This document shows positions 1-64,000 of a stretch of DNA of 64,000 bases, piece after piece. Below the pieces are notes generated by a model, which saw only the letters and a list, made by a program, of their open reading frames with translations, was not told the DNA's origin and searched no databases. The position numbers and the translations under genes were made by a program. This stretch comes from Microvirga brassicacearum. GTDB taxonomy: Bacteria; Pseudomonadota; Alphaproteobacteria; Rhizobiales; Beijerinckiaceae. Location: contig NZ_VCMV01000013.1 in NCBI RefSeq assembly GCF_008757455.1, forward strand, positions 261,237 to 325,236, in the 5' to 3' direction. How positions within the stretch are numbered: the first letter of the stretch is position 1; every line of letters begins with the position of its first letter.

Positions 1-703
1 ACACTTTCAGCACCTCAGAGAGATGCTCTCGCGCCGCATGTTCGGCCGCAGCCACATCGCCCTTGCTAACGGCGACGAGCATCGCCTTGTGCTGGGATAT
101 GAGGGTTGAGACAGGTGTCACGTCCGGCAGGCTGAGAAAGCGCAAACGATCGAACTGCGCCTTCTCCCGTTCCAGCACCGCCCAAATGTTGCCCACGTCG
201 ATACCGTCGGCGAATGCCCGATGGAACGCATCATCGGCGCGGGTGAAGCGCTCAGGTTCGTCGCGCGCCGCCTCCTGCTCGGCGATCGCCCTGTCCACAT
301 CCTTCCGGCTTTCGGCGGAAAGTCCCTGTTCCGCGGCTCGTCGCAGAATCGCGACTTCCATCGCTTCGCGCACAAAGCGCGCGCGGCGTACGGCCTGCAG
401 GGAAATGGGGGTGATAAAGGTGCCACGCTGAGGCCAGACCTCGATCAGACCTTCCTCCACGAGCCGCAAAAGCGCTTCCCTCACGGGGGTCCGGCTTGTC
501 CCGAAGCGGCGAGCAAGCTCATTCTCGGAGACCCGCGTGCCAGGCCGAAGGCGCAGCAGGATGATGTCCTGCCGAATGGTGGCGTGGATCGTGGCGACAC
601 TCAAAGGAGCCGACATAGGCCGCGCCACGTCCGCCCCGGCACGCTTCGGAGTCGGGGCGTTTTCCGGCGGCAGTTCGGGCACGACGGCGGGAACCTCTCT
701 CAT
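1..703 (-). CDS. GntR/FadR-family (FCD) transcriptional regulator, C-terminus cut by window edge
   Basis: Reading leftward from an ATG at 703, the frame stays open to the window edge, giving about 234 residues of an incomplete protein. An unstructured N-terminal stretch of about 30 residues precedes a winged helix; the recognition-helix region reads [20 protein letters not shown]. An FCD ligand domain follows, with the DDAFHRAF segment and a QHKAML segment supplying the Asp and His positions that normally bind metal or ligand. The ATG overlaps the TGA of the upstream ABC ATPase gene (ATGA at 700-703), so it is the last visible gene of the transporter operon and probably autoregulates it in response to the imported substrate. 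An internal ATG at 616 could be an alternative start. Family assignment is firm; the ligand is unknown. Confidence 0.93.
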
Positions 704-1473
704 GCATCCCAGCCCAGATGGCCGAGGAAATCGCGTGTCCGGGCCTGAATCGGTGCATCGAAAATCTGCGCAGGCGGCCCCTGTTCGATAATCTGGCCGC
801 TTTCGAAGACCACCACATGATCGGCGACCCGACGGGCAAAGGTCATCTCGTGAGTAACCACCACCATGGTCATGCCGTCGTCCGCGAGAGCCTTCATCAC
901 GTTGAGCACTTCCCCGATGGTCTCTGGATCGAGCGCGGAGGTCGGCTCATCGAACAGCATGACTTCAGGCTCCATCGCCAATGCGCGCGCGATGGCGACA
1001 CGTTGCTGCTGGCCGCCAGAAAGATTGGCCGGGTAGTTGCCGGCCTTGTCGGACAATCCGACCTTGACCAGCAAAGCTTCTGCCCGCGCTCGCGATTGTT
1101 GCTCTGACAGCCCGAGGACGGTCGATGGTCCCATCATGACGTTCTGGATCGCCGTCTTGTGCGGGAACAACTCGAAATTCTGAAACACCATGCCCATGCG
1201 CTGGCGCACTTTGCGGATGGACGCGGGATCTCTTGGCAAGGGAACGCCATCGAACAGCAACTCGCCGCCATCCAGCGTTTCCAGCGCGTTCGTGCAACGC
1301 AGGAGAGTCGACTTCCCGGAGCCGGAGGGGCCGATGAGGCAAACGACCTGACCTCTCTCTACCTCCATCGAAACGCCCGACAGGGCCACGAAGTCACCAT
1401 AGAGTTTACGAACGTCGCGGTATTGCAGGACGACTCGAGGAGCGGGCTGCATCGCTAAGGTGGCGGCTGTCAT
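700..1473 (-). CDS. Polar amino acid ABC transporter, ATP-binding protein
   Basis: 257-residue nucleotide-binding subunit of the GlnQ/HisP type. Walker A (GPSGSGKS) is at about residues 48-55, the Q-loop at VFQNF, the ABC signature (LSGGQQQR) at about 151-158, Walker B ending in FDEPTSALD, and the switch His in VVTHEM. It energises uptake through the two permeases encoded just upstream. The ATG at 1473 overlaps the TGA of the preceding permease (ATGA), which fixes the start; the frame can be extended further upstream only inside the permease gene. Length is typical of the family. The substrate cannot be read from the ATPase itself. Confidence 0.96.
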
Positions 1474-2129
1474 TCTGTGACCCCGAACTTTTTGTGAATC
1501 CAATCCGCGATCTTGGCCTGCGGGTATCCCAGCAACCAGTAGATGGCGGCCATGGCGGTCAGCATTTCGATCACGCGGAACGATTGTGACCGGATCTGCA
1601 TGGCGGTGTGGGCGAGGTCGCCCACGGCGATAACGGAAACCAATGATGTGTCCTTGAACAACGTCACCCAGGTCGTCGCCAGTACCGGCAGCACACGTCG
1701 CCACGCCTGGGGAAGAACGATCTTGCGAAAGGCTTGGGCTTCGCTCATTCCCAGCGCGAGCGCTGCCTCGGTTTGTCCCTTGCGGATCGACTTGATGCCG
1801 GAACGAAAGGTTTCGGAATTGTAGGCGGTGTTGTTCAGCGACAAGGCCACGAGGCCGGTGATGAATGGCGAAAAGGCGATGCCGAATACAACCGGCATCA
1901 CGTAGAATGCCCAATAGACCACGAGAATGATCGGCAGATTGCGGAAGAGTTCCACGAAGCAAGTGGCGAGAAGCGCCACCGGCCGAAGGCGCGACTCGCG
2001 CAGCATCGCAACGCCGATACCGCATGGGACCGCAATCGCCATCGTCAGGACGGTGAGCGCAATGGTGATGAGCGCACCGCGAGCGAGCGCGCCTGCGCTA
2101 GCGGGAATGATCGTCCAATCCAGGTTCAT
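1470..2129 (-). CDS. Polar amino acid ABC transporter, permease (second)
   Basis: 219-residue HisM/GlnP-type inner-membrane permease with about five hydrophobic segments. The conserved cytoplasmic EAA loop that docks the ATPase is visible as [20 protein letters not shown], preceded by the ELFRNLP segment characteristic of polar amino acid permeases. The ATG at 2129 overlaps the TGA of the preceding permease and the gene's own TGA overlaps the ATPase start, so all three are translationally coupled. It probably forms a heterodimer with the permease encoded at 2126-2791. Confidence 0.95.
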
Positions 2130-2791
2130 GACCGCCCCAGGAACGCGATGCGCTTGTAGACCATGTCGACGGCGCGAGTGACGGGGAAGATGATGAGAAA
2201 ATAGATGATCATCACAGTCGAGAAGACCTCGACAGGCGCATAAGACTGGCCCGCCACCGCATCGGCACGGCGCATCAGTTCCGGCACGGCGATGACGGCC
2301 GCGATGGCGGTGTCCTTGATGGCGAGCGACAGCAGGGATCCAAAGGCCGGCATCATGCGGACGATCGCTTGCGGCAACACGATCTTGCGGACGATTTGCG
2401 GCCCCGACATCCCGAGTGCGAGGCCCGCGCGGACTTGGCCGGGACGGACCGATTCTATACCGGCACGGATGACTTCGGCCACGTAGGCGGCGAGGTGGAA
2501 CGACAATGCGAAAAGCGCCGACCAGAATGGGGGCAGGTTCCAACCCGTGATGGCAGGGAGGGCAAAATAGATCCACACCAAGACGACGAGCACCGGGATG
2601 GCGCGCATCGAATCGATGTAGAAGACAAGCACAACGCGGAGCCACTGTGGCCCATAGCGCCGCGCGAGCCCCACCAGCGTCCCAAGGATAAGACTGCACG
2701 CCGCAACGCCGCCGGAAAGCAGCAGCGTAACCTGCAGACCGTCGAGCAGGAAGCGCCAGCTTTGCAGGACGGGATCGTAGTTGAAGTCCAT
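2126..2791 (-). CDS. Polar amino acid ABC transporter, permease (first)
   Basis: 221-residue HisQ-like permease. It has about five transmembrane segments, a DSMRAIP segment corresponding to the usual E-x-R-x-x-P region, and an EAA-type loop reading AGLALGMSGPQIVRKIVLP. It follows the binding-protein gene on the minus strand after a 97-base gap containing a strong hairpin, and overlaps the next permease by ATGA. Translation from the ATG at 2791 gives the normal family length. It is the partner of the permease at 1470-2129. Confidence 0.95.
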   Translation of the reverse strand: MDFNYDPVLQSWRFLLDGLQVTLLLSGGVAACSLILGTLVGLARRYGPQWLRVVLVFYIDSMRAIPVLVVLVWIYFALPAITGWNLPPFWSALFALSFHLAAYVAEVIRAGIESVRPGQVRAGLALGMSGPQIVRKIVLPQAIVRMMPAFGSLLSLAIKDTAIAAVIAVPELMRRADAVAGQSYAPVEVFSTVMIIYFLIIFPVTRAVDMVYKRIAFLGRS

Positions 2792-2837
2792 GAGAGGAAC
2801 CGCTTCAGAGACCGAGACAGGACCGGCGAGAAGGCGA

Positions 2838-2864
2838 CGATGCCGGACGTATTGCCCGGCATCG
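2838..2864 (-). other. Intercistronic hairpin after the binding-protein gene
   Basis: A perfect 9-bp inverted repeat (CGATGCCGG / CCGGCATCG) with a 9-base loop lies between the binding-protein stop and the first permease start. No T-run follows it on the minus strand. Such hairpins after binding-protein genes usually stabilise the upstream mRNA segment or attenuate read-through so that the binding protein outnumbers the membrane subunits. That role is inferred here. Confidence 0.6.
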
Positions 2865-2888
2865 GCTGATCGATTGCGCGGCCGCGAA

Positions 2889-3725
2889 TTACATCGTTTC
2901 GACGATGTGCTCTTCTTCCTTCTGGAGGGCCGGCAGCATCGGCTCGGAGATGGATTTCAGCCATTTGAGGAATTCCGGCTGGTTCTTATCGAGCGCGAGA
3001 CCGATCTCGTTGGCGGCTTCCGTGCTGTCTTGGCAATTGTTGCCATGCGGGAGAGCCGCGAGACCCTTCACCTTCTTGTTCAACGCGATCCACGGAATGC
3101 GGTTGATGGGCGTGACATCGGAACGGCGGGCCATGATTTCCTCGACGGGTGCCGCGGTGCCGGCGCTCGAGACGCCACGCAGAACTGCCTTTGGGAAACG
3201 CTGCTTCACCCAATTCTCCTCACCGCCACCAGTGAAATACGCAATCGTGACGTCTGGGCTGTTGAAATCGTCCACCGACTTCGCATTCGCCACCTTGGGA
3301 TTGTCCGCACGCCCAAAGACGCACAGGCTGGTCTTGGAGTAGGTAACGAAATCCACCACGTTCTGGCGCTCCTTCGTGACGGAGAGCGGCGAGATGGTGA
3401 GATCGACCTGATTGGACGCCAGAACCGGAACCTTGGTCTCATGGGAGACTGGAACGGCGACGAGTTTCACGCCGAGGCGCTTGGCGTATTCTTTCGACAG
3501 TGTCCATGCTGGCCCGGCCCATGCTTCGCCCGACCCTTTGGTATCTTCAATCAGCCACGGCGGGTTTGACAATACGCCCACGCGCAACTGACCGGCCTTT
3601 TTGATCGCGTCGATCCGCGCGCTCGATCCCGGGGCGGGCACGTCCTGCGCGTGCGCGGCCCCCATCGCCACTCCGAGACCGAGGACGGCGGAGGCAAAGA
3701 GACGAGTTGTTCGTGAAAACGGCAT
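2889..3725 (-). CDS. Extracellular substrate-binding protein, polar amino acid type (SBP family 3)
   Basis: 278-residue periplasmic binding protein. A Sec signal peptide covers about residues 1-27, with likely cleavage after AHA. The lobe I start LRVGVLSNPPW and the SVTKERQNVVDF segment, whose Arg usually binds the ligand carboxylate, place it in the family of LAO and glutamine-binding proteins. It is the first gene of the minus-strand transporter operon, followed by permease, permease, ATPase and a GntR regulator. Divergence is clear in lobe II, where a TGGGEENW segment replaces the common form, so the ligand may not be a standard amino acid. Confidence 0.94.
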   Translation of the reverse strand: MPFSRTTRLFASAVLGLGVAMGAAHAQDVPAPGSSARIDAIKKAGQLRVGVLSNPPWLIEDTKGSGEAWAGPAWTLSKEYAKRLGVKLVAVPVSHETKVPVLASNQVDLTISPLSVTKERQNVVDFVTYSKTSLCVFGRADNPKVANAKSVDDFNSPDVTIAYFTGGGEENWVKQRFPKAVLRGVSSAGTAAPVEEIMARRSDVTPINRIPWIALNKKVKGLAALPHGNNCQDSTEAANEIGLALDKNQPEFLKWLKSISEPMLPALQKEEEHIVETM

Positions 3726-4106
3726 GAGCGTTATTCCCTATCTTCTTTGATGGCTGGACGCGGCAGACTGGCTTGACGCCAATCGGCTCGGAGCTTGAGC
3801 GGAAGCCGTGCTTTTTGGCATGTACTCTAGTATACAAGTCGTCGCGCAAATCAACATGGATCTGCTTCTGGTGGCCACTACATCAGGGTGGCATGCAGCA
3901 GTCTTGGAAACAATGAAGCGCGGAAAGCCGCCGGTGGCCTGAATTTCCGAGGTGCCGAAATTGCGACGGGCGAGCACCGGCGGTGCGGCACGCGCTGGCA
4001 ATCTCGTGCATTGGAAATGCGCGAGGATCGTGCCCGTCACATCCGTTTCCTTTCCGGAAATGATTGGGTACCTTCCGCGGCACGAGAAACTCAAACGAAC
4101 CACGTG
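3726..4106. other. 381-base divergent intergenic region between the transporter operon and the GNAT gene
   Basis: No convincing coding sequence is present. The stretch must hold the promoter of the minus-strand transporter operon and that of the plus-strand acetyltransferase. A candidate GntR operator lies at 3828-3837. A few open frames cross the region, but none has a plausible start or recognisable composition. Confidence 0.7.
3828..3837. promoter_or_regulatory. Candidate GntR/FadR-type operator
   Basis: Read on the minus strand the site is TTGTATACTA, a near-palindrome fitting the T-N-GT...AC-N-A pattern known for FadR-subfamily regulators such as ExuR (TGGTATACCA). It lies about 100 bases upstream of the binding-protein start in an AT-richer patch. 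The GntR gene at the end of the same operon is the obvious candidate to bind it. This is pattern matching only. Confidence 0.45.
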
Positions 4107-4613
4107 ATGTCGGATAACAATATTGAATTCGCCCGTGCGTCCGAGGCCGCAATCGTCGGCGCGTTGATAAGAACGATGGATCGATACTACCGACCCGGTG
4201 AGGACCTGCTGCCGGAGACAGATTACGCGGCCATGGTGGCGCAGACGCTGGAACAGCAGGAGGGAACCCGCTTTCTCCTGGCACGAGCGCCTGACAATCG
4301 ACCCGTCGGACTAGCATGCATCACGATCATGCGTCCCGGCCGAGATTTGAAGGGATTGCTGTACCTGAAGGATCTCTTTGTCGTTGCCGAGGCGCGCGGA
4401 CAGGGAGTCGGAAGCCGGCTCCTGCGATTTCTCGCGCGTTTCGCGACGCAAAACGGGATTGCACGCATGGATTTTACGACGGACCGCGCCAATCTCGCGG
4501 CGCAACGCCTCTATGCATCCCTCGGCGCCGTCGTCCAGGAGAAGGTCTATTATACTCTTCCCGTCGATGCATTGCGACGTCTCGCAGACGGCGGCCCGTC
4601 GGCGGATTTTTAG
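4107..4613 (+). CDS. GNAT-family N-acetyltransferase
   Basis: 168 residues from the ATG at 4107. The acetyl-CoA pyrophosphate-binding motif A is clear: LYLKDLFVVAEARGQGVGSR, with the R-G-Q-G-V-G loop at about residues 101-106. The C-terminal NLAAQRLYASLGA segment is the usual motif B region. It transfers an acetyl group from acetyl-CoA to an amine; the substrate is unknown. It sits between the divergent transporter operon and the convergent LysR gene, and may detoxify or tag an amine from this locus, which is inference. The frame is open further upstream, but residue conservation starts only near this ATG. Confidence 0.9.
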   Translation: MSDNNIEFARASEAAIVGALIRTMDRYYRPGEDLLPETDYAAMVAQTLEQQEGTRFLLARAPDNRPVGLACITIMRPGRDLKGLLYLKDLFVVAEARGQGVGSRLLRFLARFATQNGIARMDFTTDRANLAAQRLYASLGAVVQEKVYYTLPVDALRRLADGGPSADF

Positions 4614-4621
4614 CGCGTTCG

Positions 4622-5524
4622 CTAAACGCGGCCTTCAGATTGGCGGGCTTCGCTCAAGATCCAGTCGCGCAAGATGGCGAGGTCTGCGTGCAACGGGCGG
4701 GAAGCGGGAGTCGTCAGCCAATAGCCATTCTTGCTCGAGAAGCCGAGGCCGAGAGGGTTGACGAGTTGACCGCTCGCAAGCTCGTCGAGAATCAAGCTGC
4801 GAGGGACGAGCGCAAGTCCTTGGCCACTGATTGCCGCGCGAATGACCAGCGCGTAGTAGCCAAATCGGATGACGCGAGGCGGCCTGAAGTCCGAAAATCC
4901 ACAGGCTGCGCCGAAATCGCTCCAGCGCAAAGGTGTCTGTAAATGGTCGAGAACCGGAAAATTGCGAACGTCGTCGGCAGCGTTCAGTCCGCCGTTCCGC
5001 GCGATGAGATGCGGGGAGCTGGCGAGGACGACGTCGCGCCCGAGAACGTAGTTCGCATCCCAGCCGGGCCACGTGCCATCTCCGAAACGGAACACCGCAT
5101 CGGCTTCCTCCAGGGTGTCGCTCGGCGCGAAGGTGGTGAATTGAATATCGATTCTCGGATGGAGTTCCGCGAACCGCGAAAACCGCGGCATGAACCACCG
5201 GTCTCCAAGAATAGGTAGCACATGCAGGCGAATGGTGGGCTGCGACGAACGCAATCCCGCCAAGCGCACTGCGGCTGTTTCCAGCGCGCCGAGCGCGAGG
5301 CGCGCCTGCTCGATGTAGATGACCCCCGCTTCGGTGGGCGCAAGGCCGCGGCTGGTGCGCGTGAAGAGGCACATGCCCGCGAGCTCTTCGATGCTCTTGA
5401 GTTGCTTGCTCACGGCACTCTGCGTGAGGTGCAGCGCCTGCGCCGCAGACGAAACCGTTCCATGCTGCGCGAGGGAAACGACCACGCGCAGTGCAACCGT
5501 GGTCGGAAGATGTGTTCTCGTCAT
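4622..5524 (-). CDS. LysR-family transcriptional regulator (GcvA-like)
   Basis: 300 residues. The N-terminal winged helix-turn-helix covers about residues 5-65 (GTVSSAAQALHLTQSAVSKQ) and is followed by a LysR_substrate effector domain. The ATG at 5524 was chosen because the HTH begins a few residues later; upstream in-frame starts would add about 60 residues of non-conserved sequence. It is divergent from the C-N lyase gene, with 128 bases between the starts, the standard arrangement for a LysR activator and its target. It likely senses the pathway substrate or an intermediate. The gene ends 8 bases from the convergent GNAT stop. Confidence 0.93.
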   Translation of the reverse strand: MTRTHLPTTVALRVVVSLAQHGTVSSAAQALHLTQSAVSKQLKSIEELAGMCLFTRTSRGLAPTEAGVIYIEQARLALGALETAAVRLAGLRSSQPTIRLHVLPILGDRWFMPRFSRFAELHPRIDIQFTTFAPSDTLEEADAVFRFGDGTWPGWDANYVLGRDVVLASSPHLIARNGGLNAADDVRNFPVLDHLQTPLRWSDFGAACGFSDFRPPRVIRFGYYALVIRAAISGQGLALVPRSLILDELASGQLVNPLGLGFSSKNGYWLTTPASRPLHADLAILRDWILSEARQSEGRV

Positions 5525-5652
5525 TGTGTCCGCCTCGACCGAGAGGGGAGGCCGCAATGCGGCTATTCCATTTCGGACTACCTTCGAGGAAATCAATTCA
5601 ATTGTCCACATCTGATGCCGGTGCAAGCATTTGAACATCAGGAGAAATGCAA

Positions 5653-7059
5653 ATGACCCAGCCCGTCCGCCTTTGGGGAGCCCGGTTCCGCACACCGCCC
5701 TCGCCGGCACTGATGCGGCTCTCCCGCGCCCCGGAGAGCTATTTTCGCCTTGTGCCCGAGGACATCAAATCTTCGATCGCCCACGCGCGTGAACTGGTGC
5801 GGGCGGGGATTCTGACGGAGGGCGAAGGAAACAAGATTGCAGAAGTGTTGGCTGCGATTGGCGAGGATTTCGCGGCTGGTAAGATCGCGCCTTCTCAGGC
5901 CGACGAAGATATTCATACGTTCCTTGAGCGGGTCCTGACAGAACGGCTTGGGACCATTGGCGGCAAGCTGCGCGCCGGGCGCTCGCGCAATGACCAGGCT
6001 GCAAACGATCTCAAGCTTCACCTCCGCGGTGCGGCACGCCGGATCGTTGAGGCCGTACTTGCTCTGCAGGACGCCCTGATCGCGCAGGCGAGCGAGCATC
6101 AGACGACGCTCGCTCCAGGCTTTACGCATCTGCAACCTGCGCAACCGATCTCGTTTGCGCATCAACTTCTAGCCCATGCGCAGGGTTTCTCCCGCGACGT
6201 CGAGCGGATGCAGGATTGGGATCGCCGCTCAGCGCGTTCGCCGCTCGGTGCCGCTGCTTTGGCCGGCTCGGCCATCGCGCTGCACCCGGAATTGTCCGCA
6301 CGGGAACTTGGCTATGATGCGCCGTGTGAGAATTCGATCGACGCGGTCGGCAGCAGAGACCACGTGGCGGAATTTCTGTTCGTCGCCGCCATGCTCGGCG
6401 TCAATCTGTCTCGGTTGGCAGAAGAGATCTTCCTCTGGTCGTCCAAGCAATTCCGATGGGTCGTGCTCGACGATGGCTACGCCACCGGCTCGTCGATCAT
6501 GCCGCAGAAGAAGAACGCGGATATTGCCGAGCTTACGCGCGGCCGCGCGGCGCGGCTGATCGGCGGGCTGAACGCAATGCTCGCCGCCCTGAAAGGTCTT
6601 CCCTTCGCGTATAATCGCGACCTCTCGGAAGATAAATGGGCGGCTTTCGAAGCCATTGATACGCTCGATCTCGTCTTGCCGGCGATGTCCGGAATGATCG
6701 CAACGATGACGGTCGACCGCGACCGGCTGAAGCTGCAATCGACCGACGGCTTTACGCTCGCGACCGAGGTCGCGGATTGGCTCTCGCGAACCGGCGTCCC
6801 GTTTAGCGAGGCTCACGAGATCACCGGTTCACTCGTCCGCTATTGCGAAGAAAAGGGCCTCGACCTGTCGGCGCTTTCGCCGGCAGATCTGGCCGCGGTT
6901 GATGCCCGTTTGACAGCCGACGTGCTGCCATGCCTGACCGCGGAAGCGGCGGTAGCAGCCCGCAGGGGATACGGCGGGACAGCACCAGAACGAGTGGCCG
7001 AGCAGATCGCCCGGCTGAAAGAAACGCTTGCTCGGCAGCGCCAGTGGGTGACTGGCTAG
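5653..7059 (+). CDS. Argininosuccinate lyase family C-N lyase (fumarase/aspartase superfamily)
   Basis: 468 residues with the superfamily signatures in order: WGARF at 8-12, RSRNDQ at 110-115, THLQPAQP at 158-165 and the catalytic loop GSSIMPQKKN at 279-288. Enzymes of this fold eliminate fumarate or a related acid from an N-substituted aspartate. The start at 5653 is preferred over the ATG at 5647 because AGGAG at 5640-5644 is then 8 bases away rather than 2. Small departures from typical ArgH are visible: KKNAD instead of KKNPD, and QAAND after the RSRND motif. Its place in a transporter-rich catabolic operon, without other arginine biosynthesis genes, argues against a purely biosynthetic ArgH. 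The same family contains EDDS lyase. Confidence 0.9.
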   Translation: MTQPVRLWGARFRTPPSPALMRLSRAPESYFRLVPEDIKSSIAHARELVRAGILTEGEGNKIAEVLAAIGEDFAAGKIAPSQADEDIHTFLERVLTERLGTIGGKLRAGRSRNDQAANDLKLHLRGAARRIVEAVLALQDALIAQASEHQTTLAPGFTHLQPAQPISFAHQLLAHAQGFSRDVERMQDWDRRSARSPLGAAALAGSAIALHPELSARELGYDAPCENSIDAVGSRDHVAEFLFVAAMLGVNLSRLAEEIFLWSSKQFRWVVLDDGYATGSSIMPQKKNADIAELTRGRAARLIGGLNAMLAALKGLPFAYNRDLSEDKWAAFEAIDTLDLVLPAMSGMIATMTVDRDRLKLQSTDGFTLATEVADWLSRTGVPFSEAHEITGSLVRYCEEKGLDLSALSPADLAAVDARLTADVLPCLTAEAAVAARRGYGGTAPERVAEQIARLKETLARQRQWVTG

Positions 7060-7138
7060 CGCAGAGAGACCCTTCGACAAGACCAACAACAGAGTTGCGG
7101 CCCAACCGCGACCTTCATTCAAACCAAAGGGAACTACG

Positions 7139-8008
7139 ATGATGACATGCTATTCGCTTGGCGCGGTCCGGTCGCTCTCGATCGGTCTTGGAACTGCTCT
7201 CGTGATGTCGATTCCTCTGGCGGCTTCCGCGCAGACGGCGGCAGCGGCCTTGCCTGAGAAGATCAAGACCTCTGGCTCTATCGTCGTCGGAATCGAATCC
7301 ACATATCCGCCCATGGCTTATAAGGATCCGAAGTCCAACGAGCGCATCGGCGTTAACGTGGACCTCGTCGAAAAACTTGCCAAGGAACTCGGCGTTTCGG
7401 TGAAATGGGAAGAGATGAGCTTCGAACAGCTCATGACCTCTCTCACGACAGGACGCATCGATATGATCGGCACTGCGATCAGCGATCTACCGTCGCGCCG
7501 CGAGAAGCTCACCTTCGTCGATTACCTGGTAACCGGCGCTCAGCCATTCACGACGAGCGGCAAGAAAGACAGCATCAAGACCGAGGCCGATCTTTGTGGC
7601 AAGACAGTAGGTGCACCCCGCACCACCAATTACTATCCGGTGGCGATCGCCTGGAGCGATAAAAACTGCGTCGGCGCCGGCAAGACGGCGGCGACCGTCA
7701 ACGGCACGGCAGGCGCCACCGCAACGCGCCTTGATCTCAAGCAGGGCCGACTCGACGCTGCCGTTCTCGGGCCGGAATACGTCGCCTATCTGATGGCGGA
7801 TGAGCCGGGCGTGTACGCGCTGGCGGGCGAGCCGTTGATCAAGACGTTGTTCGGGTTTGCGTTCAACAAGAACGAGACAGCCTTGCGCGACGCGGTTGCC
7901 ACTGCCTTGACAGCGACCATGAAGAGCGGAGCCTACAAGCAGGTGCTGCAGAAATACGGTCTCGAGCGACAGGCGATCACTGACGTGACGATCGACGCCG
8001 GCACCTGA
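7139..8008 (+). CDS. Extracellular substrate-binding protein, polar amino acid type
   Basis: 289 residues. The signal peptide ends near residue 31 (ASA-QT). The mature part begins with the family's VVGIESTYPPM lobe I segment, followed by GRIDMIGTAISDLPSRREKL, where the Arg of the ligand clamp falls. Two tandem ATGs (7139 and 7142) are both possible starts. It is clearly paralogous to the binding protein at 10749-11591: both share the KWEE(M/I)SFEQ, SDLP-RR and DLCGKTVGA segments. It is the first transporter gene after the C-N lyase, so it is expected to capture the lyase substrate or a relative. Confidence 0.94.
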   Translation: MMTCYSLGAVRSLSIGLGTALVMSIPLAASAQTAAAALPEKIKTSGSIVVGIESTYPPMAYKDPKSNERIGVNVDLVEKLAKELGVSVKWEEMSFEQLMTSLTTGRIDMIGTAISDLPSRREKLTFVDYLVTGAQPFTTSGKKDSIKTEADLCGKTVGAPRTTNYYPVAIAWSDKNCVGAGKTAATVNGTAGATATRLDLKQGRLDAAVLGPEYVAYLMADEPGVYALAGEPLIKTLFGFAFNKNETALRDAVATALTATMKSGAYKQVLQKYGLERQAITDVTIDAGT

Positions 8009-8036
8009 GCACCGACACTCATCAGCGGAGACCAAT

Positions 8037-9020
8037 ATGCGCGCCGTGATCCTCACTCACGTCGGCGGGCCGGACGCTCTTTCTCTGGCCGAGGTGCCTG
8101 ATCCTCGGCCGGCGACCGGCCACGTCGTCATCGACGTTCATGCGACAGCATTGAACTTCGCGGACCTTCTCCAGCGTCGCGGGACCTATGGAACTCCGGC
8201 GGAACTCCCCAGCATCCTCGGGATCGAATGCTCCGGAACGATATTGGAGATCGGGCCAGATGTGGAAGGTTGGGCGGTGGGCGACGAGGTCTGCGCGCTG
8301 ACCTCGGGTGGAGCCTACGCGGAACGCGTGGCCGTCCCGGCTACGCAGCTCCTACGGAGACCCCGTGGCATCGACCTGATGACGGCGGCCGCTTTGCCCG
8401 AGGCCGCGTGCACGGTGTGGTCGAATCTTATCGACATTTCCGGCCTTGCGGCCGGGGATGTCCTTCTCGTCCATGGTGGGGCAGGCGGCATCGGCACCTT
8501 CGCGACGCAGACGGGGCGGACGATGGGCGCTCGGGTTTTTGCAACCGCCGGCAGTGCCGACAAGCTCGAGCGTTGCCTTGAACTTGGCGCGGAGCGGGCG
8601 ATTTCCTACCGGACGGAGGATTTCGTCGCTGTGATGCACGAGGAAACAGCCGGCCGCGGGGCCGACGTGATCCTCGACAATATGGGTGCCTCATATCTTG
8701 CCCGGAACATCGATGCGCTTGCACCAGACGGGCGGATCGCAATGATCGGGCTTCAAAGCGGGCGCGAGGGGCAGATCCCGCTGGGCCGCATGATGGGCAA
8801 ACGCGGATCCTTGTTCACGACCTCCCTGCGCGATCGGCCGGCGGCCGCGAAGGCGCGGATCGTTGCCGGCGTCAACCGCGATCTGTGGCCTCACCTTGAG
8901 GCGGGCCGGATTTTGCCAGCGGTCGACAAGACCTTTGGCCTCTCGCAGATGGCCAACGCCCATCGATATATGGAAGACGGGCGGCACATTGGAAAAATCC
9001 TCATAAGCGTGAAACGATGA
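8037..9020 (+). CDS. NAD(P)H:quinone oxidoreductase-like, zinc-independent MDR family
   Basis: 327 residues of the medium-chain dehydrogenase/reductase superfamily, closest in pattern to PIG3/TP53I3-type quinone oxidoreductases. The N-terminal NFADLLQRRGTY and the Rossmann glycine motif HGGAGGIG (about residues 146-153) are evident, and the catalytic and structural zinc cysteines of classical alcohol dehydrogenases are absent. It would reduce a quinone or an enal/enone with NADPH. It lies between a binding-protein gene and a permease gene of the same operon (28 and 37 base gaps), so it probably acts on a product of the imported compound; that is inference. Confidence 0.88.
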   Translation: MRAVILTHVGGPDALSLAEVPDPRPATGHVVIDVHATALNFADLLQRRGTYGTPAELPSILGIECSGTILEIGPDVEGWAVGDEVCALTSGGAYAERVAVPATQLLRRPRGIDLMTAAALPEAACTVWSNLIDISGLAAGDVLLVHGGAGGIGTFATQTGRTMGARVFATAGSADKLERCLELGAERAISYRTEDFVAVMHEETAGRGADVILDNMGASYLARNIDALAPDGRIAMIGLQSGREGQIPLGRMMGKRGSLFTTSLRDRPAAAKARIVAGVNRDLWPHLEAGRILPAVDKTFGLSQMANAHRYMEDGRHIGKILISVKR

Positions 9021-9057
9021 GACTGGTTCAGAAGAAGACCCGAGGGAGGCACAGCCG

Positions 9058-9903
9058 ATGACCGATACTGTCTATCAAGTCAGCCATCTCACGCTCGTCC
9101 CGCGCCGCCATTACGGGAGGATGATCGGAGCGGCGTTCGTCTGCGCGGCACTTGCCGCCATTGTGCACGCCTTTGCGGTCGGTCAGATCGAATGGAACTA
9201 TGTGGCGGAGTTCCTCACTGTCCCGGCGATCATGAGCGGTCTCGTCAACACGGTCGTCATGGCGCTTTTGGCGATGGTTCTGGGTATCGTACTCGGCGTC
9301 ATCTTTGCGATCATGAGATTGTCCCACAATCCCGTCCTGTCAGTGACGGCACTCGGGTATGTGTGGCTCTTTCGTGCGATCCCGGCACTGTTGCAGCTGC
9401 TTCTGTGGTTCAACCTCGCGCTGGTCTTTCCAACAATCAGCATCCCCGGAATTTTCTCCGTGCCGACGGTTGCCGTGATGACGCCGTTTGTCGCCGCGCT
9501 TCTGGGACTTGGCATTCAGCAGGGCGCGTTCACGGCCGAAGTGGTGCGCGCCGGTCTTCTCTCCGTCGATCAGGGACAATACGAAGCGGCGCAGACGATC
9601 GGGATGACGCGTCTCAAGATGCTGCGGCGGATCATCATGCCGCAGGCCATGCGTGTGATCGTCCCACCAGTCGGCAACGAGTTCATCGGCATGGTGAAAC
9701 TGACATCGCTCGCAAGTGTCATCCAATACGCCGAGATCCTGCACAGCGCTCAGAATATCTACTACGCCAATTCGCGGGTCATAGAACTGCTGATCGTCGC
9801 ATCGATCTGGTATCTCCTGGTGGTTACAATTCTCAGCCTTATTCAAGGTCGCGTCGAGAAATATTACTCAAAGGGCGTTGCTTCACCGGCGAATGCGAAG
9901 TGA
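9058..9903 (+). CDS. Amino acid ABC transporter permease
   Basis: 281 residues with an N-terminal extension of about 50 residues including one extra hydrophobic segment, then a HisM/GlnP-type core. LFRAIPALLQ and the EAA loop EAAQTIGMTRLKMLRRIIMP identify it. It is the only permease gene in this operon, so the translocation pore is probably a homodimer. The ATPase gene follows 14 bases after the stop. Confidence 0.95.
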   Translation: MTDTVYQVSHLTLVPRRHYGRMIGAAFVCAALAAIVHAFAVGQIEWNYVAEFLTVPAIMSGLVNTVVMALLAMVLGIVLGVIFAIMRLSHNPVLSVTALGYVWLFRAIPALLQLLLWFNLALVFPTISIPGIFSVPTVAVMTPFVAALLGLGIQQGAFTAEVVRAGLLSVDQGQYEAAQTIGMTRLKMLRRIIMPQAMRVIVPPVGNEFIGMVKLTSLASVIQYAEILHSAQNIYYANSRVIELLIVASIWYLLVVTILSLIQGRVEKYYSKGVASPANAK

Positions 9904-9917
9904 CGGAGGTGAAGGAC

Positions 9918-10706
9918 ATGGACACGCAGAACCTTTCTCCGAATGCGCCTATCGTCGTCACTGCCGATGTGCGCAAGCGTTTTGGCACGCTGGAAGTGCT
10001 GAAAGGCATCAACGTCAAAGTCCCGCAAGGCGAGGTTTTGTGCATTATCGGCCCATCCGGTTCCGGAAAAAGCACATTCCTGCGCTGCATCAACCAGCTT
10101 GAACGTATCGATGCCGGTGCTATTTGGGTGGGCGGAGAGCTCGTCGGCTTTCGTCGTGAGGGTGACAATCTCTATGAACTTGACGACGTGCAGATCGCGC
10201 GGCAGCGCCGCTCGATCGGCATGGTGTTCCAACGGTTCAATCTCTTCCCGCATCTCACCGTGACGCAGAACGTGACCGAGGGTCCGATCCAGGTTCTCGG
10301 CGAAAAGCCGGCTGAAGCGCAGGAACGCGCACACGCGCTCCTGGAGCAGGTGGGACTGAGCGACAAGCGGAACGCCTATCCGGCTCATCTTTCAGGGGGG
10401 CAACAGCAGCGCGTGGCCATCGCGCGCGCGCTCGCGATGCGGCCGCAGCTTCTGCTTTTTGACGAACCTACATCCGCTCTCGATCCGGAGTTGGTAGGTG
10501 AAGTGCTCAACGTAATGCGTGATCTGGCGCAGAGTGGCATGACGATGATTGTCGTCACGCACGAACTTGGTTTTGCACGCGAGGTCAGCCATCGTGTGGC
10601 GTTCATGGATCAAGGACAACTGGTGGAGATTGGAGATTCCCGATCAGTGCTGGCCGATCCGCAACAGGCGCGCACCCGGGAGTTCATCTCGGCCGTGCAC
10701 AAATAA
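9918..10706 (+). CDS. Amino acid ABC transporter, ATP-binding protein
   Basis: 262 residues. Walker A (GPSGSGKS) is at 45-52, followed by VFQRFNLFPH, the signature [17 protein letters not shown] and the switch His in VVTHEL. The ATG at 9918 is preceded by GGAGG at 9905-9909 with 8-base spacing, which decides the start over an in-frame GTG at 9909. It powers uptake with the permease at 9058-9903, probably serving both paralogous binding proteins. An insertion of about ten residues before QIARQRRSIG is common in GlnQ-like proteins that carry a YELDD segment. Confidence 0.96.
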   Translation: MDTQNLSPNAPIVVTADVRKRFGTLEVLKGINVKVPQGEVLCIIGPSGSGKSTFLRCINQLERIDAGAIWVGGELVGFRREGDNLYELDDVQIARQRRSIGMVFQRFNLFPHLTVTQNVTEGPIQVLGEKPAEAQERAHALLEQVGLSDKRNAYPAHLSGGQQQRVAIARALAMRPQLLLFDEPTSALDPELVGEVLNVMRDLAQSGMTMIVVTHELGFAREVSHRVAFMDQGQLVEIGDSRSVLADPQQARTREFISAVHK

Positions 10707-10748
10707 GTCGATCAAAAGACCTACATACCAGAGAAATGGAGAGATGAG

Positions 10749-11591
10749 ATGAAGACCGCCACAATACTCTGCTCGTTCGTCGCCCTTCTGACCGCAGCCG
10801 GTGTCAGTGTCGCCCAGGAACTGCCGGAACGTATTGCGTCGAAGAAGGTCATCGTCGTTGCCAACGTCCCGAACTATCCGCCGCTGGAATTCAAGGACCC
10901 GAAGACCGCGACGCTGACAGGACTCGATATCGATCTTGGCAATGCTCTCGCCAAAAAACTCGGCATCGAAATTAAATGGGAAGAAATCAGCTTTGAGCAG
11001 ATGGTGAGCGCCCTCACCACTGGCCGTGCGGACATCATCCTGAGTGGTATGAGCGACCTTCCGGGTCGACGCGACACGCTTAATTTTGTCGACTACCTAA
11101 AATCGGGCGCTCAATTCTACACGACGGCAGATCGCAAGGACGAGTACAAGACCCTGACTGATCTCTGCGGTAAGACGGTGGGGGCAAGTCGGCGGACATC
11201 GTTTCCGAAGGAAATGGAAACTTGGAGCAAGACCGCTTGCGAGGGCGCCGGCAAACCGCCTTTGAAAATCGTCGGCACTGAAGGCTCCGCCGACGCGCGG
11301 ACGCAATTGCGCCAGAAGCGCCTCGATGCCGCTGTCCAAGGCAGCGAGACCTTGCCCTACCTGCTCAATCTCGAGCCCAACACATACGTCATCCTTGGCG
11401 AGCCTTTCACCTCGGTCTATCAAGGCATTGGCATCGCCAAGAACGACACGCAGCTTCGTGACGCGATCGCCAAGGCCCTCAGCGGCATGATGACTGACGG
11501 CTCTTATGCGGAGGTCCTCAAGAAGTGGGAGCTTTCCTCCGCGAAGGTTGACAAGCTGATGATCAACGGCGAGCCGGCCAAAACGCAGTAA
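10749..11591 (+). CDS. Extracellular substrate-binding protein, polar amino acid type (paralogue)
   Basis: 280 residues with a signal peptide of about 22 residues (SVA-QE). Lobe I shows NYPPLEFKDP and GRADIILSGMSDLPGRRDTL. It shares long similar stretches with the product of 7139-8008, indicating duplication within the cluster. It sits immediately after the ATPase gene and before the MmgE/PrpD gene, so two binding proteins flank one permease/ATPase pair. Lobe II differs more than lobe I between the two, which would be expected if they recognise different stereoisomers or analogues; that is inference. Confidence 0.94.
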   Translation: MKTATILCSFVALLTAAGVSVAQELPERIASKKVIVVANVPNYPPLEFKDPKTATLTGLDIDLGNALAKKLGIEIKWEEISFEQMVSALTTGRADIILSGMSDLPGRRDTLNFVDYLKSGAQFYTTADRKDEYKTLTDLCGKTVGASRRTSFPKEMETWSKTACEGAGKPPLKIVGTEGSADARTQLRQKRLDAAVQGSETLPYLLNLEPNTYVILGEPFTSVYQGIGIAKNDTQLRDAIAKALSGMMTDGSYAEVLKKWELSSAKVDKLMINGEPAKTQ

Positions 11592-11609
11592 ACATCGACC
11601 GCACCCTTA

Positions 11610-11635
11610 GCGGGCCGGCGGTAGCGCTGGCCCGC
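11610..11635 (+). other. Intercistronic hairpin after the second binding-protein gene
   Basis: A perfect 7-bp inverted repeat (GCGGGCC / GGCCCGC) with a 12-base partly self-complementary loop lies 19 bases past the binding-protein stop. No T-run follows. The position matches the hairpins after three other binding-protein genes in this window, so an mRNA-stabilising or attenuating role is likely. Confidence 0.5.
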
Positions 11636-11665
11636 CTCCAGATTGCACCTCGGAAGAGTCTAGTC

Positions 11666-13066
11666 ATGGCTGATAATGTTGAGACGACGGGAGTGGCGGC
11701 GGTTGCGCGCTTTGTAACCTCTGCCAGACCTACCGATCTGCCCGAACTGATCCGGCAGAAGGTGGCTCGGCATACGCTTGACACCTTGGCGTGCGGCGTT
11801 GCGGGCGCCGCGTCTCAAGAAGCACAGGCCTGCCTCGATCTTGCCCTCACGACGGAGCAGAGTGGGAGCGTCGCCGTCTGGGGCACCGCTCACGCGCTCG
11901 CCCCCCGTTCGGCAGCCCTCATAAACGGCATAGCGTGCCATGCGTTCGAACTCGACGATACCGGGGGTTGCGACCATTCCGGCGCCGTCGTCCTCCCCGC
12001 CGCGCTCGCAGCCGTGGCGCTGGTTGACCGGCCGGTCTCCGGTTCGGAATTCCTTCTCGCGGTGGTGTTGGGCTACGAAGTCGCCCGCCGCGTTCTTGAA
12101 GCGTGCGGCGGATATGAGCCGCATAACCAAGCCGGCTGGCATTCGACGGCCACGTGCGGCACATTCGGCGCCGCATCAGCGGCGGCGCGAATTCTTCAGC
12201 TTGATGCGGCGGAGGTGGCACACGCGCTCGGGCATGCGGCGAGTTTCAGCGGTGGGCTCTGGGGATTCATCCACGACGGCAGCCAGACCAAACGCATCCA
12301 CGCGGGTCGTGCGGCGGAGGGTGGCCTTTTTGCCGCGATGCTCGCGCGCGCGGGCATCACGGGGCCTTCAACCGTGTTCGAGGACCGCTGGGGCGGGTTT
12401 CTTTCCACGTTCGCTCCCCAATCCGCGAACCCCGAGGCGCTTACGGTGGGTCTTGGTGGACAATGGCGCCTCGAACGCGTGTCCTTGAAGCCTTACGCTT
12501 CCTGCCGGGGCACGCATTCGGCCATAGATGCGTTGGGCGAGTTGATCGATGGTAACGCCGTCGGACTGGAGCAAGTCGAGCGAATCGATATTCGATTGAG
12601 TCAGTTCCTGTTCGACATGTGCGGCGGGCGCGATATCTCGACGCTGCCTTTTGCACAGATGAGTCTTCCTTATGCACTTGCGGCGCGCCTTGTGACCGGT
12701 CGTGCGGATCTTGCCGCCTATCGGGCGGAACGTCGGCAGGATCCTGCCCTGCATGCGGCAATGGAAAAGATTACGCTCGCCGTCGATCCGAGGATCGCAG
12801 CCACCGATGAACCCTATGTGCGTGTCATGATGAGAGATGGGCGTAGTCACGAGACAAGGGTCACGGCGCCTCTGGGATCTCCCGCTAACCCAATTTCTGA
12901 TGAACTCTATTTCGCAAAGATCCGTAGCCTTGCCGGCTTATCTCTCGACGGAGTGCAAACGGAACGACTTGTGACCGGCGTGCTGCAACTGTGGGGCGAT
13001 ACGGATATGCGCTGGCTCGGCGAAGCGTTGTCAGCCAAAAGGTCGCGCCCTGCGGTTTTGAACTGA
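11666..13066 (+). CDS. MmgE/PrpD family protein
   Basis: 466 residues matching the MmgE/PrpD fold through its length: the N-terminal helical domain (HTLDTLACGVAGA), the GIACHAFELDDT segment, HSTATCGTFGAA and the KPYASCRGTHSAIDAL segment of the second domain. Known members include 2-methylcitrate dehydratase, cis-aconitate decarboxylase and the iminodisuccinate epimerase of Agrobacterium. No other methylcitrate-cycle gene is present, so a dehydratase role in propionate use is unlikely. Co-location with an argininosuccinate-lyase-family enzyme makes epimerisation of an N-substituted aspartate the most attractive reading. The start at 11666 gives the usual family length. Confidence 0.9.
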   Translation: MADNVETTGVAAVARFVTSARPTDLPELIRQKVARHTLDTLACGVAGAASQEAQACLDLALTTEQSGSVAVWGTAHALAPRSAALINGIACHAFELDDTGGCDHSGAVVLPAALAAVALVDRPVSGSEFLLAVVLGYEVARRVLEACGGYEPHNQAGWHSTATCGTFGAASAAARILQLDAAEVAHALGHAASFSGGLWGFIHDGSQTKRIHAGRAAEGGLFAAMLARAGITGPSTVFEDRWGGFLSTFAPQSANPEALTVGLGGQWRLERVSLKPYASCRGTHSAIDALGELIDGNAVGLEQVERIDIRLSQFLFDMCGGRDISTLPFAQMSLPYALAARLVTGRADLAAYRAERRQDPALHAAMEKITLAVDPRIAATDEPYVRVMMRDGRSHETRVTAPLGSPANPISDELYFAKIRSLAGLSLDGVQTERLVTGVLQLWGDTDMRWLGEALSAKRSRPAVLN

Positions 13067-13094
13067 GATAAGCCAATTTCGAAAAGAGACCATC

Positions 13095-13970
13095 ATGTTC
13101 GATCGTGAACCGCATCCAGCAAATCCCGCACCGCCCGCTCCGTCCTTTCCTTGGCCGGGCGGTGCTCGCTGCGTTCTTTTTCCGGGCTTCGATGTCGATG
13201 CGGAATCCGTATGGATCGGCATGGATCAACGGAATGTCGATCGCTTGGTGACGATGTCCTATGGTGGCTATGAAGCCCGCGTCGGCGTTCCGAAGATCCT
13301 CAAGCTGCTTGCGCGCCACGAAGTCAAAGCGACGTTCTTCATCACCGGCTGGACGATTATGGCCCATCCCGCTATGTGCGAGGCGATTCTTGCACACGGA
13401 CACGAGGTCGCGCACCACGGGTATCTCCACCTGCGACCGGAGCCAGGGCAGGAGGATGTGATGGTAGAGGAGGTCGATCGCGGGTTTGACGCAATGATGC
13501 GCGTCCTTGGCGTCAAACCGAAAGGATACCGCGCTCCCTCCGGCGAAAGCTCGACCGGATTGCTGCAACTGCTGACCGATCGAGGCATTCAATATTCAAG
13601 CTCTTGGCGCGATGACATCAGGCCTTATCGGCACGTTCTTCCCAATGGACCTGGACCGATTGAAATTCCGGTCAATTACAGTTTCGACGATTGGAACTTC
13701 GGGATGACGCATCGCTCGGGCTCCCGCGCGCTGTTCGGACGTGAGGAGGTCCTTTCGATCTGGCGCGACGAGTTCGATCAGATGCGGGAATGGGGCGGTG
13801 TCACGACGATGATCATGCACCCGCAAGTGACCGGGCGGCCGATGCGGTATCGGATCCTGGACGAATTTCTGACCTATGTGCGCCGCTATGACGATGTCTG
13901 GCTCGCCACCGGGCAGGAAATTGCAGCGCATTACGAACGTTGTGAACGCGACTGCCAGGCGGCAGAATAA
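13095..13970 (+). CDS. Polysaccharide deacetylase-fold amidohydrolase (HpPgdA/PuuE-like subgroup)
   Basis: 291 residues. The NodB-type TIM barrel is shown by FPGFDVDAESVW, which carries the metal Asp, then KATFFITGW, then the metal His pair in HEVAHHGYLH, and YRAPSGESS. There is no signal peptide, so the enzyme is cytoplasmic and does not act on cell-wall glycan. Cytoplasmic relatives include the allantoinase PuuE and bacterial cyclic-imide hydrolases. Within this operon it would hydrolyse a C-N amide or imide bond of a pathway intermediate. It starts 28 bases after the MmgE/PrpD stop and is followed by a ureohydrolase. Confidence 0.87.
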   Translation: MFDREPHPANPAPPAPSFPWPGGARCVLFPGFDVDAESVWIGMDQRNVDRLVTMSYGGYEARVGVPKILKLLARHEVKATFFITGWTIMAHPAMCEAILAHGHEVAHHGYLHLRPEPGQEDVMVEEVDRGFDAMMRVLGVKPKGYRAPSGESSTGLLQLLTDRGIQYSSSWRDDIRPYRHVLPNGPGPIEIPVNYSFDDWNFGMTHRSGSRALFGREEVLSIWRDEFDQMREWGGVTTMIMHPQVTGRPMRYRILDEFLTYVRRYDDVWLATGQEIAAHYERCERDCQAAE

Positions 13971-14021
13971 GCCAGCCGAATTCAGGCGAGAGCGCCACAA
14001 GAAAAACAGGAGAACGCTTCG

Positions 14022-15074
14022 ATGGACCCGGTAAAACTGGAGGCGCTTCGCGCGCGCTACCGCAATGCGAGCGGTGCCGATATCGACGACGCGGATTTTC
14101 GCAAGGCCGCCAGCTTGCAGTTTTCGGGCAGCGACCGGAGAAAGTGGCCCTTTGCTGATCCCGCAACATTCCTTGATGCGCCCTTCCATCCCACAGCCAT
14201 GGAGTCGGCAGATCTGGGCGGCATCGACATTGCGCTGATCGGTGTTCCCATGGACCTCGGCGTGACGAACCGGGCGGGCGCGCGGCTCGGACCGCGTGCA
14301 GTGCGAGGGATCGAACGGATCGGGCCTTACGAACACGTTCTGCGGATGACGCCCATGGCCGAGTGCAAGGTCGCCGATATCGGCGACGTGCCGTTTCGAA
14401 GCAGGTTCAGCCTTGAAAGTTGCCATGAAGACATCGAGGATTTTTTTTCCAAGGTGGTTGGCGCAGGGGTCGTTCCGCTGGCTGTCGGCGGTGATCACTC
14501 CATGACCCGCGCAATCTTGCGTGCGGTCGGACGCGACAGGCCGGTGGGAATGATCCATATCGATGCACATTGTGATACGGCCGGCGAATATGAAGGCTCG
14601 AAATTTCACCATGGCGGGCCTTTCCGTCAGGCCGTCCTCGATGGAGTGCTCGACGCGGAGCGCACCATCCAAATCGGCATTCGTGGCGGCGCTGAATATC
14701 TCTGGGAGTTCTCCTACGTCTCTGGCATGACGGTGATCCACGCCGACGAAGTGGCGAAGCTTGGCATTGCGGCAATTATCCAGAGGGCACGAGAGGTTGT
14801 CGGAGACGGGCCGGTCTACGTTTCGTTCGATATCGACAGTCTTGATCCGGCCTTTGCTCCCGGAACGGGGACGCCCGAGATCGGCGGATTGATGCCACGC
14901 GAGGTTCTCGAAATTCTCCGCGGCCTTGCGGGGCTGAATGTTATCGGGGGCGACGTGGTCGAGGTCGCGCCGCAATACGATGCGACCACGAACACAGCTC
15001 AAGCCGGAGCGCAGATGCTGTTTGAAATCCTATGTCTGGCAGCGACGGCGCGAAACGCAAAGCGGACCACGTGA
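14022..15074 (+). CDS. Agmatinase/arginase-family ureohydrolase
   Basis: 350 residues. The binuclear Mn ligands are all present in three motifs: GGDHS, HIDAHCDT and SFDIDSLDPAFAPGTGTPE. The N-terminal region is longer than in E. coli agmatinase (about 60 extra residues before GVPMDLGVTNRAG). Enzymes of this family cleave a guanidino compound to urea and an amine; characterised members use agmatine, arginine, guanidinobutyrate, guanidinopropionate or formiminoglutamate. Being the last gene of the catabolic run, it may release urea from a guanidino product of the C-N lyase. Specificity cannot be read from sequence alone. Confidence 0.92.
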   Translation: MDPVKLEALRARYRNASGADIDDADFRKAASLQFSGSDRRKWPFADPATFLDAPFHPTAMESADLGGIDIALIGVPMDLGVTNRAGARLGPRAVRGIERIGPYEHVLRMTPMAECKVADIGDVPFRSRFSLESCHEDIEDFFSKVVGAGVVPLAVGGDHSMTRAILRAVGRDRPVGMIHIDAHCDTAGEYEGSKFHHGGPFRQAVLDGVLDAERTIQIGIRGGAEYLWEFSYVSGMTVIHADEVAKLGIAAIIQRAREVVGDGPVYVSFDIDSLDPAFAPGTGTPEIGGLMPREVLEILRGLAGLNVIGGDVVEVAPQYDATTNTAQAGAQMLFEILCLAATARNAKRTT

Positions 15075-15251
15075 TCCTTTGAATGGTACGCGGGGAACCC
15101 GTTGGTGCGAAGCGATCAGTCGTACCCCTTTCGAGCAAGCACTATTCTGGATAAGCGGCGCTAAACCACTCTTCCGGGGCACATTCGTTGCCGAGGAGCT
15201 TTGCAAAGCGTATCGTCCGGGTCGAAACCCCTGACCGGACTGGAGGCACAG

Positions 15252-16421
15252 ATGCCTCGTCGTTTTAGCGTATGGGTGACCGCCTTTTCGTTTCTATTCC
15301 TCCATGTCGATTTCTGGGGCCCCGCGCTTGCGCAACAGCCCTCTGGTCGAGCTGTGGGTGTCATCCCCGACGCCTCTGCACTCCGATCCGCGGGTCGACA
15401 ACCCCTCGCGCTTCAGCAACCTGTCTATATGGGAGACAGGATCCAGACGGGCGCCAGCGGCGAGGCGCAAATCGATTTCATCGACAGCACACGCCTCGTC
15501 GTGGGGCCGGCCTCATCTCTGCTGATCGACAGTTCCGTCATGCGCAATCGCAAGACGATGAGCAGTTTCGTCGTCAGCGCCCTGCGCGGAACCTTCCGGT
15601 TCATCAGCGGCTCGAGCCCAAAACCTGCCTATGCGATCCGCACCCCGACCGCGACCATCGGTGTTCGAGGAACGGAATTCGACTTCGCCGTGTTGCCGGA
15701 TGGCGGTACGGAATTTGTTCTCTTCAAAGGTCAGGCGCAGGTCTGCGACCGCTCCGGGAACTGCACGATGGTGCGCGGATCCTGCAACGCGATTTCCATT
15801 CCTTCGTCCGGTCCGATGCGCTCCCTGCTTGATCGGGAGGAGCGCAACACGAGGCTCCGTGCCAACTTTCCTTATATTCTTGCGCGAAACGCCAGTCTGA
15901 GGCCGGAATTCAGGACGGATGTGCGCACGTGCGGAAACATCGCCGCTGCGAATCCAGGACCAGACGCGAAGGACCCGGCCGGTCCATCTGCGTCCGCGCC
16001 GCCGGCCCCGACGCCGAATCCCCCTTCGGCTCCTCCTTCCCGTCCTGATCCAGCGCCTCCGGCGCAGCCTTCGAGGCCGGACCCGGTGGCCCCGGCAGCG
16101 CCCGCTCAGCCTTCCCGCATCGACACCACACCAAGCCCGCCAGAGCCAAGTCGAAGCCTGAATAACCGTGGACATGGGAAGGGTGACAAAGGGGGGAAAG
16201 ACGGTCACGGCGGTTTCCATGGTGGCGGCCGTGGTGGAGATGGATGGGGAAACCGGAACGATGGCCGCGATCGGGGCGGACACGATCATCGCGGCGATCG
16301 AGGTTCGCGGGATGGCGGACGACGCGGGGGGAAAGACGGCGGACACAGTCAACAAGATGTGTCGCGAGACAGTTGGGGCGCTGATGAAAGAAACGGAGAA
16401 AGGGGAGACAACAGTCGATGA
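15252..16421 (+). CDS. Secreted FecR-domain protein with low-complexity C-terminal tail
   Basis: 389 residues from the ATG at 15252, which has GGAGG 5 bases upstream; a longer frame from 15201 lacks a site. The signal peptide ends near residue 28 (ALA-QQ). The FecR domain spans about residues 50-165, with the conserved YAIRTPTATIGVRGTEFDF segment. Residues 236-300 are proline-rich, and 305-389 are rich in Gly, Asp, Arg and His. There is no anti-sigma or transmembrane part, so it is not a classical FecR sensor; it is a periplasmic partner type. It overlaps the cyclase gene by ATGA, indicating a functional pair. The Gly/Asp/His tail could bind metal or polyanions. Confidence 0.88.
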   Translation: MPRRFSVWVTAFSFLFLHVDFWGPALAQQPSGRAVGVIPDASALRSAGRQPLALQQPVYMGDRIQTGASGEAQIDFIDSTRLVVGPASSLLIDSSVMRNRKTMSSFVVSALRGTFRFISGSSPKPAYAIRTPTATIGVRGTEFDFAVLPDGGTEFVLFKGQAQVCDRSGNCTMVRGSCNAISIPSSGPMRSLLDREERNTRLRANFPYILARNASLRPEFRTDVRTCGNIAAANPGPDAKDPAGPSASAPPAPTPNPPSAPPSRPDPAPPAQPSRPDPVAPAAPAQPSRIDTTPSPPEPSRSLNNRGHGKGDKGGKDGHGGFHGGGRGGDGWGNRNDGRDRGGHDHRGDRGSRDGGRRGGKDGGHSQQDVSRDSWGADERNGERGDNSR

Positions 16422-18661
16422 GCTGGGCAGTGCGGCTGCTCGGTAAGCAGTCCACGCTTCGCGCGCTCACTCGGGCGCAGAGCATCGCGCTGATACTTGG
16501 GTTGAGTCTCGTCCTGCTGTGCGCGGCCCTGCGCATCGCAGATCCATACGACCTGAGACTCGTGCGTGAGCTGGCTTTTGATGCGTTCCAGCGCGCTCTT
16601 CCTCGGCCCTACCGGGCTGTTCCCGTCCGCGTCATCGACATTGATGAGGCGTCTCTTGCGAAGATCGGCCAGTGGCCTTGGCCACGCAATACGCTCTCCC
16701 GCTTGGTCGACCGGCTGGGCGAACTCGGTGCGTCCGCGATCGGCTTCGACATCGTGTTTCCGGAACCCGACCGGCTGTCGCCTTCGCTGCTGGTGAAGCA
16801 GCCGGATCTGCAGGTAGCCTTCGGCGCAACCGGTCCTCGAGACATCGCCTCGCGCGTTCCGGACTACGACCGGTCTTTTGCAGAATCGATACAAGGCAAG
16901 CCGGTTGTTCTTGGTTTCGCGGCCATTCCCGGAGCAGACGGCCGCCGGCCCCCTTTGAAGGCAGGATTGGCCTTTACAGGAAAGGATCCGCGGGCCGCGC
17001 TTCCCTCATTTGCAGCCGCGACCCTTAACCTGCCGGAATTCGATCGCGCGGCGAAAGGCGTCGGCGCGATCACCGTAAGCCCACTCGATACTCACGGGAT
17101 AGTCCGTCAGATCCCGCTGCTCTGGAATGGCGGCGAACGTATCTATCCGAGTCTTGTCATCGAACTTCTTCGTGTGATGCAGACGGAATCGACCCTGCTC
17201 GTCCACAGCAGGGACGCGGCGCCATTCGCGGTCACGGGCATCAGAATCGGACAGTTCGATGTGCCGACAACCTCCTCGGGCGAATTGCGGATCAGGTTTG
17301 GTCACGAGGTAGCCGCGAGGGTCATTTCAGCGGCGAGATTGTTGTCGGGTGATGAAACGTCCGACCTGCAAGAAATGATCGCAGGTCATGTGGTGTTGAT
17401 CGGAACTTCGGCAACCGGGCTTTATGATCATCGGGTCACACCGCTCGGCGAGACGGTTCCGGGTGTCCTTGTCCACGCGCAGGCGCTCGAGCAGATCCTC
17501 AGCGGCGATCATCTGGTGCGTCCTGATTGGGCAGATCCTCTTGAATGGGCATGGTTGCTGTTGCTCGCGGGCCTGACGACACTCGTCGCTGTTTTGTGCG
17601 CGCCGATCACCGCGCTCGCCTATGGCGGAGCGATGGCCGCGGTGACTTATCTCGGAGCGTGGATCGCGTTCAGCCAGGGCGGCGTTCTGCTCGACCCGAC
17701 ATTTTCTTGCGCAGCTGGTCTTCTTCTCTATGTGGCGATGATCTCGTTCCGCTACTTCGTCTCGGATCGCGACAGGCGGTTCGTACGCCGGGCATTTTCC
17801 CGATATATCGCGCAATCGTATCTCGACGAGATAGAAAAAAATCCCGCGAGCCTCAGGCTCGGAGGAGACGAGCGCCAGATGACGATTCTTTTCGTCGATA
17901 TCCGAAGCTTCACAACCCTTAGCGAGAAGCTGTCTCCGACCGAAGTCGTAGAGTTCCTAAATGTCTTGTTCGGACGGCTGAGCGCGGACATTCTCACCGA
18001 GGGTGGGACGATCGACAAGTATATCGGCGATTCGATCATGGCGTTTTGGAACGCGCCAATCATCGTCTCCGACCATGCTTCCCGCGCGTGTCGGGCGGCG
18101 TTGCGGATGCGCAGCACGCTTCGAGAGCTCAATGAGAGCGACGCATTTCGCTTTCGGAGTCGATCAGACTTCCTTCCGGACGTTGCCATCGGCATAGGAA
18201 TCAATATCGGACAAGCGCTCGTAGGCAATATGGGCTCGGAAAGCCGGTTCAATTACTCGGTGGTCGGGGATACGGTGAACGTGGCTTCCCGCATCGAGGG
18301 ACAGGCGAAGTCGCTGGCAGTCGACGCCGTTGTAGCTGAGAGCGTCACTCTAGCGGCGCGCGAATGCGCCTATCTCGAAGCGGGCGCTCTCGACTTGCGC
18401 GGCAAGCAAGAAAAGGAACGGTTGTTCGTTCTGGTCGGGGATGCAGAAACAGCGTGCAGTCCGGAATTCATCGCCTTGAGGGATTGCCACTCCGAGCTCA
18501 TCGCAAACATGAATAATCCTGCCATTGCCCGAGCACGCTATGCGGAGTGCCTTAGGTTGGCCGAGCAATACTTTCCGATGGTTCGTGCTTTTTACGCCCG
18601 GCTGGCCGAACGGATCAAACCCGAACCGGCCGAATTGCAACATGCGAAGCGATTGCCGTGA
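16418..18661 (+). CDS. CHASE2-domain class III adenylate/guanylate cyclase
   Basis: 747 residues. An N-terminal transmembrane helix (about 21-40) is followed by an extracytoplasmic CHASE2 sensor domain (about 45-365), three predicted membrane helices (about 376-448) and a class III cyclase domain (about 485-650). The catalytic set looks complete: metal Asp494 and Asp538, Lys534 in the DKYIGD motif, and the transition-state Asn621 and Arg625 in GDTVNVASRIEG. It should make cAMP in response to a periplasmic signal, possibly relayed by the co-translated FecR protein. The start overlaps the FecR stop (ATGA). The C-terminal 90 residues are alpha-helical in character and unassigned. Confidence 0.93.
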   Translation: MSWAVRLLGKQSTLRALTRAQSIALILGLSLVLLCAALRIADPYDLRLVRELAFDAFQRALPRPYRAVPVRVIDIDEASLAKIGQWPWPRNTLSRLVDRLGELGASAIGFDIVFPEPDRLSPSLLVKQPDLQVAFGATGPRDIASRVPDYDRSFAESIQGKPVVLGFAAIPGADGRRPPLKAGLAFTGKDPRAALPSFAAATLNLPEFDRAAKGVGAITVSPLDTHGIVRQIPLLWNGGERIYPSLVIELLRVMQTESTLLVHSRDAAPFAVTGIRIGQFDVPTTSSGELRIRFGHEVAARVISAARLLSGDETSDLQEMIAGHVVLIGTSATGLYDHRVTPLGETVPGVLVHAQALEQILSGDHLVRPDWADPLEWAWLLLLAGLTTLVAVLCAPITALAYGGAMAAVTYLGAWIAFSQGGVLLDPTFSCAAGLLLYVAMISFRYFVSDRDRRFVRRAFSRYIAQSYLDEIEKNPASLRLGGDERQMTILFVDIRSFTTLSEKLSPTEVVEFLNVLFGRLSADILTEGGTIDKYIGDSIMAFWNAPIIVSDHASRACRAALRMRSTLRELNESDAFRFRSRSDFLPDVAIGIGINIGQALVGNMGSESRFNYSVVGDTVNVASRIEGQAKSLAVDAVVAESVTLAARECAYLEAGALDLRGKQEKERLFVLVGDAETACSPEFIALRDCHSELIANMNNPAIARARYAECLRLAEQYFPMVRAFYARLAERIKPEPAELQHAKRLP

Positions 18662-18711
18662 CAGCAGTCATACGCAAGGACCCCACAGATCCTTAGTCAA
18701 TCGATCTGATC

Positions 18712-18736
18712 AAAAAACTCCGACGTATTCCGTCGG
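18712..18736 (-). terminator. Intrinsic terminator of the MalFGK-type operon
   Basis: On the minus strand, a stem CCGACG / CGTCGG with a 5-base loop is followed by AG and then a run of six T. It lies 14 bases beyond the stop of the last permease gene of the leftward operon, in the gap between that operon and the convergent cyclase gene. Stem, short loop and T-run together make a good rho-independent terminator. Confidence 0.75.
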
Positions 18737-18750
18737 GATCGATCCGCCAG

Positions 18751-19650
18751 CTATTCCTTCACCGCACCCGTCATCGACGACACGTAGTAGTCAACGAAGA
18801 ACGAGTAGAGCAGCACGACCGGCAGCGAGCCCAGGAGAGCACCCGCCATCAACGCTCCCCATTCGTAAACGTCGCCGCGCACCAACTCCGTCAGCACGCC
18901 GACGGGAACAGTCTTGTTCTCAGACGACTGGATGAAGGTGAGAGCATAGATGAACTCGTTCCAGGAAAGGGTGAAGGCGAAGATGCCAGCCGAGATGAGG
19001 CCGGGGATCGATAGCGGAAGCATGATCCGGGTGAGGATCTGCCATCTGGATGCCCCGTCGACGAGCGCGCATTCCTCCAACTCGTATGGGATTGACCGGA
19101 AATACCCCATTAGCAACCAAGTGCAGAATGGGATGAGGAACGTCGGATAGGTGAATATCAGCGCCAGCTTGGTGTCGTAGATCCCGAACTTGAAAATCAA
19201 CACCGCGAGCGGGATGAAGAGGATCGAAGGAGGAACCAGATAGGCGAGGAAGATCGCCAGCCCGGTCCAGCGCGAACCGGCGAACCGAACGCGCTCGATG
19301 GCGTAGGCTGCAAGAATGGATGCCACAAGCGAGATGATCGTCGACCCTATGGACACCAGCATCGTGTTGAGTAGCCAACTTGGGTACGAGGTCTCAAACA
19401 GAAGGTATCGAATGTGCTGGAGCGTCGGACTGTCGGGCCAAAGCGGATTGAAGTCACTGAAGTTGGTGAGTTCGTGATTGGGTTTCAGCGCTGTAATCGT
19501 CATCCAGTAGAATGGGAACAGGAGAACGAACACAAAGACCAAGAGAGGCAGATAAATGGTCACAAGTCGGCGTGGCGCCTGATTCAGATAGCTCATGCCG
19601 ACACTCTCGTCGGCGACCGTGTGACCCAGTGGCTTGACTGTGGAGGTCAT
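18751..19650 (-). CDS. Carbohydrate ABC transporter permease, MalG type
   Basis: 299 residues with about six transmembrane helices. The EAA loop is ELEECALVDGASRWQILTRI, typical of MalG/UgpE permeases. An ATGA overlap with the preceding permease gene at 19647-19650 fixes the start; longer in-frame extensions lie inside that gene. It pairs with the MalF-type permease and the MsmX/UgpC-type ATPase of the same operon to import a sugar or polyol. It is the last gene before an intrinsic terminator. Confidence 0.95.
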   Translation of the reverse strand: MTSTVKPLGHTVADESVGMSYLNQAPRRLVTIYLPLLVFVFVLLFPFYWMTITALKPNHELTNFSDFNPLWPDSPTLQHIRYLLFETSYPSWLLNTMLVSIGSTIISLVASILAAYAIERVRFAGSRWTGLAIFLAYLVPPSILFIPLAVLIFKFGIYDTKLALIFTYPTFLIPFCTWLLMGYFRSIPYELEECALVDGASRWQILTRIMLPLSIPGLISAGIFAFTLSWNEFIYALTFIQSSENKTVPVGVLTELVRGDVYEWGALMAGALLGSLPVVLLYSFFVDYYVSSMTGAVKE

Positions 19651-20594
19651 TCGTCCGTCCCTCCCTGTTGCCAGCGGCGGCGCTGCAACCCGAAATAGCT
19701 GAACAGAATTGCGGCCAGCAGGAACGGCACCATGGCGATCGCGATCGCGGCGCCTTCCGCAAGCTGCCCGCCCGGAATGGCTCGCTGAAAGCTCAGGGTT
19801 GCCATGAGATGGGTGGCATTCAGCGGCCCACCCCGGGTCAGCACATAGATGAGTTGGAAATCCGTGAAGGTGAACAACACCGAAAACGTCATGACTACCG
19901 CGATCAGCGGCGACAGCATGGGAAGCGTGATGAAACGGAAGCGCTGCCACGAAGTCGCGCCGTCGAGAGTGGCCGCTTCGTGCAGCGAAGGCGAGATCGT
20001 CTGCAGGCCTGCCAGCAATGTGATGGCCACGAAGGGAATGCCTCGCCACACATTGGTGAGAATCACCGTGATGCGAGCGTTGGTCGTGTCCCCCAGGAAG
20101 TTGATGGGCGTCTGGATCACGCCGAGCTTTATGAGCGTCCAGGAGATGATCGAGAACTGCGCGTCGTAGATCCACCAGAACGCGATGGCGGAGAGCACCG
20201 TCGGCACTACCCACGGCAGAAGCACGATCGCCCGAATGAAGGCTTTGAACGGCAAGTGCTCGTTGAGAAGAAGCGCGAGCCACAGGCCAAGGGCGAATTT
20301 GAGCACCGATGCGGCGACGGTGTAGAGGATGGTGTTGAACACGGAGAGCCAGAACAGGCTGTCATCCCAAAGCGATTGATAATTCTCCAAGCCCACAAAC
20401 ACGCCTGTGCGGCCGATCCTGGTGTCGGTAAATCCGAGCCAGACCCCGAGGCCGAGCGGATAGGTGAGAAAGGCAAGGAGAAAGATGGCTGCCGGCAGCA
20501 TGAAGAGCAGGCCGATCATGCCCTTGCTTTGCATCAACGATGGTGATGGCTGGGCAGAAAGCGCATCCGCACGAGCGAGGGTTGTTTCGGTCAT
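19647..20594 (-). CDS. Carbohydrate ABC transporter permease, MalF type
   Basis: 315 residues with about six membrane helices. The EAA loop LHEAATLDGATSWQRFRFI is characteristic of MalF/UgpA proteins. The ATG at 20594 is preceded by GGAGGAGG on the minus strand, a strong ribosome site. It follows the binding-protein gene after 58 bases containing a hairpin, and overlaps the MalG-type gene by ATGA. Confidence 0.95.
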   Translation of the reverse strand: MTETTLARADALSAQPSPSLMQSKGMIGLLFMLPAAIFLLAFLTYPLGLGVWLGFTDTRIGRTGVFVGLENYQSLWDDSLFWLSVFNTILYTVAASVLKFALGLWLALLLNEHLPFKAFIRAIVLLPWVVPTVLSAIAFWWIYDAQFSIISWTLIKLGVIQTPINFLGDTTNARITVILTNVWRGIPFVAITLLAGLQTISPSLHEAATLDGATSWQRFRFITLPMLSPLIAVVMTFSVLFTFTDFQLIYVLTRGGPLNATHLMATLSFQRAIPGGQLAEGAAIAIAMVPFLLAAILFSYFGLQRRRWQQGGTDE

Positions 20595-20622
20595 GGGAGC
20601 CTCCTCCTTTGGGCGAGATTCA

Positions 20623-20644
20623 GGGCGGCGCTCGCGTGCCGCCC
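20623..20644 (-). other. Intercistronic hairpin after the sugar-binding-protein gene
   Basis: A perfect 7-bp GC-only inverted repeat (GGGCGGC / GCCGCCC) with an 8-base loop lies just past the binding-protein stop and before the MalF-type permease. There is no T-run. It matches the position of hairpins after the other binding-protein genes here, and likely protects the upstream mRNA or reduces downstream transcription. Confidence 0.55.
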
Positions 20645-20652
20645 CGAATGGC

Positions 20653-21963
20653 TCAGACGCGGTAGTAACGGTTCGCCCTTTGCTCCGCGCGCTTTGCGGC
20701 TTCCTCAGGCGTGCGCTGTCCGGAGGCCGCTTCCGCCACCATGTCGACCATCACGTAATCGGCCATCGTTGCCGCCGAGGCATAGCCGAGCGGTCCGGCA
20801 TAGCCGTTCGGTCGAAGTGTGGAAGATGCACGTTTGTAGGGCTCGTTCACCGGATCCGCGGACCAGATAGGATTGTCGATCATCCCCTTCAATGGCGGGC
20901 AGCAATAGGCACTCGAGCCGGAAATCCAGGCGTCCATCTGCGGCTTGTCGAGCATGAACTGCAGATAAGCTCGAGCTGCATTCGGGAACTTGGAATAGCG
21001 GAAGATGACGGCCGAGGTCGTCTGGTGCAATTCCACGGGCTGGCCGACCGGCCCCGTCGGCAAGACGGTCGAGCGGATATCCTTCGCGATGTCGGCCATC
21101 TTCGGGTCGTTCTTGGCCGAGTAATAGAGGGATACCCCATTCGCCGTGACCGAGATGTCGCCAGACAGGAACACGCGGTTGTTGTTGATGTCGAGCCAGC
21201 TCTCGGTGCCCGGAATAAAGGTCTGGTAGAGCTCGCGCGCATATTGGAGTGCCTTGATCGTCTCAGGAGAATTGATGACGACCTTGCCGCTCTCGTCCAC
21301 CATTTTCCCGCCATGGCTCCAGACGATCCAATGCGCGAAGTTGTTGCCGTCGCCCACGGCCTTGCCCATCGCGAAGCCCGCGGGCTTGCTCTTGGCTTTG
21401 AGCACCTTGCACATCTCCAGGAACTCGTCCGTCTTCTCTGGGAATTTTGAGAAGCCAGCTTGCTGGAGCAGGCTCTCGCGATAGAGGATGCCGTTGCCGA
21501 TCGCCGCGAGCGGCAGGGCGATGAACTTGTCGTCTTTCTTGGCATAACCCTCAAGGCCCGGATAATACCCGCCGTAGCGGCTGGCGAAGCTCGTCGCGAT
21601 GTCGGTCACGTCGAGAAGCTTGTCGGGATACTGGAACGGATCGTCGAACCAGACCAGCATGACATCCGGCCCGGCGCCCACATTCGCCGCCACGGCCGCT
21701 TTGGGGCGGATGTCCTCCCAGCTTTCCTTGTCGACACGCACTTCGACACCGGTCGCCTCGGTGAATTTCTTGGTGTTGGCGAGCCAGGAATCCTCATCCC
21801 CCTTCACGAAGGGAGTCCAGCGCAGCACGCGCAGGGTAGCGCCGGCTTCTGGTTTGTAGCTTGGTGCCGCAGCCTGTGCGAGAGCCGGCGAAGCTCCAAG
21901 AAGCTGAGCTCCGGCGGCAATGCCGGCAGTCCCGATCAGCAGATCACGTCTAGACAGGGTCAT
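20653..21963 (-). CDS. Carbohydrate ABC transporter substrate-binding protein (SBP family 1)
   Basis: 436 residues from the ATG at 21963. The N-terminus TLSRRDLLIGTAG is a twin-arginine-like signal followed by a hydrophobic core ending at ALA-QA near residue 30. The mature protein has the family 1 pattern: LRVLRWTPF, DVMLVWFDDP and IALPLAAIGNGILYRE. It delivers a sugar or polyol to the MalFG-type permeases. A 72-base gap separates it from the upstream ATPase gene. A longer frame upstream has no signal-like sequence, so the ATG before the twin arginines was chosen. Confidence 0.93.
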   Translation of the reverse strand: MTLSRRDLLIGTAGIAAGAQLLGASPALAQAAAPSYKPEAGATLRVLRWTPFVKGDEDSWLANTKKFTEATGVEVRVDKESWEDIRPKAAVAANVGAGPDVMLVWFDDPFQYPDKLLDVTDIATSFASRYGGYYPGLEGYAKKDDKFIALPLAAIGNGILYRESLLQQAGFSKFPEKTDEFLEMCKVLKAKSKPAGFAMGKAVGDGNNFAHWIVWSHGGKMVDESGKVVINSPETIKALQYARELYQTFIPGTESWLDINNNRVFLSGDISVTANGVSLYYSAKNDPKMADIAKDIRSTVLPTGPVGQPVELHQTTSAVIFRYSKFPNAARAYLQFMLDKPQMDAWISGSSAYCCPPLKGMIDNPIWSADPVNEPYKRASSTLRPNGYAGPLGYASAATMADYVMVDMVAEAASGQRTPEEAAKRAEQRANRYYRV

Positions 21964-22035
21964 CGTCGATTCCTCCGCAAACCCGGGATCTATGAAGAGC
22001 GGCGCAGTCATCCCGGTTGGACCGCGCGCTTGAGC

Positions 22036-23091
22036 TCAATTCAACCGGTGCCCAGTCTCCTTGTCGAAGAGGTGCACGAGGGCGGGGTCGGGGATTACGT
22101 GGATCGTCTCTCCCGGCCGTGCGGTGATGCGCTCGCGAAATACGCAGATGATTTCCCGCCCGCCAGCCTTTGCCACCACTTGGGTTTCGGAACCGGTGGG
22201 TTCAGTGACGATCACCTCGATAGGCAGCCCACCTTCTCCGGTCAGCTTGAAATGCTCCGGTCGGATCCCGTAATAGGCCGGTCGTCCGACCGCGGCAGCC
22301 GGCGCGTCGCCGATCGGTAGCAGCAGGTCGCCCACCGCGAAGCCGCCTGCCTCAATGCGTCCCTCCAGTATGTTCATCGCGGGGGAACCGATGAAGCCCG
22401 CCACGAATAGGTTGATCGGCCGGTCGTAGAGCTCGAGCGGCGCGCCTATCTGCTCGACGATGCCGTCATGCATGACCACGATCTTGTCCGCCATGGTCAT
22501 GGCCTCGATCTGATCGTGGGTGACATACACGGTCGTGGTCGCAAGGCGCTGGTGCAGAGCCTTGATTTCGCCCCGCATGGAGACGCGCAACTTGGCGTCA
22601 AGGTTGGAAAGCGGCTCGTCGAACAGGAAGACTTGCGGGTCGCGCACGATGGCGCGGCCCATGGCAACCCGCTGGCGTTGGCCGCCGGAGAGCTGGCGTG
22701 GGTAGCGCGCGAGAAGCGGGGTCAGGCCGAGAATCTCGGCGGCGCGGTTGACCTTGGTTGAAATTTCGCTCTTGGGAGCGTTCTTCAGCTTGAGCGAGAA
22801 GGCCATGTTGTCGGCCACCGTCATGTGCGGATAAAGCGCGTAGTTTTGGAACACCATCGCGATATCGCGCTCTTTGGGCGGCAGGTTGTTGACTACCCGG
22901 GGGCCGATACGGATCTCGCCGCCGGTGATGTTCTCAAGCCCGGCCACCATTCGCAGCAGGGTTGACTTGCCGCAGCCCGAGGGACCGACCAGAATGACGA
23001 ACTCGCCATCCTCGATATCGACCGACACTCCGTGGATGACCTGCGTCGCCCCATAAGCCTTCGTCACGTCCCGGATTTCAACGGATGCCAT
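22036..23091 (-). CDS. Carbohydrate ABC transporter ATP-binding protein, UgpC/MsmX type
   Basis: 351 residues. Walker A GPSGCGKS is at about 37-44, with [10 protein letters not shown], signature [21 protein letters not shown] and the switch His in VTHDQ, followed by a C-terminal TOBE/MalK-like regulatory domain (GIRPEHF segment). The ATG at 23091 begins the conserved [11 protein letters not shown]; the frame continues upstream without conservation. It is the first gene of the leftward sugar importer operon. ATPases of this type are often shared by several importers. Confidence 0.95.
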
Positions 23092-23492
23092 GAGACACCG
23101 GATCTGCGAAAATGTGACTGATAGGCTCAAGGGAAATCCCGGTCCCTCGTGATCCTTCCGGACCGGTCGGCGAACGGCACGTGGCTTCCATCGGACGGCA
23201 TTGCGGCATGCGCTTCCTCCAACCCCCGTTTGTTCAATCGCTCGTCTGATGCGAGCTTGGCGCGGTGACCGCACGACATTATTCTAGAAGTATCGGGCCA
23301 AGATCAAGCGTTCAGGGCAGAGGCATGCCGCAAATGATCTCGGCCCCTGGTGACGAAATCAAAGCCTGCACCGCGCCCAACCGAGTCAGCAAGCAAAGTT
23401 TGACGTCTTTATACTTTCGTCGATATTGGCGCATGTCGTTGCCAAGGCAAAAGCCAACGGTCAGAGTACGCCGAACGCAGGGGAATCGCGTG
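23092..23492. other. 401-base divergent intergenic region
   Basis: No gene is supported here. The region separates the leftward MalFGK-type operon from the rightward DenD-like operon and must contain both promoters. A sigma-70-like candidate for the rightward operon is described separately. A short palindrome, TTCTAGAA, at 23282-23289 could be part of a regulator site, but is too short to assign. Confidence 0.6.
23400..23427 (+). promoter_or_regulatory. Candidate promoter of the DenD-like operon
   Basis: TTGACG at 23400-23405 (5 of 6 to the -35 consensus) and GATATT at 23422-23427 (4 of 6 to the -10 consensus) are separated by 16 bases. The predicted start would leave a leader of about 60 bases before the ATG at 23493. 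Prediction by eye only. Confidence 0.4.
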
Positions 23493-24476
23493 ATGAAAAT
23501 CCTGATACTCGGAGCAGCAGGCATGGTCGGCCGCAAGCTCATCCAACGGTTGGTCGAAGCGGGAAATCTTGGAGGACGCGAAATTTCGCGCGCGATCCTG
23601 CACGACATCGCCCAACCACTGGCACCGCAACTTTCCCCGTTCGCCGTCGAAACGTTGGCCTCGGATTTTTCTGCCGGCGGGGAGGCCGAGAAGCTTGTTG
23701 CGAGCCGTCCCGACGTGATCTTTCACCTTGCGGCGGTGGTTTCCGGCGAGGCCGAGGCAGATTTCGACAAGGGAAGTCGCATCAATCTCGACGGCACTCG
23801 TCGCCTCTTCGACGCTATTCGCGCCGTTGGCGACGGCTATCGACCGCGCCTCGTCTTCACGTCCTCCATCGCGGTCTTCGGAGCGCCCTTTCCGGAGGCG
23901 ATTGGCGACGAATTTTTCCTGACCCCGCTCACCAGTTACGGCACGCAAAAAGCGATCGGCGAATTGCTTCTGGCGGACTACACGCGCCGGGGGTTTTTTG
24001 ACGGGATCGGCATCAGGCTCCCCACCATCTGCGTGCGCCCGGGCAAACCCAACATGGCTGCCTCCGGCTTCTTCTCCAGCATCATTCGCGAGCCGCTGAG
24101 TGGGGAGGAAGCCGTGTTGCCGGTTCCGGACGACGTGCGGCACACTCACGCGTCCCCTCGTTCCGCAGTGGATTTCCTCATCCATGCCGCGACCCTCGAC
24201 GGTGCGAAGCTCGACGCCCGGCGCAACCTCACCATGCCGGGGGTGTCGGTCACGGTCGCCGAGCAGATCGACGCGCTGCGCCGCATCGCGGGGGATCGAG
24301 TCGTCGCGCGTATCCGACGTGAGCCTGACTCCACGATCATGAAGATCGTGGAGGGTTGGCCCCGACGGTTCGATTCCCGTCGTGCCAAAAGCCTCGGTTT
24401 CCAGGCGGAGGAGAATTTCGACGACGTCATCCGCATTCATATCGAGGACGAGCTCGGCGGCGCGTTTGCCGCCTGA
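23493..24476 (+). CDS. denD: NAD-dependent epimerase/dehydratase, D-erythronate dehydrogenase (DenD)-like
   Basis: 327 residues of the extended short-chain dehydrogenase fold. The glycine motif GAAGMVG is at about residues 7-13, FTSSIAVFG carries the active-site Ser, and YGTQKAIGE carries the Tyr-x-x-x-Lys pair. The pattern through GIRLPTICVRPG and the HTHASPRSAVDF segment matches the DenD group, which oxidises D-erythronate at C2. The start at 23493 places the nucleotide-binding strand at residue 2; an upstream in-frame extension is non-conserved. The partner genes of the canonical tetronate pathway (OtnK, OtnC, OtnI) are not in the window, so the substrate may differ. Confidence 0.85.
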   Translation: MKILILGAAGMVGRKLIQRLVEAGNLGGREISRAILHDIAQPLAPQLSPFAVETLASDFSAGGEAEKLVASRPDVIFHLAAVVSGEAEADFDKGSRINLDGTRRLFDAIRAVGDGYRPRLVFTSSIAVFGAPFPEAIGDEFFLTPLTSYGTQKAIGELLLADYTRRGFFDGIGIRLPTICVRPGKPNMAASGFFSSIIREPLSGEEAVLPVPDDVRHTHASPRSAVDFLIHAATLDGAKLDARRNLTMPGVSVTVAEQIDALRRIAGDRVVARIRREPDSTIMKIVEGWPRRFDSRRAKSLGFQAEENFDDVIRIHIEDELGGAFAA

Positions 24477-24500
24477 TTTGAACCCCGGAAAGGAACTGGC

Positions 24501-25253
24501 ATGAGCAACAACAAGCGATTTGAAGGACGGCGAGCCGTCGTCACGGGAGGCGCCTCCGGCATCGGACTAGGTGTCAGCGCTCGACTTGCAGCAGAGGGCG
24601 CGCGAGTTGTCATCTGGGACATGAATGAGGACGCGCTCGCCGCGGCACGGCAGAGGATCGGGCCGAATCTTGTGGCCGCCCGCCTTGACATTACGGACCC
24701 TGAAGCCGTTAACCGGGCGTGCAAGGATGCCATTTCGGCTTTGGGCGGCAATATCGATGTCCTTGTTGCGAGCGCCGGCATTACCGGCCCGAACACTACC
24801 GCCTGGGAATACCCGGTTGACGCGTGGCGCCAAGTCATCGACGTCAATCTCAACGGTCTGTTCTATTGCAACCGCGCGATCGTCCCCTCGATGCTGGCGG
24901 GCGGCTATGGGCGGATCGTCAATGTGGCGTCAGTGGCTGGCAAGGAAGGCAATCCAAATGCGTCAGCCTACAGCGCCTCGAAGGCTGCGGTGATCGGCCT
25001 CACGAAGTCGCTCGGCAAGGAATTGGCCGCAAAGGGCATCACCGTCAATTGCGTGACGCCGGCCGCGGTGCGCACGCCGATTTTTGATCAGATGAGCCAG
25101 GCCCATATCGATTTCATGCTGTCGAAAATCCCGATGGGACGCTTTGGGACGATCGACGAAGTGACGTCTCTCATCTGTTGGCTCGCCAGCGACGAATGTT
25201 CGTTCACGACGGGCGGCGTGTTCGATATTTCGGGTGGCCGGGCAACCTATTGA
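24501..25253 (+). CDS. SDR-family NAD(P)-dependent oxidoreductase
   Basis: 250 residues, classical short-chain dehydrogenase. The cofactor motif TGGASGIG is at about residues 15-22, with the ASAG motif, the catalytic Ser in NVASVAG and the YSASK motif. The Asp in VIWDMN after beta-2 favours NAD(H). The overall pattern resembles gluconate 5-dehydrogenase and 2-keto-3-deoxy-L-fuconate dehydrogenase enzymes. It starts 24 bases after the DenD-like gene and is followed 48 bases later by another SDR, so all three should act on successive sugar-acid hydroxyls. Confidence 0.92.
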   Translation: MSNNKRFEGRRAVVTGGASGIGLGVSARLAAEGARVVIWDMNEDALAAARQRIGPNLVAARLDITDPEAVNRACKDAISALGGNIDVLVASAGITGPNTTAWEYPVDAWRQVIDVNLNGLFYCNRAIVPSMLAGGYGRIVNVASVAGKEGNPNASAYSASKAAVIGLTKSLGKELAAKGITVNCVTPAAVRTPIFDQMSQAHIDFMLSKIPMGRFGTIDEVTSLICWLASDECSFTTGGVFDISGGRATY

Positions 25254-25301
25254 TCACCGCAGGACGCGCTGAAAACGACAACGGTTTGAACGGGGAGAGA
25301 T

Positions 25302-26060
25302 ATGGTGCAACAATCCAGGATTGCCGTCATCACAGGGGCGGGGTCCGGCGTCGGCAAAGCGATTTCCAGAGCTCTTGTACAAGCGGGGTTTACGGTCGTT
25401 CTGGCAGGGCGTCGGAAGGATGCACTCGAAGCGGTGGAGCGCGAGATAGCGACGCCGGGGGGCTCGACCCTTTCCGTTCCGACCGACATCACCGATGTTT
25501 CATCCGTGGCTGCACTCTTCTCCAAGGCGAAGGAAGCTTTTGGCAGGCTTGACCTTCTGGTGAACAATGCCGGCACCAATATTCCGCCGGTGCCGCTCGA
25601 GGACATCACCTGGGATCAATGGCGAACGGTGGTCGACACTAATCTGACCGGCGCCTTTCTTTGCACCCAGGAAGCATTTCGATGGATGAAAACTCAGGAT
25701 CCACGTGGCGGGCGGATCATCAACAATGGGTCGGTCTCGGCCTACACGCCCCGCCCGAATTCGGCTCCCTACACCGCCACGAAGCATGCCATCTCGGGAT
25801 TGACCAAATCCACCGCGTTGGATGGCAGAGCCTACGATATTGCCTGCGGCCAGATCGACATCGGCAACGCCGCGACCGACATGACCTCCAAAATGGCGAC
25901 CGGTGTGTTGCAGGCTGACGGATCGATCGCCACAGAACCGACGATTGATCCCAAGCACGTGGCGGACGCCGTGGTGTACATGGCCGGGCTGCCTCTCTCG
26001 GCGAACGTTCAGAATATTACCGTCATGGCAACCAGAATGCCTTTCATTGGACGGGGTTGA
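25302..26060 (+). CDS. SDR-family oxidoreductase
   Basis: 252 residues. The cofactor motif [24 protein letters not shown] with the catalytic Ser, and YTATK are all visible. The [11 protein letters not shown] segment after beta-2 has Arg residues, suggesting NADP(H) rather than NAD(H), in contrast to the preceding SDR. It is third in the rightward operon after the DenD-like gene and the other SDR. Its stop lies 28 bases from the convergent Gfo/Idh/MocA gene end. Confidence 0.92.
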
Positions 26061-26088
26061 TCCGGCGATATGACAATCGGGTTCTGTT

Positions 26089-27264
26089 TCAGACTTCGAC
26101 CCAACCCGCGTTGCGTTGAGACGAGCGTACCGCCGCGTCGATGAACTGCACGCCGCGCACTCCATCCTCGACCGTCGGCACCAAGAGGGAGAAAGGGTCC
26201 GGTTCGCGGCTCTCGAGTCGCGCCGCAATTTGTTCGGCGATGTCGGTGTAGATTTGTGCAAAGGCCTCAAGATATCCCTCCGGGTGCCCGCCGGGAATTC
26301 GCGAAGCGGCACGTGAGATCTCGTCAGCTCCGGCCCCATTGCGGCGGATCAGGCGAGGTGGTGCGCCGAGCGGCATGAATGTCAGGACGTTGGGATCTTC
26401 CTGCTGCCACACGAGACCAGCCTTATCTCCATACACACGAATGCGGAGGGCGTTCTCCTGACCTGTCGCAACCTGGCTGCACCAAAGCGTGCCTTGCGCG
26501 CCGGACGAGAACCGCAGAAGCATATGGGCATTGTCATCGAGGCGGCGGCCCTCAACGAAGGTATTGAGATCGGCCGCGAGCATCGCAACTTGGTCGCCGG
26601 TGATGAATTCCGCCAGATTGAAGGCATGCGTGCCGATATCGCCAACCGCTCCGGCGGGGCCCGAGCGGGCAGGGTCAGTGCGCCATTCCGCCTGTTTGTT
26701 GCCGGCATCTTCGGCGCGGGTGCCGAGCCAATCCTGCGCGTACTCGACCTGAACGAGCCGGATATTGCCGAGATCGCCCGCTGCAACCATTGCCTGCGCT
26801 TGGCGCACGAGCGGATAACCAGTGTAGTTGTGCGTCACGGCGAAGATCAGGCCGGTTTCTTTCGCCAATCGAGACAACTCGTCGGCTTCCTGTCGCGTCG
26901 TCGTCAAGGGTTTGTCGCAGATGACGTGAATGCCCGCCTTAAGGAACGCCCGCGCGGGTGCGACATGTGCGTGGTTCGGCGTGACGATCGCCACCGCGTC
27001 GATACCGTCCTTCAGGCGAGGCTCACGGCGGGCCATCTCGTTGAAATCGGCATAGATACGATCGGGCCGCAAGTGAAGATCCGCGCCGGAATGAAGTGCA
27101 CGCTCCGGGTCTGAAGAGAGGGCGCCCGCTACCAGTTCCCACCTGTCGTCAAGGCGGGCGGCCATGCGGTGCACGGCGCCGATGAAGGCGCCGCGTCCGC
27201 CACCCACCATGCCGAGTCGCAAACGCCGCTTGACGGTGCTGTCCTTGGCTCCCGTAACGGTCAT
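26089..27264 (-). CDS. Gfo/Idh/MocA-family oxidoreductase
   Basis: 391 residues. The N-terminal Rossmann domain begins LRLGMVGGGRGAFIG. The conserved NAD-site loop reads CDKPLTTT (usually EKP), and the substrate domain carries GAVGDIGTHAFNLAEF with the catalytic-region His. These enzymes oxidise or reduce sugar hydroxyls, often making 3-keto sugars. The ATG at 27264 was preferred to an upstream start that would add 29 non-conserved residues overlapping the previous gene. It follows the TIM-barrel gene by 4 bases. The pair Gfo/Idh plus TIM-barrel isomerase is a recurrent unit in alphaproteobacterial sugar loci. Confidence 0.92.
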   Translation of the reverse strand: MTVTGAKDSTVKRRLRLGMVGGGRGAFIGAVHRMAARLDDRWELVAGALSSDPERALHSGADLHLRPDRIYADFNEMARREPRLKDGIDAVAIVTPNHAHVAPARAFLKAGIHVICDKPLTTTRQEADELSRLAKETGLIFAVTHNYTGYPLVRQAQAMVAAGDLGNIRLVQVEYAQDWLGTRAEDAGNKQAEWRTDPARSGPAGAVGDIGTHAFNLAEFITGDQVAMLAADLNTFVEGRRLDDNAHMLLRFSSGAQGTLWCSQVATGQENALRIRVYGDKAGLVWQQEDPNVLTFMPLGAPPRLIRRNGAGADEISRAASRIPGGHPEGYLEAFAQIYTDIAEQIAARLESREPDPFSLLVPTVEDGVRGVQFIDAAVRSSQRNAGWVEV

Positions 27265-27268
27265 GGTT

Positions 27269-28342
27269 CTACTCCACCTTGCCCGCAGGTTGCAGCCCGA
27301 GCAGGCGTCGGTTTGCGCCATCATCCGCGCCGCTGCCGGCGAAATCATCAAAGGCCTTGTCGGTCACGCGAATGATGTGCGCAGCGATGAACGGAGCACC
27401 TTCACGGGCGCCATCTTCCGGGTGTTTCAGGCAGCATTCCCATTCCAGTACGGCCCAGGATTCGTAGTCGTATTGCGCGAGTTTCGAAAACACGGCACCG
27501 AAATCGACTTGCCCGTCTCCGAGCGATCGGAAACGCCCGGCGCGATTCACCCAGCTTTCGTATCCGCCATAAACGCCGACGCGCCCATTGGGGTTGAATT
27601 CCGCGTCTTTCGCGTGGAATGCCTTGATGCGCTCATGGTAGAGGTCGATGAAGGCCAGATAATCGAGCTGTTGCAGCAGAAAATGACTTGGATCGTAGTT
27701 GATGCAGGCGCGCTTGTGACCGCCGACGGCATCCACGAACCGTTCGAACGAGGCGCCGTCATGCAAATCCTCGCTGGGGTGAATTTCGTACGCGACATTG
27801 CATCCGGCCTCGTCGTACGCGTTGAGGATGGGCCGCCACCTTCGTGCCAGCTCCTCGAACGCCGTCTCGACTAGGCCGGGCGGCCGCTGCGGCCACGGAT
27901 AGACGAACGGCCAAGCAAGGGCCCCCGAGAAGGTCACGCTCGTGGTCAGATCGAGACGACGCGAAACACGCGCCGCCATCATCATCTGTTCAACCGCCCA
28001 CGCTTGACGCGCCGTCGGATTGCCACGCACTTCCGGTGCCGCGAAACCGTCGAAGACTTCGTCGAATGCGGGGTGAACGGCGACGAGCTGGCCCTGAAGA
28101 TGAGTCGACAGTTCGGTGATCTGGAGGCCATGGCTACGCACCACGCCACGGATTTCATCGCAGTAAGCGTCCGATTCCGCAGCCTTCCTGAGATCGAATA
28201 GGCGATCATCCCAAGTCGGGATCTGCACCCCTTTGTAGCCGAGCGACGCGGCCCATCGGCAGATCGCGTCGAGGGAGTTGAATGGTGCCTGATCGCCCGC
28301 AAACTGCGCGAGAAATAGGCCGGGGCCCTTCATGGTCTTCAT
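27269..28342 (-). CDS. Sugar phosphate isomerase/epimerase-like TIM-barrel protein
   Basis: 357 residues of the xylose-isomerase-like TIM-barrel superfamily. GYKGVQIPTWD, TELSTHLQGQL, YEIHPSEDLHDG with the metal Glu/His region, NYDPSHFLLQQLD and KAFHAKDAEF carry the typical metal ligands. The first of two in-frame ATGs has a GGAG site at good spacing and was used. It likely isomerises or epimerises the keto-sugar made by the adjacent Gfo/Idh/MocA enzyme. It is longer than hydroxypyruvate isomerase-type OtnI proteins, so it is probably a different subgroup. Confidence 0.9.
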   Translation of the reverse strand: MKTMKGPGLFLAQFAGDQAPFNSLDAICRWAASLGYKGVQIPTWDDRLFDLRKAAESDAYCDEIRGVVRSHGLQITELSTHLQGQLVAVHPAFDEVFDGFAAPEVRGNPTARQAWAVEQMMMAARVSRRLDLTTSVTFSGALAWPFVYPWPQRPPGLVETAFEELARRWRPILNAYDEAGCNVAYEIHPSEDLHDGASFERFVDAVGGHKRACINYDPSHFLLQQLDYLAFIDLYHERIKAFHAKDAEFNPNGRVGVYGGYESWVNRAGRFRSLGDGQVDFGAVFSKLAQYDYESWAVLEWECCLKHPEDGAREGAPFIAAHIIRVTDKAFDDFAGSGADDGANRRLLGLQPAGKVE

Positions 28343-28359
28343 CGAACAACTCCAGAGAT

Positions 28360-28382
28360 CCCCTCCCCATTGCGGGGAGGGG
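28360..28382. repeat. Palindromic intercistronic element (CCCCTCCCC hairpin)
   Basis: A perfect 9-bp stem (CCCCTCCCC / GGGGAGGGG) with a 5-base loop lies between the ribose-type binding-protein stop and the TIM-barrel start. No T-run follows on the minus strand. C/G palindromes of this composition are common extragenic elements in Rhizobiales genomes. No second copy was found by eye in this window, so repeat status is inferred. Confidence 0.6.
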
Positions 28383-28398
28383 TTTGACGCCGGGAATG

Positions 28399-29349
28399 TC
28401 AGAAGGACGAGTCAGGGAAGTAGTGATCCTTCGCGTTCCCTTTGGTGATCAACTGAGCGTTCAACACATACGTGCCGCGCATCGGCGCGTTGGTGAAGAA
28501 ATGCGCCGCCGTTACCGTCATCGCAGTGGCAATCATCGCAGGCGGGTACGAGACGTCCGCCGGGATCATCTTGTCGCCATCCATGACGCGCTTGATCATC
28601 TCTTTCATGCCGGCGCCGCCGAGCACGAACTTGATATCGTCGCGCTTTGCCTGCCGGACAGCCTCCAGGACCCCAAGCGCCATGTCGTCGTCGGAGGCCC
28701 AGACGGCGTCGATCTTCGGATGTTTGGAGAGGTAGTCCTGCATCACCCGGAAGGCGTCGTCACGGTTCCAGTTGGCATATTGCTTGTCGAGGACCTTGAC
28801 GCCCGAACCTTCAAGCGCTTTTTCAAAATTCGTCACGCGCTCTTCGTCGATGACCGTCGGGATTCCCCGAAAGATCACCACGTTTCCAGTCTTCAGGGTG
28901 TCGGCCATGTATTTGCCCGCGACCCGGCCAAATTCAGGGTTGTTACCCGCAACATAGATGTCCTGAATGGAGGTGTCCTTCAGGCCGCGATCGACGACGG
29001 TCACGAAAGTACCCCCCTTCTTGACTTCACGAACCGGATTCGTCAGCTCGTCGGAGTTGAAGGGAAGAACAACGAGCGCGTCGATCTTCTGTGCGGAGAG
29101 ATCCTCCAGCGCATTCGCCTGAGCGGCCCCATCGGGCGACGTTTTCACGACGACCTTTAGGCCCGGATAGGTCTTCTCGAGTTGTTTGGCCGCTTCCTGA
29201 GCGTGGTAGACAACGCCGCCGGTCCAGCCGTGGGTCGCGGCCGGGATGGAGACGCCGATGGTGACGGTTTTCTGCTGCGCGACCGCACCCGTCGTAAGCC
29301 CTGCGAGAAGGCTTGCCGCGGCTGCCAGTTTCAGTGCCGTTTCTCTCAT
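28399..29349 (-). CDS. Sugar ABC transporter substrate-binding protein, RbsB type
   Basis: 316 residues from the ATG at 29349, which has GGGAGG eight bases upstream. The signal peptide ends near residue 24 (AVA-QQ). The peripla_BP_4 pattern is clear: [37 protein letters not shown] and [13 protein letters not shown]. It binds a pentose, hexose or polyol and delivers it to the RbsC-type permease. It is the third gene of the leftward operon (ATPase, permease, binding protein). Confidence 0.95.
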
Positions 29350-29407
29350 GTGTTCCTCCCTGAGGGTTGGCGTGAGCCCCTGTCGTCCCGGTGGACTCTC
29401 ACCGGTC

Positions 29408-30403
29408 TCATCGCCCGCGCTGAAGTGAGCGCTGCACGAGCATGGCGATAATGATGATAGCGCCCTGGACCGCGCCCACGAGAAACTCGGAGACGAAGTT
29501 CGACAGCACCATGATGTTGGCAACGAGTTCGAGGATGATCGCGCCGACGACCGTGCCCCAGATGCGACCGATTCCGCCGCGCAGGGCCGTTCCCCCGATC
29601 ACAACGGCGGTTATGGCTTGCAATTCCCAGAGCAGCCCCGTGGTGGGCGTGGCGGAGCCGAGGCGCGGGACATAAACCAGAACGGCGATCCCGACGCAGA
29701 TGCCCTGGATGATGTAAGTCAGCGTTCGCACGCGCCAGATCGGGACTCCCGAATAGCGAGCCACATCCTCGTTCGAGCCAAGCGCGATGACGTGGCGACC
29801 GAACGCCGTCTTGTAGAGGATCACGGCGCCGATGGCTGCAACCGCGAGGAATACGACGATCGGCACAGGGATGCCGGCGATGCTGCCGAAATAAACCGGC
29901 CGATAAAGTTCCCGCAGGTCCGCATTTCGCATCGTAATCGTGCCGCCTGCCGCAAGCCAGATGATGAGCGATCGAAAAATCCCCATCGTCCCGAGTGTCA
30001 CGATGAACGGTTCGATACGCCCGAACGTCACAATTACACCGTTTGCGAGGCCACAGGCCGCGCCGAGGCCAATCGCCACAAGGGCACCGAGCATCAACGT
30101 GCTTATCTCGGCCCCGCCGTTGTTCAAGGTCAGGATCGTGAAGCCCGCCACCAGAGCCGCCATGGAGCCGACGGAAAGATCGAGACCGCCGCCGGAAATC
30201 ACGAACGTGGCTCCCACCGCGATGATGGCGATGAAGGCGGAGCGCGTGACGACGTTCAGGATGTTCGAGGCCGTGAGAAAATCCGGATTGATCACAGCAC
30301 CCAGAATGGCAAGGACGATCAGCGCGATGAAGGGCGAGAGCGCGCGCATGTCAGGGTTGAACATTCGTTTGGCGGCGGCTGTACGTAGCAGGGTGTCGGT
30401 CAT
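29408..30403 (-). CDS. Sugar ABC transporter permease, RbsC type
   Basis: 331 residues with eight to ten hydrophobic segments. The family hallmark FVISGGGLDLSVGSM is at about residues 65-80, and the later NEDVARYSGV and AVVIGGTALRGG segments match RbsC/XylH-type permeases. The ATG overlaps the ATPase stop by ATGA. It forms the membrane channel for the binding protein at 28399-29349. Confidence 0.95.
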   Translation of the reverse strand: MTDTLLRTAAAKRMFNPDMRALSPFIALIVLAILGAVINPDFLTASNILNVVTRSAFIAIIAVGATFVISGGGLDLSVGSMAALVAGFTILTLNNGGAEISTLMLGALVAIGLGAACGLANGVIVTFGRIEPFIVTLGTMGIFRSLIIWLAAGGTITMRNADLRELYRPVYFGSIAGIPVPIVVFLAVAAIGAVILYKTAFGRHVIALGSNEDVARYSGVPIWRVRTLTYIIQGICVGIAVLVYVPRLGSATPTTGLLWELQAITAVVIGGTALRGGIGRIWGTVVGAIILELVANIMVLSNFVSEFLVGAVQGAIIIIAMLVQRSLQRGR

Positions 30404-31920
30404 GCGTGACCCGCGGCGATTTCCGCCGCCCTTTCTTCATGAACGCCGGTGGCCAGAAATACGATTGCGTCTTCCGAAAGATCCGCTTGCGCTAATTCGC
30501 CGGCAATGCGGCCGTTGCGCATGACGAGAACACGGTGGCAGAGGCCGATCAGCTCCTGCATCTCGGACGAGATCACGATGACGGAGCATCCTTGTTCGGC
30601 CAGAGACGCGATGAAGCGATAGATCTGCTCCTTGGTGCCGATATCAACGCCTCGGGTCGGCTCGTCGATGATGACGATCCGTGGCTTCGCCAGCATCATC
30701 TTGGCAAGAAGGAGCTTCTGCTGGTTTCCGCCGGAGAGCTGGCCAGCGAGCAGATCGCGACGGCGAGTGCGGATGTCGAAATCGCCGATTGCGGCGTCGA
30801 GCGCCGCGTCCTCTGCCGCGACGTTGATGAAGGGACCGCGCGTGAACCGCTCCAGGGTGGCCAGCGTGAGGTTTGTGCGAAGATCCTGCTGCAGCAGGAG
30901 GCCTTTGCCTTTGCGGTCTTCCGACAGATAGACGATACCGGATGCCATCGCGTGGCGCGCATCGCGAAAATAAACGTCGCGGTCATCGAGCGTGATCGTG
31001 CCCTTGGCGCGCCGGAGACCCACCAATCCCTCGAACAACTCGGTTCGACCCGCCCCGATGAGCCCGCCGAAACCGAGAATTTCACCGCGTCTTAGAGTGA
31101 ATGAAACATTGTCGACGTAGTCGGGAACCGTCATGTGCCGAACGGTCATGATGGTGTCGGCGGATGCGGTGTCGGGCTTCTCCGGATAGAGCTTCGACAT
31201 GTCCCGGCCGACCATCAGGCGGGCCATTTCGATCGGTTCCAGACTTTCGATCTCGCGCGTTGCGACCAGTCGCCCGTCGCGAAGGACGGTGACGCGATCG
31301 GCGATCGCCTTCACCTCGTTCAACCGGTGCGAAATGTAGAGAACCGCGACACCCTGCTGGCTCAGCCGTCGGACAATGTCGAAAAGGCTTTCCGCCTCCA
31401 CCGGCGTAAGGACAGCCGTCGGCTCGTCAAAGGCCACGATCTTGTGGGGTACCAGAAGGGCGCGTGCGATCTGGACCAGTTGACGGTCGGCGATGGAAAG
31501 GTGGCGTATCTCGACATCCGGGTCGATCGCGGTCCCAAGTTCCGCGAGCACGGTGCGGGTGCGCTCGCGCATGGCCTCATCGTCGACAAAACCGAAGCGT
31601 CGCAATTCACGTCCAAGAAACAGGTTCTGGGCAACCGTGAGATCCGGTGCGAGGAGAATTTCCTGGTGGACGAGAACGATTCCCTCGCGCTCGGCCTCGA
31701 CGGGGCTGGCGAAAGCCGTCGGTTTGTCGTTCAGGTGCATCACACCCGACGTCGGCTGTAGATGTCCCGAGAGAATGCGCATCAGGGTGGATTTGCCAGC
31801 GCCGTTCTCGCCGATCACCGCATGGACTTCACCCGTCTTCAGGTCGAGCGAGACGCCGCTCAGGACCTCGATCGGGCCAAAGGATTTCGAGAGGTTGTCG
31901 GCACGAAGAACAGAAGCCAT
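30400..31920 (-). CDS. Sugar ABC transporter ATP-binding protein, RbsA type (two NBDs)
   Basis: 506 residues containing two tandem ATPase domains. The first has a full Walker A (GENGAGKS, about 36-43), a degenerate signature region and FDEPTAVLTP. The second has a degenerate Walker A (GLIGAGRT), a good signature (LSGGNQQK) and IDEPTRGVD. This asymmetry is normal for RbsA/MglA/XylG. It is the first gene of the operon, about 195 bases downstream of the LacI-type operator. Confidence 0.96.
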   Translation of the reverse strand: MASVLRADNLSKSFGPIEVLSGVSLDLKTGEVHAVIGENGAGKSTLMRILSGHLQPTSGVMHLNDKPTAFASPVEAEREGIVLVHQEILLAPDLTVAQNLFLGRELRRFGFVDDEAMRERTRTVLAELGTAIDPDVEIRHLSIADRQLVQIARALLVPHKIVAFDEPTAVLTPVEAESLFDIVRRLSQQGVAVLYISHRLNEVKAIADRVTVLRDGRLVATREIESLEPIEMARLMVGRDMSKLYPEKPDTASADTIMTVRHMTVPDYVDNVSFTLRRGEILGFGGLIGAGRTELFEGLVGLRRAKGTITLDDRDVYFRDARHAMASGIVYLSEDRKGKGLLLQQDLRTNLTLATLERFTRGPFINVAAEDAALDAAIGDFDIRTRRRDLLAGQLSGGNQQKLLLAKMMLAKPRIVIIDEPTRGVDIGTKEQIYRFIASLAEQGCSVIVISSEMQELIGLCHRVLVMRNGRIAGELAQADLSEDAIVFLATGVHEERAAEIAAGHA

Positions 31921-32115
31921 GGATTGCTCCGGATCGCCCTTGTGGACATCGATACGTTTTCCGGTTGCCCAGGAACGTTCAAATGACGCGATTGCGCCGG
32001 ATCTGGATCAGACTGAGGGGCTTTGGTTTGGCATGTGTTTCCTCCGGTTTGTGAATGGTCCTCTTACGGGACTTGGCAATCAACCAAACACTTGCCGCAG
32101 ACGGCAGCAAAGTGA

Positions 32116-32129
32116 TGTAATCGATTACA
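32116..32129. promoter_or_regulatory. LacI-family operator (perfect 14-bp palindrome)
   Basis: TGTAATCGATTACA is a perfect inverted repeat with the central CG typical of LacI/GalR-family operators. It lies immediately downstream of the -10 element of the leftward promoter (32133-32160) and 54 bases upstream of the divergent regulator gene, so one bound repressor could block the importer promoter and affect its own gene. The binding regulator is inferred to be the adjacent LacI-family protein. Confidence 0.8.
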
Positions 32130-32132
32130 CGA

Positions 32133-32160
32133 ACTTTACCGCAATGCTCCCATCTGTCAA
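32133..32160 (-). promoter_or_regulatory. Promoter of the RbsABC-type operon
   Basis: On the minus strand, a consensus TTGACA -35 (32155-32160) and TAAAGT -10 (32133-32138) are separated by 16 bases. The predicted transcription start falls in or next to the palindromic operator at 32116-32129, the classic repressor arrangement. Confidence 0.65.
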
Positions 32161-32183
32161 ACAGGGGACTAAGGAACCGATCC

Positions 32184-33245
32184 ATGGACGACGTTGCGGC
32201 CCGCAAAGGCCGATCAAAAAACCGGGCGGGAGAACGTGCCGCCAGAATCCAGGACGTGGCGCGTTTGGCCGAGGTTTCGACTGCGACCGTTAGCCGGGCA
32301 CTGGCAACCCCCGAACGAGTTTCCAAGGAAGCGCGCGCACGCGTTCTCGCCGCGATCGCGCGAACTGGCTACGTGCCGAATCCGGCAGCACGCTCGCTCC
32401 GGTCGCAGAAAACCAACATGATCTTGGTCGTTCTGCCCGATCTCGCCAATACGTTCTTCTCCAAGATCCTGCATGGGATCGAGGAAACGCTCTTCGCGGC
32501 CGGCTATGGGATGATCATCAGCGATCTCGACGGGTCACCTGCCAAAGAGGCTCATTTTGCCGCCTTCACCGCCGCCGGCCGCGTCGATGGCGCCATCCTT
32601 CTCAATGGTCATCTGTTCGGGCAAAGTCGGGATGGCAAAGGTAAGCCCGCCAACATCACCGTGCCTCTAGTGGCGCTCTGCGAGGCCATTCCCGGCGCCG
32701 ATATTCCGCAGATCGGGATCGACAATCGGGCGGCCGCACGCAAAATGACGGAGTTCCTCGTCTCGCTCGGACACAAGCGAATCGCCTATGTGAGCGGGCC
32801 AGCCGCGAATGTCCTGGAGAAAGAGCGTTTTCGTGGATATCGCGATGCGCTCCGCGCCGCCAACCTTCCATTCGAGCAGGATCTTGTCATCCCTGGCGAT
32901 TACACGCTGGAAACGGGCGTCGCCGCCGGCCGCCAATTGATCGCGCGCGCCAACCTGCCCACCGCCGTCTTCTGCACGAGCGACGAAATGGCCATCGGTC
33001 TCATCCGCACCCTGACGCTGGCGGGCGTGAATGTGCCCACCGAGGTGTCGGTGGCGGGCTTTGACGACATCGAGTTCGCGGCGGCCGCTGAACCCGCCCT
33101 GACGACGATCCATCAGCCACGGCGCGAACTCGGGCAGGCGGCGGCCAAGGTATTGATCGACCTCCTGAATGGGCGCCCTTCAGCCGACCGAATTTTACTC
33201 GAGACCGCCCTAGTGAAGAGAGACAGCGTGGCGCCCCCGCGATAG
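32184..33245 (+). CDS. LacI-family transcriptional regulator
   Basis: 353 residues. The N-terminal helix-turn-helix RIQDVARLAEVSTATVSRAL (about residues 22-41) and hinge region (GYVPNPAARSLRSQKT) are followed by a periplasmic-binding-protein-like effector domain ending with SVAGFDDIEF and TTIHQPR. It is divergent from the RbsABC-type operon and most likely represses it through the palindrome in the shared intergenic region, released by the imported sugar or a metabolite. The 20-residue Lys/Arg-rich N-terminal lead is slightly long, so a later start is not excluded. Confidence 0.95.
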   Translation: MDDVAARKGRSKNRAGERAARIQDVARLAEVSTATVSRALATPERVSKEARARVLAAIARTGYVPNPAARSLRSQKTNMILVVLPDLANTFFSKILHGIEETLFAAGYGMIISDLDGSPAKEAHFAAFTAAGRVDGAILLNGHLFGQSRDGKGKPANITVPLVALCEAIPGADIPQIGIDNRAAARKMTEFLVSLGHKRIAYVSGPAANVLEKERFRGYRDALRAANLPFEQDLVIPGDYTLETGVAAGRQLIARANLPTAVFCTSDEMAIGLIRTLTLAGVNVPTEVSVAGFDDIEFAAAAEPALTTIHQPRRELGQAAAKVLIDLLNGRPSADRILLETALVKRDSVAPPR

Positions 33246-33431
33246 GGCCTCGTTTGTGCCGTGGGTCGACGCGACCGCTGCCAAGCTGTCGCTAGCTTAC
33301 TTTGTGCGGCTTAACCCGGGCGAACGGGGTCCCCCTAGCGGAACTACTCCGTCGGCGAATGTCGCTGGCGCGCATTCGGTGATATATTGCCTGCTTTCTG
33401 GGGACAGGCGCATTTTTGACAGGAGACACTG

Positions 33432-34094
33432 ATGACTCTGCAAATCGGCGATGTGGCACCGGATTTCAAGGCGAACACCACGGAAGGTCCTATCCGCTTT
33501 CATGATTGGATTGGCGATTCCTGGTGTGTGCTCTTCTCCCACCCGAAGGACTTTACCCCGGTCTGCACCACTGAACTGGGATATATGGCCAAGATCAAAC
33601 CTGATTTCGAGAAGCGCAACGTCAAGATCATCGGACTTAGCGTCGATCCCGTCGACAATCACTCCAAATGGGCCAACGACATCAAGGAAACGCAGGGGCA
33701 GGCGCCGAACTTTCCCATGATCGGTGATCCCGACCTGAGCATTTCGAAGCTCTGGGGAATGCTTCCCGCCAGCACGAGCGGCGCCGCCGAAGGGCGCACG
33801 CCTGCCGACAATCAGACGGTGCGAAACGTATTCGTCATCGGCCCGGATAAGAAGATCAAGCTGATACTCGTCTACCCGATGACGACCGGCCGCAACTTTG
33901 ATGAAGTCCTGCGCGTAATCGACTCGCTCCAGCTCACGGCGAAGCACAGGGTCGCGACGCCAGTCAATTGGCGACCGGGCGAGGACGTCATCATCGCGGG
34001 CTCGGTCACCGACGACGAAGCGCGAAAGATCTATCCGCAGGGATGGGAGGCACCGCGGCCGTACATTCGCATCGTGCCTCATCCGCTATCTTAG
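33432..34094 (+). CDS. Peroxiredoxin, 1-Cys (Prx6) type
   Basis: 220 residues. The peroxidatic cysteine is in DFTPVCTTE (Cys45). There is no resolving Cys in the C-terminal part; the only other Cys is at position 32. The length and the Prx6-type C-terminal domain (TPVNWRPGEDVI) place it with the 1-Cys peroxiredoxins, which reduce hydroperoxides with an external thiol. AGGAG lies 8 bases before the ATG. It is followed 100 bases later on the same strand by an ETHE1-like protein, suggesting a shared role in thiol or sulfide homeostasis; that link is inference. Confidence 0.94.
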   Translation: MTLQIGDVAPDFKANTTEGPIRFHDWIGDSWCVLFSHPKDFTPVCTTELGYMAKIKPDFEKRNVKIIGLSVDPVDNHSKWANDIKETQGQAPNFPMIGDPDLSISKLWGMLPASTSGAAEGRTPADNQTVRNVFVIGPDKKIKLILVYPMTTGRNFDEVLRVIDSLQLTAKHRVATPVNWRPGEDVIIAGSVTDDEARKIYPQGWEAPRPYIRIVPHPLS

Positions 34095-34194
34095 CGAACG
34101 ACAGCCGAGACGGGGTGTTTGCCGCATCTCAGCGCCTACGGCATGAACACGCTGCCTCGCGTCTGCCGGATGCAGGCGTGCAGAGGAACGACGG

Positions 34195-35118
34195 ATGAGT
34201 TCGGATGTCCGCTCCCTTCCACCCGACGGTAACCTCGGAGGTCGACCACGGGTGGCGGCGTTCTTCGATCGCCGCACCTGCAGTGTCCAGTATGTGGTTT
34301 CCGATCCGGCGACCGGCGAATGTGCGTTTATCGATCCGGTTCTCGATTATGATGAAAAGTCGGGGTCGATAGCCACGGATTCTGCCGATGGACTGCTGCG
34401 ATACGTTTCCGCCGAAGGATTGAAACCCAAATGGGTTCTCGACACCCATCCTCATGCCGATCATTTGTCTGCTGTCGACTACCTCAAGCGGATGACCGGA
34501 GCTCGATCGGGGATCGGCGCGAAAATCGTCGAAGTTCAGAAGCTCTGGAAGGAGATTTACAATCTCCCGGAAGCTTTTCGCATCGATGGATCCCAGTGGG
34601 ATTGCTTGTTCGCGGATGGCGATCGCTTCGCTCTCGGGGAGCTCGAAATTGAGGTTCTATTTTGCCCCGGACACACGCTCGCATCTATCACCTACTGCGT
34701 CGGCAATGCAGCCTTCATTCATGATACGCTGCTGATGCCCGATTATGGTACTGCCCGATGCGACTTTCCGGGCGGCGATGCCGGGCAGCTTTGGCACAGC
34801 CTTCAGCGGATCTTGTCCTTGCCCGGCGATACACGCCTCTTCACCGGCCATGATTACAGGCCCGGCGGCCGAGAGCCCGCTTGGGAAAGCTCTGTGATCG
34901 AACAACGGACAAAGAACGTTCACCTCCAGCAGGCCCAGAGCGAACATGAGTTCGTCGAACTCCGCCAGTCGCGAGACGCAAAGCTCGCCATGCCAAAACT
35001 GATCCTGCATGCGCTCCAGGTGAATATCGCGGCAGGGCGGTTACCTGCGCCGGAAGGGAACGGGCGACGGTATCTCCGGATCCCGCTCGATGCTCTTCCG
35101 GGAGCGCGATGGGACTAG
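34195..35118 (+). CDS. Metallo-beta-lactamase fold protein, ETHE1/persulfide dioxygenase-like
   Basis: 307 residues. The metal-binding motif THPHADH is at 84-90, with further ligands in CPGHTLAS and in DYGTARCDFPGG, the latter being characteristic of ETHE1/SdoA persulfide dioxygenases and Blh proteins. In ETHE1 the His/His/Asp triad binds one Fe(II) and oxidises glutathione persulfide to sulfite. No rhodanese or BigR gene is adjacent. It ends 2 bases from the convergent lipoprotein gene. Confidence 0.88.
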   Translation: MSSDVRSLPPDGNLGGRPRVAAFFDRRTCSVQYVVSDPATGECAFIDPVLDYDEKSGSIATDSADGLLRYVSAEGLKPKWVLDTHPHADHLSAVDYLKRMTGARSGIGAKIVEVQKLWKEIYNLPEAFRIDGSQWDCLFADGDRFALGELEIEVLFCPGHTLASITYCVGNAAFIHDTLLMPDYGTARCDFPGGDAGQLWHSLQRILSLPGDTRLFTGHDYRPGGREPAWESSVIEQRTKNVHLQQAQSEHEFVELRQSRDAKLAMPKLILHALQVNIAAGRLPAPEGNGRRYLRIPLDALPGARWD

Positions 35119-35120
35119 TA

Positions 35121-36437
35121 TTACTTGGGGGCCGGCGTAATCCGCCAAACGACGTTTCCCACGTCGTCGGCCACAAGAACCGCACCCGCCTTGTCCACGG
35201 CGACTCCGACCGGGCGACCTAATGCTTCGCCACTTGCGTTCAGGAAGCCGGTCAAGAGATCCTTCGGGGGACCCGCGGGCATTCCGTTCTGGAACGGTAC
35301 GAACACGACTTTGTACCCGCTCGGTGGATTGCGATTCCACGATCCATGTTGGCCAATGATGGCTCCGCCGTGATATTCCGGCGGCAACAGGCTGCCCTGG
35401 TAAAAAGTCAGTCCGAGTGAGGCGGTATGCGGGCCGAGGGCGTAATCGGGGACGATCGCCTTCGCGACCAAATCGGGTCTCTGCGGCCCCACGCGCGCAT
35501 CCACATGCTGGCCGTAATAGCTATAGGGCCAGCCATAAAAGCCGCCGTCCTTCACCGAAGTCATATAGTCGGGCACGAGATCGCTGCCGATCTCGTCGCG
35601 TTCGTTCACCGCCACCCAGAGTGCCCCGCTCTCCGGTTGCCAGGATAATCCATTCGGATTTCGAAGGCCCGACGCGAATACGCGCTTGTTACCCGTGGCC
35701 AGGTCGATTTCCAGGACACTGGCGCGGTCCGTCTCCGCCTCCATGCCGTTTTCGCCGACGTTGCTGTTGGAGCCGACTGTGGCGTACAGCTTGCTGCCGT
35801 CCCGACCGGCAATGATGTCCTTGGTCCAATGATGATTGATTGGACCGCCCGGCAGATCGGCCACCTTGACGGCTGCTGCCGCAATCTTCGTATCTCCGGT
35901 CTTGTATGGAAATTTCACGACCGCATCTGCGTTCGCCACGTATAGCTGATCGCCAATCAGCGCCATGCCGAAGGGTGAAAACAGTCCCTCTAGGAAGGGC
36001 TGGCGGAGTTCCGCCACGCCATCGCCGTCGGCATCTCTCAAGATCGAAATACGGTTTGCGCTGGGAACGCCGGCCCCCGCCCGTTTCATGACGAGTTCCA
36101 TCACCCAGCCCTTGATATCAAACCCGCCGCCTTCCTTCGGCGGCGCATTGCTCTCCGCAACCAGAACGTCGCCAGTGGGGAGCACATGCAGCCATCGAGG
36201 ATGATCCAGGCCCGTCGCATAGGACGCTACGCTGAGCCCGGCCGCAGCAGTCGGTTTCGATCCTTCGGGCCAACCCTTGGCGGGGGCAATGTTCACAGTT
36301 GGAATGAGTGTCTTGTTCGGCTCGGGCAGAACTGGCTTCGGCCCATATCCCTGCTCGACGGGAACAGTTGCCGTCTCGCCGCAACCGGCCAGAGCGACAA
36401 TGCTGGCAGTCAGCAGAAGGGCTTTCTGAGATCTCAT
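35121..36437 (-). CDS. Lipoprotein of the glucose/sorbosone dehydrogenase (beta-propeller) family
   Basis: 438 residues from the ATG at 36437; a TTG 12 bases upstream is less likely. The signal peptide carries a lipobox LAGC (Cys about residue 18), so it is expected to be membrane-anchored in the periplasm. The body matches the PQQ-dependent sugar dehydrogenase-like propeller: [50 protein letters not shown] and [14 protein letters not shown]. Members oxidise aldoses or sorbosone with PQQ. No PQQ biosynthesis gene lies nearby. It is divergent from the Alternative Complex III operon, 192 bases apart, and could donate electrons to the respiratory chain; that is speculation. Confidence 0.88.
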
Positions 36438-36522
36438 GATGCCATGCAAGCGTGTGCCGACAGGTTCAACTTAGCCGTAAACCTGAAGGGTGCGAAATAG
36501 TTCCTCGCTGAAGTTGACGTGG

Positions 36523-36539
36523 CCGGGCGGTGTGCCCGG
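36523..36539. other. Hairpin in the act operon leader/intergenic region
   Basis: A perfect 6-bp stem CCGGGC / GCCCGG with a 5-base loop lies 91 bases upstream of the first act gene. No T-run adjoins it. It may be a regulator site or leader structure; function unknown. Confidence 0.3.
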
Positions 36540-36629
36540 AACGAACCTAGCGGTAGGTCGATTGTCTAAATGGCAAAGTTTGATCGCGGGCTCAAGGGTT
36601 AAGTTTTACAAGGAAGTGCGGCACCGGCG

Positions 36630-37280
36630 ATGGGGCAACTCTTCACATCAGCGGCCACCACTGCTTTTCGCGTTACAATTGTACTGTTTTTGCTGGCGGC
36701 GGCAGGGACCGGGGTGCTTGCGTATATCTGGACCAGGGCTGGCAGCAGCTGGAATATCGGCAAGCCGGCGAACCAACCCGTGCCGTTCCGGCATGATCTC
36801 CACAGCGGTTTGCTCAAGATCGATTGCCGCTACTGCCACTCAACCGTCGAGCGCGCCGCCGATGCTGGCATGCCCTCTGCGCAAACCTGCATGTCGTGCC
36901 ATTCCGAGGTGTGGATCGGTGCGACCGTGCTGGAGCCGGTCCGGTCGAGCTTCGCACTCTCTCAACCAATCATATGGACCTCCGTGCACCGGCTTCCGGA
37001 CTATGTGTATTTTCATCACGCTGCGCACGTGACGAAGGGCGTTGCCTGCGAAACCTGTCACGGCCGCGTGGATAGGATGCCGAGGACGGTCAAGACCGAA
37101 ACCCTGTCGATGGGATGGTGTCTCGATTGCCATCGGGACCCTGTGCCGCAACTTCGACCACGCGGAGCCGTTCTCGCCATGGGATCCGGCCCTCACGCCA
37201 TGGACCTGCCGGACGACCTGCGCGTCTTTTATCGTGAGGCGTTCCAGCGCCTCACCAGTTGCAACACGTGCCACCGGTAG
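36630..37280 (+). CDS. actA: Alternative Complex III pentahaem cytochrome subunit ActA
   Basis: 216 residues with one N-terminal transmembrane helix (about residues 10-33) and five CxxCH haem c sites: CRYCH, CMSCH, CETCH, CLDCH and CNTCH. This is the expected architecture of ActA, the periplasmic electron-exit subunit of the quinol:acceptor oxidoreductase that replaces cytochrome bc1. It is the first gene of a tight actABCDEF run; ActB starts 6 bases after its stop. The translation signal upstream (AAGGA) is far from the ATG, so the start is a little uncertain, but no other start keeps the membrane anchor. Confidence 0.93.
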   Translation: MGQLFTSAATTAFRVTIVLFLLAAAGTGVLAYIWTRAGSSWNIGKPANQPVPFRHDLHSGLLKIDCRYCHSTVERAADAGMPSAQTCMSCHSEVWIGATVLEPVRSSFALSQPIIWTSVHRLPDYVYFHHAAHVTKGVACETCHGRVDRMPRTVKTETLSMGWCLDCHRDPVPQLRPRGAVLAMGSGPHAMDLPDDLRVFYREAFQRLTSCNTCHR

Positions 37281-37285
37281 AGGCG

Positions 37286-40219
37286 ATGAGTGAACCACAT
37301 ATCCTTGACCTTGGAACGCTGAGAGCCAGGCTCGCGACTGAGCAGGGGCCTCGCCTATGGCGCAGTCTTGAGGAACTCGCCGACGCGCCTGAAGTGCGCC
37401 GGTATCTGGAGGCGGAATTTCCCGACATCGTGCAATCCGGCGTCATCGACCGCCGCACCTTGCTTCGGCTGATGAGCGCCTCCTTCGCGCTTGGTGGGCT
37501 TTCGGCTTGCCAAGAATACAGTCAGGCGGTGGTGGATGCCCCGCTCGTCTCACAGAGCCGGAACACTCCGGGTTACACACCCGGAATTCCGTTGGTGGTC
37601 GCAACTTCCCTTGAGTTGAACGGCTATGGCCGGGGCGTACTGGTAAAGTCTCAGGAAGGGCGGCCCATAAAGATCGAAGGCAATCCGCTGCACCCGGCGA
37701 GTCTCGGCGCCACCGATGCCTTCGCGCAGGCGGAGATCCTGTCCCTTTATGATCCCGACCGCTCGAGTAGTCCCCTGCGAGGTGGCGACGAGCGTAGCTG
37801 GGCGGAATTCTCAGATTTCATCGGGCTGATGAAAACCGAACTCGCACAGGATGGGGGCAGGGGACTCCGTGTGCTCATACCGCCGACGACATCGCCGACG
37901 CTGATCCGGCTTGTAGCCGAGGCGCAACGGAGCCTTCCGAACGCGCAATGGCACGTCTTCACACCGATCGACGACGATAACCGGCGAGCTGGATCGCGCG
38001 CCGTCTTTGGTCGTGAGATCGAACCGGTCTACGATCTAAGCCGAGCCGACGTCATCGTCACCTTCGGGGGTGACCTCTTCGCGGAGGAGCCCGGTCATCT
38101 TCGCTATGCGGCCGATCATCAGTCGCGGCGGCGAACCCCGGATCGTCCGCTGCCGCGCCTCGTTTCGCTCGAGACGCGCCCAAGTCTCGTCGGCGTGCGC
38201 GCGGATGAGCGGGTCGTGCTCCGTCCGCGGGACATCGAGATTTTTGTCGAGGATCTCGCGGCAGCGTTGGAAACAGAGAGCATCTCATCTCCTGCGCCCC
38301 ATCCGACACCGGGCCGCCTCGCTGGCGAACTGCGGCGGGCCGGTCCGAATGGCCTCGTGGTGGCTGGCCGCGAGCAGCCGCCTCGCGTCCACGCCCTCGC
38401 CTTGGCGATCAATGCGCGACTCGGCGCTTTCGGAACCACGATCCGCGCCATCGAGCCAATCTCGTTGGGCGGTTTTTCGACTCTCGTCGAACTCGCGGCC
38501 GCAATGGCGCGGGGCGATGTTTCCCGGCTGATCGTGCTGGGCGGCAATCCGGCTTACTCGGCGCCGGCGGATCTGGATTTCCCCGCTCTCATGCGGCGCG
38601 TCCCGGCCTCCCTTCATCTCGGTTATCACCGCGACGAGACGGCGGCCGCGTGCCAGTGGCACGTCCCCGAGAGCCACCCCCTCGAGAGTTGGGGGGACCT
38701 GCGGGCCTTCGACGGCACTGTTGGATTGCGCCAGCCGGCGGTGATGCCGTTGAAACCCGGGCTCACTTCCGAACAACTCCTCGGCTTCTTGGCAGGCCGG
38801 ATGGGAGATGGCCGCGCGCTTCTTCAGGCCACCTGGCGCGAGCGGTGGATGGAAAACTTCGACGAACGCTGGAACCGTACGTTGGAAGACGGAGTCGTCG
38901 AGAACTCCGCCCTGCCGTCGATCGATATCGCGGCACGAGCCGACTGGAACCAGGGCCGCACCCAGCGAGCGCCGACGGGCCCGCTCGATGTGGTCTTCGC
39001 CCCCGATCCATCTGTTTGGGATGGCCGGTATGCCAATAACGGCTGGCTCCAGGAACTTCCCAGACCGCTGACGAAGCAGGTTTGGGGGAACGCCGCCTTG
39101 ATGGCCCCCGAGACCGCGTCTTCGCTCGGGCTCTCCTCCGGCGATGGGATCGATCTGACGGTCGCCGGGCAAGTGGTGCGCGCGCCGGTCTGGATTCTTC
39201 CGGGCCACGCACCGGGAGCCGTCACGCTTCCCCTCGGCTATGGCCGGAAGGAAGCAGGCCGCATCGGCAATGACATCGGCTTCAATGCTTACGCGGCCAG
39301 AAACTCAGCCCAACCATGGATCGCCGAAGGTGAGATTAGACGGACCGGCGAGCGGATCCCCATCGTAACGACCCAGCATCATCATGCGCTTCGAGGGCGT
39401 GACGTCGTGCGCATCACGGGGCCTGCGCAACCGGTCCAATCGCCGCCGGATGCGCTACCCTCGTTTTATCCCGAATGGCCCTACGAGAACTACGCCTGGG
39501 GCATGGCGATCGACCTTGATGCCTGTATCGGTTGCAACGCCTGTGTCGTTGCCTGTCAGGCGGAGAACAACATCGCGATCGTCGGGCCGGAAGAAGTGGC
39601 GAGAGGTCGAGAAATGCACTGGCTGCGGGTCGATCGCTATTACGCGGGAGACCCGGCAGAGCCGACAACGTACTTCCAACCTGTGCCCTGCATGCATTGC
39701 GAGGAGGCGCCGTGCGAGGTGGTCTGCCCCGTCAACGCCACGGTGCATTCGTCGGAAGGCCTCAACGATATGGTCTATAATCGGTGCATTGGTACGCGGA
39801 CTTGTTCGAACAATTGTCCCTACAAGGTCAGACGCTTCAATTTCTTTGATTACCAAGCCACTCCCTATGCGTCCGCGCTCGACGCCATGAATCCGCAGGT
39901 GACCGTTCGCGAACGCGGAGTGATGGAGAAATGCACCTACTGCGTTCAACGAATTGGCGCTGCGCGAGCCGATGCCCGGGTGGGCGAACGCCGGTTGCAC
40001 GACGGCGAGGTGGTCACGGCCTGTCAGCAAGCATGCCCGACCCAAGCCATCGTTTTCGGGGATGTCAACGATCCCGAAAGTGCCGTCAGCCGACTCAAGC
40101 GCAATCCCCGCAACTACGCGCTGCTGGGGTCGTTGAACACCAAGCCGAGGACGACCTATCTGGCGAGAATCGAGATGCAGCGAGACGATCCCGCAGCCGA
40201 TGGACTTGACGGGGAATAG
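37286..40219 (+). CDS. actB: Alternative Complex III iron-sulfur subunit ActB
   Basis: 977 residues from the ATG at 37286. The N-terminus carries a twin-arginine-like motif DRRTLLRLM followed by a hydrophobic stretch ending in SAC, possibly a lipidated Cys. Residues about 95-720 resemble a molybdopterin oxidoreductase catalytic subunit but, as in known ActB, without evident cofactor ligands. The C-terminal part holds four cysteine clusters: CIGCNACVVAC (about 747), PCMHCEEAPCEVVC, CIGTRTCSNNC and CTYC (about 882) with CQQACP (about 912). These fit three [4Fe-4S] and one [3Fe-4S] or similar. It relays electrons from quinol to ActA. Confidence 0.94.
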   Translation: MSEPHILDLGTLRARLATEQGPRLWRSLEELADAPEVRRYLEAEFPDIVQSGVIDRRTLLRLMSASFALGGLSACQEYSQAVVDAPLVSQSRNTPGYTPGIPLVVATSLELNGYGRGVLVKSQEGRPIKIEGNPLHPASLGATDAFAQAEILSLYDPDRSSSPLRGGDERSWAEFSDFIGLMKTELAQDGGRGLRVLIPPTTSPTLIRLVAEAQRSLPNAQWHVFTPIDDDNRRAGSRAVFGREIEPVYDLSRADVIVTFGGDLFAEEPGHLRYAADHQSRRRTPDRPLPRLVSLETRPSLVGVRADERVVLRPRDIEIFVEDLAAALETESISSPAPHPTPGRLAGELRRAGPNGLVVAGREQPPRVHALALAINARLGAFGTTIRAIEPISLGGFSTLVELAAAMARGDVSRLIVLGGNPAYSAPADLDFPALMRRVPASLHLGYHRDETAAACQWHVPESHPLESWGDLRAFDGTVGLRQPAVMPLKPGLTSEQLLGFLAGRMGDGRALLQATWRERWMENFDERWNRTLEDGVVENSALPSIDIAARADWNQGRTQRAPTGPLDVVFAPDPSVWDGRYANNGWLQELPRPLTKQVWGNAALMAPETASSLGLSSGDGIDLTVAGQVVRAPVWILPGHAPGAVTLPLGYGRKEAGRIGNDIGFNAYAARNSAQPWIAEGEIRRTGERIPIVTTQHHHALRGRDVVRITGPAQPVQSPPDALPSFYPEWPYENYAWGMAIDLDACIGCNACVVACQAENNIAIVGPEEVARGREMHWLRVDRYYAGDPAEPTTYFQPVPCMHCEEAPCEVVCPVNATVHSSEGLNDMVYNRCIGTRTCSNNCPYKVRRFNFFDYQATPYASALDAMNPQVTVRERGVMEKCTYCVQRIGAARADARVGERRLHDGEVVTACQQACPTQAIVFGDVNDPESAVSRLKRNPRNYALLGSLNTKPRTTYLARIEMQRDDPAADGLDGE

Positions 40220-40222
40220 CCG

Positions 40223-41533
40223 ATGGCCCGCGGCGCCGAGATTTCCACGACCGCTGTCGCCGAGGTGCCGCTATCGGCGCAGTTTGGCGCCGCGTGGTGG
40301 ATAGCACTGATTGTCTCCGGAACGCTCGTGCTGCTGCTCGGCTATACGCTTGTCTCGGTTGCGCTGGTGGGAGTCGGGATGTGGGGCGTGAACGTTCCCT
40401 TCGTCTGGGGATTCGATCTAATCAATTACGCCTGGTGGATCGGCATCGCCAACGGTGCAAGTCTTTTTGCAGCCGTTCTGGTTCTGCGCCGGCACGATCT
40501 CCGTACGGCGGTCAATCGTTTTGCCGAGGGGGTCGCTTTTTTTGCAGTCATTTGTGCGGGGATCTTTCCGATCATCCATCTCGGGCGGCCGTGGCTATTC
40601 TATTGGGTCTTTCCCTATCCGGCGACTTTCGAGGTCTGGCCCCAGTTCCGCAGCACACTGACGTGGGATTTCTGGGCAATCAGCACTCATGCGATTCTCA
40701 CGAGCCTTCTCTGGTATGTCGGCCTGATCCCGGATCTCGCGACGCTGCGCGACCGAGCCCGGCATGTCGGGGTCAAGCGCGCCTACGGTATCTTTGCCCT
40801 CGGCTGGCGAAGCTCCGTACGTCATTGGGCTTATCATCAGCGCGCCTATCGCGGTGTAGCCATTCTTGTCCTGCCTCTGATCCTGATCATGCAGAGCGTC
40901 GTCGCCTTCGAGTTCGCCGTGACTCTGGTCCCTGACTGGCATGAGACGCGCCAGCCTCTTCATTTCATCGCCACAGGTCTCGCTCAAGGGCTGTCGATCG
41001 TCCTGCTGGTCGCCGTTCTGCTCCGATGGGCGCTCCATCTCGAGCGTCATATCGACAATCATGATGTGGAACTGCTCGGCAAGCTGGTCCTGGCGAGCGC
41101 GCTTGTCTCCGGCTACCTGTACGTCGACGAGATCGCGGCTGCATTTTTTACGGATCGGCTTACACGCGACGCCCTCCTGAACCGGATGACCGGCGACTAC
41201 GCGGGTCTCTATTGGAGCGCAATCGTCTATAGCGTCCTCATCCCGCAATTGCTCTGGCTCAGACTCGCCCGCCGGAGCGTGCTGGCCGGAATCGTCGTCG
41301 GCGTGTCGATTGGCATAGGCGTGTGGTTCGACCGCTTCTCGATCATCGTCGGCGGCCTCCAGACCGACTACCTGCCGTCGACTTGGCGGACCTACGCTCC
41401 GACGCTTCCCGAGACCGGGCTGTTTCTCGGTACGCTTGGGCTCTTCGCTACTCTCCTGCTTCTCTTCGTTCGCTTTCTCCCGGTCGTATCGATGTTTGAG
41501 ACCCGTCATGACGAGCACCTGGAGAAGTTATGA
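40223..41533 (+). CDS. actC: Alternative Complex III membrane subunit ActC (NrfD/PsrC-like)
   Basis: 436 residues with about ten transmembrane helices, of the NrfD/PsrC family. Characteristic segments are FVWGFDLINYAWWIGIANG in the quinol-site region, IFPIIHLGRPWLFYW, and the later SVVAFEFAVTLVPDWH. It carries the quinol oxidation site of the complex. It starts 3 bases after ActB and overlaps ActD by ATGA, so expression is tightly coupled. Confidence 0.94.
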   Translation: MARGAEISTTAVAEVPLSAQFGAAWWIALIVSGTLVLLLGYTLVSVALVGVGMWGVNVPFVWGFDLINYAWWIGIANGASLFAAVLVLRRHDLRTAVNRFAEGVAFFAVICAGIFPIIHLGRPWLFYWVFPYPATFEVWPQFRSTLTWDFWAISTHAILTSLLWYVGLIPDLATLRDRARHVGVKRAYGIFALGWRSSVRHWAYHQRAYRGVAILVLPLILIMQSVVAFEFAVTLVPDWHETRQPLHFIATGLAQGLSIVLLVAVLLRWALHLERHIDNHDVELLGKLVLASALVSGYLYVDEIAAAFFTDRLTRDALLNRMTGDYAGLYWSAIVYSVLIPQLLWLRLARRSVLAGIVVGVSIGIGVWFDRFSIIVGGLQTDYLPSTWRTYAPTLPETGLFLGTLGLFATLLLLFVRFLPVVSMFETRHDEHLEKL

Positions 41534-42072
41534 CATCATACGCGCCCTACGGCATCATGGCGGAGTTCGAGACGTCCCAAGGTTTGGCGAGGGCCGTGAC
41601 CGCTTTGAAACTCGCCGGCTATACGCGGCTCGATGCCTTCAGCCCGTTCCCTCTCCGAGATGTCGCGGAATGCCTCGGCGTTCGCACGAAGGCCATCCCG
41701 TGGATCGCCTTCACGGCCGGAGCGACGGGAGCAATCCTGCAATACGTTTCCCAATACTGGATGAATGCCGTCGATTACCCGCTGAACATCGGCGGCCGAC
41801 CGCTTCACAGTTGGCCGGCTTTCATACCCTCGACCCTGATCGTCACCGTTCTCTGGGCCGGCGTCGCCACGCTCCTGGGTCTCCTGCTCATTCTGCGGCT
41901 ACCCAGACTGCACCATCCTGTTTTCGACGTGCCCGGCTTCGAGCGGGCGTCGGAGGACCGGTTCTTCCTGTGCATCCTGTGCGACGACCCTCAGTTCGAT
42001 CAGGAAGCCGCCCGGCGGCTCCTGGATGACTTCTCTCCCGTGACGGTGACGGACGTGCCGGCATGCGAGTGA
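41530..42072 (+). CDS. actD: Alternative Complex III subunit ActD (DUF3341)
   Basis: 180 residues with two central transmembrane helices, matching DUF3341/ActD. The N-terminal soluble half (YGIMAEFETSQGLARAV and TRLDAFSPFP) and the SQYWMNAVDYPLNIGGRP segment between the helices are family hallmarks. It is a structural membrane subunit. It overlaps ActC (ATGA) and the start of ActE (10 bases). Confidence 0.94.
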   Translation: MTSYAPYGIMAEFETSQGLARAVTALKLAGYTRLDAFSPFPLRDVAECLGVRTKAIPWIAFTAGATGAILQYVSQYWMNAVDYPLNIGGRPLHSWPAFIPSTLIVTVLWAGVATLLGLLLILRLPRLHHPVFDVPGFERASEDRFFLCILCDDPQFDQEAARRLLDDFSPVTVTDVPACE

Positions 42073-42560
42073 TCTTCACCCTCGCCGCCGCGCTGTTCCT
42101 TTCCGGTTGTGATTCCGGCACCGAGGAACGAACCGAGGTCGCCTCGACGCGGGTCGTGCAGCGGCCTTTTGTCCCCGTTCCGACCGGCGTCGTCCCGAGA
42201 GGCGCGGCAGCCCGGGCCGCAGCTCTCGCGGCGCCGGGCCCCCAGGTTGGGTCGGAACTCGTTGAGCGCGGCGCGGAGCGGCACATCGTCTTCTGCGCCC
42301 CGTGTCACGGGGCAGATGGCGGGGGGAACGGGACGGTGGCATCGCGCGGCTTCCTCCAATCATCTTCGTACTTCGAGGAGCAGCTTCGTGCATTGTCGCC
42401 AGCCCAGATCGTCATGGTGATCACTCAAGGCAAGGGCCGGATGTTTTCCTTCGCGGATGCCGTGCCGCCGGAAGACCGCTGGGCGATTGCCCATTACGTC
42501 AAAGACCTGCAGGCGCGGACGCCGACACCTTCGCCGCCTCCTCGGCAACGCACGCCGTGA
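42063..42560 (+). CDS. actE: Alternative Complex III monohaem cytochrome c subunit ActE
   Basis: 165 residues. A lipoprotein signal with FLSGC puts the lipidated Cys at about residue 16. One haem c site, CAPCH, is followed by GADGGGNG, and the distal Met may be in KGRMFSFADAV. The C-terminus is proline-rich. ActE is the membrane-attached monohaem electron-transfer subunit of the complex. It overlaps ActD at its start and shares a GTGA overlap with ActF. Confidence 0.93.
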   Translation: MRVIFTLAAALFLSGCDSGTEERTEVASTRVVQRPFVPVPTGVVPRGAAARAAALAAPGPQVGSELVERGAERHIVFCAPCHGADGGGNGTVASRGFLQSSSYFEEQLRALSPAQIVMVITQGKGRMFSFADAVPPEDRWAIAHYVKDLQARTPTPSPPPRQRTP

Positions 42561-43603
42561 GCACGTCGGCACAAGCTTTGTTTTCGCCGCCAAGGTCGTG
42601 GCCGCTTATCATTGCTGCCATGGGCCTTGCAATTCTCGGTGCAGGGCTCGTCTTCCATCAGGCCAGCACGCTCGATGCCACATACGTCGTGTTCATCAGC
42701 CTTGCGGGTCTCGCCATGGGCAGCATCGCGCTTCTGATGATCGGACACCTGATGCAAGAGCAATGGCTCGCTCCGGTTCGTGCCGAAGCAGAAGCCGCGG
42801 GACTCACTGCGCCATTGCTTCTGTTCATCGGGATTCCGCTCGCCTTTGGCCTCGATCAACTCTTCCCGTGGGCTCGCGGAGCGGACCTGCCCCCTGAGCG
42901 CGCAAGTTTTTTGAGCCCGAGCTTCTTTATTGTGCGGACAATCATTTACCTCGGCGTCTGCAGCGGCATCGCTTTCTGGCTGATCCGCACCCGCAACTTG
43001 CGCCACACCAGCGCCATCGGGTTGGTGCTGCTCGCGCCGATCATGACATTTGCGGCCTATGATTGGGTTCTTTCACGCGAACCGCAATGGTGGTTCAGCC
43101 TGTTCGGCTTCGCTTTCGCAGTTAGCCAGCTACTGGCTGCGCTCGCTGGCGCTATGCTGATCACGCTGCTCAAGGGCGAACGAGGGTCGCCACAGGGGAT
43201 GGCGAGTTTGGAGCGGGCGCTCCTGACACTGGCACTCTTGGCCCTCTGGACGTGGTTCGCGCAATTCCTGATCGTCTGGATGGCCAATCTACCCAGCGAA
43301 GCAGCTTGGTATCTGGCAAGGGCAAGCAAGGCGGGTCTTGGCTTGGCAGGAGGCGCATTGGCCACGATGATCCTCGCCATTGTCATTCTGGTGCCATCCG
43401 GTTTCAGCCGCTTCGGAATGATTATCGGAAGCGCATTGGTTCTTCTGCAACACGGGCTGCACATGATTTGGATTCTTCAGCCTCCCGCCGTGTCGTTCGG
43501 CCTCGTTCCTGCTGCTGGGACAGCGATGCTTTGGACTGGCGCCTTTATGGTTCTGCTGCGGTCCCGCTGGCGTCGAGAAGACGCGTTGATCGCGCCGCTA
43601 TAG
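42557..43603 (+). CDS. actF: Alternative Complex III membrane subunit ActF
   Basis: 348 residues beginning at a GTG (42557) that overlaps the ActE stop; the same frame is open upstream but only inside ActE. There are about nine to ten transmembrane helices. Segments such as FGLDQLFPWARG, MTFAAYDWVLSREPQWWFS and LIVWMANLPSEAAWY match ActF. It is related to ActC in fold and anchors the complex. The stop overlaps the convergent cytochrome gene by 6 bases. Confidence 0.92.
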   Translation: MSTSAQALFSPPRSWPLIIAAMGLAILGAGLVFHQASTLDATYVVFISLAGLAMGSIALLMIGHLMQEQWLAPVRAEAEAAGLTAPLLLFIGIPLAFGLDQLFPWARGADLPPERASFLSPSFFIVRTIIYLGVCSGIAFWLIRTRNLRHTSAIGLVLLAPIMTFAAYDWVLSREPQWWFSLFGFAFAVSQLLAALAGAMLITLLKGERGSPQGMASLERALLTLALLALWTWFAQFLIVWMANLPSEAAWYLARASKAGLGLAGGALATMILAIVILVPSGFSRFGMIIGSALVLLQHGLHMIWILQPPAVSFGLVPAAGTAMLWTGAFMVLLRSRWRREDALIAPL

Positions 43604-44140
43604 TGAACCCGGCGGCGAGCGCGTACCGTTTGCAGCAGGCACGATCCGGCGTGTGCGCGATGCGGTGCCCGCTTGCCCCGCGGCACCAAGTTCAATTGTG
43701 ACGCCATGCTCTTCCAGCGGGAGCGGCGGCTTGGTTGCGTTTTCGTCAGAACGCCTCGCGCCAAGCGTGTAGAGGTAAGATGCGATGTGTCGAGCCTCGG
43801 CTTCGCTCAGCCCGTGCGACGGCATCGCGGTGCGGGGGCTCAACGCAACGGGGTCCATCAGCCAGGCGATCAGGTAGCGGGGTGAATTTGGGAGGAAACC
43901 TGCCAGGAGATGCTGTTGCGCATAATCTTCGAGAGCAGGGCCGACCTTGCCGCGCGCGCCCCTGATGCCCGCGATGGTATGGCAGGCGCCGCAGCCATAA
44001 GCATGAATCAGAGACTTGCCGCGTTCGGGCTCTCCACCGGCGATCTGGTTTGGCACATTCTGGTGTGAAGTGTCGCCGCACGCTCCCAGCATCATTGGGG
44101 CGAGGGTCATCCAAACCTGAAGGAGATGGCGCGAATTCAT
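43598..44140 (-). CDS. Class I cytochrome c, lipoprotein-like
   Basis: 180 residues from the ATG at 44140 (ATGA overlap with the CtaG gene). A signal with a lipobox-like LGAC is followed by one haem site CGACHTIAG and a distal Met in RTAMPSHGLSEAEARHIASYL. It is a monohaem periplasmic cytochrome anchored by lipid. It could shuttle electrons between ActE/ActA and the haem of CoxB, or serve oxidase assembly. The C-terminal 50 residues are unstructured. A longer frame upstream lies within the CtaG gene and is a shadow. Confidence 0.9.
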   Translation of the reverse strand: MNSRHLLQVWMTLAPMMLGACGDTSHQNVPNQIAGGEPERGKSLIHAYGCGACHTIAGIRGARGKVGPALEDYAQQHLLAGFLPNSPRYLIAWLMDPVALSPRTAMPSHGLSEAEARHIASYLYTLGARRSDENATKPPLPLEEHGVTIELGAAGQAGTASRTRRIVPAANGTRSPPGSL

Positions 44141-45078
44141 GTTCTCGACGCCACTTCTACCGAGGTCAGCCTCGATCGGGCAGCCCGTAAGGCGGCGGGC
44201 GGCGTCAGGATACGGGCCGCCATCATAAGACCAGCAACCAGATACACGACGCACATGGGGATGGACATGATTGCGCCTGCGAGTTGCTGATCCTGCAGTG
44301 CCGTTAATCCCGAGGCTGCGGTACCAGGATTTCGATACAAAGGTTGGCGCGCAAAACTGAGAAGGGCGCTGAGGAGGCCGCTCTGCAGCAGGGTGATGAA
44401 ACATGCGATGAGGGCGGCGGCAGCGGCCTCCCGGCCGGCGGCGGCCTTGATGACCGCCCGCCAAAACAGCAGCGCAGTCCCAAAGAAGAGGACGTGCTCG
44501 ATCCAATGAAGCCACTCGGTCGCCGCGGCTGCATCGAAGAGCGCCGGGGTGTGCCAAATCCAAAGAACCGCCATTTGGAGTGCGGCGGCTGGAACAGGTT
44601 TCATCAAGGGCGATAGGGGCGAAAGGACCGACCGCAGTTTCCCCTGATGTGCTAGTCCGCGCCGCCAACCCTCGGGCAAACTCCAGAGCCAAGCGACCTC
44701 GGGCTTGCCAAGCACGAGCAGGGGAGGCGCGATGGTAACGAGAAGAATGTGCTGCACCATGTGGGCCGACAGCAGAGCCTTGGCGGCTCCCTCCAACGGC
44801 GAGTTGAGCGCGGCGACGAGCACCGCCGTGCCTGTCAGGAAACAGCCGATTTCGCGGGCGCCGAAACCGGGCAAAAGCCGCCCTAGGCGATGCCGCAACC
44901 GAAACGCACCCGCCGCGTAGAGGGAGACGGAAATAATCAGCGGCACGCTCACCAACGGGTCGCTGGACCACAGGGTCCCGACATCATGCCAGCCATCGGG
45001 TGCGATGCCGTGGGCGAGGGCGGAACTGCTGGACGCGAGGGCCGTCGTCCACGCGATCACCCTAACGACGGCTTTCAT
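44137..45078 (-). CDS. ctaG: Cytochrome c oxidase assembly factor, caa3_CtaG family
   Basis: 313 residues from the ATG at 45078; an in-frame GTG at 45093 is the alternative. A signal-like N-terminus is followed by about seven membrane helices. Family segments HMVQHILLVTIAPPLLVLG and WIWHTPALFDAAAATEWLHWIEH with multiple His are clear. Proteins of this family help insert copper during caa3 oxidase biogenesis. It is divergent from coxB (82 bases between starts) and co-translated with a cytochrome c on the minus strand. Confidence 0.92.
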   Translation of the reverse strand: MKAVVRVIAWTTALASSSSALAHGIAPDGWHDVGTLWSSDPLVSVPLIISVSLYAAGAFRLRHRLGRLLPGFGAREIGCFLTGTAVLVAALNSPLEGAAKALLSAHMVQHILLVTIAPPLLVLGKPEVAWLWSLPEGWRRGLAHQGKLRSVLSPLSPLMKPVPAAALQMAVLWIWHTPALFDAAAATEWLHWIEHVLFFGTALLFWRAVIKAAAGREAAAAALIACFITLLQSGLLSALLSFARQPLYRNPGTAASGLTALQDQQLAGAIMSIPMCVVYLVAGLMMAARILTPPAALRAARSRLTSVEVASRT

Positions 45079-45159
45079 GAACCTGTTTTCCACAGCATCG
45101 GGAACTATCCTTCACGGCCAAGCTTTTCCGTTCGACGTGCAAACCTTGATGTAGAGCGC

Positions 45160-46188
45160 ATGGGCGTGGAATCGACTCGGTCTCGCCTCGTTCGAAGGCT
45201 GCGCACCCGCTCGGGAGACTGGGGCGGGTTGCTGCTCGGCGTGACGGGGTCCGGCTGCAGCGGCATCCAGTCGGCACTCGACCCGGCGGGCGCCGACGCG
45301 GCGCGGATTTATTGGCTCACCATCATTCTCGCGATTGGCGGCGCGCTCATTTTCGTCGGGGTCACGGCGCTTCTTCTCTATGCCATCTTCGCCGCGCCGG
45401 CGCGGCGAGCATGGCTCGGTGGGCGGCGCACGATTGTGTACGGCGGTCTTGCGTTCCCGATTGCGACCCTTTCGCTCCTGTTGCCGTACGGACTGACGGT
45501 GATGCGGGATGTCGATGCGCCGGCCGAGGACGCGCTGCAGATCGAGATCATCGGCGAACAATACTGGTGGCGCGTGCGCTATCCGGCTTCGCGGGAGCAG
45601 CCGGAAATCGTGACGGCAAACGAGTTACGGCTTCCGGTGGGCCAGCCCATCACCATCTCGGTGACGGCCACGGATGTGATCCATAGCTTGTGGATCCCCA
45701 ATTTTGGCGGAAAAATCGACATGATTCCGGGGCGAGTGAACCGTCTCAGTTTCACGGCCGAACGCGCCGGACGCTATCGGGGTGTTTGCGCCGAGTTTTG
45801 CGGCGACCAGCACGCCCGGATGGCTTTCGACGTCCTGGTCGTCGATGCCGCCGGATTTGCCGCTTGGCGTGCGGCGCAGGCTGAAGGCGCAAGAGAGCCG
45901 CCGACGCCATTTCTGCAGCGGGGTCGCGATCTTTTCCGCAGCGGCGGATGCGGCTCGTGCCACGCCGTGCGGGGAATCGAGGCGAGCGGCACGTTCGGAC
46001 CGGACCTGACTCATGTGGGAAGTCGCCGCACCATCGGAGCGGGACAGTTGCCCAACAACATCGGAACGCTCGCGGGGTGGATTGCCAACACGCAGCATAT
46101 CAAACCGGGGGTTCGGATGCCTTCCTACGGCATGCTGTCGGGCGAAGATCTGCGGGCTCTCGCCGGATACGTGGAGAGCTTGAAATGA
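45160..46188 (+). CDS. coxB: Cytochrome c oxidase subunit II with fused cytochrome c domain (caa3 type)
   Basis: 342 residues. An N-terminal segment with GSGC, possibly a lipobox, is followed by two transmembrane helices and a periplasmic cupredoxin with the CuA ligands: His in DVIHSLWIPNF, and Cys, Cys, His and Met in GVCAEFCGDQHARM (about 208-221). A class I cytochrome c domain follows, with CGSCH at about 264-268 and a distal Met in GVRMPSYG. This makes it a caa3-type subunit that can accept electrons directly from ActA/ActE. ATGA overlap with the next gene. Confidence 0.96.
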   Translation: MGVESTRSRLVRRLRTRSGDWGGLLLGVTGSGCSGIQSALDPAGADAARIYWLTIILAIGGALIFVGVTALLLYAIFAAPARRAWLGGRRTIVYGGLAFPIATLSLLLPYGLTVMRDVDAPAEDALQIEIIGEQYWWRVRYPASREQPEIVTANELRLPVGQPITISVTATDVIHSLWIPNFGGKIDMIPGRVNRLSFTAERAGRYRGVCAEFCGDQHARMAFDVLVVDAAGFAAWRAAQAEGAREPPTPFLQRGRDLFRSGGCGSCHAVRGIEASGTFGPDLTHVGSRRTIGAGQLPNNIGTLAGWIANTQHIKPGVRMPSYGMLSGEDLRALAGYVESLK

Positions 46189-48752
46189 GCGCGTTGGAAT
46201 TTCCGGAACCCGCCGAGCGCGCCCCTTCCGATTTTCCAAACCCGCTCCCGCGGCCGGAAGGCGAGTTCGACGCGCTGAAGAACACTTGGCATCCACCGCG
46301 CGGCATCAGTTTCATTACGGCAGTCAACAACACCTATGTGGGCTTGTGGTACGTTGCCACGGCGTTCCTTTTTTTTGTTCTCGCCGGAATTCTGGCGCTG
46401 ATGATGCGGGCGCAACTGGCCGTGCCCGAAAACGAGCTCATCGGTCACGATCTCTACAACCAGCTTTTCACCATGCACGGCACGGTGATGATGTTCCTCT
46501 TCGCCGTTCCGGCGGTAGAAGCCGCAAGCGTTTATCTGCTGCCGAACATGCAGGCCGCACGAGATTTGCCGTTTCCGCGGCTATCGGCCTATGCGTTCTG
46601 GGCTTATTTCGTCGGTGGGCTTGTATTCTTCTCGACCATCTTTTTCGGCCTCGCGCCGAATGGCGGCTGGTTCATGTATCCGCCGCTCACGGGCACTACC
46701 TATTCCCCCGCCGACAATGCGGATTGGTGGTTGCTCGGTATCGGCTTTATCGAGATATCGGCGATTGCCGGCGCCATCGAGATCATCGTCGGCGTGATGA
46801 AGACCCGCGCCGTCGGCATGAGCCTCGACAAACTGCCGGTCTATTCCTGGGCCATGTTGGTCTTTGCCGCCATGATCGTCGTGGGATTTCCAGCGATTAT
46901 TCTGGGCACGCTCCTGCTCGAGATGGAGCGTGCCTTCGACTGGCCGTTCTTTATCGCCGCGCGCGGTGGAGACCCGCTCCTGTGGCAGCACCTGTTTTGG
47001 TTTTTTGGCCACCCGGAGGTCTACATCATTTTCCTGCCGGCGACCGGCATGGTGTCGATGATCGTGCCTGCGATGGCGCAGACACCGCTCGTCGGTTACC
47101 GCCTCGTGGTGCTCGCGCTCATCGCCACCGGCTTTCTCTCCTTCGGCTTATGGGTGCACCACATGTTCACGACCGGCTTGCCGAAGATGTCGCTGAGCTT
47201 TTTCTCCGCCGCGAGCACGGCCGTCGCGGTGCCAAGCGGAATTCAGGTCTTCGCCTGGATTACGACGATCGCGGCGGGACGCATGAAGCTGACGACGCCA
47301 TCACTTTTCGTCATTGGCTTCCTGTTCATTTTCACGCTCGGCGGCCTCACCGGCGTCATGGTCGCGGTGGCACCGTTCGACTGGCAGGCACACGACACCT
47401 ACTTCATCGTCGCCCATCTTCATTACGTGCTCGTCGGCGGGATGGTGTTTCCGCTCTTTGCCGCCTTCTATTACTGGGTTCCGGTCGCGAGCAGTCGCGC
47501 GTTGTCCGAGCGTCTCGGGCGCTGGGTATTCGGGCTGATGTTCCTCGGGGTCAACATCACCTTTCTTCCGATGCACGTGACCGGCCTGATCGGCATGCCG
47601 CGGCGCGTCTACACCTATCCGGTCGGAATGGGATTTGACGCGCTCAATCTCGTCTCGACGGTTGGAGCGTTCATGATTGCCGCGGGCGTTGCGATCTTCC
47701 TTTTCGACATGGTGCGCAATTTCCGTTTCGCGATGGAAAACAATGCGGGCAATGTCTGGAATGCGAGCACGCTGGAATGGCTGCCGAACGGCAATTACGG
47801 GACGCGCAGCATCCCGGCGGTCAACAGCCGCGAGCCTCTGTGGGACCAACCGAATCTATCTCGCGAGGTTGAGGCGGGCCGTTACTATCTGCCCGGAACA
47901 GTGACAGGCGGTCGGGAGGCGCTTGTTACGAGTCCATTTGACGCTCGTCCGCAGTACATTCTGCAGATTCCGGGTCCCGGGTGGCAGCCCGTCCTCGCTG
48001 CCGTGTTCACGGCCGCGTTCTTTCTTCTTCTGACGGTGAAGTTGATCTTTCCGTCCTTCATCTGCGGTGTCCTCGCCGTTGGATGCGTGATCTGGTGGCT
48101 ATGGGAAACCGATCCCGGACCTGTTCGTCCACCCGCTGATATCGGCGGAGGCTTTACAGTGCCGGTCTATGTCACCGGCCCGATGAATCATTCCTGGTGG
48201 GCGATGATCGTCCTCATGGTCGTCTGCGGAATGATCTTCACCTGTCTCATCTTTTCATATTTGTTTCTGTGGCTCGTCAACCCGGGTGCCTGGCCGCCGG
48301 CGCACGTCACGCTGCCGGAGGCCGTCTGGCCCTTTCTCGCCGCTACGCTTTATGCGGCCGGTGCGTTCGCAATCATGCGCGCAAGTCGGCTGCTGCGAGG
48401 GGATGCGCGGTCGGCACCACGCCCCGTTCCGATCCTCATAGGGACGGCCTTGGTTCTCACCTGCGGCGCTTCCGCCGTCGACTTCCTGACCCTATGGCAA
48501 ACGGGCCTGAGCCCTTCGGTTCACGCCTACGGCGCGGCGGTTTATGCTATTCTGTCGCTGCAGGTGTTTTTCGTGATGACCACGTTCATCATGGGCCTCT
48601 ACACGATCGCCCGATGGCTGGCGTCGAAGCTCGATCCCGTCAGGCGCACGACCTTCGATAACATGATGCTGTTTTGGTACTATACGACGGGTCAGGGCCT
48701 CGCGGGGCTTCTCGTCGTTCACGGCTTTCCTCGGCTGACGGGCGGGAGCTGA
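46185..48752 (+). CDS. ctaD: Cytochrome c oxidase fused subunit I and III
   Basis: 855 residues. The first 600 or so are subunit I: the haem a ligand region LFTMHGTVMMF, the CuB motif GHPEVY with the proton-pathway Glu, WVHHMFTTGLP, and the haem ligands in AHLHYVL. About residues 620-855 form a subunit III-like part with five to seven helices (NHSWWAMIVLMV, FSYLFLWLVNP). The fusion of I and III is known in several caa3-type oxidases. The conserved Glu in the HPEVY motif indicates an A1-type enzyme. It follows coxB by ATGA and precedes a small membrane protein by 2 bases. Confidence 0.96.
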   Translation: MSALEFPEPAERAPSDFPNPLPRPEGEFDALKNTWHPPRGISFITAVNNTYVGLWYVATAFLFFVLAGILALMMRAQLAVPENELIGHDLYNQLFTMHGTVMMFLFAVPAVEAASVYLLPNMQAARDLPFPRLSAYAFWAYFVGGLVFFSTIFFGLAPNGGWFMYPPLTGTTYSPADNADWWLLGIGFIEISAIAGAIEIIVGVMKTRAVGMSLDKLPVYSWAMLVFAAMIVVGFPAIILGTLLLEMERAFDWPFFIAARGGDPLLWQHLFWFFGHPEVYIIFLPATGMVSMIVPAMAQTPLVGYRLVVLALIATGFLSFGLWVHHMFTTGLPKMSLSFFSAASTAVAVPSGIQVFAWITTIAAGRMKLTTPSLFVIGFLFIFTLGGLTGVMVAVAPFDWQAHDTYFIVAHLHYVLVGGMVFPLFAAFYYWVPVASSRALSERLGRWVFGLMFLGVNITFLPMHVTGLIGMPRRVYTYPVGMGFDALNLVSTVGAFMIAAGVAIFLFDMVRNFRFAMENNAGNVWNASTLEWLPNGNYGTRSIPAVNSREPLWDQPNLSREVEAGRYYLPGTVTGGREALVTSPFDARPQYILQIPGPGWQPVLAAVFTAAFFLLLTVKLIFPSFICGVLAVGCVIWWLWETDPGPVRPPADIGGGFTVPVYVTGPMNHSWWAMIVLMVVCGMIFTCLIFSYLFLWLVNPGAWPPAHVTLPEAVWPFLAATLYAAGAFAIMRASRLLRGDARSAPRPVPILIGTALVLTCGASAVDFLTLWQTGLSPSVHAYGAAVYAILSLQVFFVMTTFIMGLYTIARWLASKLDPVRRTTFDNMMLFWYYTTGQGLAGLLVVHGFPRLTGGS

Positions 48753-48754
48753 CG

Positions 48755-49114
48755 ATGAGTGGCCGCCGGACCCTGCAGGTTGTCGCGATGCTCGGCGGTC
48801 TTCTTGCATGGGCGGCGCAGTTCACCGTCCTCTATGGCGTCACGTCAACCGCCTGCGGTCGCGGATGGGCGGATACAACGCTTTTCGGGATCGGAATCGT
48901 TCACATCACCGTCGTCCTTGCGACTCTGTCTGCCCTTGCCGCTACCGCGATCCTGCTTGTTGCCTCACTCGACGCATACAAGCGATCCATCGGCTCGTCT
49001 CTCTCGGTCGTGGATCTTTTTATAAATCGCGCCACGGTCCTGATCAGCAGCTTCTCACTCGTGGTCATCGTGTGGCACGCTGTGCCCGCCTTCATCCTTC
49101 CCGCCTGCGCTTAG
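48755..49114 (+). CDS. Small membrane protein at the end of the caa3 oxidase operon
   Basis: 119 residues with three hydrophobic segments (about 10-28, 45-70 and 88-110) and three Cys. It begins 2 bases after the fused subunit I/III stop with a good GGGAG site, so it is almost certainly part of the oxidase operon. It does not carry recognisable CtaF/subunit IV motifs. It may be a fourth structural subunit or an assembly protein. No function is claimed. Confidence 0.8.
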   Translation: MSGRRTLQVVAMLGGLLAWAAQFTVLYGVTSTACGRGWADTTLFGIGIVHITVVLATLSALAATAILLVASLDAYKRSIGSSLSVVDLFINRATVLISSFSLVVIVWHAVPAFILPACA

Positions 49115-49249
49115 CTTGCCAGTGCTTTTGGGCTCGCGTCCGGTTGCTGCATGCGGGCGATAGAGATCTGATCCGCGAGGACACTTCCTGCTAGCCGCGC
49201 GCATCTGTTTCTCTGTAGAGTGGCGTTCGATGGACTGCTGGAGAGCCGG

Positions 49250-50110
49250 ATGAAGCTTGAGAAAGGTGAGTTGCCGGAGCCGCTTGATGCGGAAGCGCGC
49301 CGCAGAGTTTCGCCTGTCATCTGCTATCCTGTAAACAGTTTGGCTCCGCCCGACCTTGCAGCCTACCGCGCCGCGCGGGAGGGCTGGCAGAAGGTGGATG
49401 AGGTGATCGTGCCGCCACGCGATGCGCGATGCTTCGCGGTTCCTGCGGGCTGCTTCTTTCGCATCGTCTCTGTCGAGGGCCCGCAAGTTGGAGACCTTAA
49501 CCTCTGGGCAGCCAATGATCTCAATGAGCGCTTCTTCTCCGGCAAGACGAGGGCTTTGCACGGCACGCACCTATCCACCGGCGACCGACTCTGGTCGTCT
49601 CTGCCGTACCTTCGGCCGATGGCGACGATCACACAGGACACTCTCGACTGGTATGGCTTCGACGCGTGGGGCGGCTCCGTGCACGACGTGATCGGCACGC
49701 GGTGCGATCCCTATACGCACCGGCTCCTCTCTGGTCATGACTATCATCACTGCTGCCACTCGAACTTGACACGGGCGCTCGCCCATCATTTGAGCCGCCC
49801 GCGCGACATGGTTGAGCCTGCGGTGCACGATGTGCTCAATGTCTTCATGTGTACCGGCTTCACGCGCGGTACCGGGCAATATTTCATGAAGGCAAGCCCC
49901 GTGAGACCAGGGGACTTCCTCGAATTTTTTGCTGAAATCGATCTCCTGGGCGCCTTGTCTGCATGCCCGGGCGGTGATTGCAGCGCCGAGCACTCCAGCG
50001 ATACGGCAGCCTGCCACCCCCTGCTCGTCGAACTCTTTAGACCAATGACACCACCTGAAGGTTGGACCTCACCCACACGTAACAGCTACAGCGGAGAACA
50101 CGGGGATTGA
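49250..50110 (+). CDS. DUF1989 (urea carboxylase-associated family) protein
   Basis: 286 residues from the ATG at 49250, which has GGAG six bases upstream; a GTG at 49220 is an alternative. The DUF1989 pattern is clear: GCFFRIVSVEGPQVGDLNLW, THLSTGDRLWSSLPYLRPM, DYHHCCHSNL with clustered His/Cys, and DVLNVFMCTGF. The family is usually found beside urea carboxylase or guanidine carboxylase genes, where its role is not well defined. None of those genes is nearby here, so it is an orphan. A metal-binding role for the Cys/His cluster is plausible. Confidence 0.9.
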   Translation: MKLEKGELPEPLDAEARRRVSPVICYPVNSLAPPDLAAYRAAREGWQKVDEVIVPPRDARCFAVPAGCFFRIVSVEGPQVGDLNLWAANDLNERFFSGKTRALHGTHLSTGDRLWSSLPYLRPMATITQDTLDWYGFDAWGGSVHDVIGTRCDPYTHRLLSGHDYHHCCHSNLTRALAHHLSRPRDMVEPAVHDVLNVFMCTGFTRGTGQYFMKASPVRPGDFLEFFAEIDLLGALSACPGGDCSAEHSSDTAACHPLLVELFRPMTPPEGWTSPTRNSYSGEHGD

Positions 50111-50365
50111 GCGTCTTTGCTATCGTAGGTGTTCCGAATCTGGTGAAGGTGCAGGTCTCACACGTCGAACGGCCACACTCGGGAGTGTCCGGCTCGCTTC
50201 GACTAACTCGCAGCGATGCTTTCCAGCTTTGCGTTGGGCCTGGTGGCAACTCCAAAACTGGCAAGTTTCTTATTTGTGTCTCTGAACGCACCCGCCTTTG
50301 GGTTGATCGTCATAGGGCTGACCCCGGAAACGGACGCGGGGCTTTGAAGTCGGTCAAACTCCGCC
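50111..50365. other. Intergenic stretch between the DUF1989 and groEL genes
   Basis: About 255 bases between the end of the DUF1989 gene and the groEL 3' hairpin. No supported gene. Frames crossing it lack plausible starts and composition. Confidence 0.5.
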
Positions 50366-50390
50366 GGGGACCCTTGGCGTGCGGGTCCCC
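50366..50390 (-). terminator. Hairpin at the 3' end of groESL
   Basis: A perfect 8-bp stem GGGGACCC / GGGTCCCC with a 9-base loop lies 10 bases beyond the groEL stop. On the minus strand only a weak GTTTG follows, so termination efficiency is uncertain; it may instead protect the 3' end of the transcript. Confidence 0.5.
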
Positions 50391-50400
50391 CCAGGAGCCT

Positions 50401-52399
<1,999 letters not shown>

Positions 52400-52428
52400 C
52401 TAAGACCCTCCTGTTTCATTCCATATTT

Positions 52429-52455
52429 TTAGCACTCAGGCGGTGCGAGTGCTAA
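52429..52455. promoter_or_regulatory. CIRCE element (HrcA operator)
   Basis: The arms TTAGCACTC and GAGTGCTAA are separated by exactly 9 bases and match the CIRCE consensus perfectly. It lies 30 bases upstream of the groES start, overlapping the expected transcription start, so HrcA would repress groESL from here. hrcA itself is not in the window. Confidence 0.97.
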
Positions 52456-52460
52456 ACCGC

Positions 52461-52488
52461 CAAATAGGAAGGCCGATTATGGTGTCAA
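52461..52488 (-). promoter_or_regulatory. groESL promoter (heat-shock-like)
   Basis: On the minus strand, CTTGACA (the -35 TTGACA at 52483-52488) and CCTATTTG (the -10 TATTTG at 52461-52466) are separated by 16 bases. The CTTGA and CCTATTT form also fits alphaproteobacterial RpoH promoters. The transcript would start inside the CIRCE element, combining sigma factor and HrcA control. Confidence 0.65.
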
Positions 52489-52686
52489 GAGCGTTCAAGA
52501 AAGGGCACGACGACGAGGACTCGAGGATAACAGGAGGGCTGCTTTGCAGACCAGCAATCATAGTCCCGGGATGCGCTGGCTCGGCCCGGAATGGGAATCA
52601 CATCAAGAACGAAAGCAGACGTGGATGGTTGTTCTCTATAGACCTCGTCTCGCTTGGGCTCGTCTCGGGCGTAGAAATCAGCGTCG

Positions 52687-52929
52687 ATGCGGTATTTTTT
52701 CAACCTCGCTAGCGATCATGATGCCATTTCCGACGAGATTGGGATGGAACTTGCGAACCTGCAATCGGCGATCGACGGCGCCCGCAGAGCCATCGACGAA
52801 CTTACTCGTGAACTTCCCTCCACCACCCGCGACTGGCGGGGATGGCGGCTGGAGATTACAGATGAATTTGGTCACGTTTTGGAGACTTTGATCCTTAGCG
52901 CAGATGAGGATCCAACTCGGTCCAACTAA
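52687..52929 (+). CDS. Small DUF6894-like hypothetical protein
   Basis: 80 residues. The N-terminal RYFFNLASDHDAISDEIGME and the later WRLEITDEFGHVLETL pattern are typical of the DUF6894 small proteins that are abundant in Methylobacterium and Bradyrhizobium relatives. It is predicted soluble and cytoplasmic; the function is unknown. It stands alone between the divergent groESL control region and another small open frame. Confidence 0.75.
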   Translation: MRYFFNLASDHDAISDEIGMELANLQSAIDGARRAIDELTRELPSTTRDWRGWRLEITDEFGHVLETLILSADEDPTRSN

Positions 52930-53313
52930 TCTTCCTCTGCTTTGAATTTAAGCTTCTTCAGGCCTACTCAATTCGATTGAACGACGTGTCAGGTGCAACT
53001 CTCTTGAGGCGGGTACGTTGATCGATCGGTCCGGCGTATCGGAGTAGGTTCGATGGCTAAGAATAAAAAACCGCGCAACGAAAGCGCCGTCGAGAAGCCG
53101 GATGTCGAAGACAAGTCCACTAACCTTGAAGCCGTAGCGGCGCACGTGCGTGCCATGCTCTTGCGTCTCAGAATAAGGAATTGCGCGCCGCGCCAGCAGT
53201 TCGACAGTTCAGAAACCATACTTTGACAGACAGCCGGTCGACCATCCGACCAGATCAGATAGTTGGGCGCACGCATCGGGAAATGCAGTCCGGGACTTTC
53301 GACTGCCGCGGTC
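52930..53313. other. 384-base stretch between the DUF6894-like gene and the TRAP operon end
   Basis: Contains one possible small gene at 53053-53226. No other coding region, hairpin or repeat was recognised in it. No clear terminator was found for the leftward TRAP operon that ends at 53314. Confidence 0.5.
53053..53226 (+). CDS. Possible small hypothetical protein
   Basis: 57 codons from an ATG at 53053 preceded by GGAG eight bases upstream. The product is strongly charged (N-terminal AKNKKPRNESAVEKPDVEDK) and has no recognisable motif. Codon composition does not rule it in or out. It may be a real short basic protein or a chance frame. Confidence 0.35.
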   Translation: MAKNKKPRNESAVEKPDVEDKSTNLEAVAAHVRAMLLRLRIRNCAPRQQFDSSETIL

Positions 53314-55065
53314 TCAGCCGCCGTAGAGGTAATTGGGAAGCCACAAAGTCATTCCAGGCCAGACATACATGAGAATCATGCACAGGATCACGATCAGCAT
53401 GTAAGGCATCATGCCCGCAAAAATCTGGTTAAGCGTGACATGCGGTGGGGCAACCCCCTTAAGGTAGAACGCCGACATTGCGACCGGAGGCGAAAGAAAT
53501 GCCGCCTGGAGGTTCACGAACACGAGTACGCCCCATAGGACCGGGTCGATGTTGAAGTGCTGCAACAGGGGCAAAAAGATCGGCACAAAGATGATGATGA
53601 TCTCGGTCCACTCGAGCGGCCACCCGAGAATGAAGATGATCGCTTGCGACAGGAGCATGAATTGTATGGGCGACAGATCGAGCGACAGCACCCAGCGCTC
53701 GATCAGCCCCTGTCCGCCGAGAATTGCGAAAACGGCGGAGAACAACGCCGATCCCACGAAGAGCCAACACACCATGGCGGTGGTCTTCGCCGTGAGAAAC
53801 ACCGCCTCCTTGGTCCGCTTCCAGTTGAGTGTTCGGGCTTGGAAGGCGAGGAGGAAGGCTCCGGCGGCGCCGACAGCGGCGGATTCCGTCGCCGTCGTGA
53901 TGCCGAACAGGATCACGGCGAGCACGAGGATTGTGAGAATGCCAAGCGGCATGATCGACGACGAAAGAAGCTTCACGACTTCCAGGCGCTCGGCATTCAT
54001 GTTCCGATAATAGCGGACGAGCACCACGGCTGCTAAGGCGGCAATTATTCCGAACGTGACGTAGAAAGTGATTCCCGGGCCTATCTCGACCGGTGCCGCC
54101 GGCGCTGCGCTCACCGCGGGCCCGCCGAGCTGCTCCAAGCCCTCCGGAATGTCGCCCTCACTCGACGCCTGTGGATGGATGACCGCATACCACCAGACCA
54201 GCCAGAGGATCAGGGACATCATGGTGAAGGGGATGAGCGTAGCACCAAAATTTTTAAACAGCTTCCAGTAGGTGAGGTGGCCCTCCTCGGTTTCGATCCC
54301 CTTTGCCTTCGCTGGCGAGAACAGGGCCAAAACATGCGCGATCAGCATGTTGTGGGGGTAGGCTTCCTGGAAACGCCTCATCCACACGGGCACTGGAACC
54401 CGCGTCTGTTCTTCCGGCAACGGCGGCGCGATCTTTGGATTGATCATCGCCCAGCCAATCACATAGACGAGATAAAGAAACGCGAGAAAGAACCCTGGGA
54501 ACATCGCCGCCGCGTAGAGTTTCACGACAGACTGGCCTGCGACGGCTGCGTAGACGATGATCATCACCGAGGGTGGGATCAGGATTCCGAGCGTGCCGCC
54601 CGCCGTGATCACGCCTGAGGCGAGCTTCACGTCATAGCCGGCGCGCAGCATCGGGTTGAAGGCGATCACCCCCATCAGAACTACCACCGCCCCGACGAGA
54701 CCGCTGGCGATGCCCCAGAACGTGCAGACGATCAGCGTCGCGATCGCCAGCGAAGCGGGGACGTGTCGAAACGAAAGCTGGATTGAGTAGAACATCTTGT
54801 CCACCAGCGCCCCGCGTTCCATGACGTATCCCATCAGCACAAAAAGCGGGATGGAAATGAGAACATCGTTGGTCATCGCCCCATAGGTGCGCTGGACCAT
54901 CAGATCGAAGATCCGGTTATCGAACCAGCTCTCTGCCGGGCTGTAGAAAGCGTAGAATCCGAAGAACATGCCGAGACCCATCAGGGTGAAGGCTGTCGGG
55001 AAACCCATCATGATCACAACCACGATGAGCATGAGCATCATGAGCCCCAGCGCCGGATCGCTCAT
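53314..55065 (-). CDS. dctM: TRAP transporter large membrane subunit, DctM type (enlarged)
   Basis: 583 residues, against about 430 for ordinary DctM. The family core is clear: GFPTAFTLMGLGMFFGF, IPLFVLMGYVMERGALVDKM, GGTLGILIPPSVMIIVYA and LGWPLEWTEIIIIFVPIFLP. The extra 150 residues form a central insertion (about 215-370) with a long hydrophilic part and added membrane helices near FTMMSLILWLVWW and FYVTFGIIAALAAVVLV. It is the ion-coupled translocation subunit. The ATG overlaps the DctQ stop (ATGA). Confidence 0.94.
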   Translation of the reverse strand: MSDPALGLMMLMLIVVVIMMGFPTAFTLMGLGMFFGFYAFYSPAESWFDNRIFDLMVQRTYGAMTNDVLISIPLFVLMGYVMERGALVDKMFYSIQLSFRHVPASLAIATLIVCTFWGIASGLVGAVVVLMGVIAFNPMLRAGYDVKLASGVITAGGTLGILIPPSVMIIVYAAVAGQSVVKLYAAAMFPGFFLAFLYLVYVIGWAMINPKIAPPLPEEQTRVPVPVWMRRFQEAYPHNMLIAHVLALFSPAKAKGIETEEGHLTYWKLFKNFGATLIPFTMMSLILWLVWWYAVIHPQASSEGDIPEGLEQLGGPAVSAAPAAPVEIGPGITFYVTFGIIAALAAVVLVRYYRNMNAERLEVVKLLSSSIMPLGILTILVLAVILFGITTATESAAVGAAGAFLLAFQARTLNWKRTKEAVFLTAKTTAMVCWLFVGSALFSAVFAILGGQGLIERWVLSLDLSPIQFMLLSQAIIFILGWPLEWTEIIIIFVPIFLPLLQHFNIDPVLWGVLVFVNLQAAFLSPPVAMSAFYLKGVAPPHVTLNQIFAGMMPYMLIVILCMILMYVWPGMTLWLPNYLYGG

Positions 55066-55730
55066 GACTGCAGGTCTCCCCCCATCCCGCGCTGACGCGC
55101 TGCCTCGTCGATTTGCTGGGCACGCCCGATCGCGGCTGCGCGCGTTTCCTCGTCGATGTGCTCGCTATGCGCGAGCTGTTGTTCGACAACGTCGATTTCC
55201 GTCACGTCCTTGAGCCGGCTGGGCCACACCCCGGTCCTGAGGCAGACAAGGCAGCGCAGGATTTCGGCCATGCCCTGCAGCATCACCAAGGCGCCCGCGA
55301 TGGGGATGATGGCCTTGAAGTGATAGATCGGTGGGCCGCTCGCTGTCACGGTCGAATGCTCGTTAATCCGCCATGAGAGCGCCGCGTAGTCGTAGCCCGC
55401 GTAGATGAGGGCCGCGATGCCAGGGAGAAAAAACACGATATAGAGGACAAGATCGAACGACGCCTGTGTCCGCGGCCGCATCGAGCCGTAGAGAAAGTCG
55501 CCGCGCACATGGGCGTTCTGCGCCAAAGTGTAGGCGCCTGCGAGCATGAACGCGCTGCCGTAGAACATGTTGCTCGCATCGAAGATCCATGCAGTCGGCA
55601 TGTTCATGATGTAGCGCTTGAACACCTCGATACAGACAAGGGTCATGAGCCCGATGATAAGCCATGCAGCAGCCTTGCCCACCCATGTGCTGACGCTGTC
55701 GACCCAGTGCAGAACTTGCTGGAGGTTCAT
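55062..55730 (-). CDS. dctQ: TRAP transporter small membrane subunit, DctQ type
   Basis: 222 residues from the ATG at 55730. Four transmembrane helices are expected (LIIGLMTLVCIEVFKRYIM, MFYGSAFMLAGAYTL, LVLYIVFFLPGIAALIYAG and IIPIAGALVMLQGMAEI), with the NAHVRGDFLY segment of DctQ. The C-terminal 50 residues form a charged helical tail, longer than in typical DctQ. A longer upstream frame is non-conserved. It partners the DctM encoded next. Confidence 0.92.
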   Translation of the reverse strand: MNLQQVLHWVDSVSTWVGKAAAWLIIGLMTLVCIEVFKRYIMNMPTAWIFDASNMFYGSAFMLAGAYTLAQNAHVRGDFLYGSMRPRTQASFDLVLYIVFFLPGIAALIYAGYDYAALSWRINEHSTVTASGPPIYHFKAIIPIAGALVMLQGMAEILRCLVCLRTGVWPSRLKDVTEIDVVEQQLAHSEHIDEETRAAAIGRAQQIDEAARQRGMGGDLQS

Positions 55731-55822
55731 GCGGAGAATCCGAGCGGAGAGAGGGTGATAGAATAAGGGCCAGGCGACATCGAGCATCTCCCCGGTTCTG
55801 CCTGACTCACTTTGCCCTCGTG

Positions 55823-56983
55823 TCAGATCTTCTTCGCGGCCGCGTTCGGTCCGAAGTAATGATCGAACGCCATGCGGCGATTGACGACCGTGTCCTGTTC
55901 CCACCGTGTCGCCCGCTGGGCGAACGCGAGTTGCGATTCAAGGACCTCCTTGAACAGCGGGTTTTCTCCGGCCTTCTTCTTCACGACCTCGTCGTAGACC
56001 TCCAGTTGTTTTTTCAGGATCGCATCCGGCGTCTTATAGAATTTGACGTTGTCCTTCGTCTGCAGCTCGATGTAATCCTTCGAGTAGCGGTCGATCGCCT
56101 TCCAGTGCATGTCCTGCGACGCCGCCTCGACCGCATTGACGATGATGGCCTTCATCCGGTCGGGCAACCCGTCGTATTTCGTCTTGTTGAACATGATCTC
56201 GAACTGCTCGGCGTTCTGGTGATAGCCTTGAAGCATACATACCTTGGAAACGTCAGCGAAGCCGAGAGCCCGATCCGACGAAGCATTGTTGAACTCGGCT
56301 GCATCCAGCAGGCCGCGATCCATCGCGGATACGATCTCGCCGCCGGGCAATGCGTTGACCGCGGCACCCAAGCCGGTGAACACGTCGATCGAGATGCCGA
56401 CGGTCCTGAATTTCAGGCCGGCGAGATCTTCAGTTTTGGCGATGGGCTTCTTGAACCAGCCGAGCGGCTGCGTTGGCATCGGTCCGTATGGGAAAGAGAC
56501 AACGTTGGCGCCGATCGACGCATATAGCTTCTCGAGAAGTTCCTTGCCCCCGCCGTACTTGTGCCATGCCAAAAGCATGTTGGCGTCCATCGCGAACCCG
56601 GGACCGGACCCCCAGAGCGCTAGAGCGGTTTGCTTCCCGTAATGGTAGACGAGCACGCCGTGCCCGCCGTCAAGTGTCCCTTTCGACACGGCATCGAGCA
56701 GGCCGAAAGCGGGGACCACGGCGCCGGCGGGCAGAACCTCGATTTTGAGGTCGCCTCCGGTCATGTCGTTGACCTTCTTGGCGAAGTCGAGCGCGAATTC
56801 GTGAAAAATGTCCTTGGACGGCCACGTGCTCTGCCAGCGCATGTTGATCGGACCCTGGGCCTGGGCAATGTTCGGCGCAGCAACGGTTGCGGCAGCGCCG
56901 ATCGCGGCGGTCTTTAGGAAACGGCGGCGAGATTGTTTTGCTACGCCAGGAGCATGTACTCCTAGAGTCTTGGCGTTCGTCAT
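55823..56983 (-). CDS. dctP: TRAP transporter substrate-binding protein, DctP type (TakP-like)
   Basis: 386 residues. A twin-arginine signal SRRRFLKTAA is followed by a hydrophobic core ending IAQAQ near residue 43. The body matches DctP proteins related to TakP and lactate-binding forms: GLKFRTVG carries the ligand-clamp Arg, followed by GGEIVSAMDRGLLDAAEF. Relatives bind 2-oxo acids or lactate, often with a metal. It is the first gene of the leftward TRAP operon. The ligand assignment is tentative. Confidence 0.93.
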   Translation of the reverse strand: MTNAKTLGVHAPGVAKQSRRRFLKTAAIGAAATVAAPNIAQAQGPINMRWQSTWPSKDIFHEFALDFAKKVNDMTGGDLKIEVLPAGAVVPAFGLLDAVSKGTLDGGHGVLVYHYGKQTALALWGSGPGFAMDANMLLAWHKYGGGKELLEKLYASIGANVVSFPYGPMPTQPLGWFKKPIAKTEDLAGLKFRTVGISIDVFTGLGAAVNALPGGEIVSAMDRGLLDAAEFNNASSDRALGFADVSKVCMLQGYHQNAEQFEIMFNKTKYDGLPDRMKAIIVNAVEAASQDMHWKAIDRYSKDYIELQTKDNVKFYKTPDAILKKQLEVYDEVVKKKAGENPLFKEVLESQLAFAQRATRWEQDTVVNRRMAFDHYFGPNAAAKKI

Positions 56984-57251
56984 GGCTCTCTCCCTCGGGC
57001 GCGCTTGTTGTGAACAGCTTACGTCAAGTATTTTAGCTTCTGTGGCCCGGCTTAATCAGATCAAGGGGCTCTAAGCCTAAAGTTGCAGACCGTGCCGGGG
57101 CCATTGTGGCTCACGAAGGCGAAAGCCTCGTCTGCAGCTTTCTGCCCGGATGGCAGCCGGAGGTCGGCGCGTTCCGCCGGTGCTCCCACCGAGCAGTTTG
57201 CCAAGCCCTCCCGACAGGAACTCAGCCGAGCTGCGGCGATTGACTTCAGCC
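56984..57251. other. Divergent intergenic region between dctP and the kinase gene
   Basis: 268 bases with no supported gene; it holds the dctP promoter and probably the kinase promoter. No operator or hairpin stands out. The kinase frame is open through part of it, but without conserved residues. Confidence 0.5.
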
Positions 57252-58424
57252 ATGCCGAAGAAGAGTGCCTCTGCAGATTTAACTGAGCGCGAGCGTCGTA
57301 TGCTCGATTATCAGCGCATTACGACGGCACTTGCCTTGAGCGGCTCGGAGAGCCTGAGCCGGGAAAGGCTGCTCCATCACGCGACCGCACTGGTGTCGCG
57401 GGTGACACGGGTGAAGCGTGTGAAGGTCATGCGCTATCGGCCGGATCAGAGCGATCTCTTCGTCGAGGCAGGTGTCGGCTGGAAGCCCGGTGTTGTCGGC
57501 GAGCTAAGCTTGCCCATCGACCGCGGCTCGCCTCCCGGTCGCTGCTTGCAAACGGGCCGGCCGGTCGTCATCGGAGACCTGCCGAACGACTCTGAGTTTC
57601 GATACATGGGAGTCTTGCAAGAGCACGGAATCGTCTCTGCCATGAACGTGCCAGTGATGTTCGACGGCAGAGTGTGGGGTGTGTTCGAGGTCGATTCCGA
57701 GGAACCGCGTTCCTTCGACGAATTCGACGTGGCTTTCCTGAGGGGTTTCGCGCAGGTCCTTGGATTGGCTCTGTATCGACTGGAGCTGGAGCAGAAGGCG
57801 CTCGCTGCGACGGCAGAGCACGCACAGCACGACGTCAGGGCCGAGACTCTCCTCAGGGAACTCCAACACCGCGTACGCAACAACTTCCAGACAATTCTCG
57901 CCTTCCTCGGTCTTCAGCGTCGGCATGCCGAGACGCAGGAGGCGAAGGAGCGGTTTGGTGCGGTGATGGATCGGGTGCATGCGATTGCTCTCGCCCATGA
58001 CCAACTCTCTGCGACAGCGGGTGGCAGCGAGGTAGAGTTTGGCGATTATCTGCGGGCTCTTTGCAGCAATATTGACCCGAAGTATGAGGCGGTCCATTTC
58101 GAGGTAACCGCAAGCAGCGCCACGCTGCCGTTGGATCGCGCTGTGCCCGCCGGCCTAATCGTCTGTGAGCTCTGCACCAATTCACTCAAATACGCCTTCA
58201 ACGACCTGGGCGGCGTCATCCGGGTGAGCTTCTCGGCGGACTCCGATATTGGCGAAGGCTGCATCACGGTCGAAGACGACGGAAAAGGCATGGGTCCACC
58301 GCGAGAGGGAGGGCTTGGGCTGACCCTCATCGACAGCTTTGCTGAGCAGCTGAATGGACGTGTCGAGCGCGACGAGGTCGAAAAGGGCACTCGCACGCGG
58401 ATCTGCTTCCCGCTATCGTCGTGA
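57252..58424 (+). CDS. GAF-domain sensor histidine kinase, HisKA_2 type
   Basis: 390 residues from the ATG at 57252; an ATG at 57150 is an upstream alternative. A GAF domain occupies about residues 30-178. The dimerisation/phosphoacceptor segment LLRELQHRVRNNFQTILAFL contains the His at about 206, characteristic of HisKA_2 kinases. A HATPase_c domain follows with the N-box ELCTNSLKYAF and the VEDDGKGMG and GGLGLTLI boxes. No transmembrane helix is present, so it senses a cytoplasmic signal. In alphaproteobacteria such kinases often feed the general stress response. No response regulator is adjacent. Confidence 0.92.
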   Translation: MPKKSASADLTERERRMLDYQRITTALALSGSESLSRERLLHHATALVSRVTRVKRVKVMRYRPDQSDLFVEAGVGWKPGVVGELSLPIDRGSPPGRCLQTGRPVVIGDLPNDSEFRYMGVLQEHGIVSAMNVPVMFDGRVWGVFEVDSEEPRSFDEFDVAFLRGFAQVLGLALYRLELEQKALAATAEHAQHDVRAETLLRELQHRVRNNFQTILAFLGLQRRHAETQEAKERFGAVMDRVHAIALAHDQLSATAGGSEVEFGDYLRALCSNIDPKYEAVHFEVTASSATLPLDRAVPAGLIVCELCTNSLKYAFNDLGGVIRVSFSADSDIGEGCITVEDDGKGMGPPREGGLGLTLIDSFAEQLNGRVERDEVEKGTRTRICFPLSS

Positions 58425-58533
58425 CGGCAATTCCTGCTCGATGCGCGCCTCCTCCGACTGCCGATGTCGAAGGTTGTCTAGAACCCTCCAACTCCGACGG
58501 CTAGGTCATCATGTCTTGTCGGCAACCGCCTTT

Positions 58534-58559
58534 TGATCGGCCTGGCTCATGGCCGATCA
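58534..58559. other. Hairpin between convergent genes
   Basis: A perfect 9-bp stem TGATCGGCC / GGCCGATCA with an 8-base loop lies between the kinase gene and the convergent small secreted-protein gene. There is no T-run on the 3' side of either strand, so it is not a standard intrinsic terminator, although position suggests a transcript-end role. Confidence 0.45.
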
Positions 58560-58594
58560 GCATCTGGATGTCGGGCTTCAGCAAGCGAGCCGGC

Positions 58595-58942
58595 TCAATA
58601 GAGTACGTTCCCGCGCTTCAGACCAAACCCTGGGATATCGCACCGACAGCGTGAGTTGATCGGGACCGGAGGACCTGCGCAATTGCCCCGTGAGGTCACG
58701 CAGACCCGTCCAAACCCTTGCCCATAGGCACGACGGTTAAATCGCTCGCGCGGTCGTTCGCCGTAGTAGCCGCGAGGCTCCCACTCATAGCCCGGACGTG
58801 GTCCACGACGAACGCTGGGTCGACCGAAATCTTCCTCGTAGTAGCGCCCGTCCCCGCCGTAGAGGTCCTCCCCGAAATACTGGGCAGCTGCTGGAAAAGC
58901 GGCCACTATCGCCAAGGCCGCGGCTGCGATGATGACTTTCAT
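58595..58942 (-). CDS. Small secreted protein, Arg/Tyr/Pro-rich
   Basis: 115 residues from the ATG at 58942. A clear Sec signal peptide (KVIIAAAALAIVAAFPAAA) is followed by a region rich in Gly, Tyr, Arg and Pro (for example GYEWEPRGYYGERPRERF) and a C-terminal part with four Cys (VCVTSRGNCAGPPVP, CRCDIPGFG). It resembles short periplasmic hypotheticals common in Rhizobiales. Function unknown; the cysteines could form two disulfides. Confidence 0.75.
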   Translation of the reverse strand: MKVIIAAAALAIVAAFPAAAQYFGEDLYGGDGRYYEEDFGRPSVRRGPRPGYEWEPRGYYGERPRERFNRRAYGQGFGRVCVTSRGNCAGPPVPINSRCRCDIPGFGLKRGNVLY

Positions 58943-59338
58943 GATCAATCCTTTCGAACGTCAGGAAAGCGACGCCTCAGGTCACGTCAGGAACATGGCT
59001 TCTGTAAGGAGGGTAAGGCTCGGGCGAGACCTGGCCATGCAGTTGATGCACGCTGCGGCTCGGCTGGGGTTGGAACCGCAGCAAGGCACGTGGCGCAAAG
59101 TAAGCACTCGCCGGGTTCGGCCGAGGTCGATCAGAGGTACGTTGCGGTCCGCCGTCACGGGGATTCTCACCCACGGATGCCTTGGTAGCCATTGGCGAAC
59201 ACGGTTTGCTGATGTCGTTTCGCCGCATCCGATTGTCCGCTAATGTCCATGAGACAGCAGGGACTCAATGGAAACGCGTCGGGGGCGGGCTGACAGCAGC
59301 AGTCCTCACAACCCCCGCGCGATTGGGAGGAGGTCATC
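58943..59338. other. 396-base stretch with no supported gene
   Basis: It lies between the small secreted-protein gene start and the P-loop membrane-protein gene. Several short open frames on both strands have no recognisable motif, signal or ribosome site. It should contain both divergent promoters. Confidence 0.5.
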
Positions 59339-60538
59339 GTGTCGGCCATCAATCCAGCGGCATCGCCCCAACGAAGTGGTCCCCGTGGACCACACGTCAC
59401 CGCCAAGGATCTCTTGGCGCAGTTCTGGCTCGATCTTTATGGCAAAGAGGTGCAGAGCGCCGCGACCTACTCGTACATGTGGATGGCCGACCAGATGGGG
59501 CATGTGTGCCTCGGGATCGTCATCCAATTCAGTCTGACGTTCGTGGCGCGCTACGCCCTGCCGCTCATAGGGATCGATGCCTCCTGGGCGAATATCGCCG
59601 GCCTTATGGTCGGATTGATTGCTGTCTCGTATTGGGAATACCGCGCCTATGGCAGCTCCGTCGCGGTTGCGACGGGCCTTTTTCCGCTCGACCGCAAGCT
59701 CCTGCGCAACAACGCGATCATTGCGACCGCCTATATGGCAATGGGGCTCGGCATCGGATTCGCGTTCCACCAGACTGCGCCGTGGAGTGCCATCGGCTTC
59801 GTGGCGCTGGCGCTCCTCGCGATCATCTGCGCACCGCCCTGGCTGCGCCAGAAGATCATCTGGCAAAAGGCATCGCTTCCGTACCTGTTTCGATTGGCCG
59901 ACGCACAGCGGACCATCGGTGCGGACGCTGCACAGCAGCTCCAGAATCTCATCGACCGGGGTGCGCCACCCACGGCGCAGCCATTCCAGGTCGTCGTCGG
60001 TGGCCCAATCGGCTCCGGTCGGACCGCGATCGCCGCCGGCATCGGCACCGAGTTTGCTTTCAGAAAGCGGTCGGTAAGGTATTTGAGCATGGACAGGCTA
60101 CTGGAATGCGCGGCCCGTCCGGCGAACCCACATTTCGCAGACGATCCAGGGCCGCCGAACATCAACTTCTGGCGCTGGAGCGAGGCCCAGGTGGTCATCA
60201 TCGACGACATTGGCCCGCTGATTGCGGCGCATGAGCAGGAGCACGAGGCCAATATCGAGCAGTTTCGGCAGCTTCTCGAGAGAGGCCTTGGCGCAATCGC
60301 TCCAGTGCTTGCAAAATGTCACACAGTCTGGGTGATTGGCGACCTGCGGCCCGCGGGCGAGACCGCGATGGCAGGGGATGCTCTCAACGGGCTTGCCCGT
60401 ATCGTCGCAGAGTTTTGCGATGCTCAACAGGACGTCCTGGTCGTCGAGCTCTCGGCTAAGGAGCCTATTCTCGAGCCAGGGAAGACGGTGCTCAAAGCAG
60501 CAACGCAACCGGCACAGTTGCGTAAGGTTGCGCGGTAG
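59339..60538 (+). CDS. Membrane-anchored P-loop NTPase with non-canonical Walker A, family unknown
   Basis: 399 residues starting at a GTG with an excellent GGGAGGAGG site. About four transmembrane helices (about 55-78, 84-98, 124-144 and 149-167) precede a cytoplasmic ATPase-like domain (about 215-375). Walker A reads GPIGSGRT at 222-229, with Arg228 where Lys is nearly universal. A DnaC/IstB-like stretch (VRYLSMDRLLE) follows, and Walker B is VVIIDD at 285-290. No known family is assigned. It stands alone between a stretch without a gene and the iron-transport region. It could be a membrane-tethered AAA-like regulator; ATP hydrolysis is uncertain because of the Arg. Confidence 0.82.
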   Translation: MSAINPAASPQRSGPRGPHVTAKDLLAQFWLDLYGKEVQSAATYSYMWMADQMGHVCLGIVIQFSLTFVARYALPLIGIDASWANIAGLMVGLIAVSYWEYRAYGSSVAVATGLFPLDRKLLRNNAIIATAYMAMGLGIGFAFHQTAPWSAIGFVALALLAIICAPPWLRQKIIWQKASLPYLFRLADAQRTIGADAAQQLQNLIDRGAPPTAQPFQVVVGGPIGSGRTAIAAGIGTEFAFRKRSVRYLSMDRLLECAARPANPHFADDPGPPNINFWRWSEAQVVIIDDIGPLIAAHEQEHEANIEQFRQLLERGLGAIAPVLAKCHTVWVIGDLRPAGETAMAGDALNGLARIVAEFCDAQQDVLVVELSAKEPILEPGKTVLKAATQPAQLRKVAR

Positions 60539-60947
60539 TCGCTGATCGGGCTGTGACCGTCAGCCGAAGCGATCTCCCAGATCCGATCAAGGCCGTTTGG
60601 TCGCGGCCAATCTAGTCCTGGATGTCGGCGATCTGCTTGTTGGTCGTGCCATCGGCGATCAGCGCAGAGCCGCATTTGAATGATTTGCACGCGCGTGCTT
60701 CGCGATCCTGCGGCGTTACGAAACCGGGCAACGATCGTCCGGAAATGCTTGCTGTGTCTTGGACACCAAGGTAAATTTCTAGAGTATAACGTTTAATTTT
60801 CCGATATTCATCAGTGCACAGGTGTGCATTTTGTAGAATTATCATTGACAACTTGGATGCCGCATGGATCAATCGCAAAAAATGCGGGACGGGCAGGCTG
60901 CGGTCTGACGTAAACCAAAGCATGTCATGGGACCTGGAGGAAAAGCG
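60539..60947. other. AT-richer intergenic region upstream of the iron-type ABC operon
   Basis: About 409 bases with no supported gene, lower in GC than its surroundings between about 60770 and 60860. It contains an inverted repeat at 60815-60828 and a TTGACA at 60849-60854 without a good -10 partner. A 127-codon minus-strand frame crosses it but has no recognisable features. Confidence 0.5.
60815..60828. promoter_or_regulatory. Inverted repeat TGCACA-N2-TGTGCA
   Basis: Six-base arms with a 2-base centre (TGCACA GG TGTGCA) lie in the AT-richer patch about 200 bases upstream of the iron-type permease. It may be an operator. It does not match the known Irr, RirA or Fur boxes by eye. Confidence 0.35.
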
Positions 60948-61034
60948 GTGCGCCAACCGACCGTCGACGAGGAAATCGCCCAAGAACTCACCCATGCGCG
61001 CATCCAGCGTTTCGTGTCAGGTCGTCGCGGATGA
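60948..61034 (+). CDS. Possible coupled micro-ORF (28 codons) upstream of the permease
   Basis: A GTG at 60948 with GGAGG seven bases upstream opens a 28-residue frame (RQPTVDEEIAQELTHARIQR, then FVSGRRG). Its TGA overlaps the ATG of the permease gene (ATGA at 61031-61034). The permease itself lacks a good ribosome site, so translation of this frame would be expected to drive it. It may be a leader peptide or the tail of a decayed gene; an in-frame ATG at 60927 is an alternative start. Confidence 0.5.
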   Translation: MRQPTVDEEIAQELTHARIQRFVSGRRG

Positions 61035-62926
61035 GCGGGCAGTTGGCTGCGAATTCATCCGGGTCTTCCTCGGCGGCCTGTCCGCCGCAGCTGGTTGAGG
61101 GCGGGCGGCAGGACGCCGCCGATCGCGCGCCTGCGAGTGCGGCACAAAGGTTCCGCTACAAACTGAGAATCGCGTTGCGCGAGCCGACGACGGCAATCGG
61201 CATCCTGACCGCCGCTTTATTCGCCTATCTGATCGTCGTGCCGATCATCTCGATGCTGTCGGATGCGGGGCGTGTGCAACTCGGCGATGAGCGGCGCATC
61301 AGAATGGAGGTTGGCGACTTCACCTGGTACTATATCGAGCGGGTCTTCACATCCCGCGTCGCCTCGTCGCTCTTCTGGGAACCTCTCCTCAATACGCTCA
61401 GCGTCGCATTCGGCGCGATCATCGCCGCCGTAGTCATTGGTGGATTGCTCGCTTGGTTGCTCGCCCGCACGGACATGTTCGGCCGCCGCTGGTTTGCGAC
61501 TGCGCTCATCGTGCCATACATGCTTCCCGCCTGGACGTTTGCTCTTGCGTGGACGACGCTGTTCAAGAACCGCACGGTGGGTGGACAGGAAGGCTGGCTG
61601 GAGGCGCTCGGGCTCACCCCGCCCGACTGGCTGGCCTACGGCCGCTTGCCGGTCACCATCATTCTTGCGCTCCACTATTCGCCTTTCATCATTCTCTTGT
61701 TCGGCAATGCCCTGCGCCGGTTCGATTCTCAGCTCGAGGATTCGGCGCGCATCCTCGGTGCCGGCCGGCTGACGGTGACACGCAAGATCATTCTGCCCCT
61801 GATGCTGCCCTCGCTCCTGTCGGCGATCGTGTTGATTTTTGCCAAATGTCTCGGCGAGTTCGGCGTGCCCTACGTGCTCGGTTTGCCGGTGAAGTTCGAT
61901 GTGCTGGCGACCTCCCTCTACCGCAGCATCTCGTCGCGTCAAACGGGCGTGGCGGCGGTGCTGGCGGGTTCGATCATGTTGATCGGCGTCATGACGATCA
62001 TGATCGACGCGAAGCTGATCAAGGAGGCGCGCCGTTTCGTCACCGTCGGTTCGAAAGGGGCGATGGATCGGCTGAACCCGCTGAACAACCTGCGCATCCC
62101 CGCAACCGTGTTCGCCGCGTTGATCTTTGTTTTCAGCGTCGCGGTGCCTTTGTCGGTTCTGTTTCTCTCAACGGTGATGAAGATTCCGGCCCGGTTCGAC
62201 GCCGACAACTTCACCCTGGATTATTGGATCGGAACGGATCTGAACACGGTCGCGCTGCAAACCGGAATCCTGCTCAGCCCGGACCTGTGGAATGCGGCCT
62301 GGAACAGCCTGCGGATCGTTGGTGTGGCTTCCATCGTGTCCGGCTTGCTGGGATTGCTGGTGGGCTATGTGGTGGCGCGTACCCCGGTTCAGCCGCTGGC
62401 GACATTCCTGCGGCAGGTGACATTCCTGCCTTATCTCGTACCGGGCATCGCGTTCGCCACCGCCTACCTCTCGCTGTTCGCAGTTCCGCGAGGACCTGTT
62501 CCCGCGCTTTACGGCACGACGCTAATCTTGATGCTGGCGCTGATCGCGGACCAGATGCCCTACGCGTCGCGGGCCGGGATCGCCGCCATGATGCAGCTCG
62601 GGAAAGAGCCGGAGGAAGCGGCCCAGATTGCCGGTGCAGGTTGGTCTCGCCGGATGATCTCGATCATCATACCCATTCAGAAGGGCTCACTGGTGACGGG
62701 GATTCTGCTTCCCTTCATTTCGGGCATCAAGGGCCTGAGTCTTTTCGTGGTGCTTGCAGTCCCGAGTACTGACGTGCTGACCACCTTCTCGTTGAGGCTT
62801 GTGGATTATCACTACACGCAGGCGGCAAACGCCGTCGTGCTCATCATCGCGGCGATTGCGTATCTCGGTACGCTGCTAGGCCAGAAGCTCACAAGGACCA
62901 ATCTCGCGCAAGGACTGGGAAACTGA
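61031..62926 (+). CDS. Fe3+-type ABC transporter permease (fused two-domain, FbpB-like)
   Basis: 631 residues with about twelve transmembrane helices in two homologous BPD_transp_1 halves. EAA-like loops are visible in each half: LEDSARILGAGRLTVTRKI in the first and PEEAAQIAGAGWSRRMISI in the second. This doubled layout is typical of FbpB/SfuB ferric permeases and relatives that transport phosphonates or putrescine. The N-terminal 45 residues are unstructured. It is followed 1 base later by the ATPase. No binding-protein gene is in view upstream, so it may lie beyond the window's right edge or elsewhere. Confidence 0.9.
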   Translation: MSGQLAANSSGSSSAACPPQLVEGGRQDAADRAPASAAQRFRYKLRIALREPTTAIGILTAALFAYLIVVPIISMLSDAGRVQLGDERRIRMEVGDFTWYYIERVFTSRVASSLFWEPLLNTLSVAFGAIIAAVVIGGLLAWLLARTDMFGRRWFATALIVPYMLPAWTFALAWTTLFKNRTVGGQEGWLEALGLTPPDWLAYGRLPVTIILALHYSPFIILLFGNALRRFDSQLEDSARILGAGRLTVTRKIILPLMLPSLLSAIVLIFAKCLGEFGVPYVLGLPVKFDVLATSLYRSISSRQTGVAAVLAGSIMLIGVMTIMIDAKLIKEARRFVTVGSKGAMDRLNPLNNLRIPATVFAALIFVFSVAVPLSVLFLSTVMKIPARFDADNFTLDYWIGTDLNTVALQTGILLSPDLWNAAWNSLRIVGVASIVSGLLGLLVGYVVARTPVQPLATFLRQVTFLPYLVPGIAFATAYLSLFAVPRGPVPALYGTTLILMLALIADQMPYASRAGIAAMMQLGKEPEEAAQIAGAGWSRRMISIIIPIQKGSLVTGILLPFISGIKGLSLFVVLAVPSTDVLTTFSLRLVDYHYTQAANAVVLIIAAIAYLGTLLGQKLTRTNLAQGLGN

Positions 62927-62927
62927 C

Positions 62928-64000
62928 ATGCCAAAGATCAACCTTCGCGGCGTCGAGAAGAACTACGGTGCCAATGCGGCGAATGCCGTCGCGAATCTCG
63001 ATCTCGAGATCGGCGACGGGGAATTCATGTGCCTGCTTGGACCTTCCGGTTGCGGAAAGACCACCACGCTCCGAATGATTGCCGGCCTTGAACATCTCAC
63101 GGACGGGGAGATTCAGGTCGGCTCGCGTGTGGTCGACTCGGTCACAGCGGGTGTGTTCGTCCCGCCGGAGAAACGAGAGATGGGCCTGGTCTTCCAGAGC
63201 TACGCGCTCTGGCCGCATCTGACCATCGAGCGCAATACCGATTTCGGCCTGAGGCTCCGCAACCTGCCCAAGGCCGAACGGGAAGAGCGGGTCGGCAAGG
63301 TAATGAAGACGCTCGGAATCGAAGAGTACCGGCATCGCTATCCGTCGCAGCTTTCCGGCGGTCAGCAGCAGCGGGTTGCACTTGCCCGTATGCTCGCGGT
63401 CAATCCAGAGGTGCTTCTCCTCGATGAGCCGCTGTCCAATCTCGACGCCGCATTGCGCCTCGAAATGCGCGCTGAGCTGAAGCGGCTGCACCGTGAATTC
63501 AAGACGACAATCGTCTTCGTCACACACGATCAGTGGGAGGCGATGACCCTGGCAACGACGATTGCGGTGATGAGCGCCGGCATGCTTCAGCAGGTGGGAA
63601 CACCGAACGACATCTACGATCGGCCTGCCAACCGGTTCGTGGCGCAGTTCGTCGGCAACCCCCCGATCAATATCCTTGAGCTCGCTGCCGGGTCGCCAGC
63701 GGATCTCGTCGTTCGCGCGAGGAGCTATTTCCAACAGCGCTACGCACAGATCGAGGATATTGGCTCGGTCGGCATTCGTCCGGAAGCGATCCGCATCGTT
63801 GGCCCGAAAACGCCAGTGCCCGAGGACGCGTTCGCGGGCTCGGCCGAGGTGAGCGGCATCCTGCCAACAGGCGGAAGCTGGATCATCGAACTGTCGACGG
63901 CTGGAGAAAAGTTGTTTCTGACGACCCATCAGGCGCCCGAGATCGAGGTTGGCGCCATGGTCGAGTTCTTCGTCAAGCCGAAAACGCTGCATGTCTTCGA
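62928..64000 (+). CDS. Fe3+-type ABC transporter ATP-binding protein, 3' end cut by window edge
   Basis: 357 residues visible with the frame still open at the window edge. Walker A GPSGCGKT, VFQSYALWPH, signature [21 protein letters not shown] and the switch His in FVTHDQ are followed by a C-terminal TOBE-like domain (GIRPEAIRIV). The pattern matches FbpC/PotA-type ATPases. The ATG at 62928 follows the permease stop by one base. Substrate (iron, polyamine or other) is not decided by this subunit. Confidence 0.94.
   Translation, partial: MPKINLRGVEKNYGANAANAVANLDLEIGDGEFMCLLGPSGCGKTTTLRMIAGLEHLTDGEIQVGSRVVDSVTAGVFVPPEKREMGLVFQSYALWPHLTIERNTDFGLRLRNLPKAEREERVGKVMKTLGIEEYRHRYPSQLSGGQQQRVALARMLAVNPEVLLLDEPLSNLDAALRLEMRAELKRLHREFKTTIVFVTHDQWEAMTLATTIAVMSAGMLQQVGTPNDIYDRPANRFVAQFVGNPPINILELAAGSPADLVVRARSYFQQRYAQIEDIGSVGIRPEAIRIVGPKTPVPEDAFAGSAEVSGILPTGGSWIIELSTAGEKLFLTTHQAPEIEVGAMVEFFVKPKTLHVF

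Follow-up and report, generated by a model that had tools for sequence, protein, structure and literature searches.

In Agrobacterium tumefaciens BY6, an iminodisuccinate epimerase of the MmgE/PrpD fold is said to work with a C-N lyase. The closest described analogue of the cluster analyzed here is the yxe/scm locus for S-(2-succino)cysteine (2SC), in which an ABC importer, a fumarate-releasing lyase, a GNAT N-acetyltransferase, an acetyl hydrolase and YxeQ are combined in one cluster (PMC9706529). There, a locus counts as yxe if three or more of the five yxe components are clustered. N-acetylated 2SC is by far the better substrate for both 2SL and YxeK, and 11 of 102 yxe loci have neither of these two proteins (PMC9706529). 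The first-pass annotation, which recognized no described pathway with the present gene combination, had overlooked these loci, where the same kinds of gene come together. Searches of one open-licence library of papers found no description of a PrpD/argininosuccinate lyase/polysaccharide deacetylase operon, or of MmgE combined with an argininosuccinate lyase and a transporter.

Profile matches confirmed that the genes named by the first-pass annotation between positions 4107 and 15074 of the window (the whole 64,000-nucleotide stretch of Microvirga brassicacearum DNA that was analyzed) are all present and belong to the families claimed. A GNAT gene (4107–4613, + strand; PF00583, 58 bits) precedes a LysR-family regulator gene divergent from the operon (4622–5524, − strand; PF00126 and PF03466, searched with a start at 5530 that was recomputed to 5524). 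From the lyase to the ureohydrolase, nine genes run in the same direction (+ strand), with gaps of 28–79 bases if the ATPase start is taken as 9972; the permease–ATPase gap is 14 bases if the ATPase starts at the ATG at 9918. No sigma-54 −24/−12 site was found from 420 bases upstream to 60 bases downstream of 18 lyase starts, and a sigma-54 promoter as the basis of nitrogen control was dropped. A sigma-70 scan returned one promoter-like site versus a shuffle mean of 3.0, and 11 terminator-like sites versus 9.6 in shuffles represent no excess.

The core of the cluster, consisting of the lyase, the importer, the MmgE/PrpD protein and one or more deacetylase-fold proteins, is conserved and occurs in many bacteria of soil and plants. 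Among 71 public loci collected in one scan via the MmgE/PrpD gene, 61 carry the lyase, importer and deacetylase-fold genes alongside it, and 66 carry the deacetylase-fold gene (counts of relatives include near-copies, such as L151, which repeats L044, both being counted among loci with deacetylase and MmgE/PrpD genes; genes were assigned by homology matches, and the ORF-length calls contain shadow ORFs). The full-core loci span Alpha-, Beta- and Gammaproteobacteria and one Arthrobacter, and an Agrobacterium plasmid has the gene order of the window, save for two inserted genes, so that conserved order was indeed found elsewhere. Within Microvirga, the MmgE/PrpD and deacetylase genes are present in all nine genomes with a type I lyase and in none of the ten with a type II lyase. 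Therefore, given also the frequency of the full core, the grouping is not due to chance. Outside the core are the PIG3-type quinone oxidoreductase (8037–9020, +; TIGR02824, 413 bits) and the extra polar-amino-acid-type binding protein (7139–8008, +; PF00497), which are Microvirga inserts found at 60% identity or more in five of the 71 loci each, all from Microvirga, and the ureohydrolase (six of 71 at the same identity).

Some loci are less complete. In the stretches fetched, the clade lyase described below is missing beside PDA1-PDA2-MmgE/PrpD in L048 and L060 (PDA1 and PDA2 being deacetylase-fold types), beside an importer and MmgE/PrpD in Bosea (L195), and beside an importer, deacetylase and MmgE/PrpD in L116. 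Conversely, importer-only lyase loci exist that have neither deacetylase nor MmgE/PrpD, and the lyase can thus do without both. Hut genes adjoin the importer–lyase locus L193, and HutH matches occur in nine other loci, some of them partial or at the ends of stretches; this histidine link was seen and not taken as evidence.

The lyase (5647–7059, +) scores 511 bits against TIGR00838, above the argH equivalog cut-off of 279.5, and the cluster lyases form one clade of 79 members, with 79 different sequences. The catalytic residues of ArgH are T161, H162, S283, K289, N291 and E296 (numbering of duck delta-2 crystallin throughout). E296 is kept in 78 of the 79 clade lyases, and the others, together with R115, N116, R238, Y323 and K331, in all 79. 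At three further positions with presumed substrate-pocket roles, the window lyase has A28, Y32 and S327 in place of S29, D33 and Q328 of duck delta-2 crystallin. D33 and Q328, which we take to line the arginine end of the ArgH pocket, occur together in 19 of 19 canonical ArgH proteins and in none of the 79 clade lyases. Argininosuccinate itself is thus an unlikely substrate, since the residues presumed to hold its arginine end have been replaced. Additionally, F224Y and F272W are fixed in the clade (79/79), and neither is seen in the two actinobacterial ArgH proteins used; the cluster lyases lie nearest to actinobacterial ArgH in a tree that carries a long-branch warning, which concerns, among others, duck and the cluster clade. 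Three subunits contribute to each active site of ArgH (PMC4701392), and a monomer model could therefore not settle the pocket.

Residue 33 follows gene content. It is tyrosine or phenylalanine wherever deacetylase and MmgE/PrpD genes are both present (68/68), and histidine in all 11 importer-only loci. In a tree built from 39 rows, the H33 lyases fall into more than one clade, and residue 33 and the gene set have thus changed together at least twice. A second, separately recruited ArgH lineage that adjoins PDA1-PDA2-MmgE/PrpD (L112–L114) retains D33 and Q328, so that either the pocket change is dispensable for the module or the substrates differ.

The importer consists of a permease (9058–9903, +; PF00528), an ATPase (9918–10706, +; PF00005, start recomputed) and a binding protein (10749–11591, +; PF00497). 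In the core binding protein, an arginine that we take to bind a carboxylate is present in 108 of 108 aligned rows, and an aspartate that presumably binds the alpha-ammonium group is absent from all 108. The residue pattern suggests that the imported ligand is carboxylated but has no free alpha-amino group in the usual position.

The MmgE/PrpD protein (11666–13066, +; PF03972 and PF19305), which may isomerize or epimerize the substrate, has iminodisuccinate epimerase as its best solved match (133 bits). Its H104 corresponds to H99, the first base of that enzyme, and histidine is the only residue listed at this position for 78 cluster members. The second base, Y145, is replaced by N154, asparagine again being the only residue listed for the 78 members, and the epimerization step proposed by the first-pass annotation is weakened because of this replacement.

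The polysaccharide-deacetylase-fold protein (13095–13970, +; PF01522, Polysacc_deac_1) is a predicted amide hydrolase with an intact metal triad (D35/H108/H112). The triad is intact in 15 of 16 alpha-type proteins and in 58 of 58 PDA1, and in none of 58 PDA2 proteins. PuuE allantoinase and HP0310-type deacetylases, which have been taken as small-molecule binders (PMC3084791), share its NodB fold and similar length (PDB codes 3qbu and 3cl6). In contrast to PuuE, which has a tryptophan there, the window protein keeps H112 of the triad, and its score against the PuuE profile TIGR03212 (91 bits) is far below the cut-off of 424.6. The closest solved relative, 3rxz, is named just 'polysaccharide deacetylase'. 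Ring opening by this protein is suggested by its fold and kin, and N-deacetylation would fit the fold equally well.

We therefore favor, with some reservation, a reading in which the operon serves to scavenge an N-(1,2-dicarboxyethyl) (N-succino) compound other than argininosuccinate, present probably in part as a cyclic form. This proposal draws on gene content, conserved order, the lyase clade, residue changes and co-distribution. The polar-amino-acid-type importer would take up the carboxylated ligand, as its binding protein suggests; the deacetylase-fold protein, as a PuuE/HP0310-type hydrolase that uses a metal and acts on small amides, would open the cyclic-amide form; and the MmgE/PrpD protein might interconvert isomers so that all of the material fits the lyase, the most tentative of these steps. 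The ArgH-derived lyase, whose chemistry is predicted from its family and whose altered pocket is seen in its sequence, would then release fumarate by beta-elimination; the leaving group would be of the amine, urea or guanidine type and would lack the amino-acid end that arginine has. No cluster gene indicates which leaving group this is. In several alphaproteobacteria, the ureohydrolase may remove urea from a guanidino product, afterwards or in parallel. In a Sinorhizobium meliloti tolC mutant, argH2 and an adjacent transporter 'of unknown function' fell together with nitrogen-scavenging genes (PMC2912261). Of the catabolic pathway first suggested for this locus, what stands is that the cluster is conserved, is of a catabolic type and has a lyase of the ArgH family; the guanidino and epimerization parts are weakened.

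The guanidino part depends on the accessory ureohydrolase (14022–15074, +; Arginase family), which is of the agmatinase/guanidinopropionase/guanidinobutyrase type: it exceeds the cut-off of the agmatinase profile TIGR01230 (191.9 versus 174.3 bits), falls below the threshold of PRK02190 (269 versus 302), and finds its best solved match in 3-guanidinopropionase (283 bits). As first proposed, cleavage of an N-succino guanidino compound would yield, besides fumarate, either a guanidino acid or an amine resembling agmatine, and the ureohydrolase would turn this product into urea and an amine. We consider this version unlikely. The nearest solved enzymes act on guanidino acids, the lyase descends from ArgH, which itself releases a guanidino compound, and ureohydrolases 65–84% identical lie within the cluster of Microvirga, G106, a Rhodospirillales bin, Agrobacterium and Gemmobacter. 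The gene adjoins the deacetylase gene in the window, G106, Agrobacterium and Gemmobacter, and in a second Microvirga cluster without a lyase it pairs with a close deacetylase homologue. Moreover, in the sample of the order, the family occurs in five of seven lyase genomes and in 64 of the 390 genomes that remain (Fisher p 0.002, kinship ignored). However, it is lacking or falls short of 60% identity in 65 of the 71 loci, and it lies inside the cluster in only two of those seven genomes. Of the 69 genomes of the order with this family, 64 show no clade lyase at the threshold used (E 1e-170, which may miss divergent members). The guanidino idea is weak for these reasons.

A broader reading, which we regard as unlikely, is a widespread new pathway that would salvage cyclic and open guanidino- or ureido-succinates by ring opening, isomer correction and a neofunctionalized ArgH. 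The deacetylase-fold enzyme would act alone in Alphaproteobacteria, and a metal-less sister subunit would join it in Beta- and Gammaproteobacteria; the ArgH, including the S. meliloti 'argH2', would free fumarate along with a small product of the urea or guanidine type. If so, lyase residue 33 (Y/F versus H) would mark the substrate class of a genome.

Rather unlikely is an acetylation–lyase–deacetylation route of the yxe/scm kind, in which the GNAT would acetylate an N-succino amino acid, the lyase split the N-acetyl form, and the deacetylase-fold protein, which has the fold of deacetylases, remove the acetyl group. The ammonium-binding D33 would then not be needed, and the preference of 2SL and YxeK noted above offers a precedent. 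GNAT and deacetylase genes are adjacent in Microvirga and Chelatococcus; in the other Microvirga cluster loci whose gene order was mapped, the deacetylase gene adjoins the GNAT gene rather than lying between MmgE/PrpD and the ureohydrolase. In a five-seed search with sound E-values but unreliable seed labels, 28 of 86 loci have a GNAT no more than 2.5 kb from the core, and these GNATs belong to two or more ORF families. The remaining 58 have none within that distance, compared with a deacetylase-fold gene in nearly all of the 71 loci, and the deacetylase pairs with the ureohydrolase in clusters in which no GNAT was noticed.

That the cluster is a thioether (S-succino) system, breaking down 2SC via a different lyase, is highly unlikely. 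Yxe/scm is the nearest described gene combination, and the yxe loci without YxeK and 2SL would leave room for another lyase. Two loci, L160 and L161, have a yxe-like make-up, their MmgE/PrpD and importer genes (and the lyase of L160) matching the window and their GNAT and M20 genes being recognized by eye; the window has an ABC importer, an MmgE/PrpD protein and a GNAT as well, but its MmgE/PrpD protein and ATPase are distant from those of L160 (37% identity over the best piece and 58%, respectively). The lyases of L160 and L161, taken as 2SL-type on gene content, are only 24–25% identical to the window lyase, which lies outside the 2SL branch and far from it in the tree; membership in 2SL was therefore dropped. 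In addition, the core has no M20 YxeP-type gene, and 2SC has a free alpha-amino group, for which the binding proteins lack the aspartate.

Finally, an ordinary second argininosuccinate lyase for arginine metabolism, accompanied by passenger genes, is extremely improbable and was dropped, along with the possibility of a sole ArgH: the score above the argH cut-off and the argH annotation of clade genes in public plasmid records stand against a separate canonical ArgH in the genome itself and in 15 of 15 host genomes searched (16/16), the loss of D33 and Q328 throughout the clade, and the conservation of the lyase with an importer and an amide hydrolase.

The argH2 of S. meliloti, a model symbiont, very probably belongs to the cluster lyase clade and, since other clade genes are likewise annotated argH, a nitrogen-scavenging pathway may hide behind a misleading name. 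Under the preferred N-succino reading, another route would join the few known salvage routes that release fumarate (iminodisuccinate, S-(2-succino)cysteine), and MmgE/PrpD proteins as well as deacetylase-fold proteins that do not look secreted would gain a function open to testing. Moreover, because residue 33 is linked to gene content, laboratory strains allow a direct test of what the substrate is.

Compared with known systems, the cluster resembles yxe/scm in its ABC importer, class I fumarate-releasing lyase family and GNAT. It differs in that the lyase is of the ArgH clade, the deacetylase-fold protein takes the place of the M20 YxeP, the GNAT is optional, the MmgE/PrpD protein has another active-site signature, and no monooxygenase was found among the ten operon proteins searched. 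With the iminodisuccinate system it shares the pairing of an MmgE/PrpD-fold protein with a C-N lyase, but it has a deacetylase-fold protein in its core and asparagine at the position of the second base. The lyase belongs to the same family as ArgH and has all of the catalytic residues checked; unlike ArgH, it has exchanged both D33 and Q328, and its gene is clustered with an importer.

The gene cluster at 4107-15074 is real, widely conserved and of catabolic type, and no description of it was found in the literature searched for this gene combination. Nine co-directional genes with short gaps run from the start of the ArgH-like lyase gene at 5647 to the end of the ureohydrolase gene at 15074. 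A LysR gene (4622-5524) is divergent from this operon, with a GNAT gene (4107-4613) beyond it. All of the genes on which the first-pass annotation had based its proposal, the catabolism of an N-substituted and possibly guanidino amino acid, are present at the locus. Upstream of the GNAT gene, the minus strand encodes a separate importer of the same polar-amino-acid type (700-3725); directly downstream of the operon (15246-18661) lie the genes for a FecR protein and a CHASE2-adenylate/guanylate cyclase, in this order.

When GTDB species genomes were searched with the MmgE/PrpD protein of the window, 71 loci were recovered. In 61 of them, the fetched stretch includes a lyase with at least 50% identity together with the permease, the ATPase, the binding protein and a deacetylase-fold gene. 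The ten loci without this full core are L048, L057, L060, L086, L091 and L105-L109; the records for L057, L091, L106 and L109 are shorter than 10 kb, and L048 and L060 contain tandem deacetylase-fold genes (PDA1 and PDA2) and MmgE/PrpD, with no lyase within 10 kb. The usual order in beta- and gammaproteobacteria and in one Arthrobacter is mostly lyase-permease-ATPase-binding protein-PDA1-PDA2-MmgE/PrpD, and alphaproteobacteria mostly have lyase-importer-MmgE/PrpD with a single deacetylase gene (alpha-type). In PLSDB, 87 plasmids, of which 60 are from Sinorhizobium, encode the lyase at E 1e-150 or below. Agrobacterium plasmid pAtA47a displays the window order (GNAT, LysR, lyase, permease, ATPase, binding protein, MmgE/PrpD, deacetylase, speB), without the extra binding protein and oxidoreductase of the window. 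Gemmobacter has this same arrangement, but with speB convergent and no GNAT gene listed adjacent. Conserved gene order thus exists elsewhere, both in the GTDB loci and on plasmids such as pAtA47a. A Bosea locus (L195) contains the importer and MmgE/PrpD, with neither lyase nor deacetylase in the stretch. Histidine-utilisation genes are seen near two PDA-PrpD loci (L048:13263-14789 and L060:13434-14954) and adjoin an importer-lyase locus (L193:850-13856).

Three proteins of the same genome score above the argH cut-off: the canonical ArgH (C15:466297, 598 bits), the window lyase (511 bits) and a third protein on contig C12 (303 bits). A canonical ArgH (589.5-693.8 bits) likewise accompanies the cluster lyase in all 15 host genomes of other loci searched. 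In a tree of 58 sequences, for which the tool warned of long branches, the cluster lyases group in a single clade (31 rows, 100/100) that is sister to the ArgH of Mycobacterium and Arthrobacter (100/99), with 2SL-type lyases far outside. The catalytic residues checked are all retained in 79 clade lyases. Asp33, Gln328 and Ser29 (duck delta-2 crystallin numbering) presumably bind the amino-acid end of arginine. Asp33 and Gln328 are both retained in 19/19 canonical ArgH proteins; the clade lyases have Tyr (38), Phe (30) or His (11) at position 33, Ala (44), Ser (27), Val (4) or Ile (4) at position 328, and Ser (64) or Ala (15) at position 29. Argininosuccinate is unlikely to be the cluster substrate. 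Three rhizobial loci (L112-L114) combine two deacetylase genes and MmgE/PrpD with a lyase 36-38% identical to that of the window, which groups beside Burkholderiales and Pseudomonas ArgH in the same tree (100/97) and apparently represents a separate recruitment of ArgH. Since these lyases retain Asp33 and Gln328, one substrate for all loci is disfavoured.

Residue 33 follows the accessory gene content. Eleven of the 79 clade lyases come from loci with an importer but without deacetylase or MmgE/PrpD in the fetched stretch (L154-L159, L193, L198 and L228-L230). His33 is present in all eleven, and Tyr or Phe in all 68 lyases from loci with both accessory genes, with no exception in a scripted check. 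The His33 lyases are not a single clade, as the window's group is nested among them (tree of 39 rows); residue 33 and the accessory genes therefore changed jointly on two or more occasions. Across whole Microvirga genomes, MmgE/PrpD and deacetylase are found in 9/9 genomes with the window kind of lyase (type I), whereas at the thresholds used each is found in 0/10 genomes with the second kind (type II). Two Microvirga genomes without a clade lyase contain a deacetylase alone (G408) or a distant MmgE/PrpD (G406, 35%). No MmgE/PrpD match was detected at E 1e-60 in three other importer-only genomes (G301, G354 and G366).

The binding proteins of the importers (108 aligned rows, one row dropped) have Arg in 108/108 at the position that presumably binds the ligand's carboxylate. 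The position of the Asp that we take to bind the alpha-amino group in amino-acid-binding relatives is Gln in 99 and Leu in 9, at a site with a one-base-wide length difference in the alignment. The nearest solved structures to the window MmgE/PrpD protein are iminodisuccinate epimerase (133 bits) and Bacillus subtilis IRG1 (122 bits). His99 and Tyr145 are given as the two proposed bases of the epimerase (PMC7347537). Among 78 members aligned at at least 42% identity (six more distant rows dropped), the cluster proteins retain the epimerase's histidine, but have Asn at its second-base position. The metal triad Asp35/His108/His112 is retained in the window deacetylase-fold protein, and is intact in 15/16 alpha-type proteins, 58/58 PDA1 and 0/58 PDA2. 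PDA2 thus looks like a metal-less partner, and the tandem genes (L049:8182-9974 and similar loci) appear to encode an enzyme/pseudoenzyme pair. For HP0310, a deacetylase relative placed near PuuE allantoinase, small-molecule binding is held to be more likely (PMC3084791). Elsewhere in the window's genome, a deacetylase homologue (74%) has as neighbours a similar importer and genes with M20, M24 and M28 peptidase folds (contig C82, L237:9032-17998), and a 43% homologue has a neighbouring ORF that is cytochrome P450-like by eye (contig C42, L240:7083-9193). M20 and M24 genes also occur with lyase and MmgE/PrpD in L117, and L118 is similar in appearance.

The ureohydrolase is present at at least 60% identity in 6/71 loci, and also in the clusters of Agrobacterium, Gemmobacter and genome G106. 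At E 1e-125 the family occurs in 69/397 genomes of the order, 64 of which lack a clade lyase at the E 1e-170 threshold; it is found in 5/7 clade-lyase genomes (2 within the cluster) versus 64/390 others (Fisher p 0.002, relatedness ignored). A second Microvirga cluster (L238:3541-10498; L239:7884-14972) consists of an importer, three small genes (DUF3830 match in one of three pieces searched), LysR, and adjacent homologues of the deacetylase (80%) and ureohydrolase (79%), with no match to lyase or MmgE/PrpD. This adjacency suggests that deacetylase and ureohydrolase share a substrate. In alphaproteobacteria, the cluster may thus handle a guanidino compound, but not necessarily in all groups that have it. 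In Pantoea/Erwinia loci (e.g. L055:12432-14397), a glycerol-dehydrogenase-like gene and a ~43% ureohydrolase lie downstream of MmgE/PrpD on the opposite strand.

In a tolC mutant of Sinorhizobium meliloti 1021, argH2 (SMb21094) was reported to be down 20.7-fold (4.5-fold by PCR). Nitrogen-assimilation genes were down as well, as was a transporter of unknown function (SMb21095-21097), by 10.3- to 17.5-fold; for transporters of nitrogen-rich compounds, the authors ascribe the weaker expression to reduced NtrC (PMC2912261). From its name, the locus numbering and the pSymB locus of S. meliloti R14, we infer that SMb21094 is a clade lyase. No sigma-54 promoter was found upstream of 18 lyases.

By gene content, L160 and L161 were taken for 2SL-type yxe loci, and this content fits YxeQ as an MmgE/PrpD protein, which we assume it to be; their lyases share 24-25% identity with the window lyase. 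Given the yxe/scm analogy and the ArgH ancestry of the lyase, the most likely role of the window cluster is to process an N-succino compound, from which it would release fumarate; possible substrates are compounds of this class with a guanidino, ureido or N-acetyl group, among others. For 2SL, adenylosuccinate lyase and argininosuccinate lyase, the equilibrium lies towards the reverse, fumarate-consuming reaction (PMC9706529). We place the window cluster among fumarate-releasing salvage loci. Its closest described counterpart is the S-(2-succino)cysteine locus yxe/scm, for which GNAT, a lyase or monooxygenase, a deacetylase, an ABC importer and the functionally uncharacterised YxeQ are described (PMC9706529).
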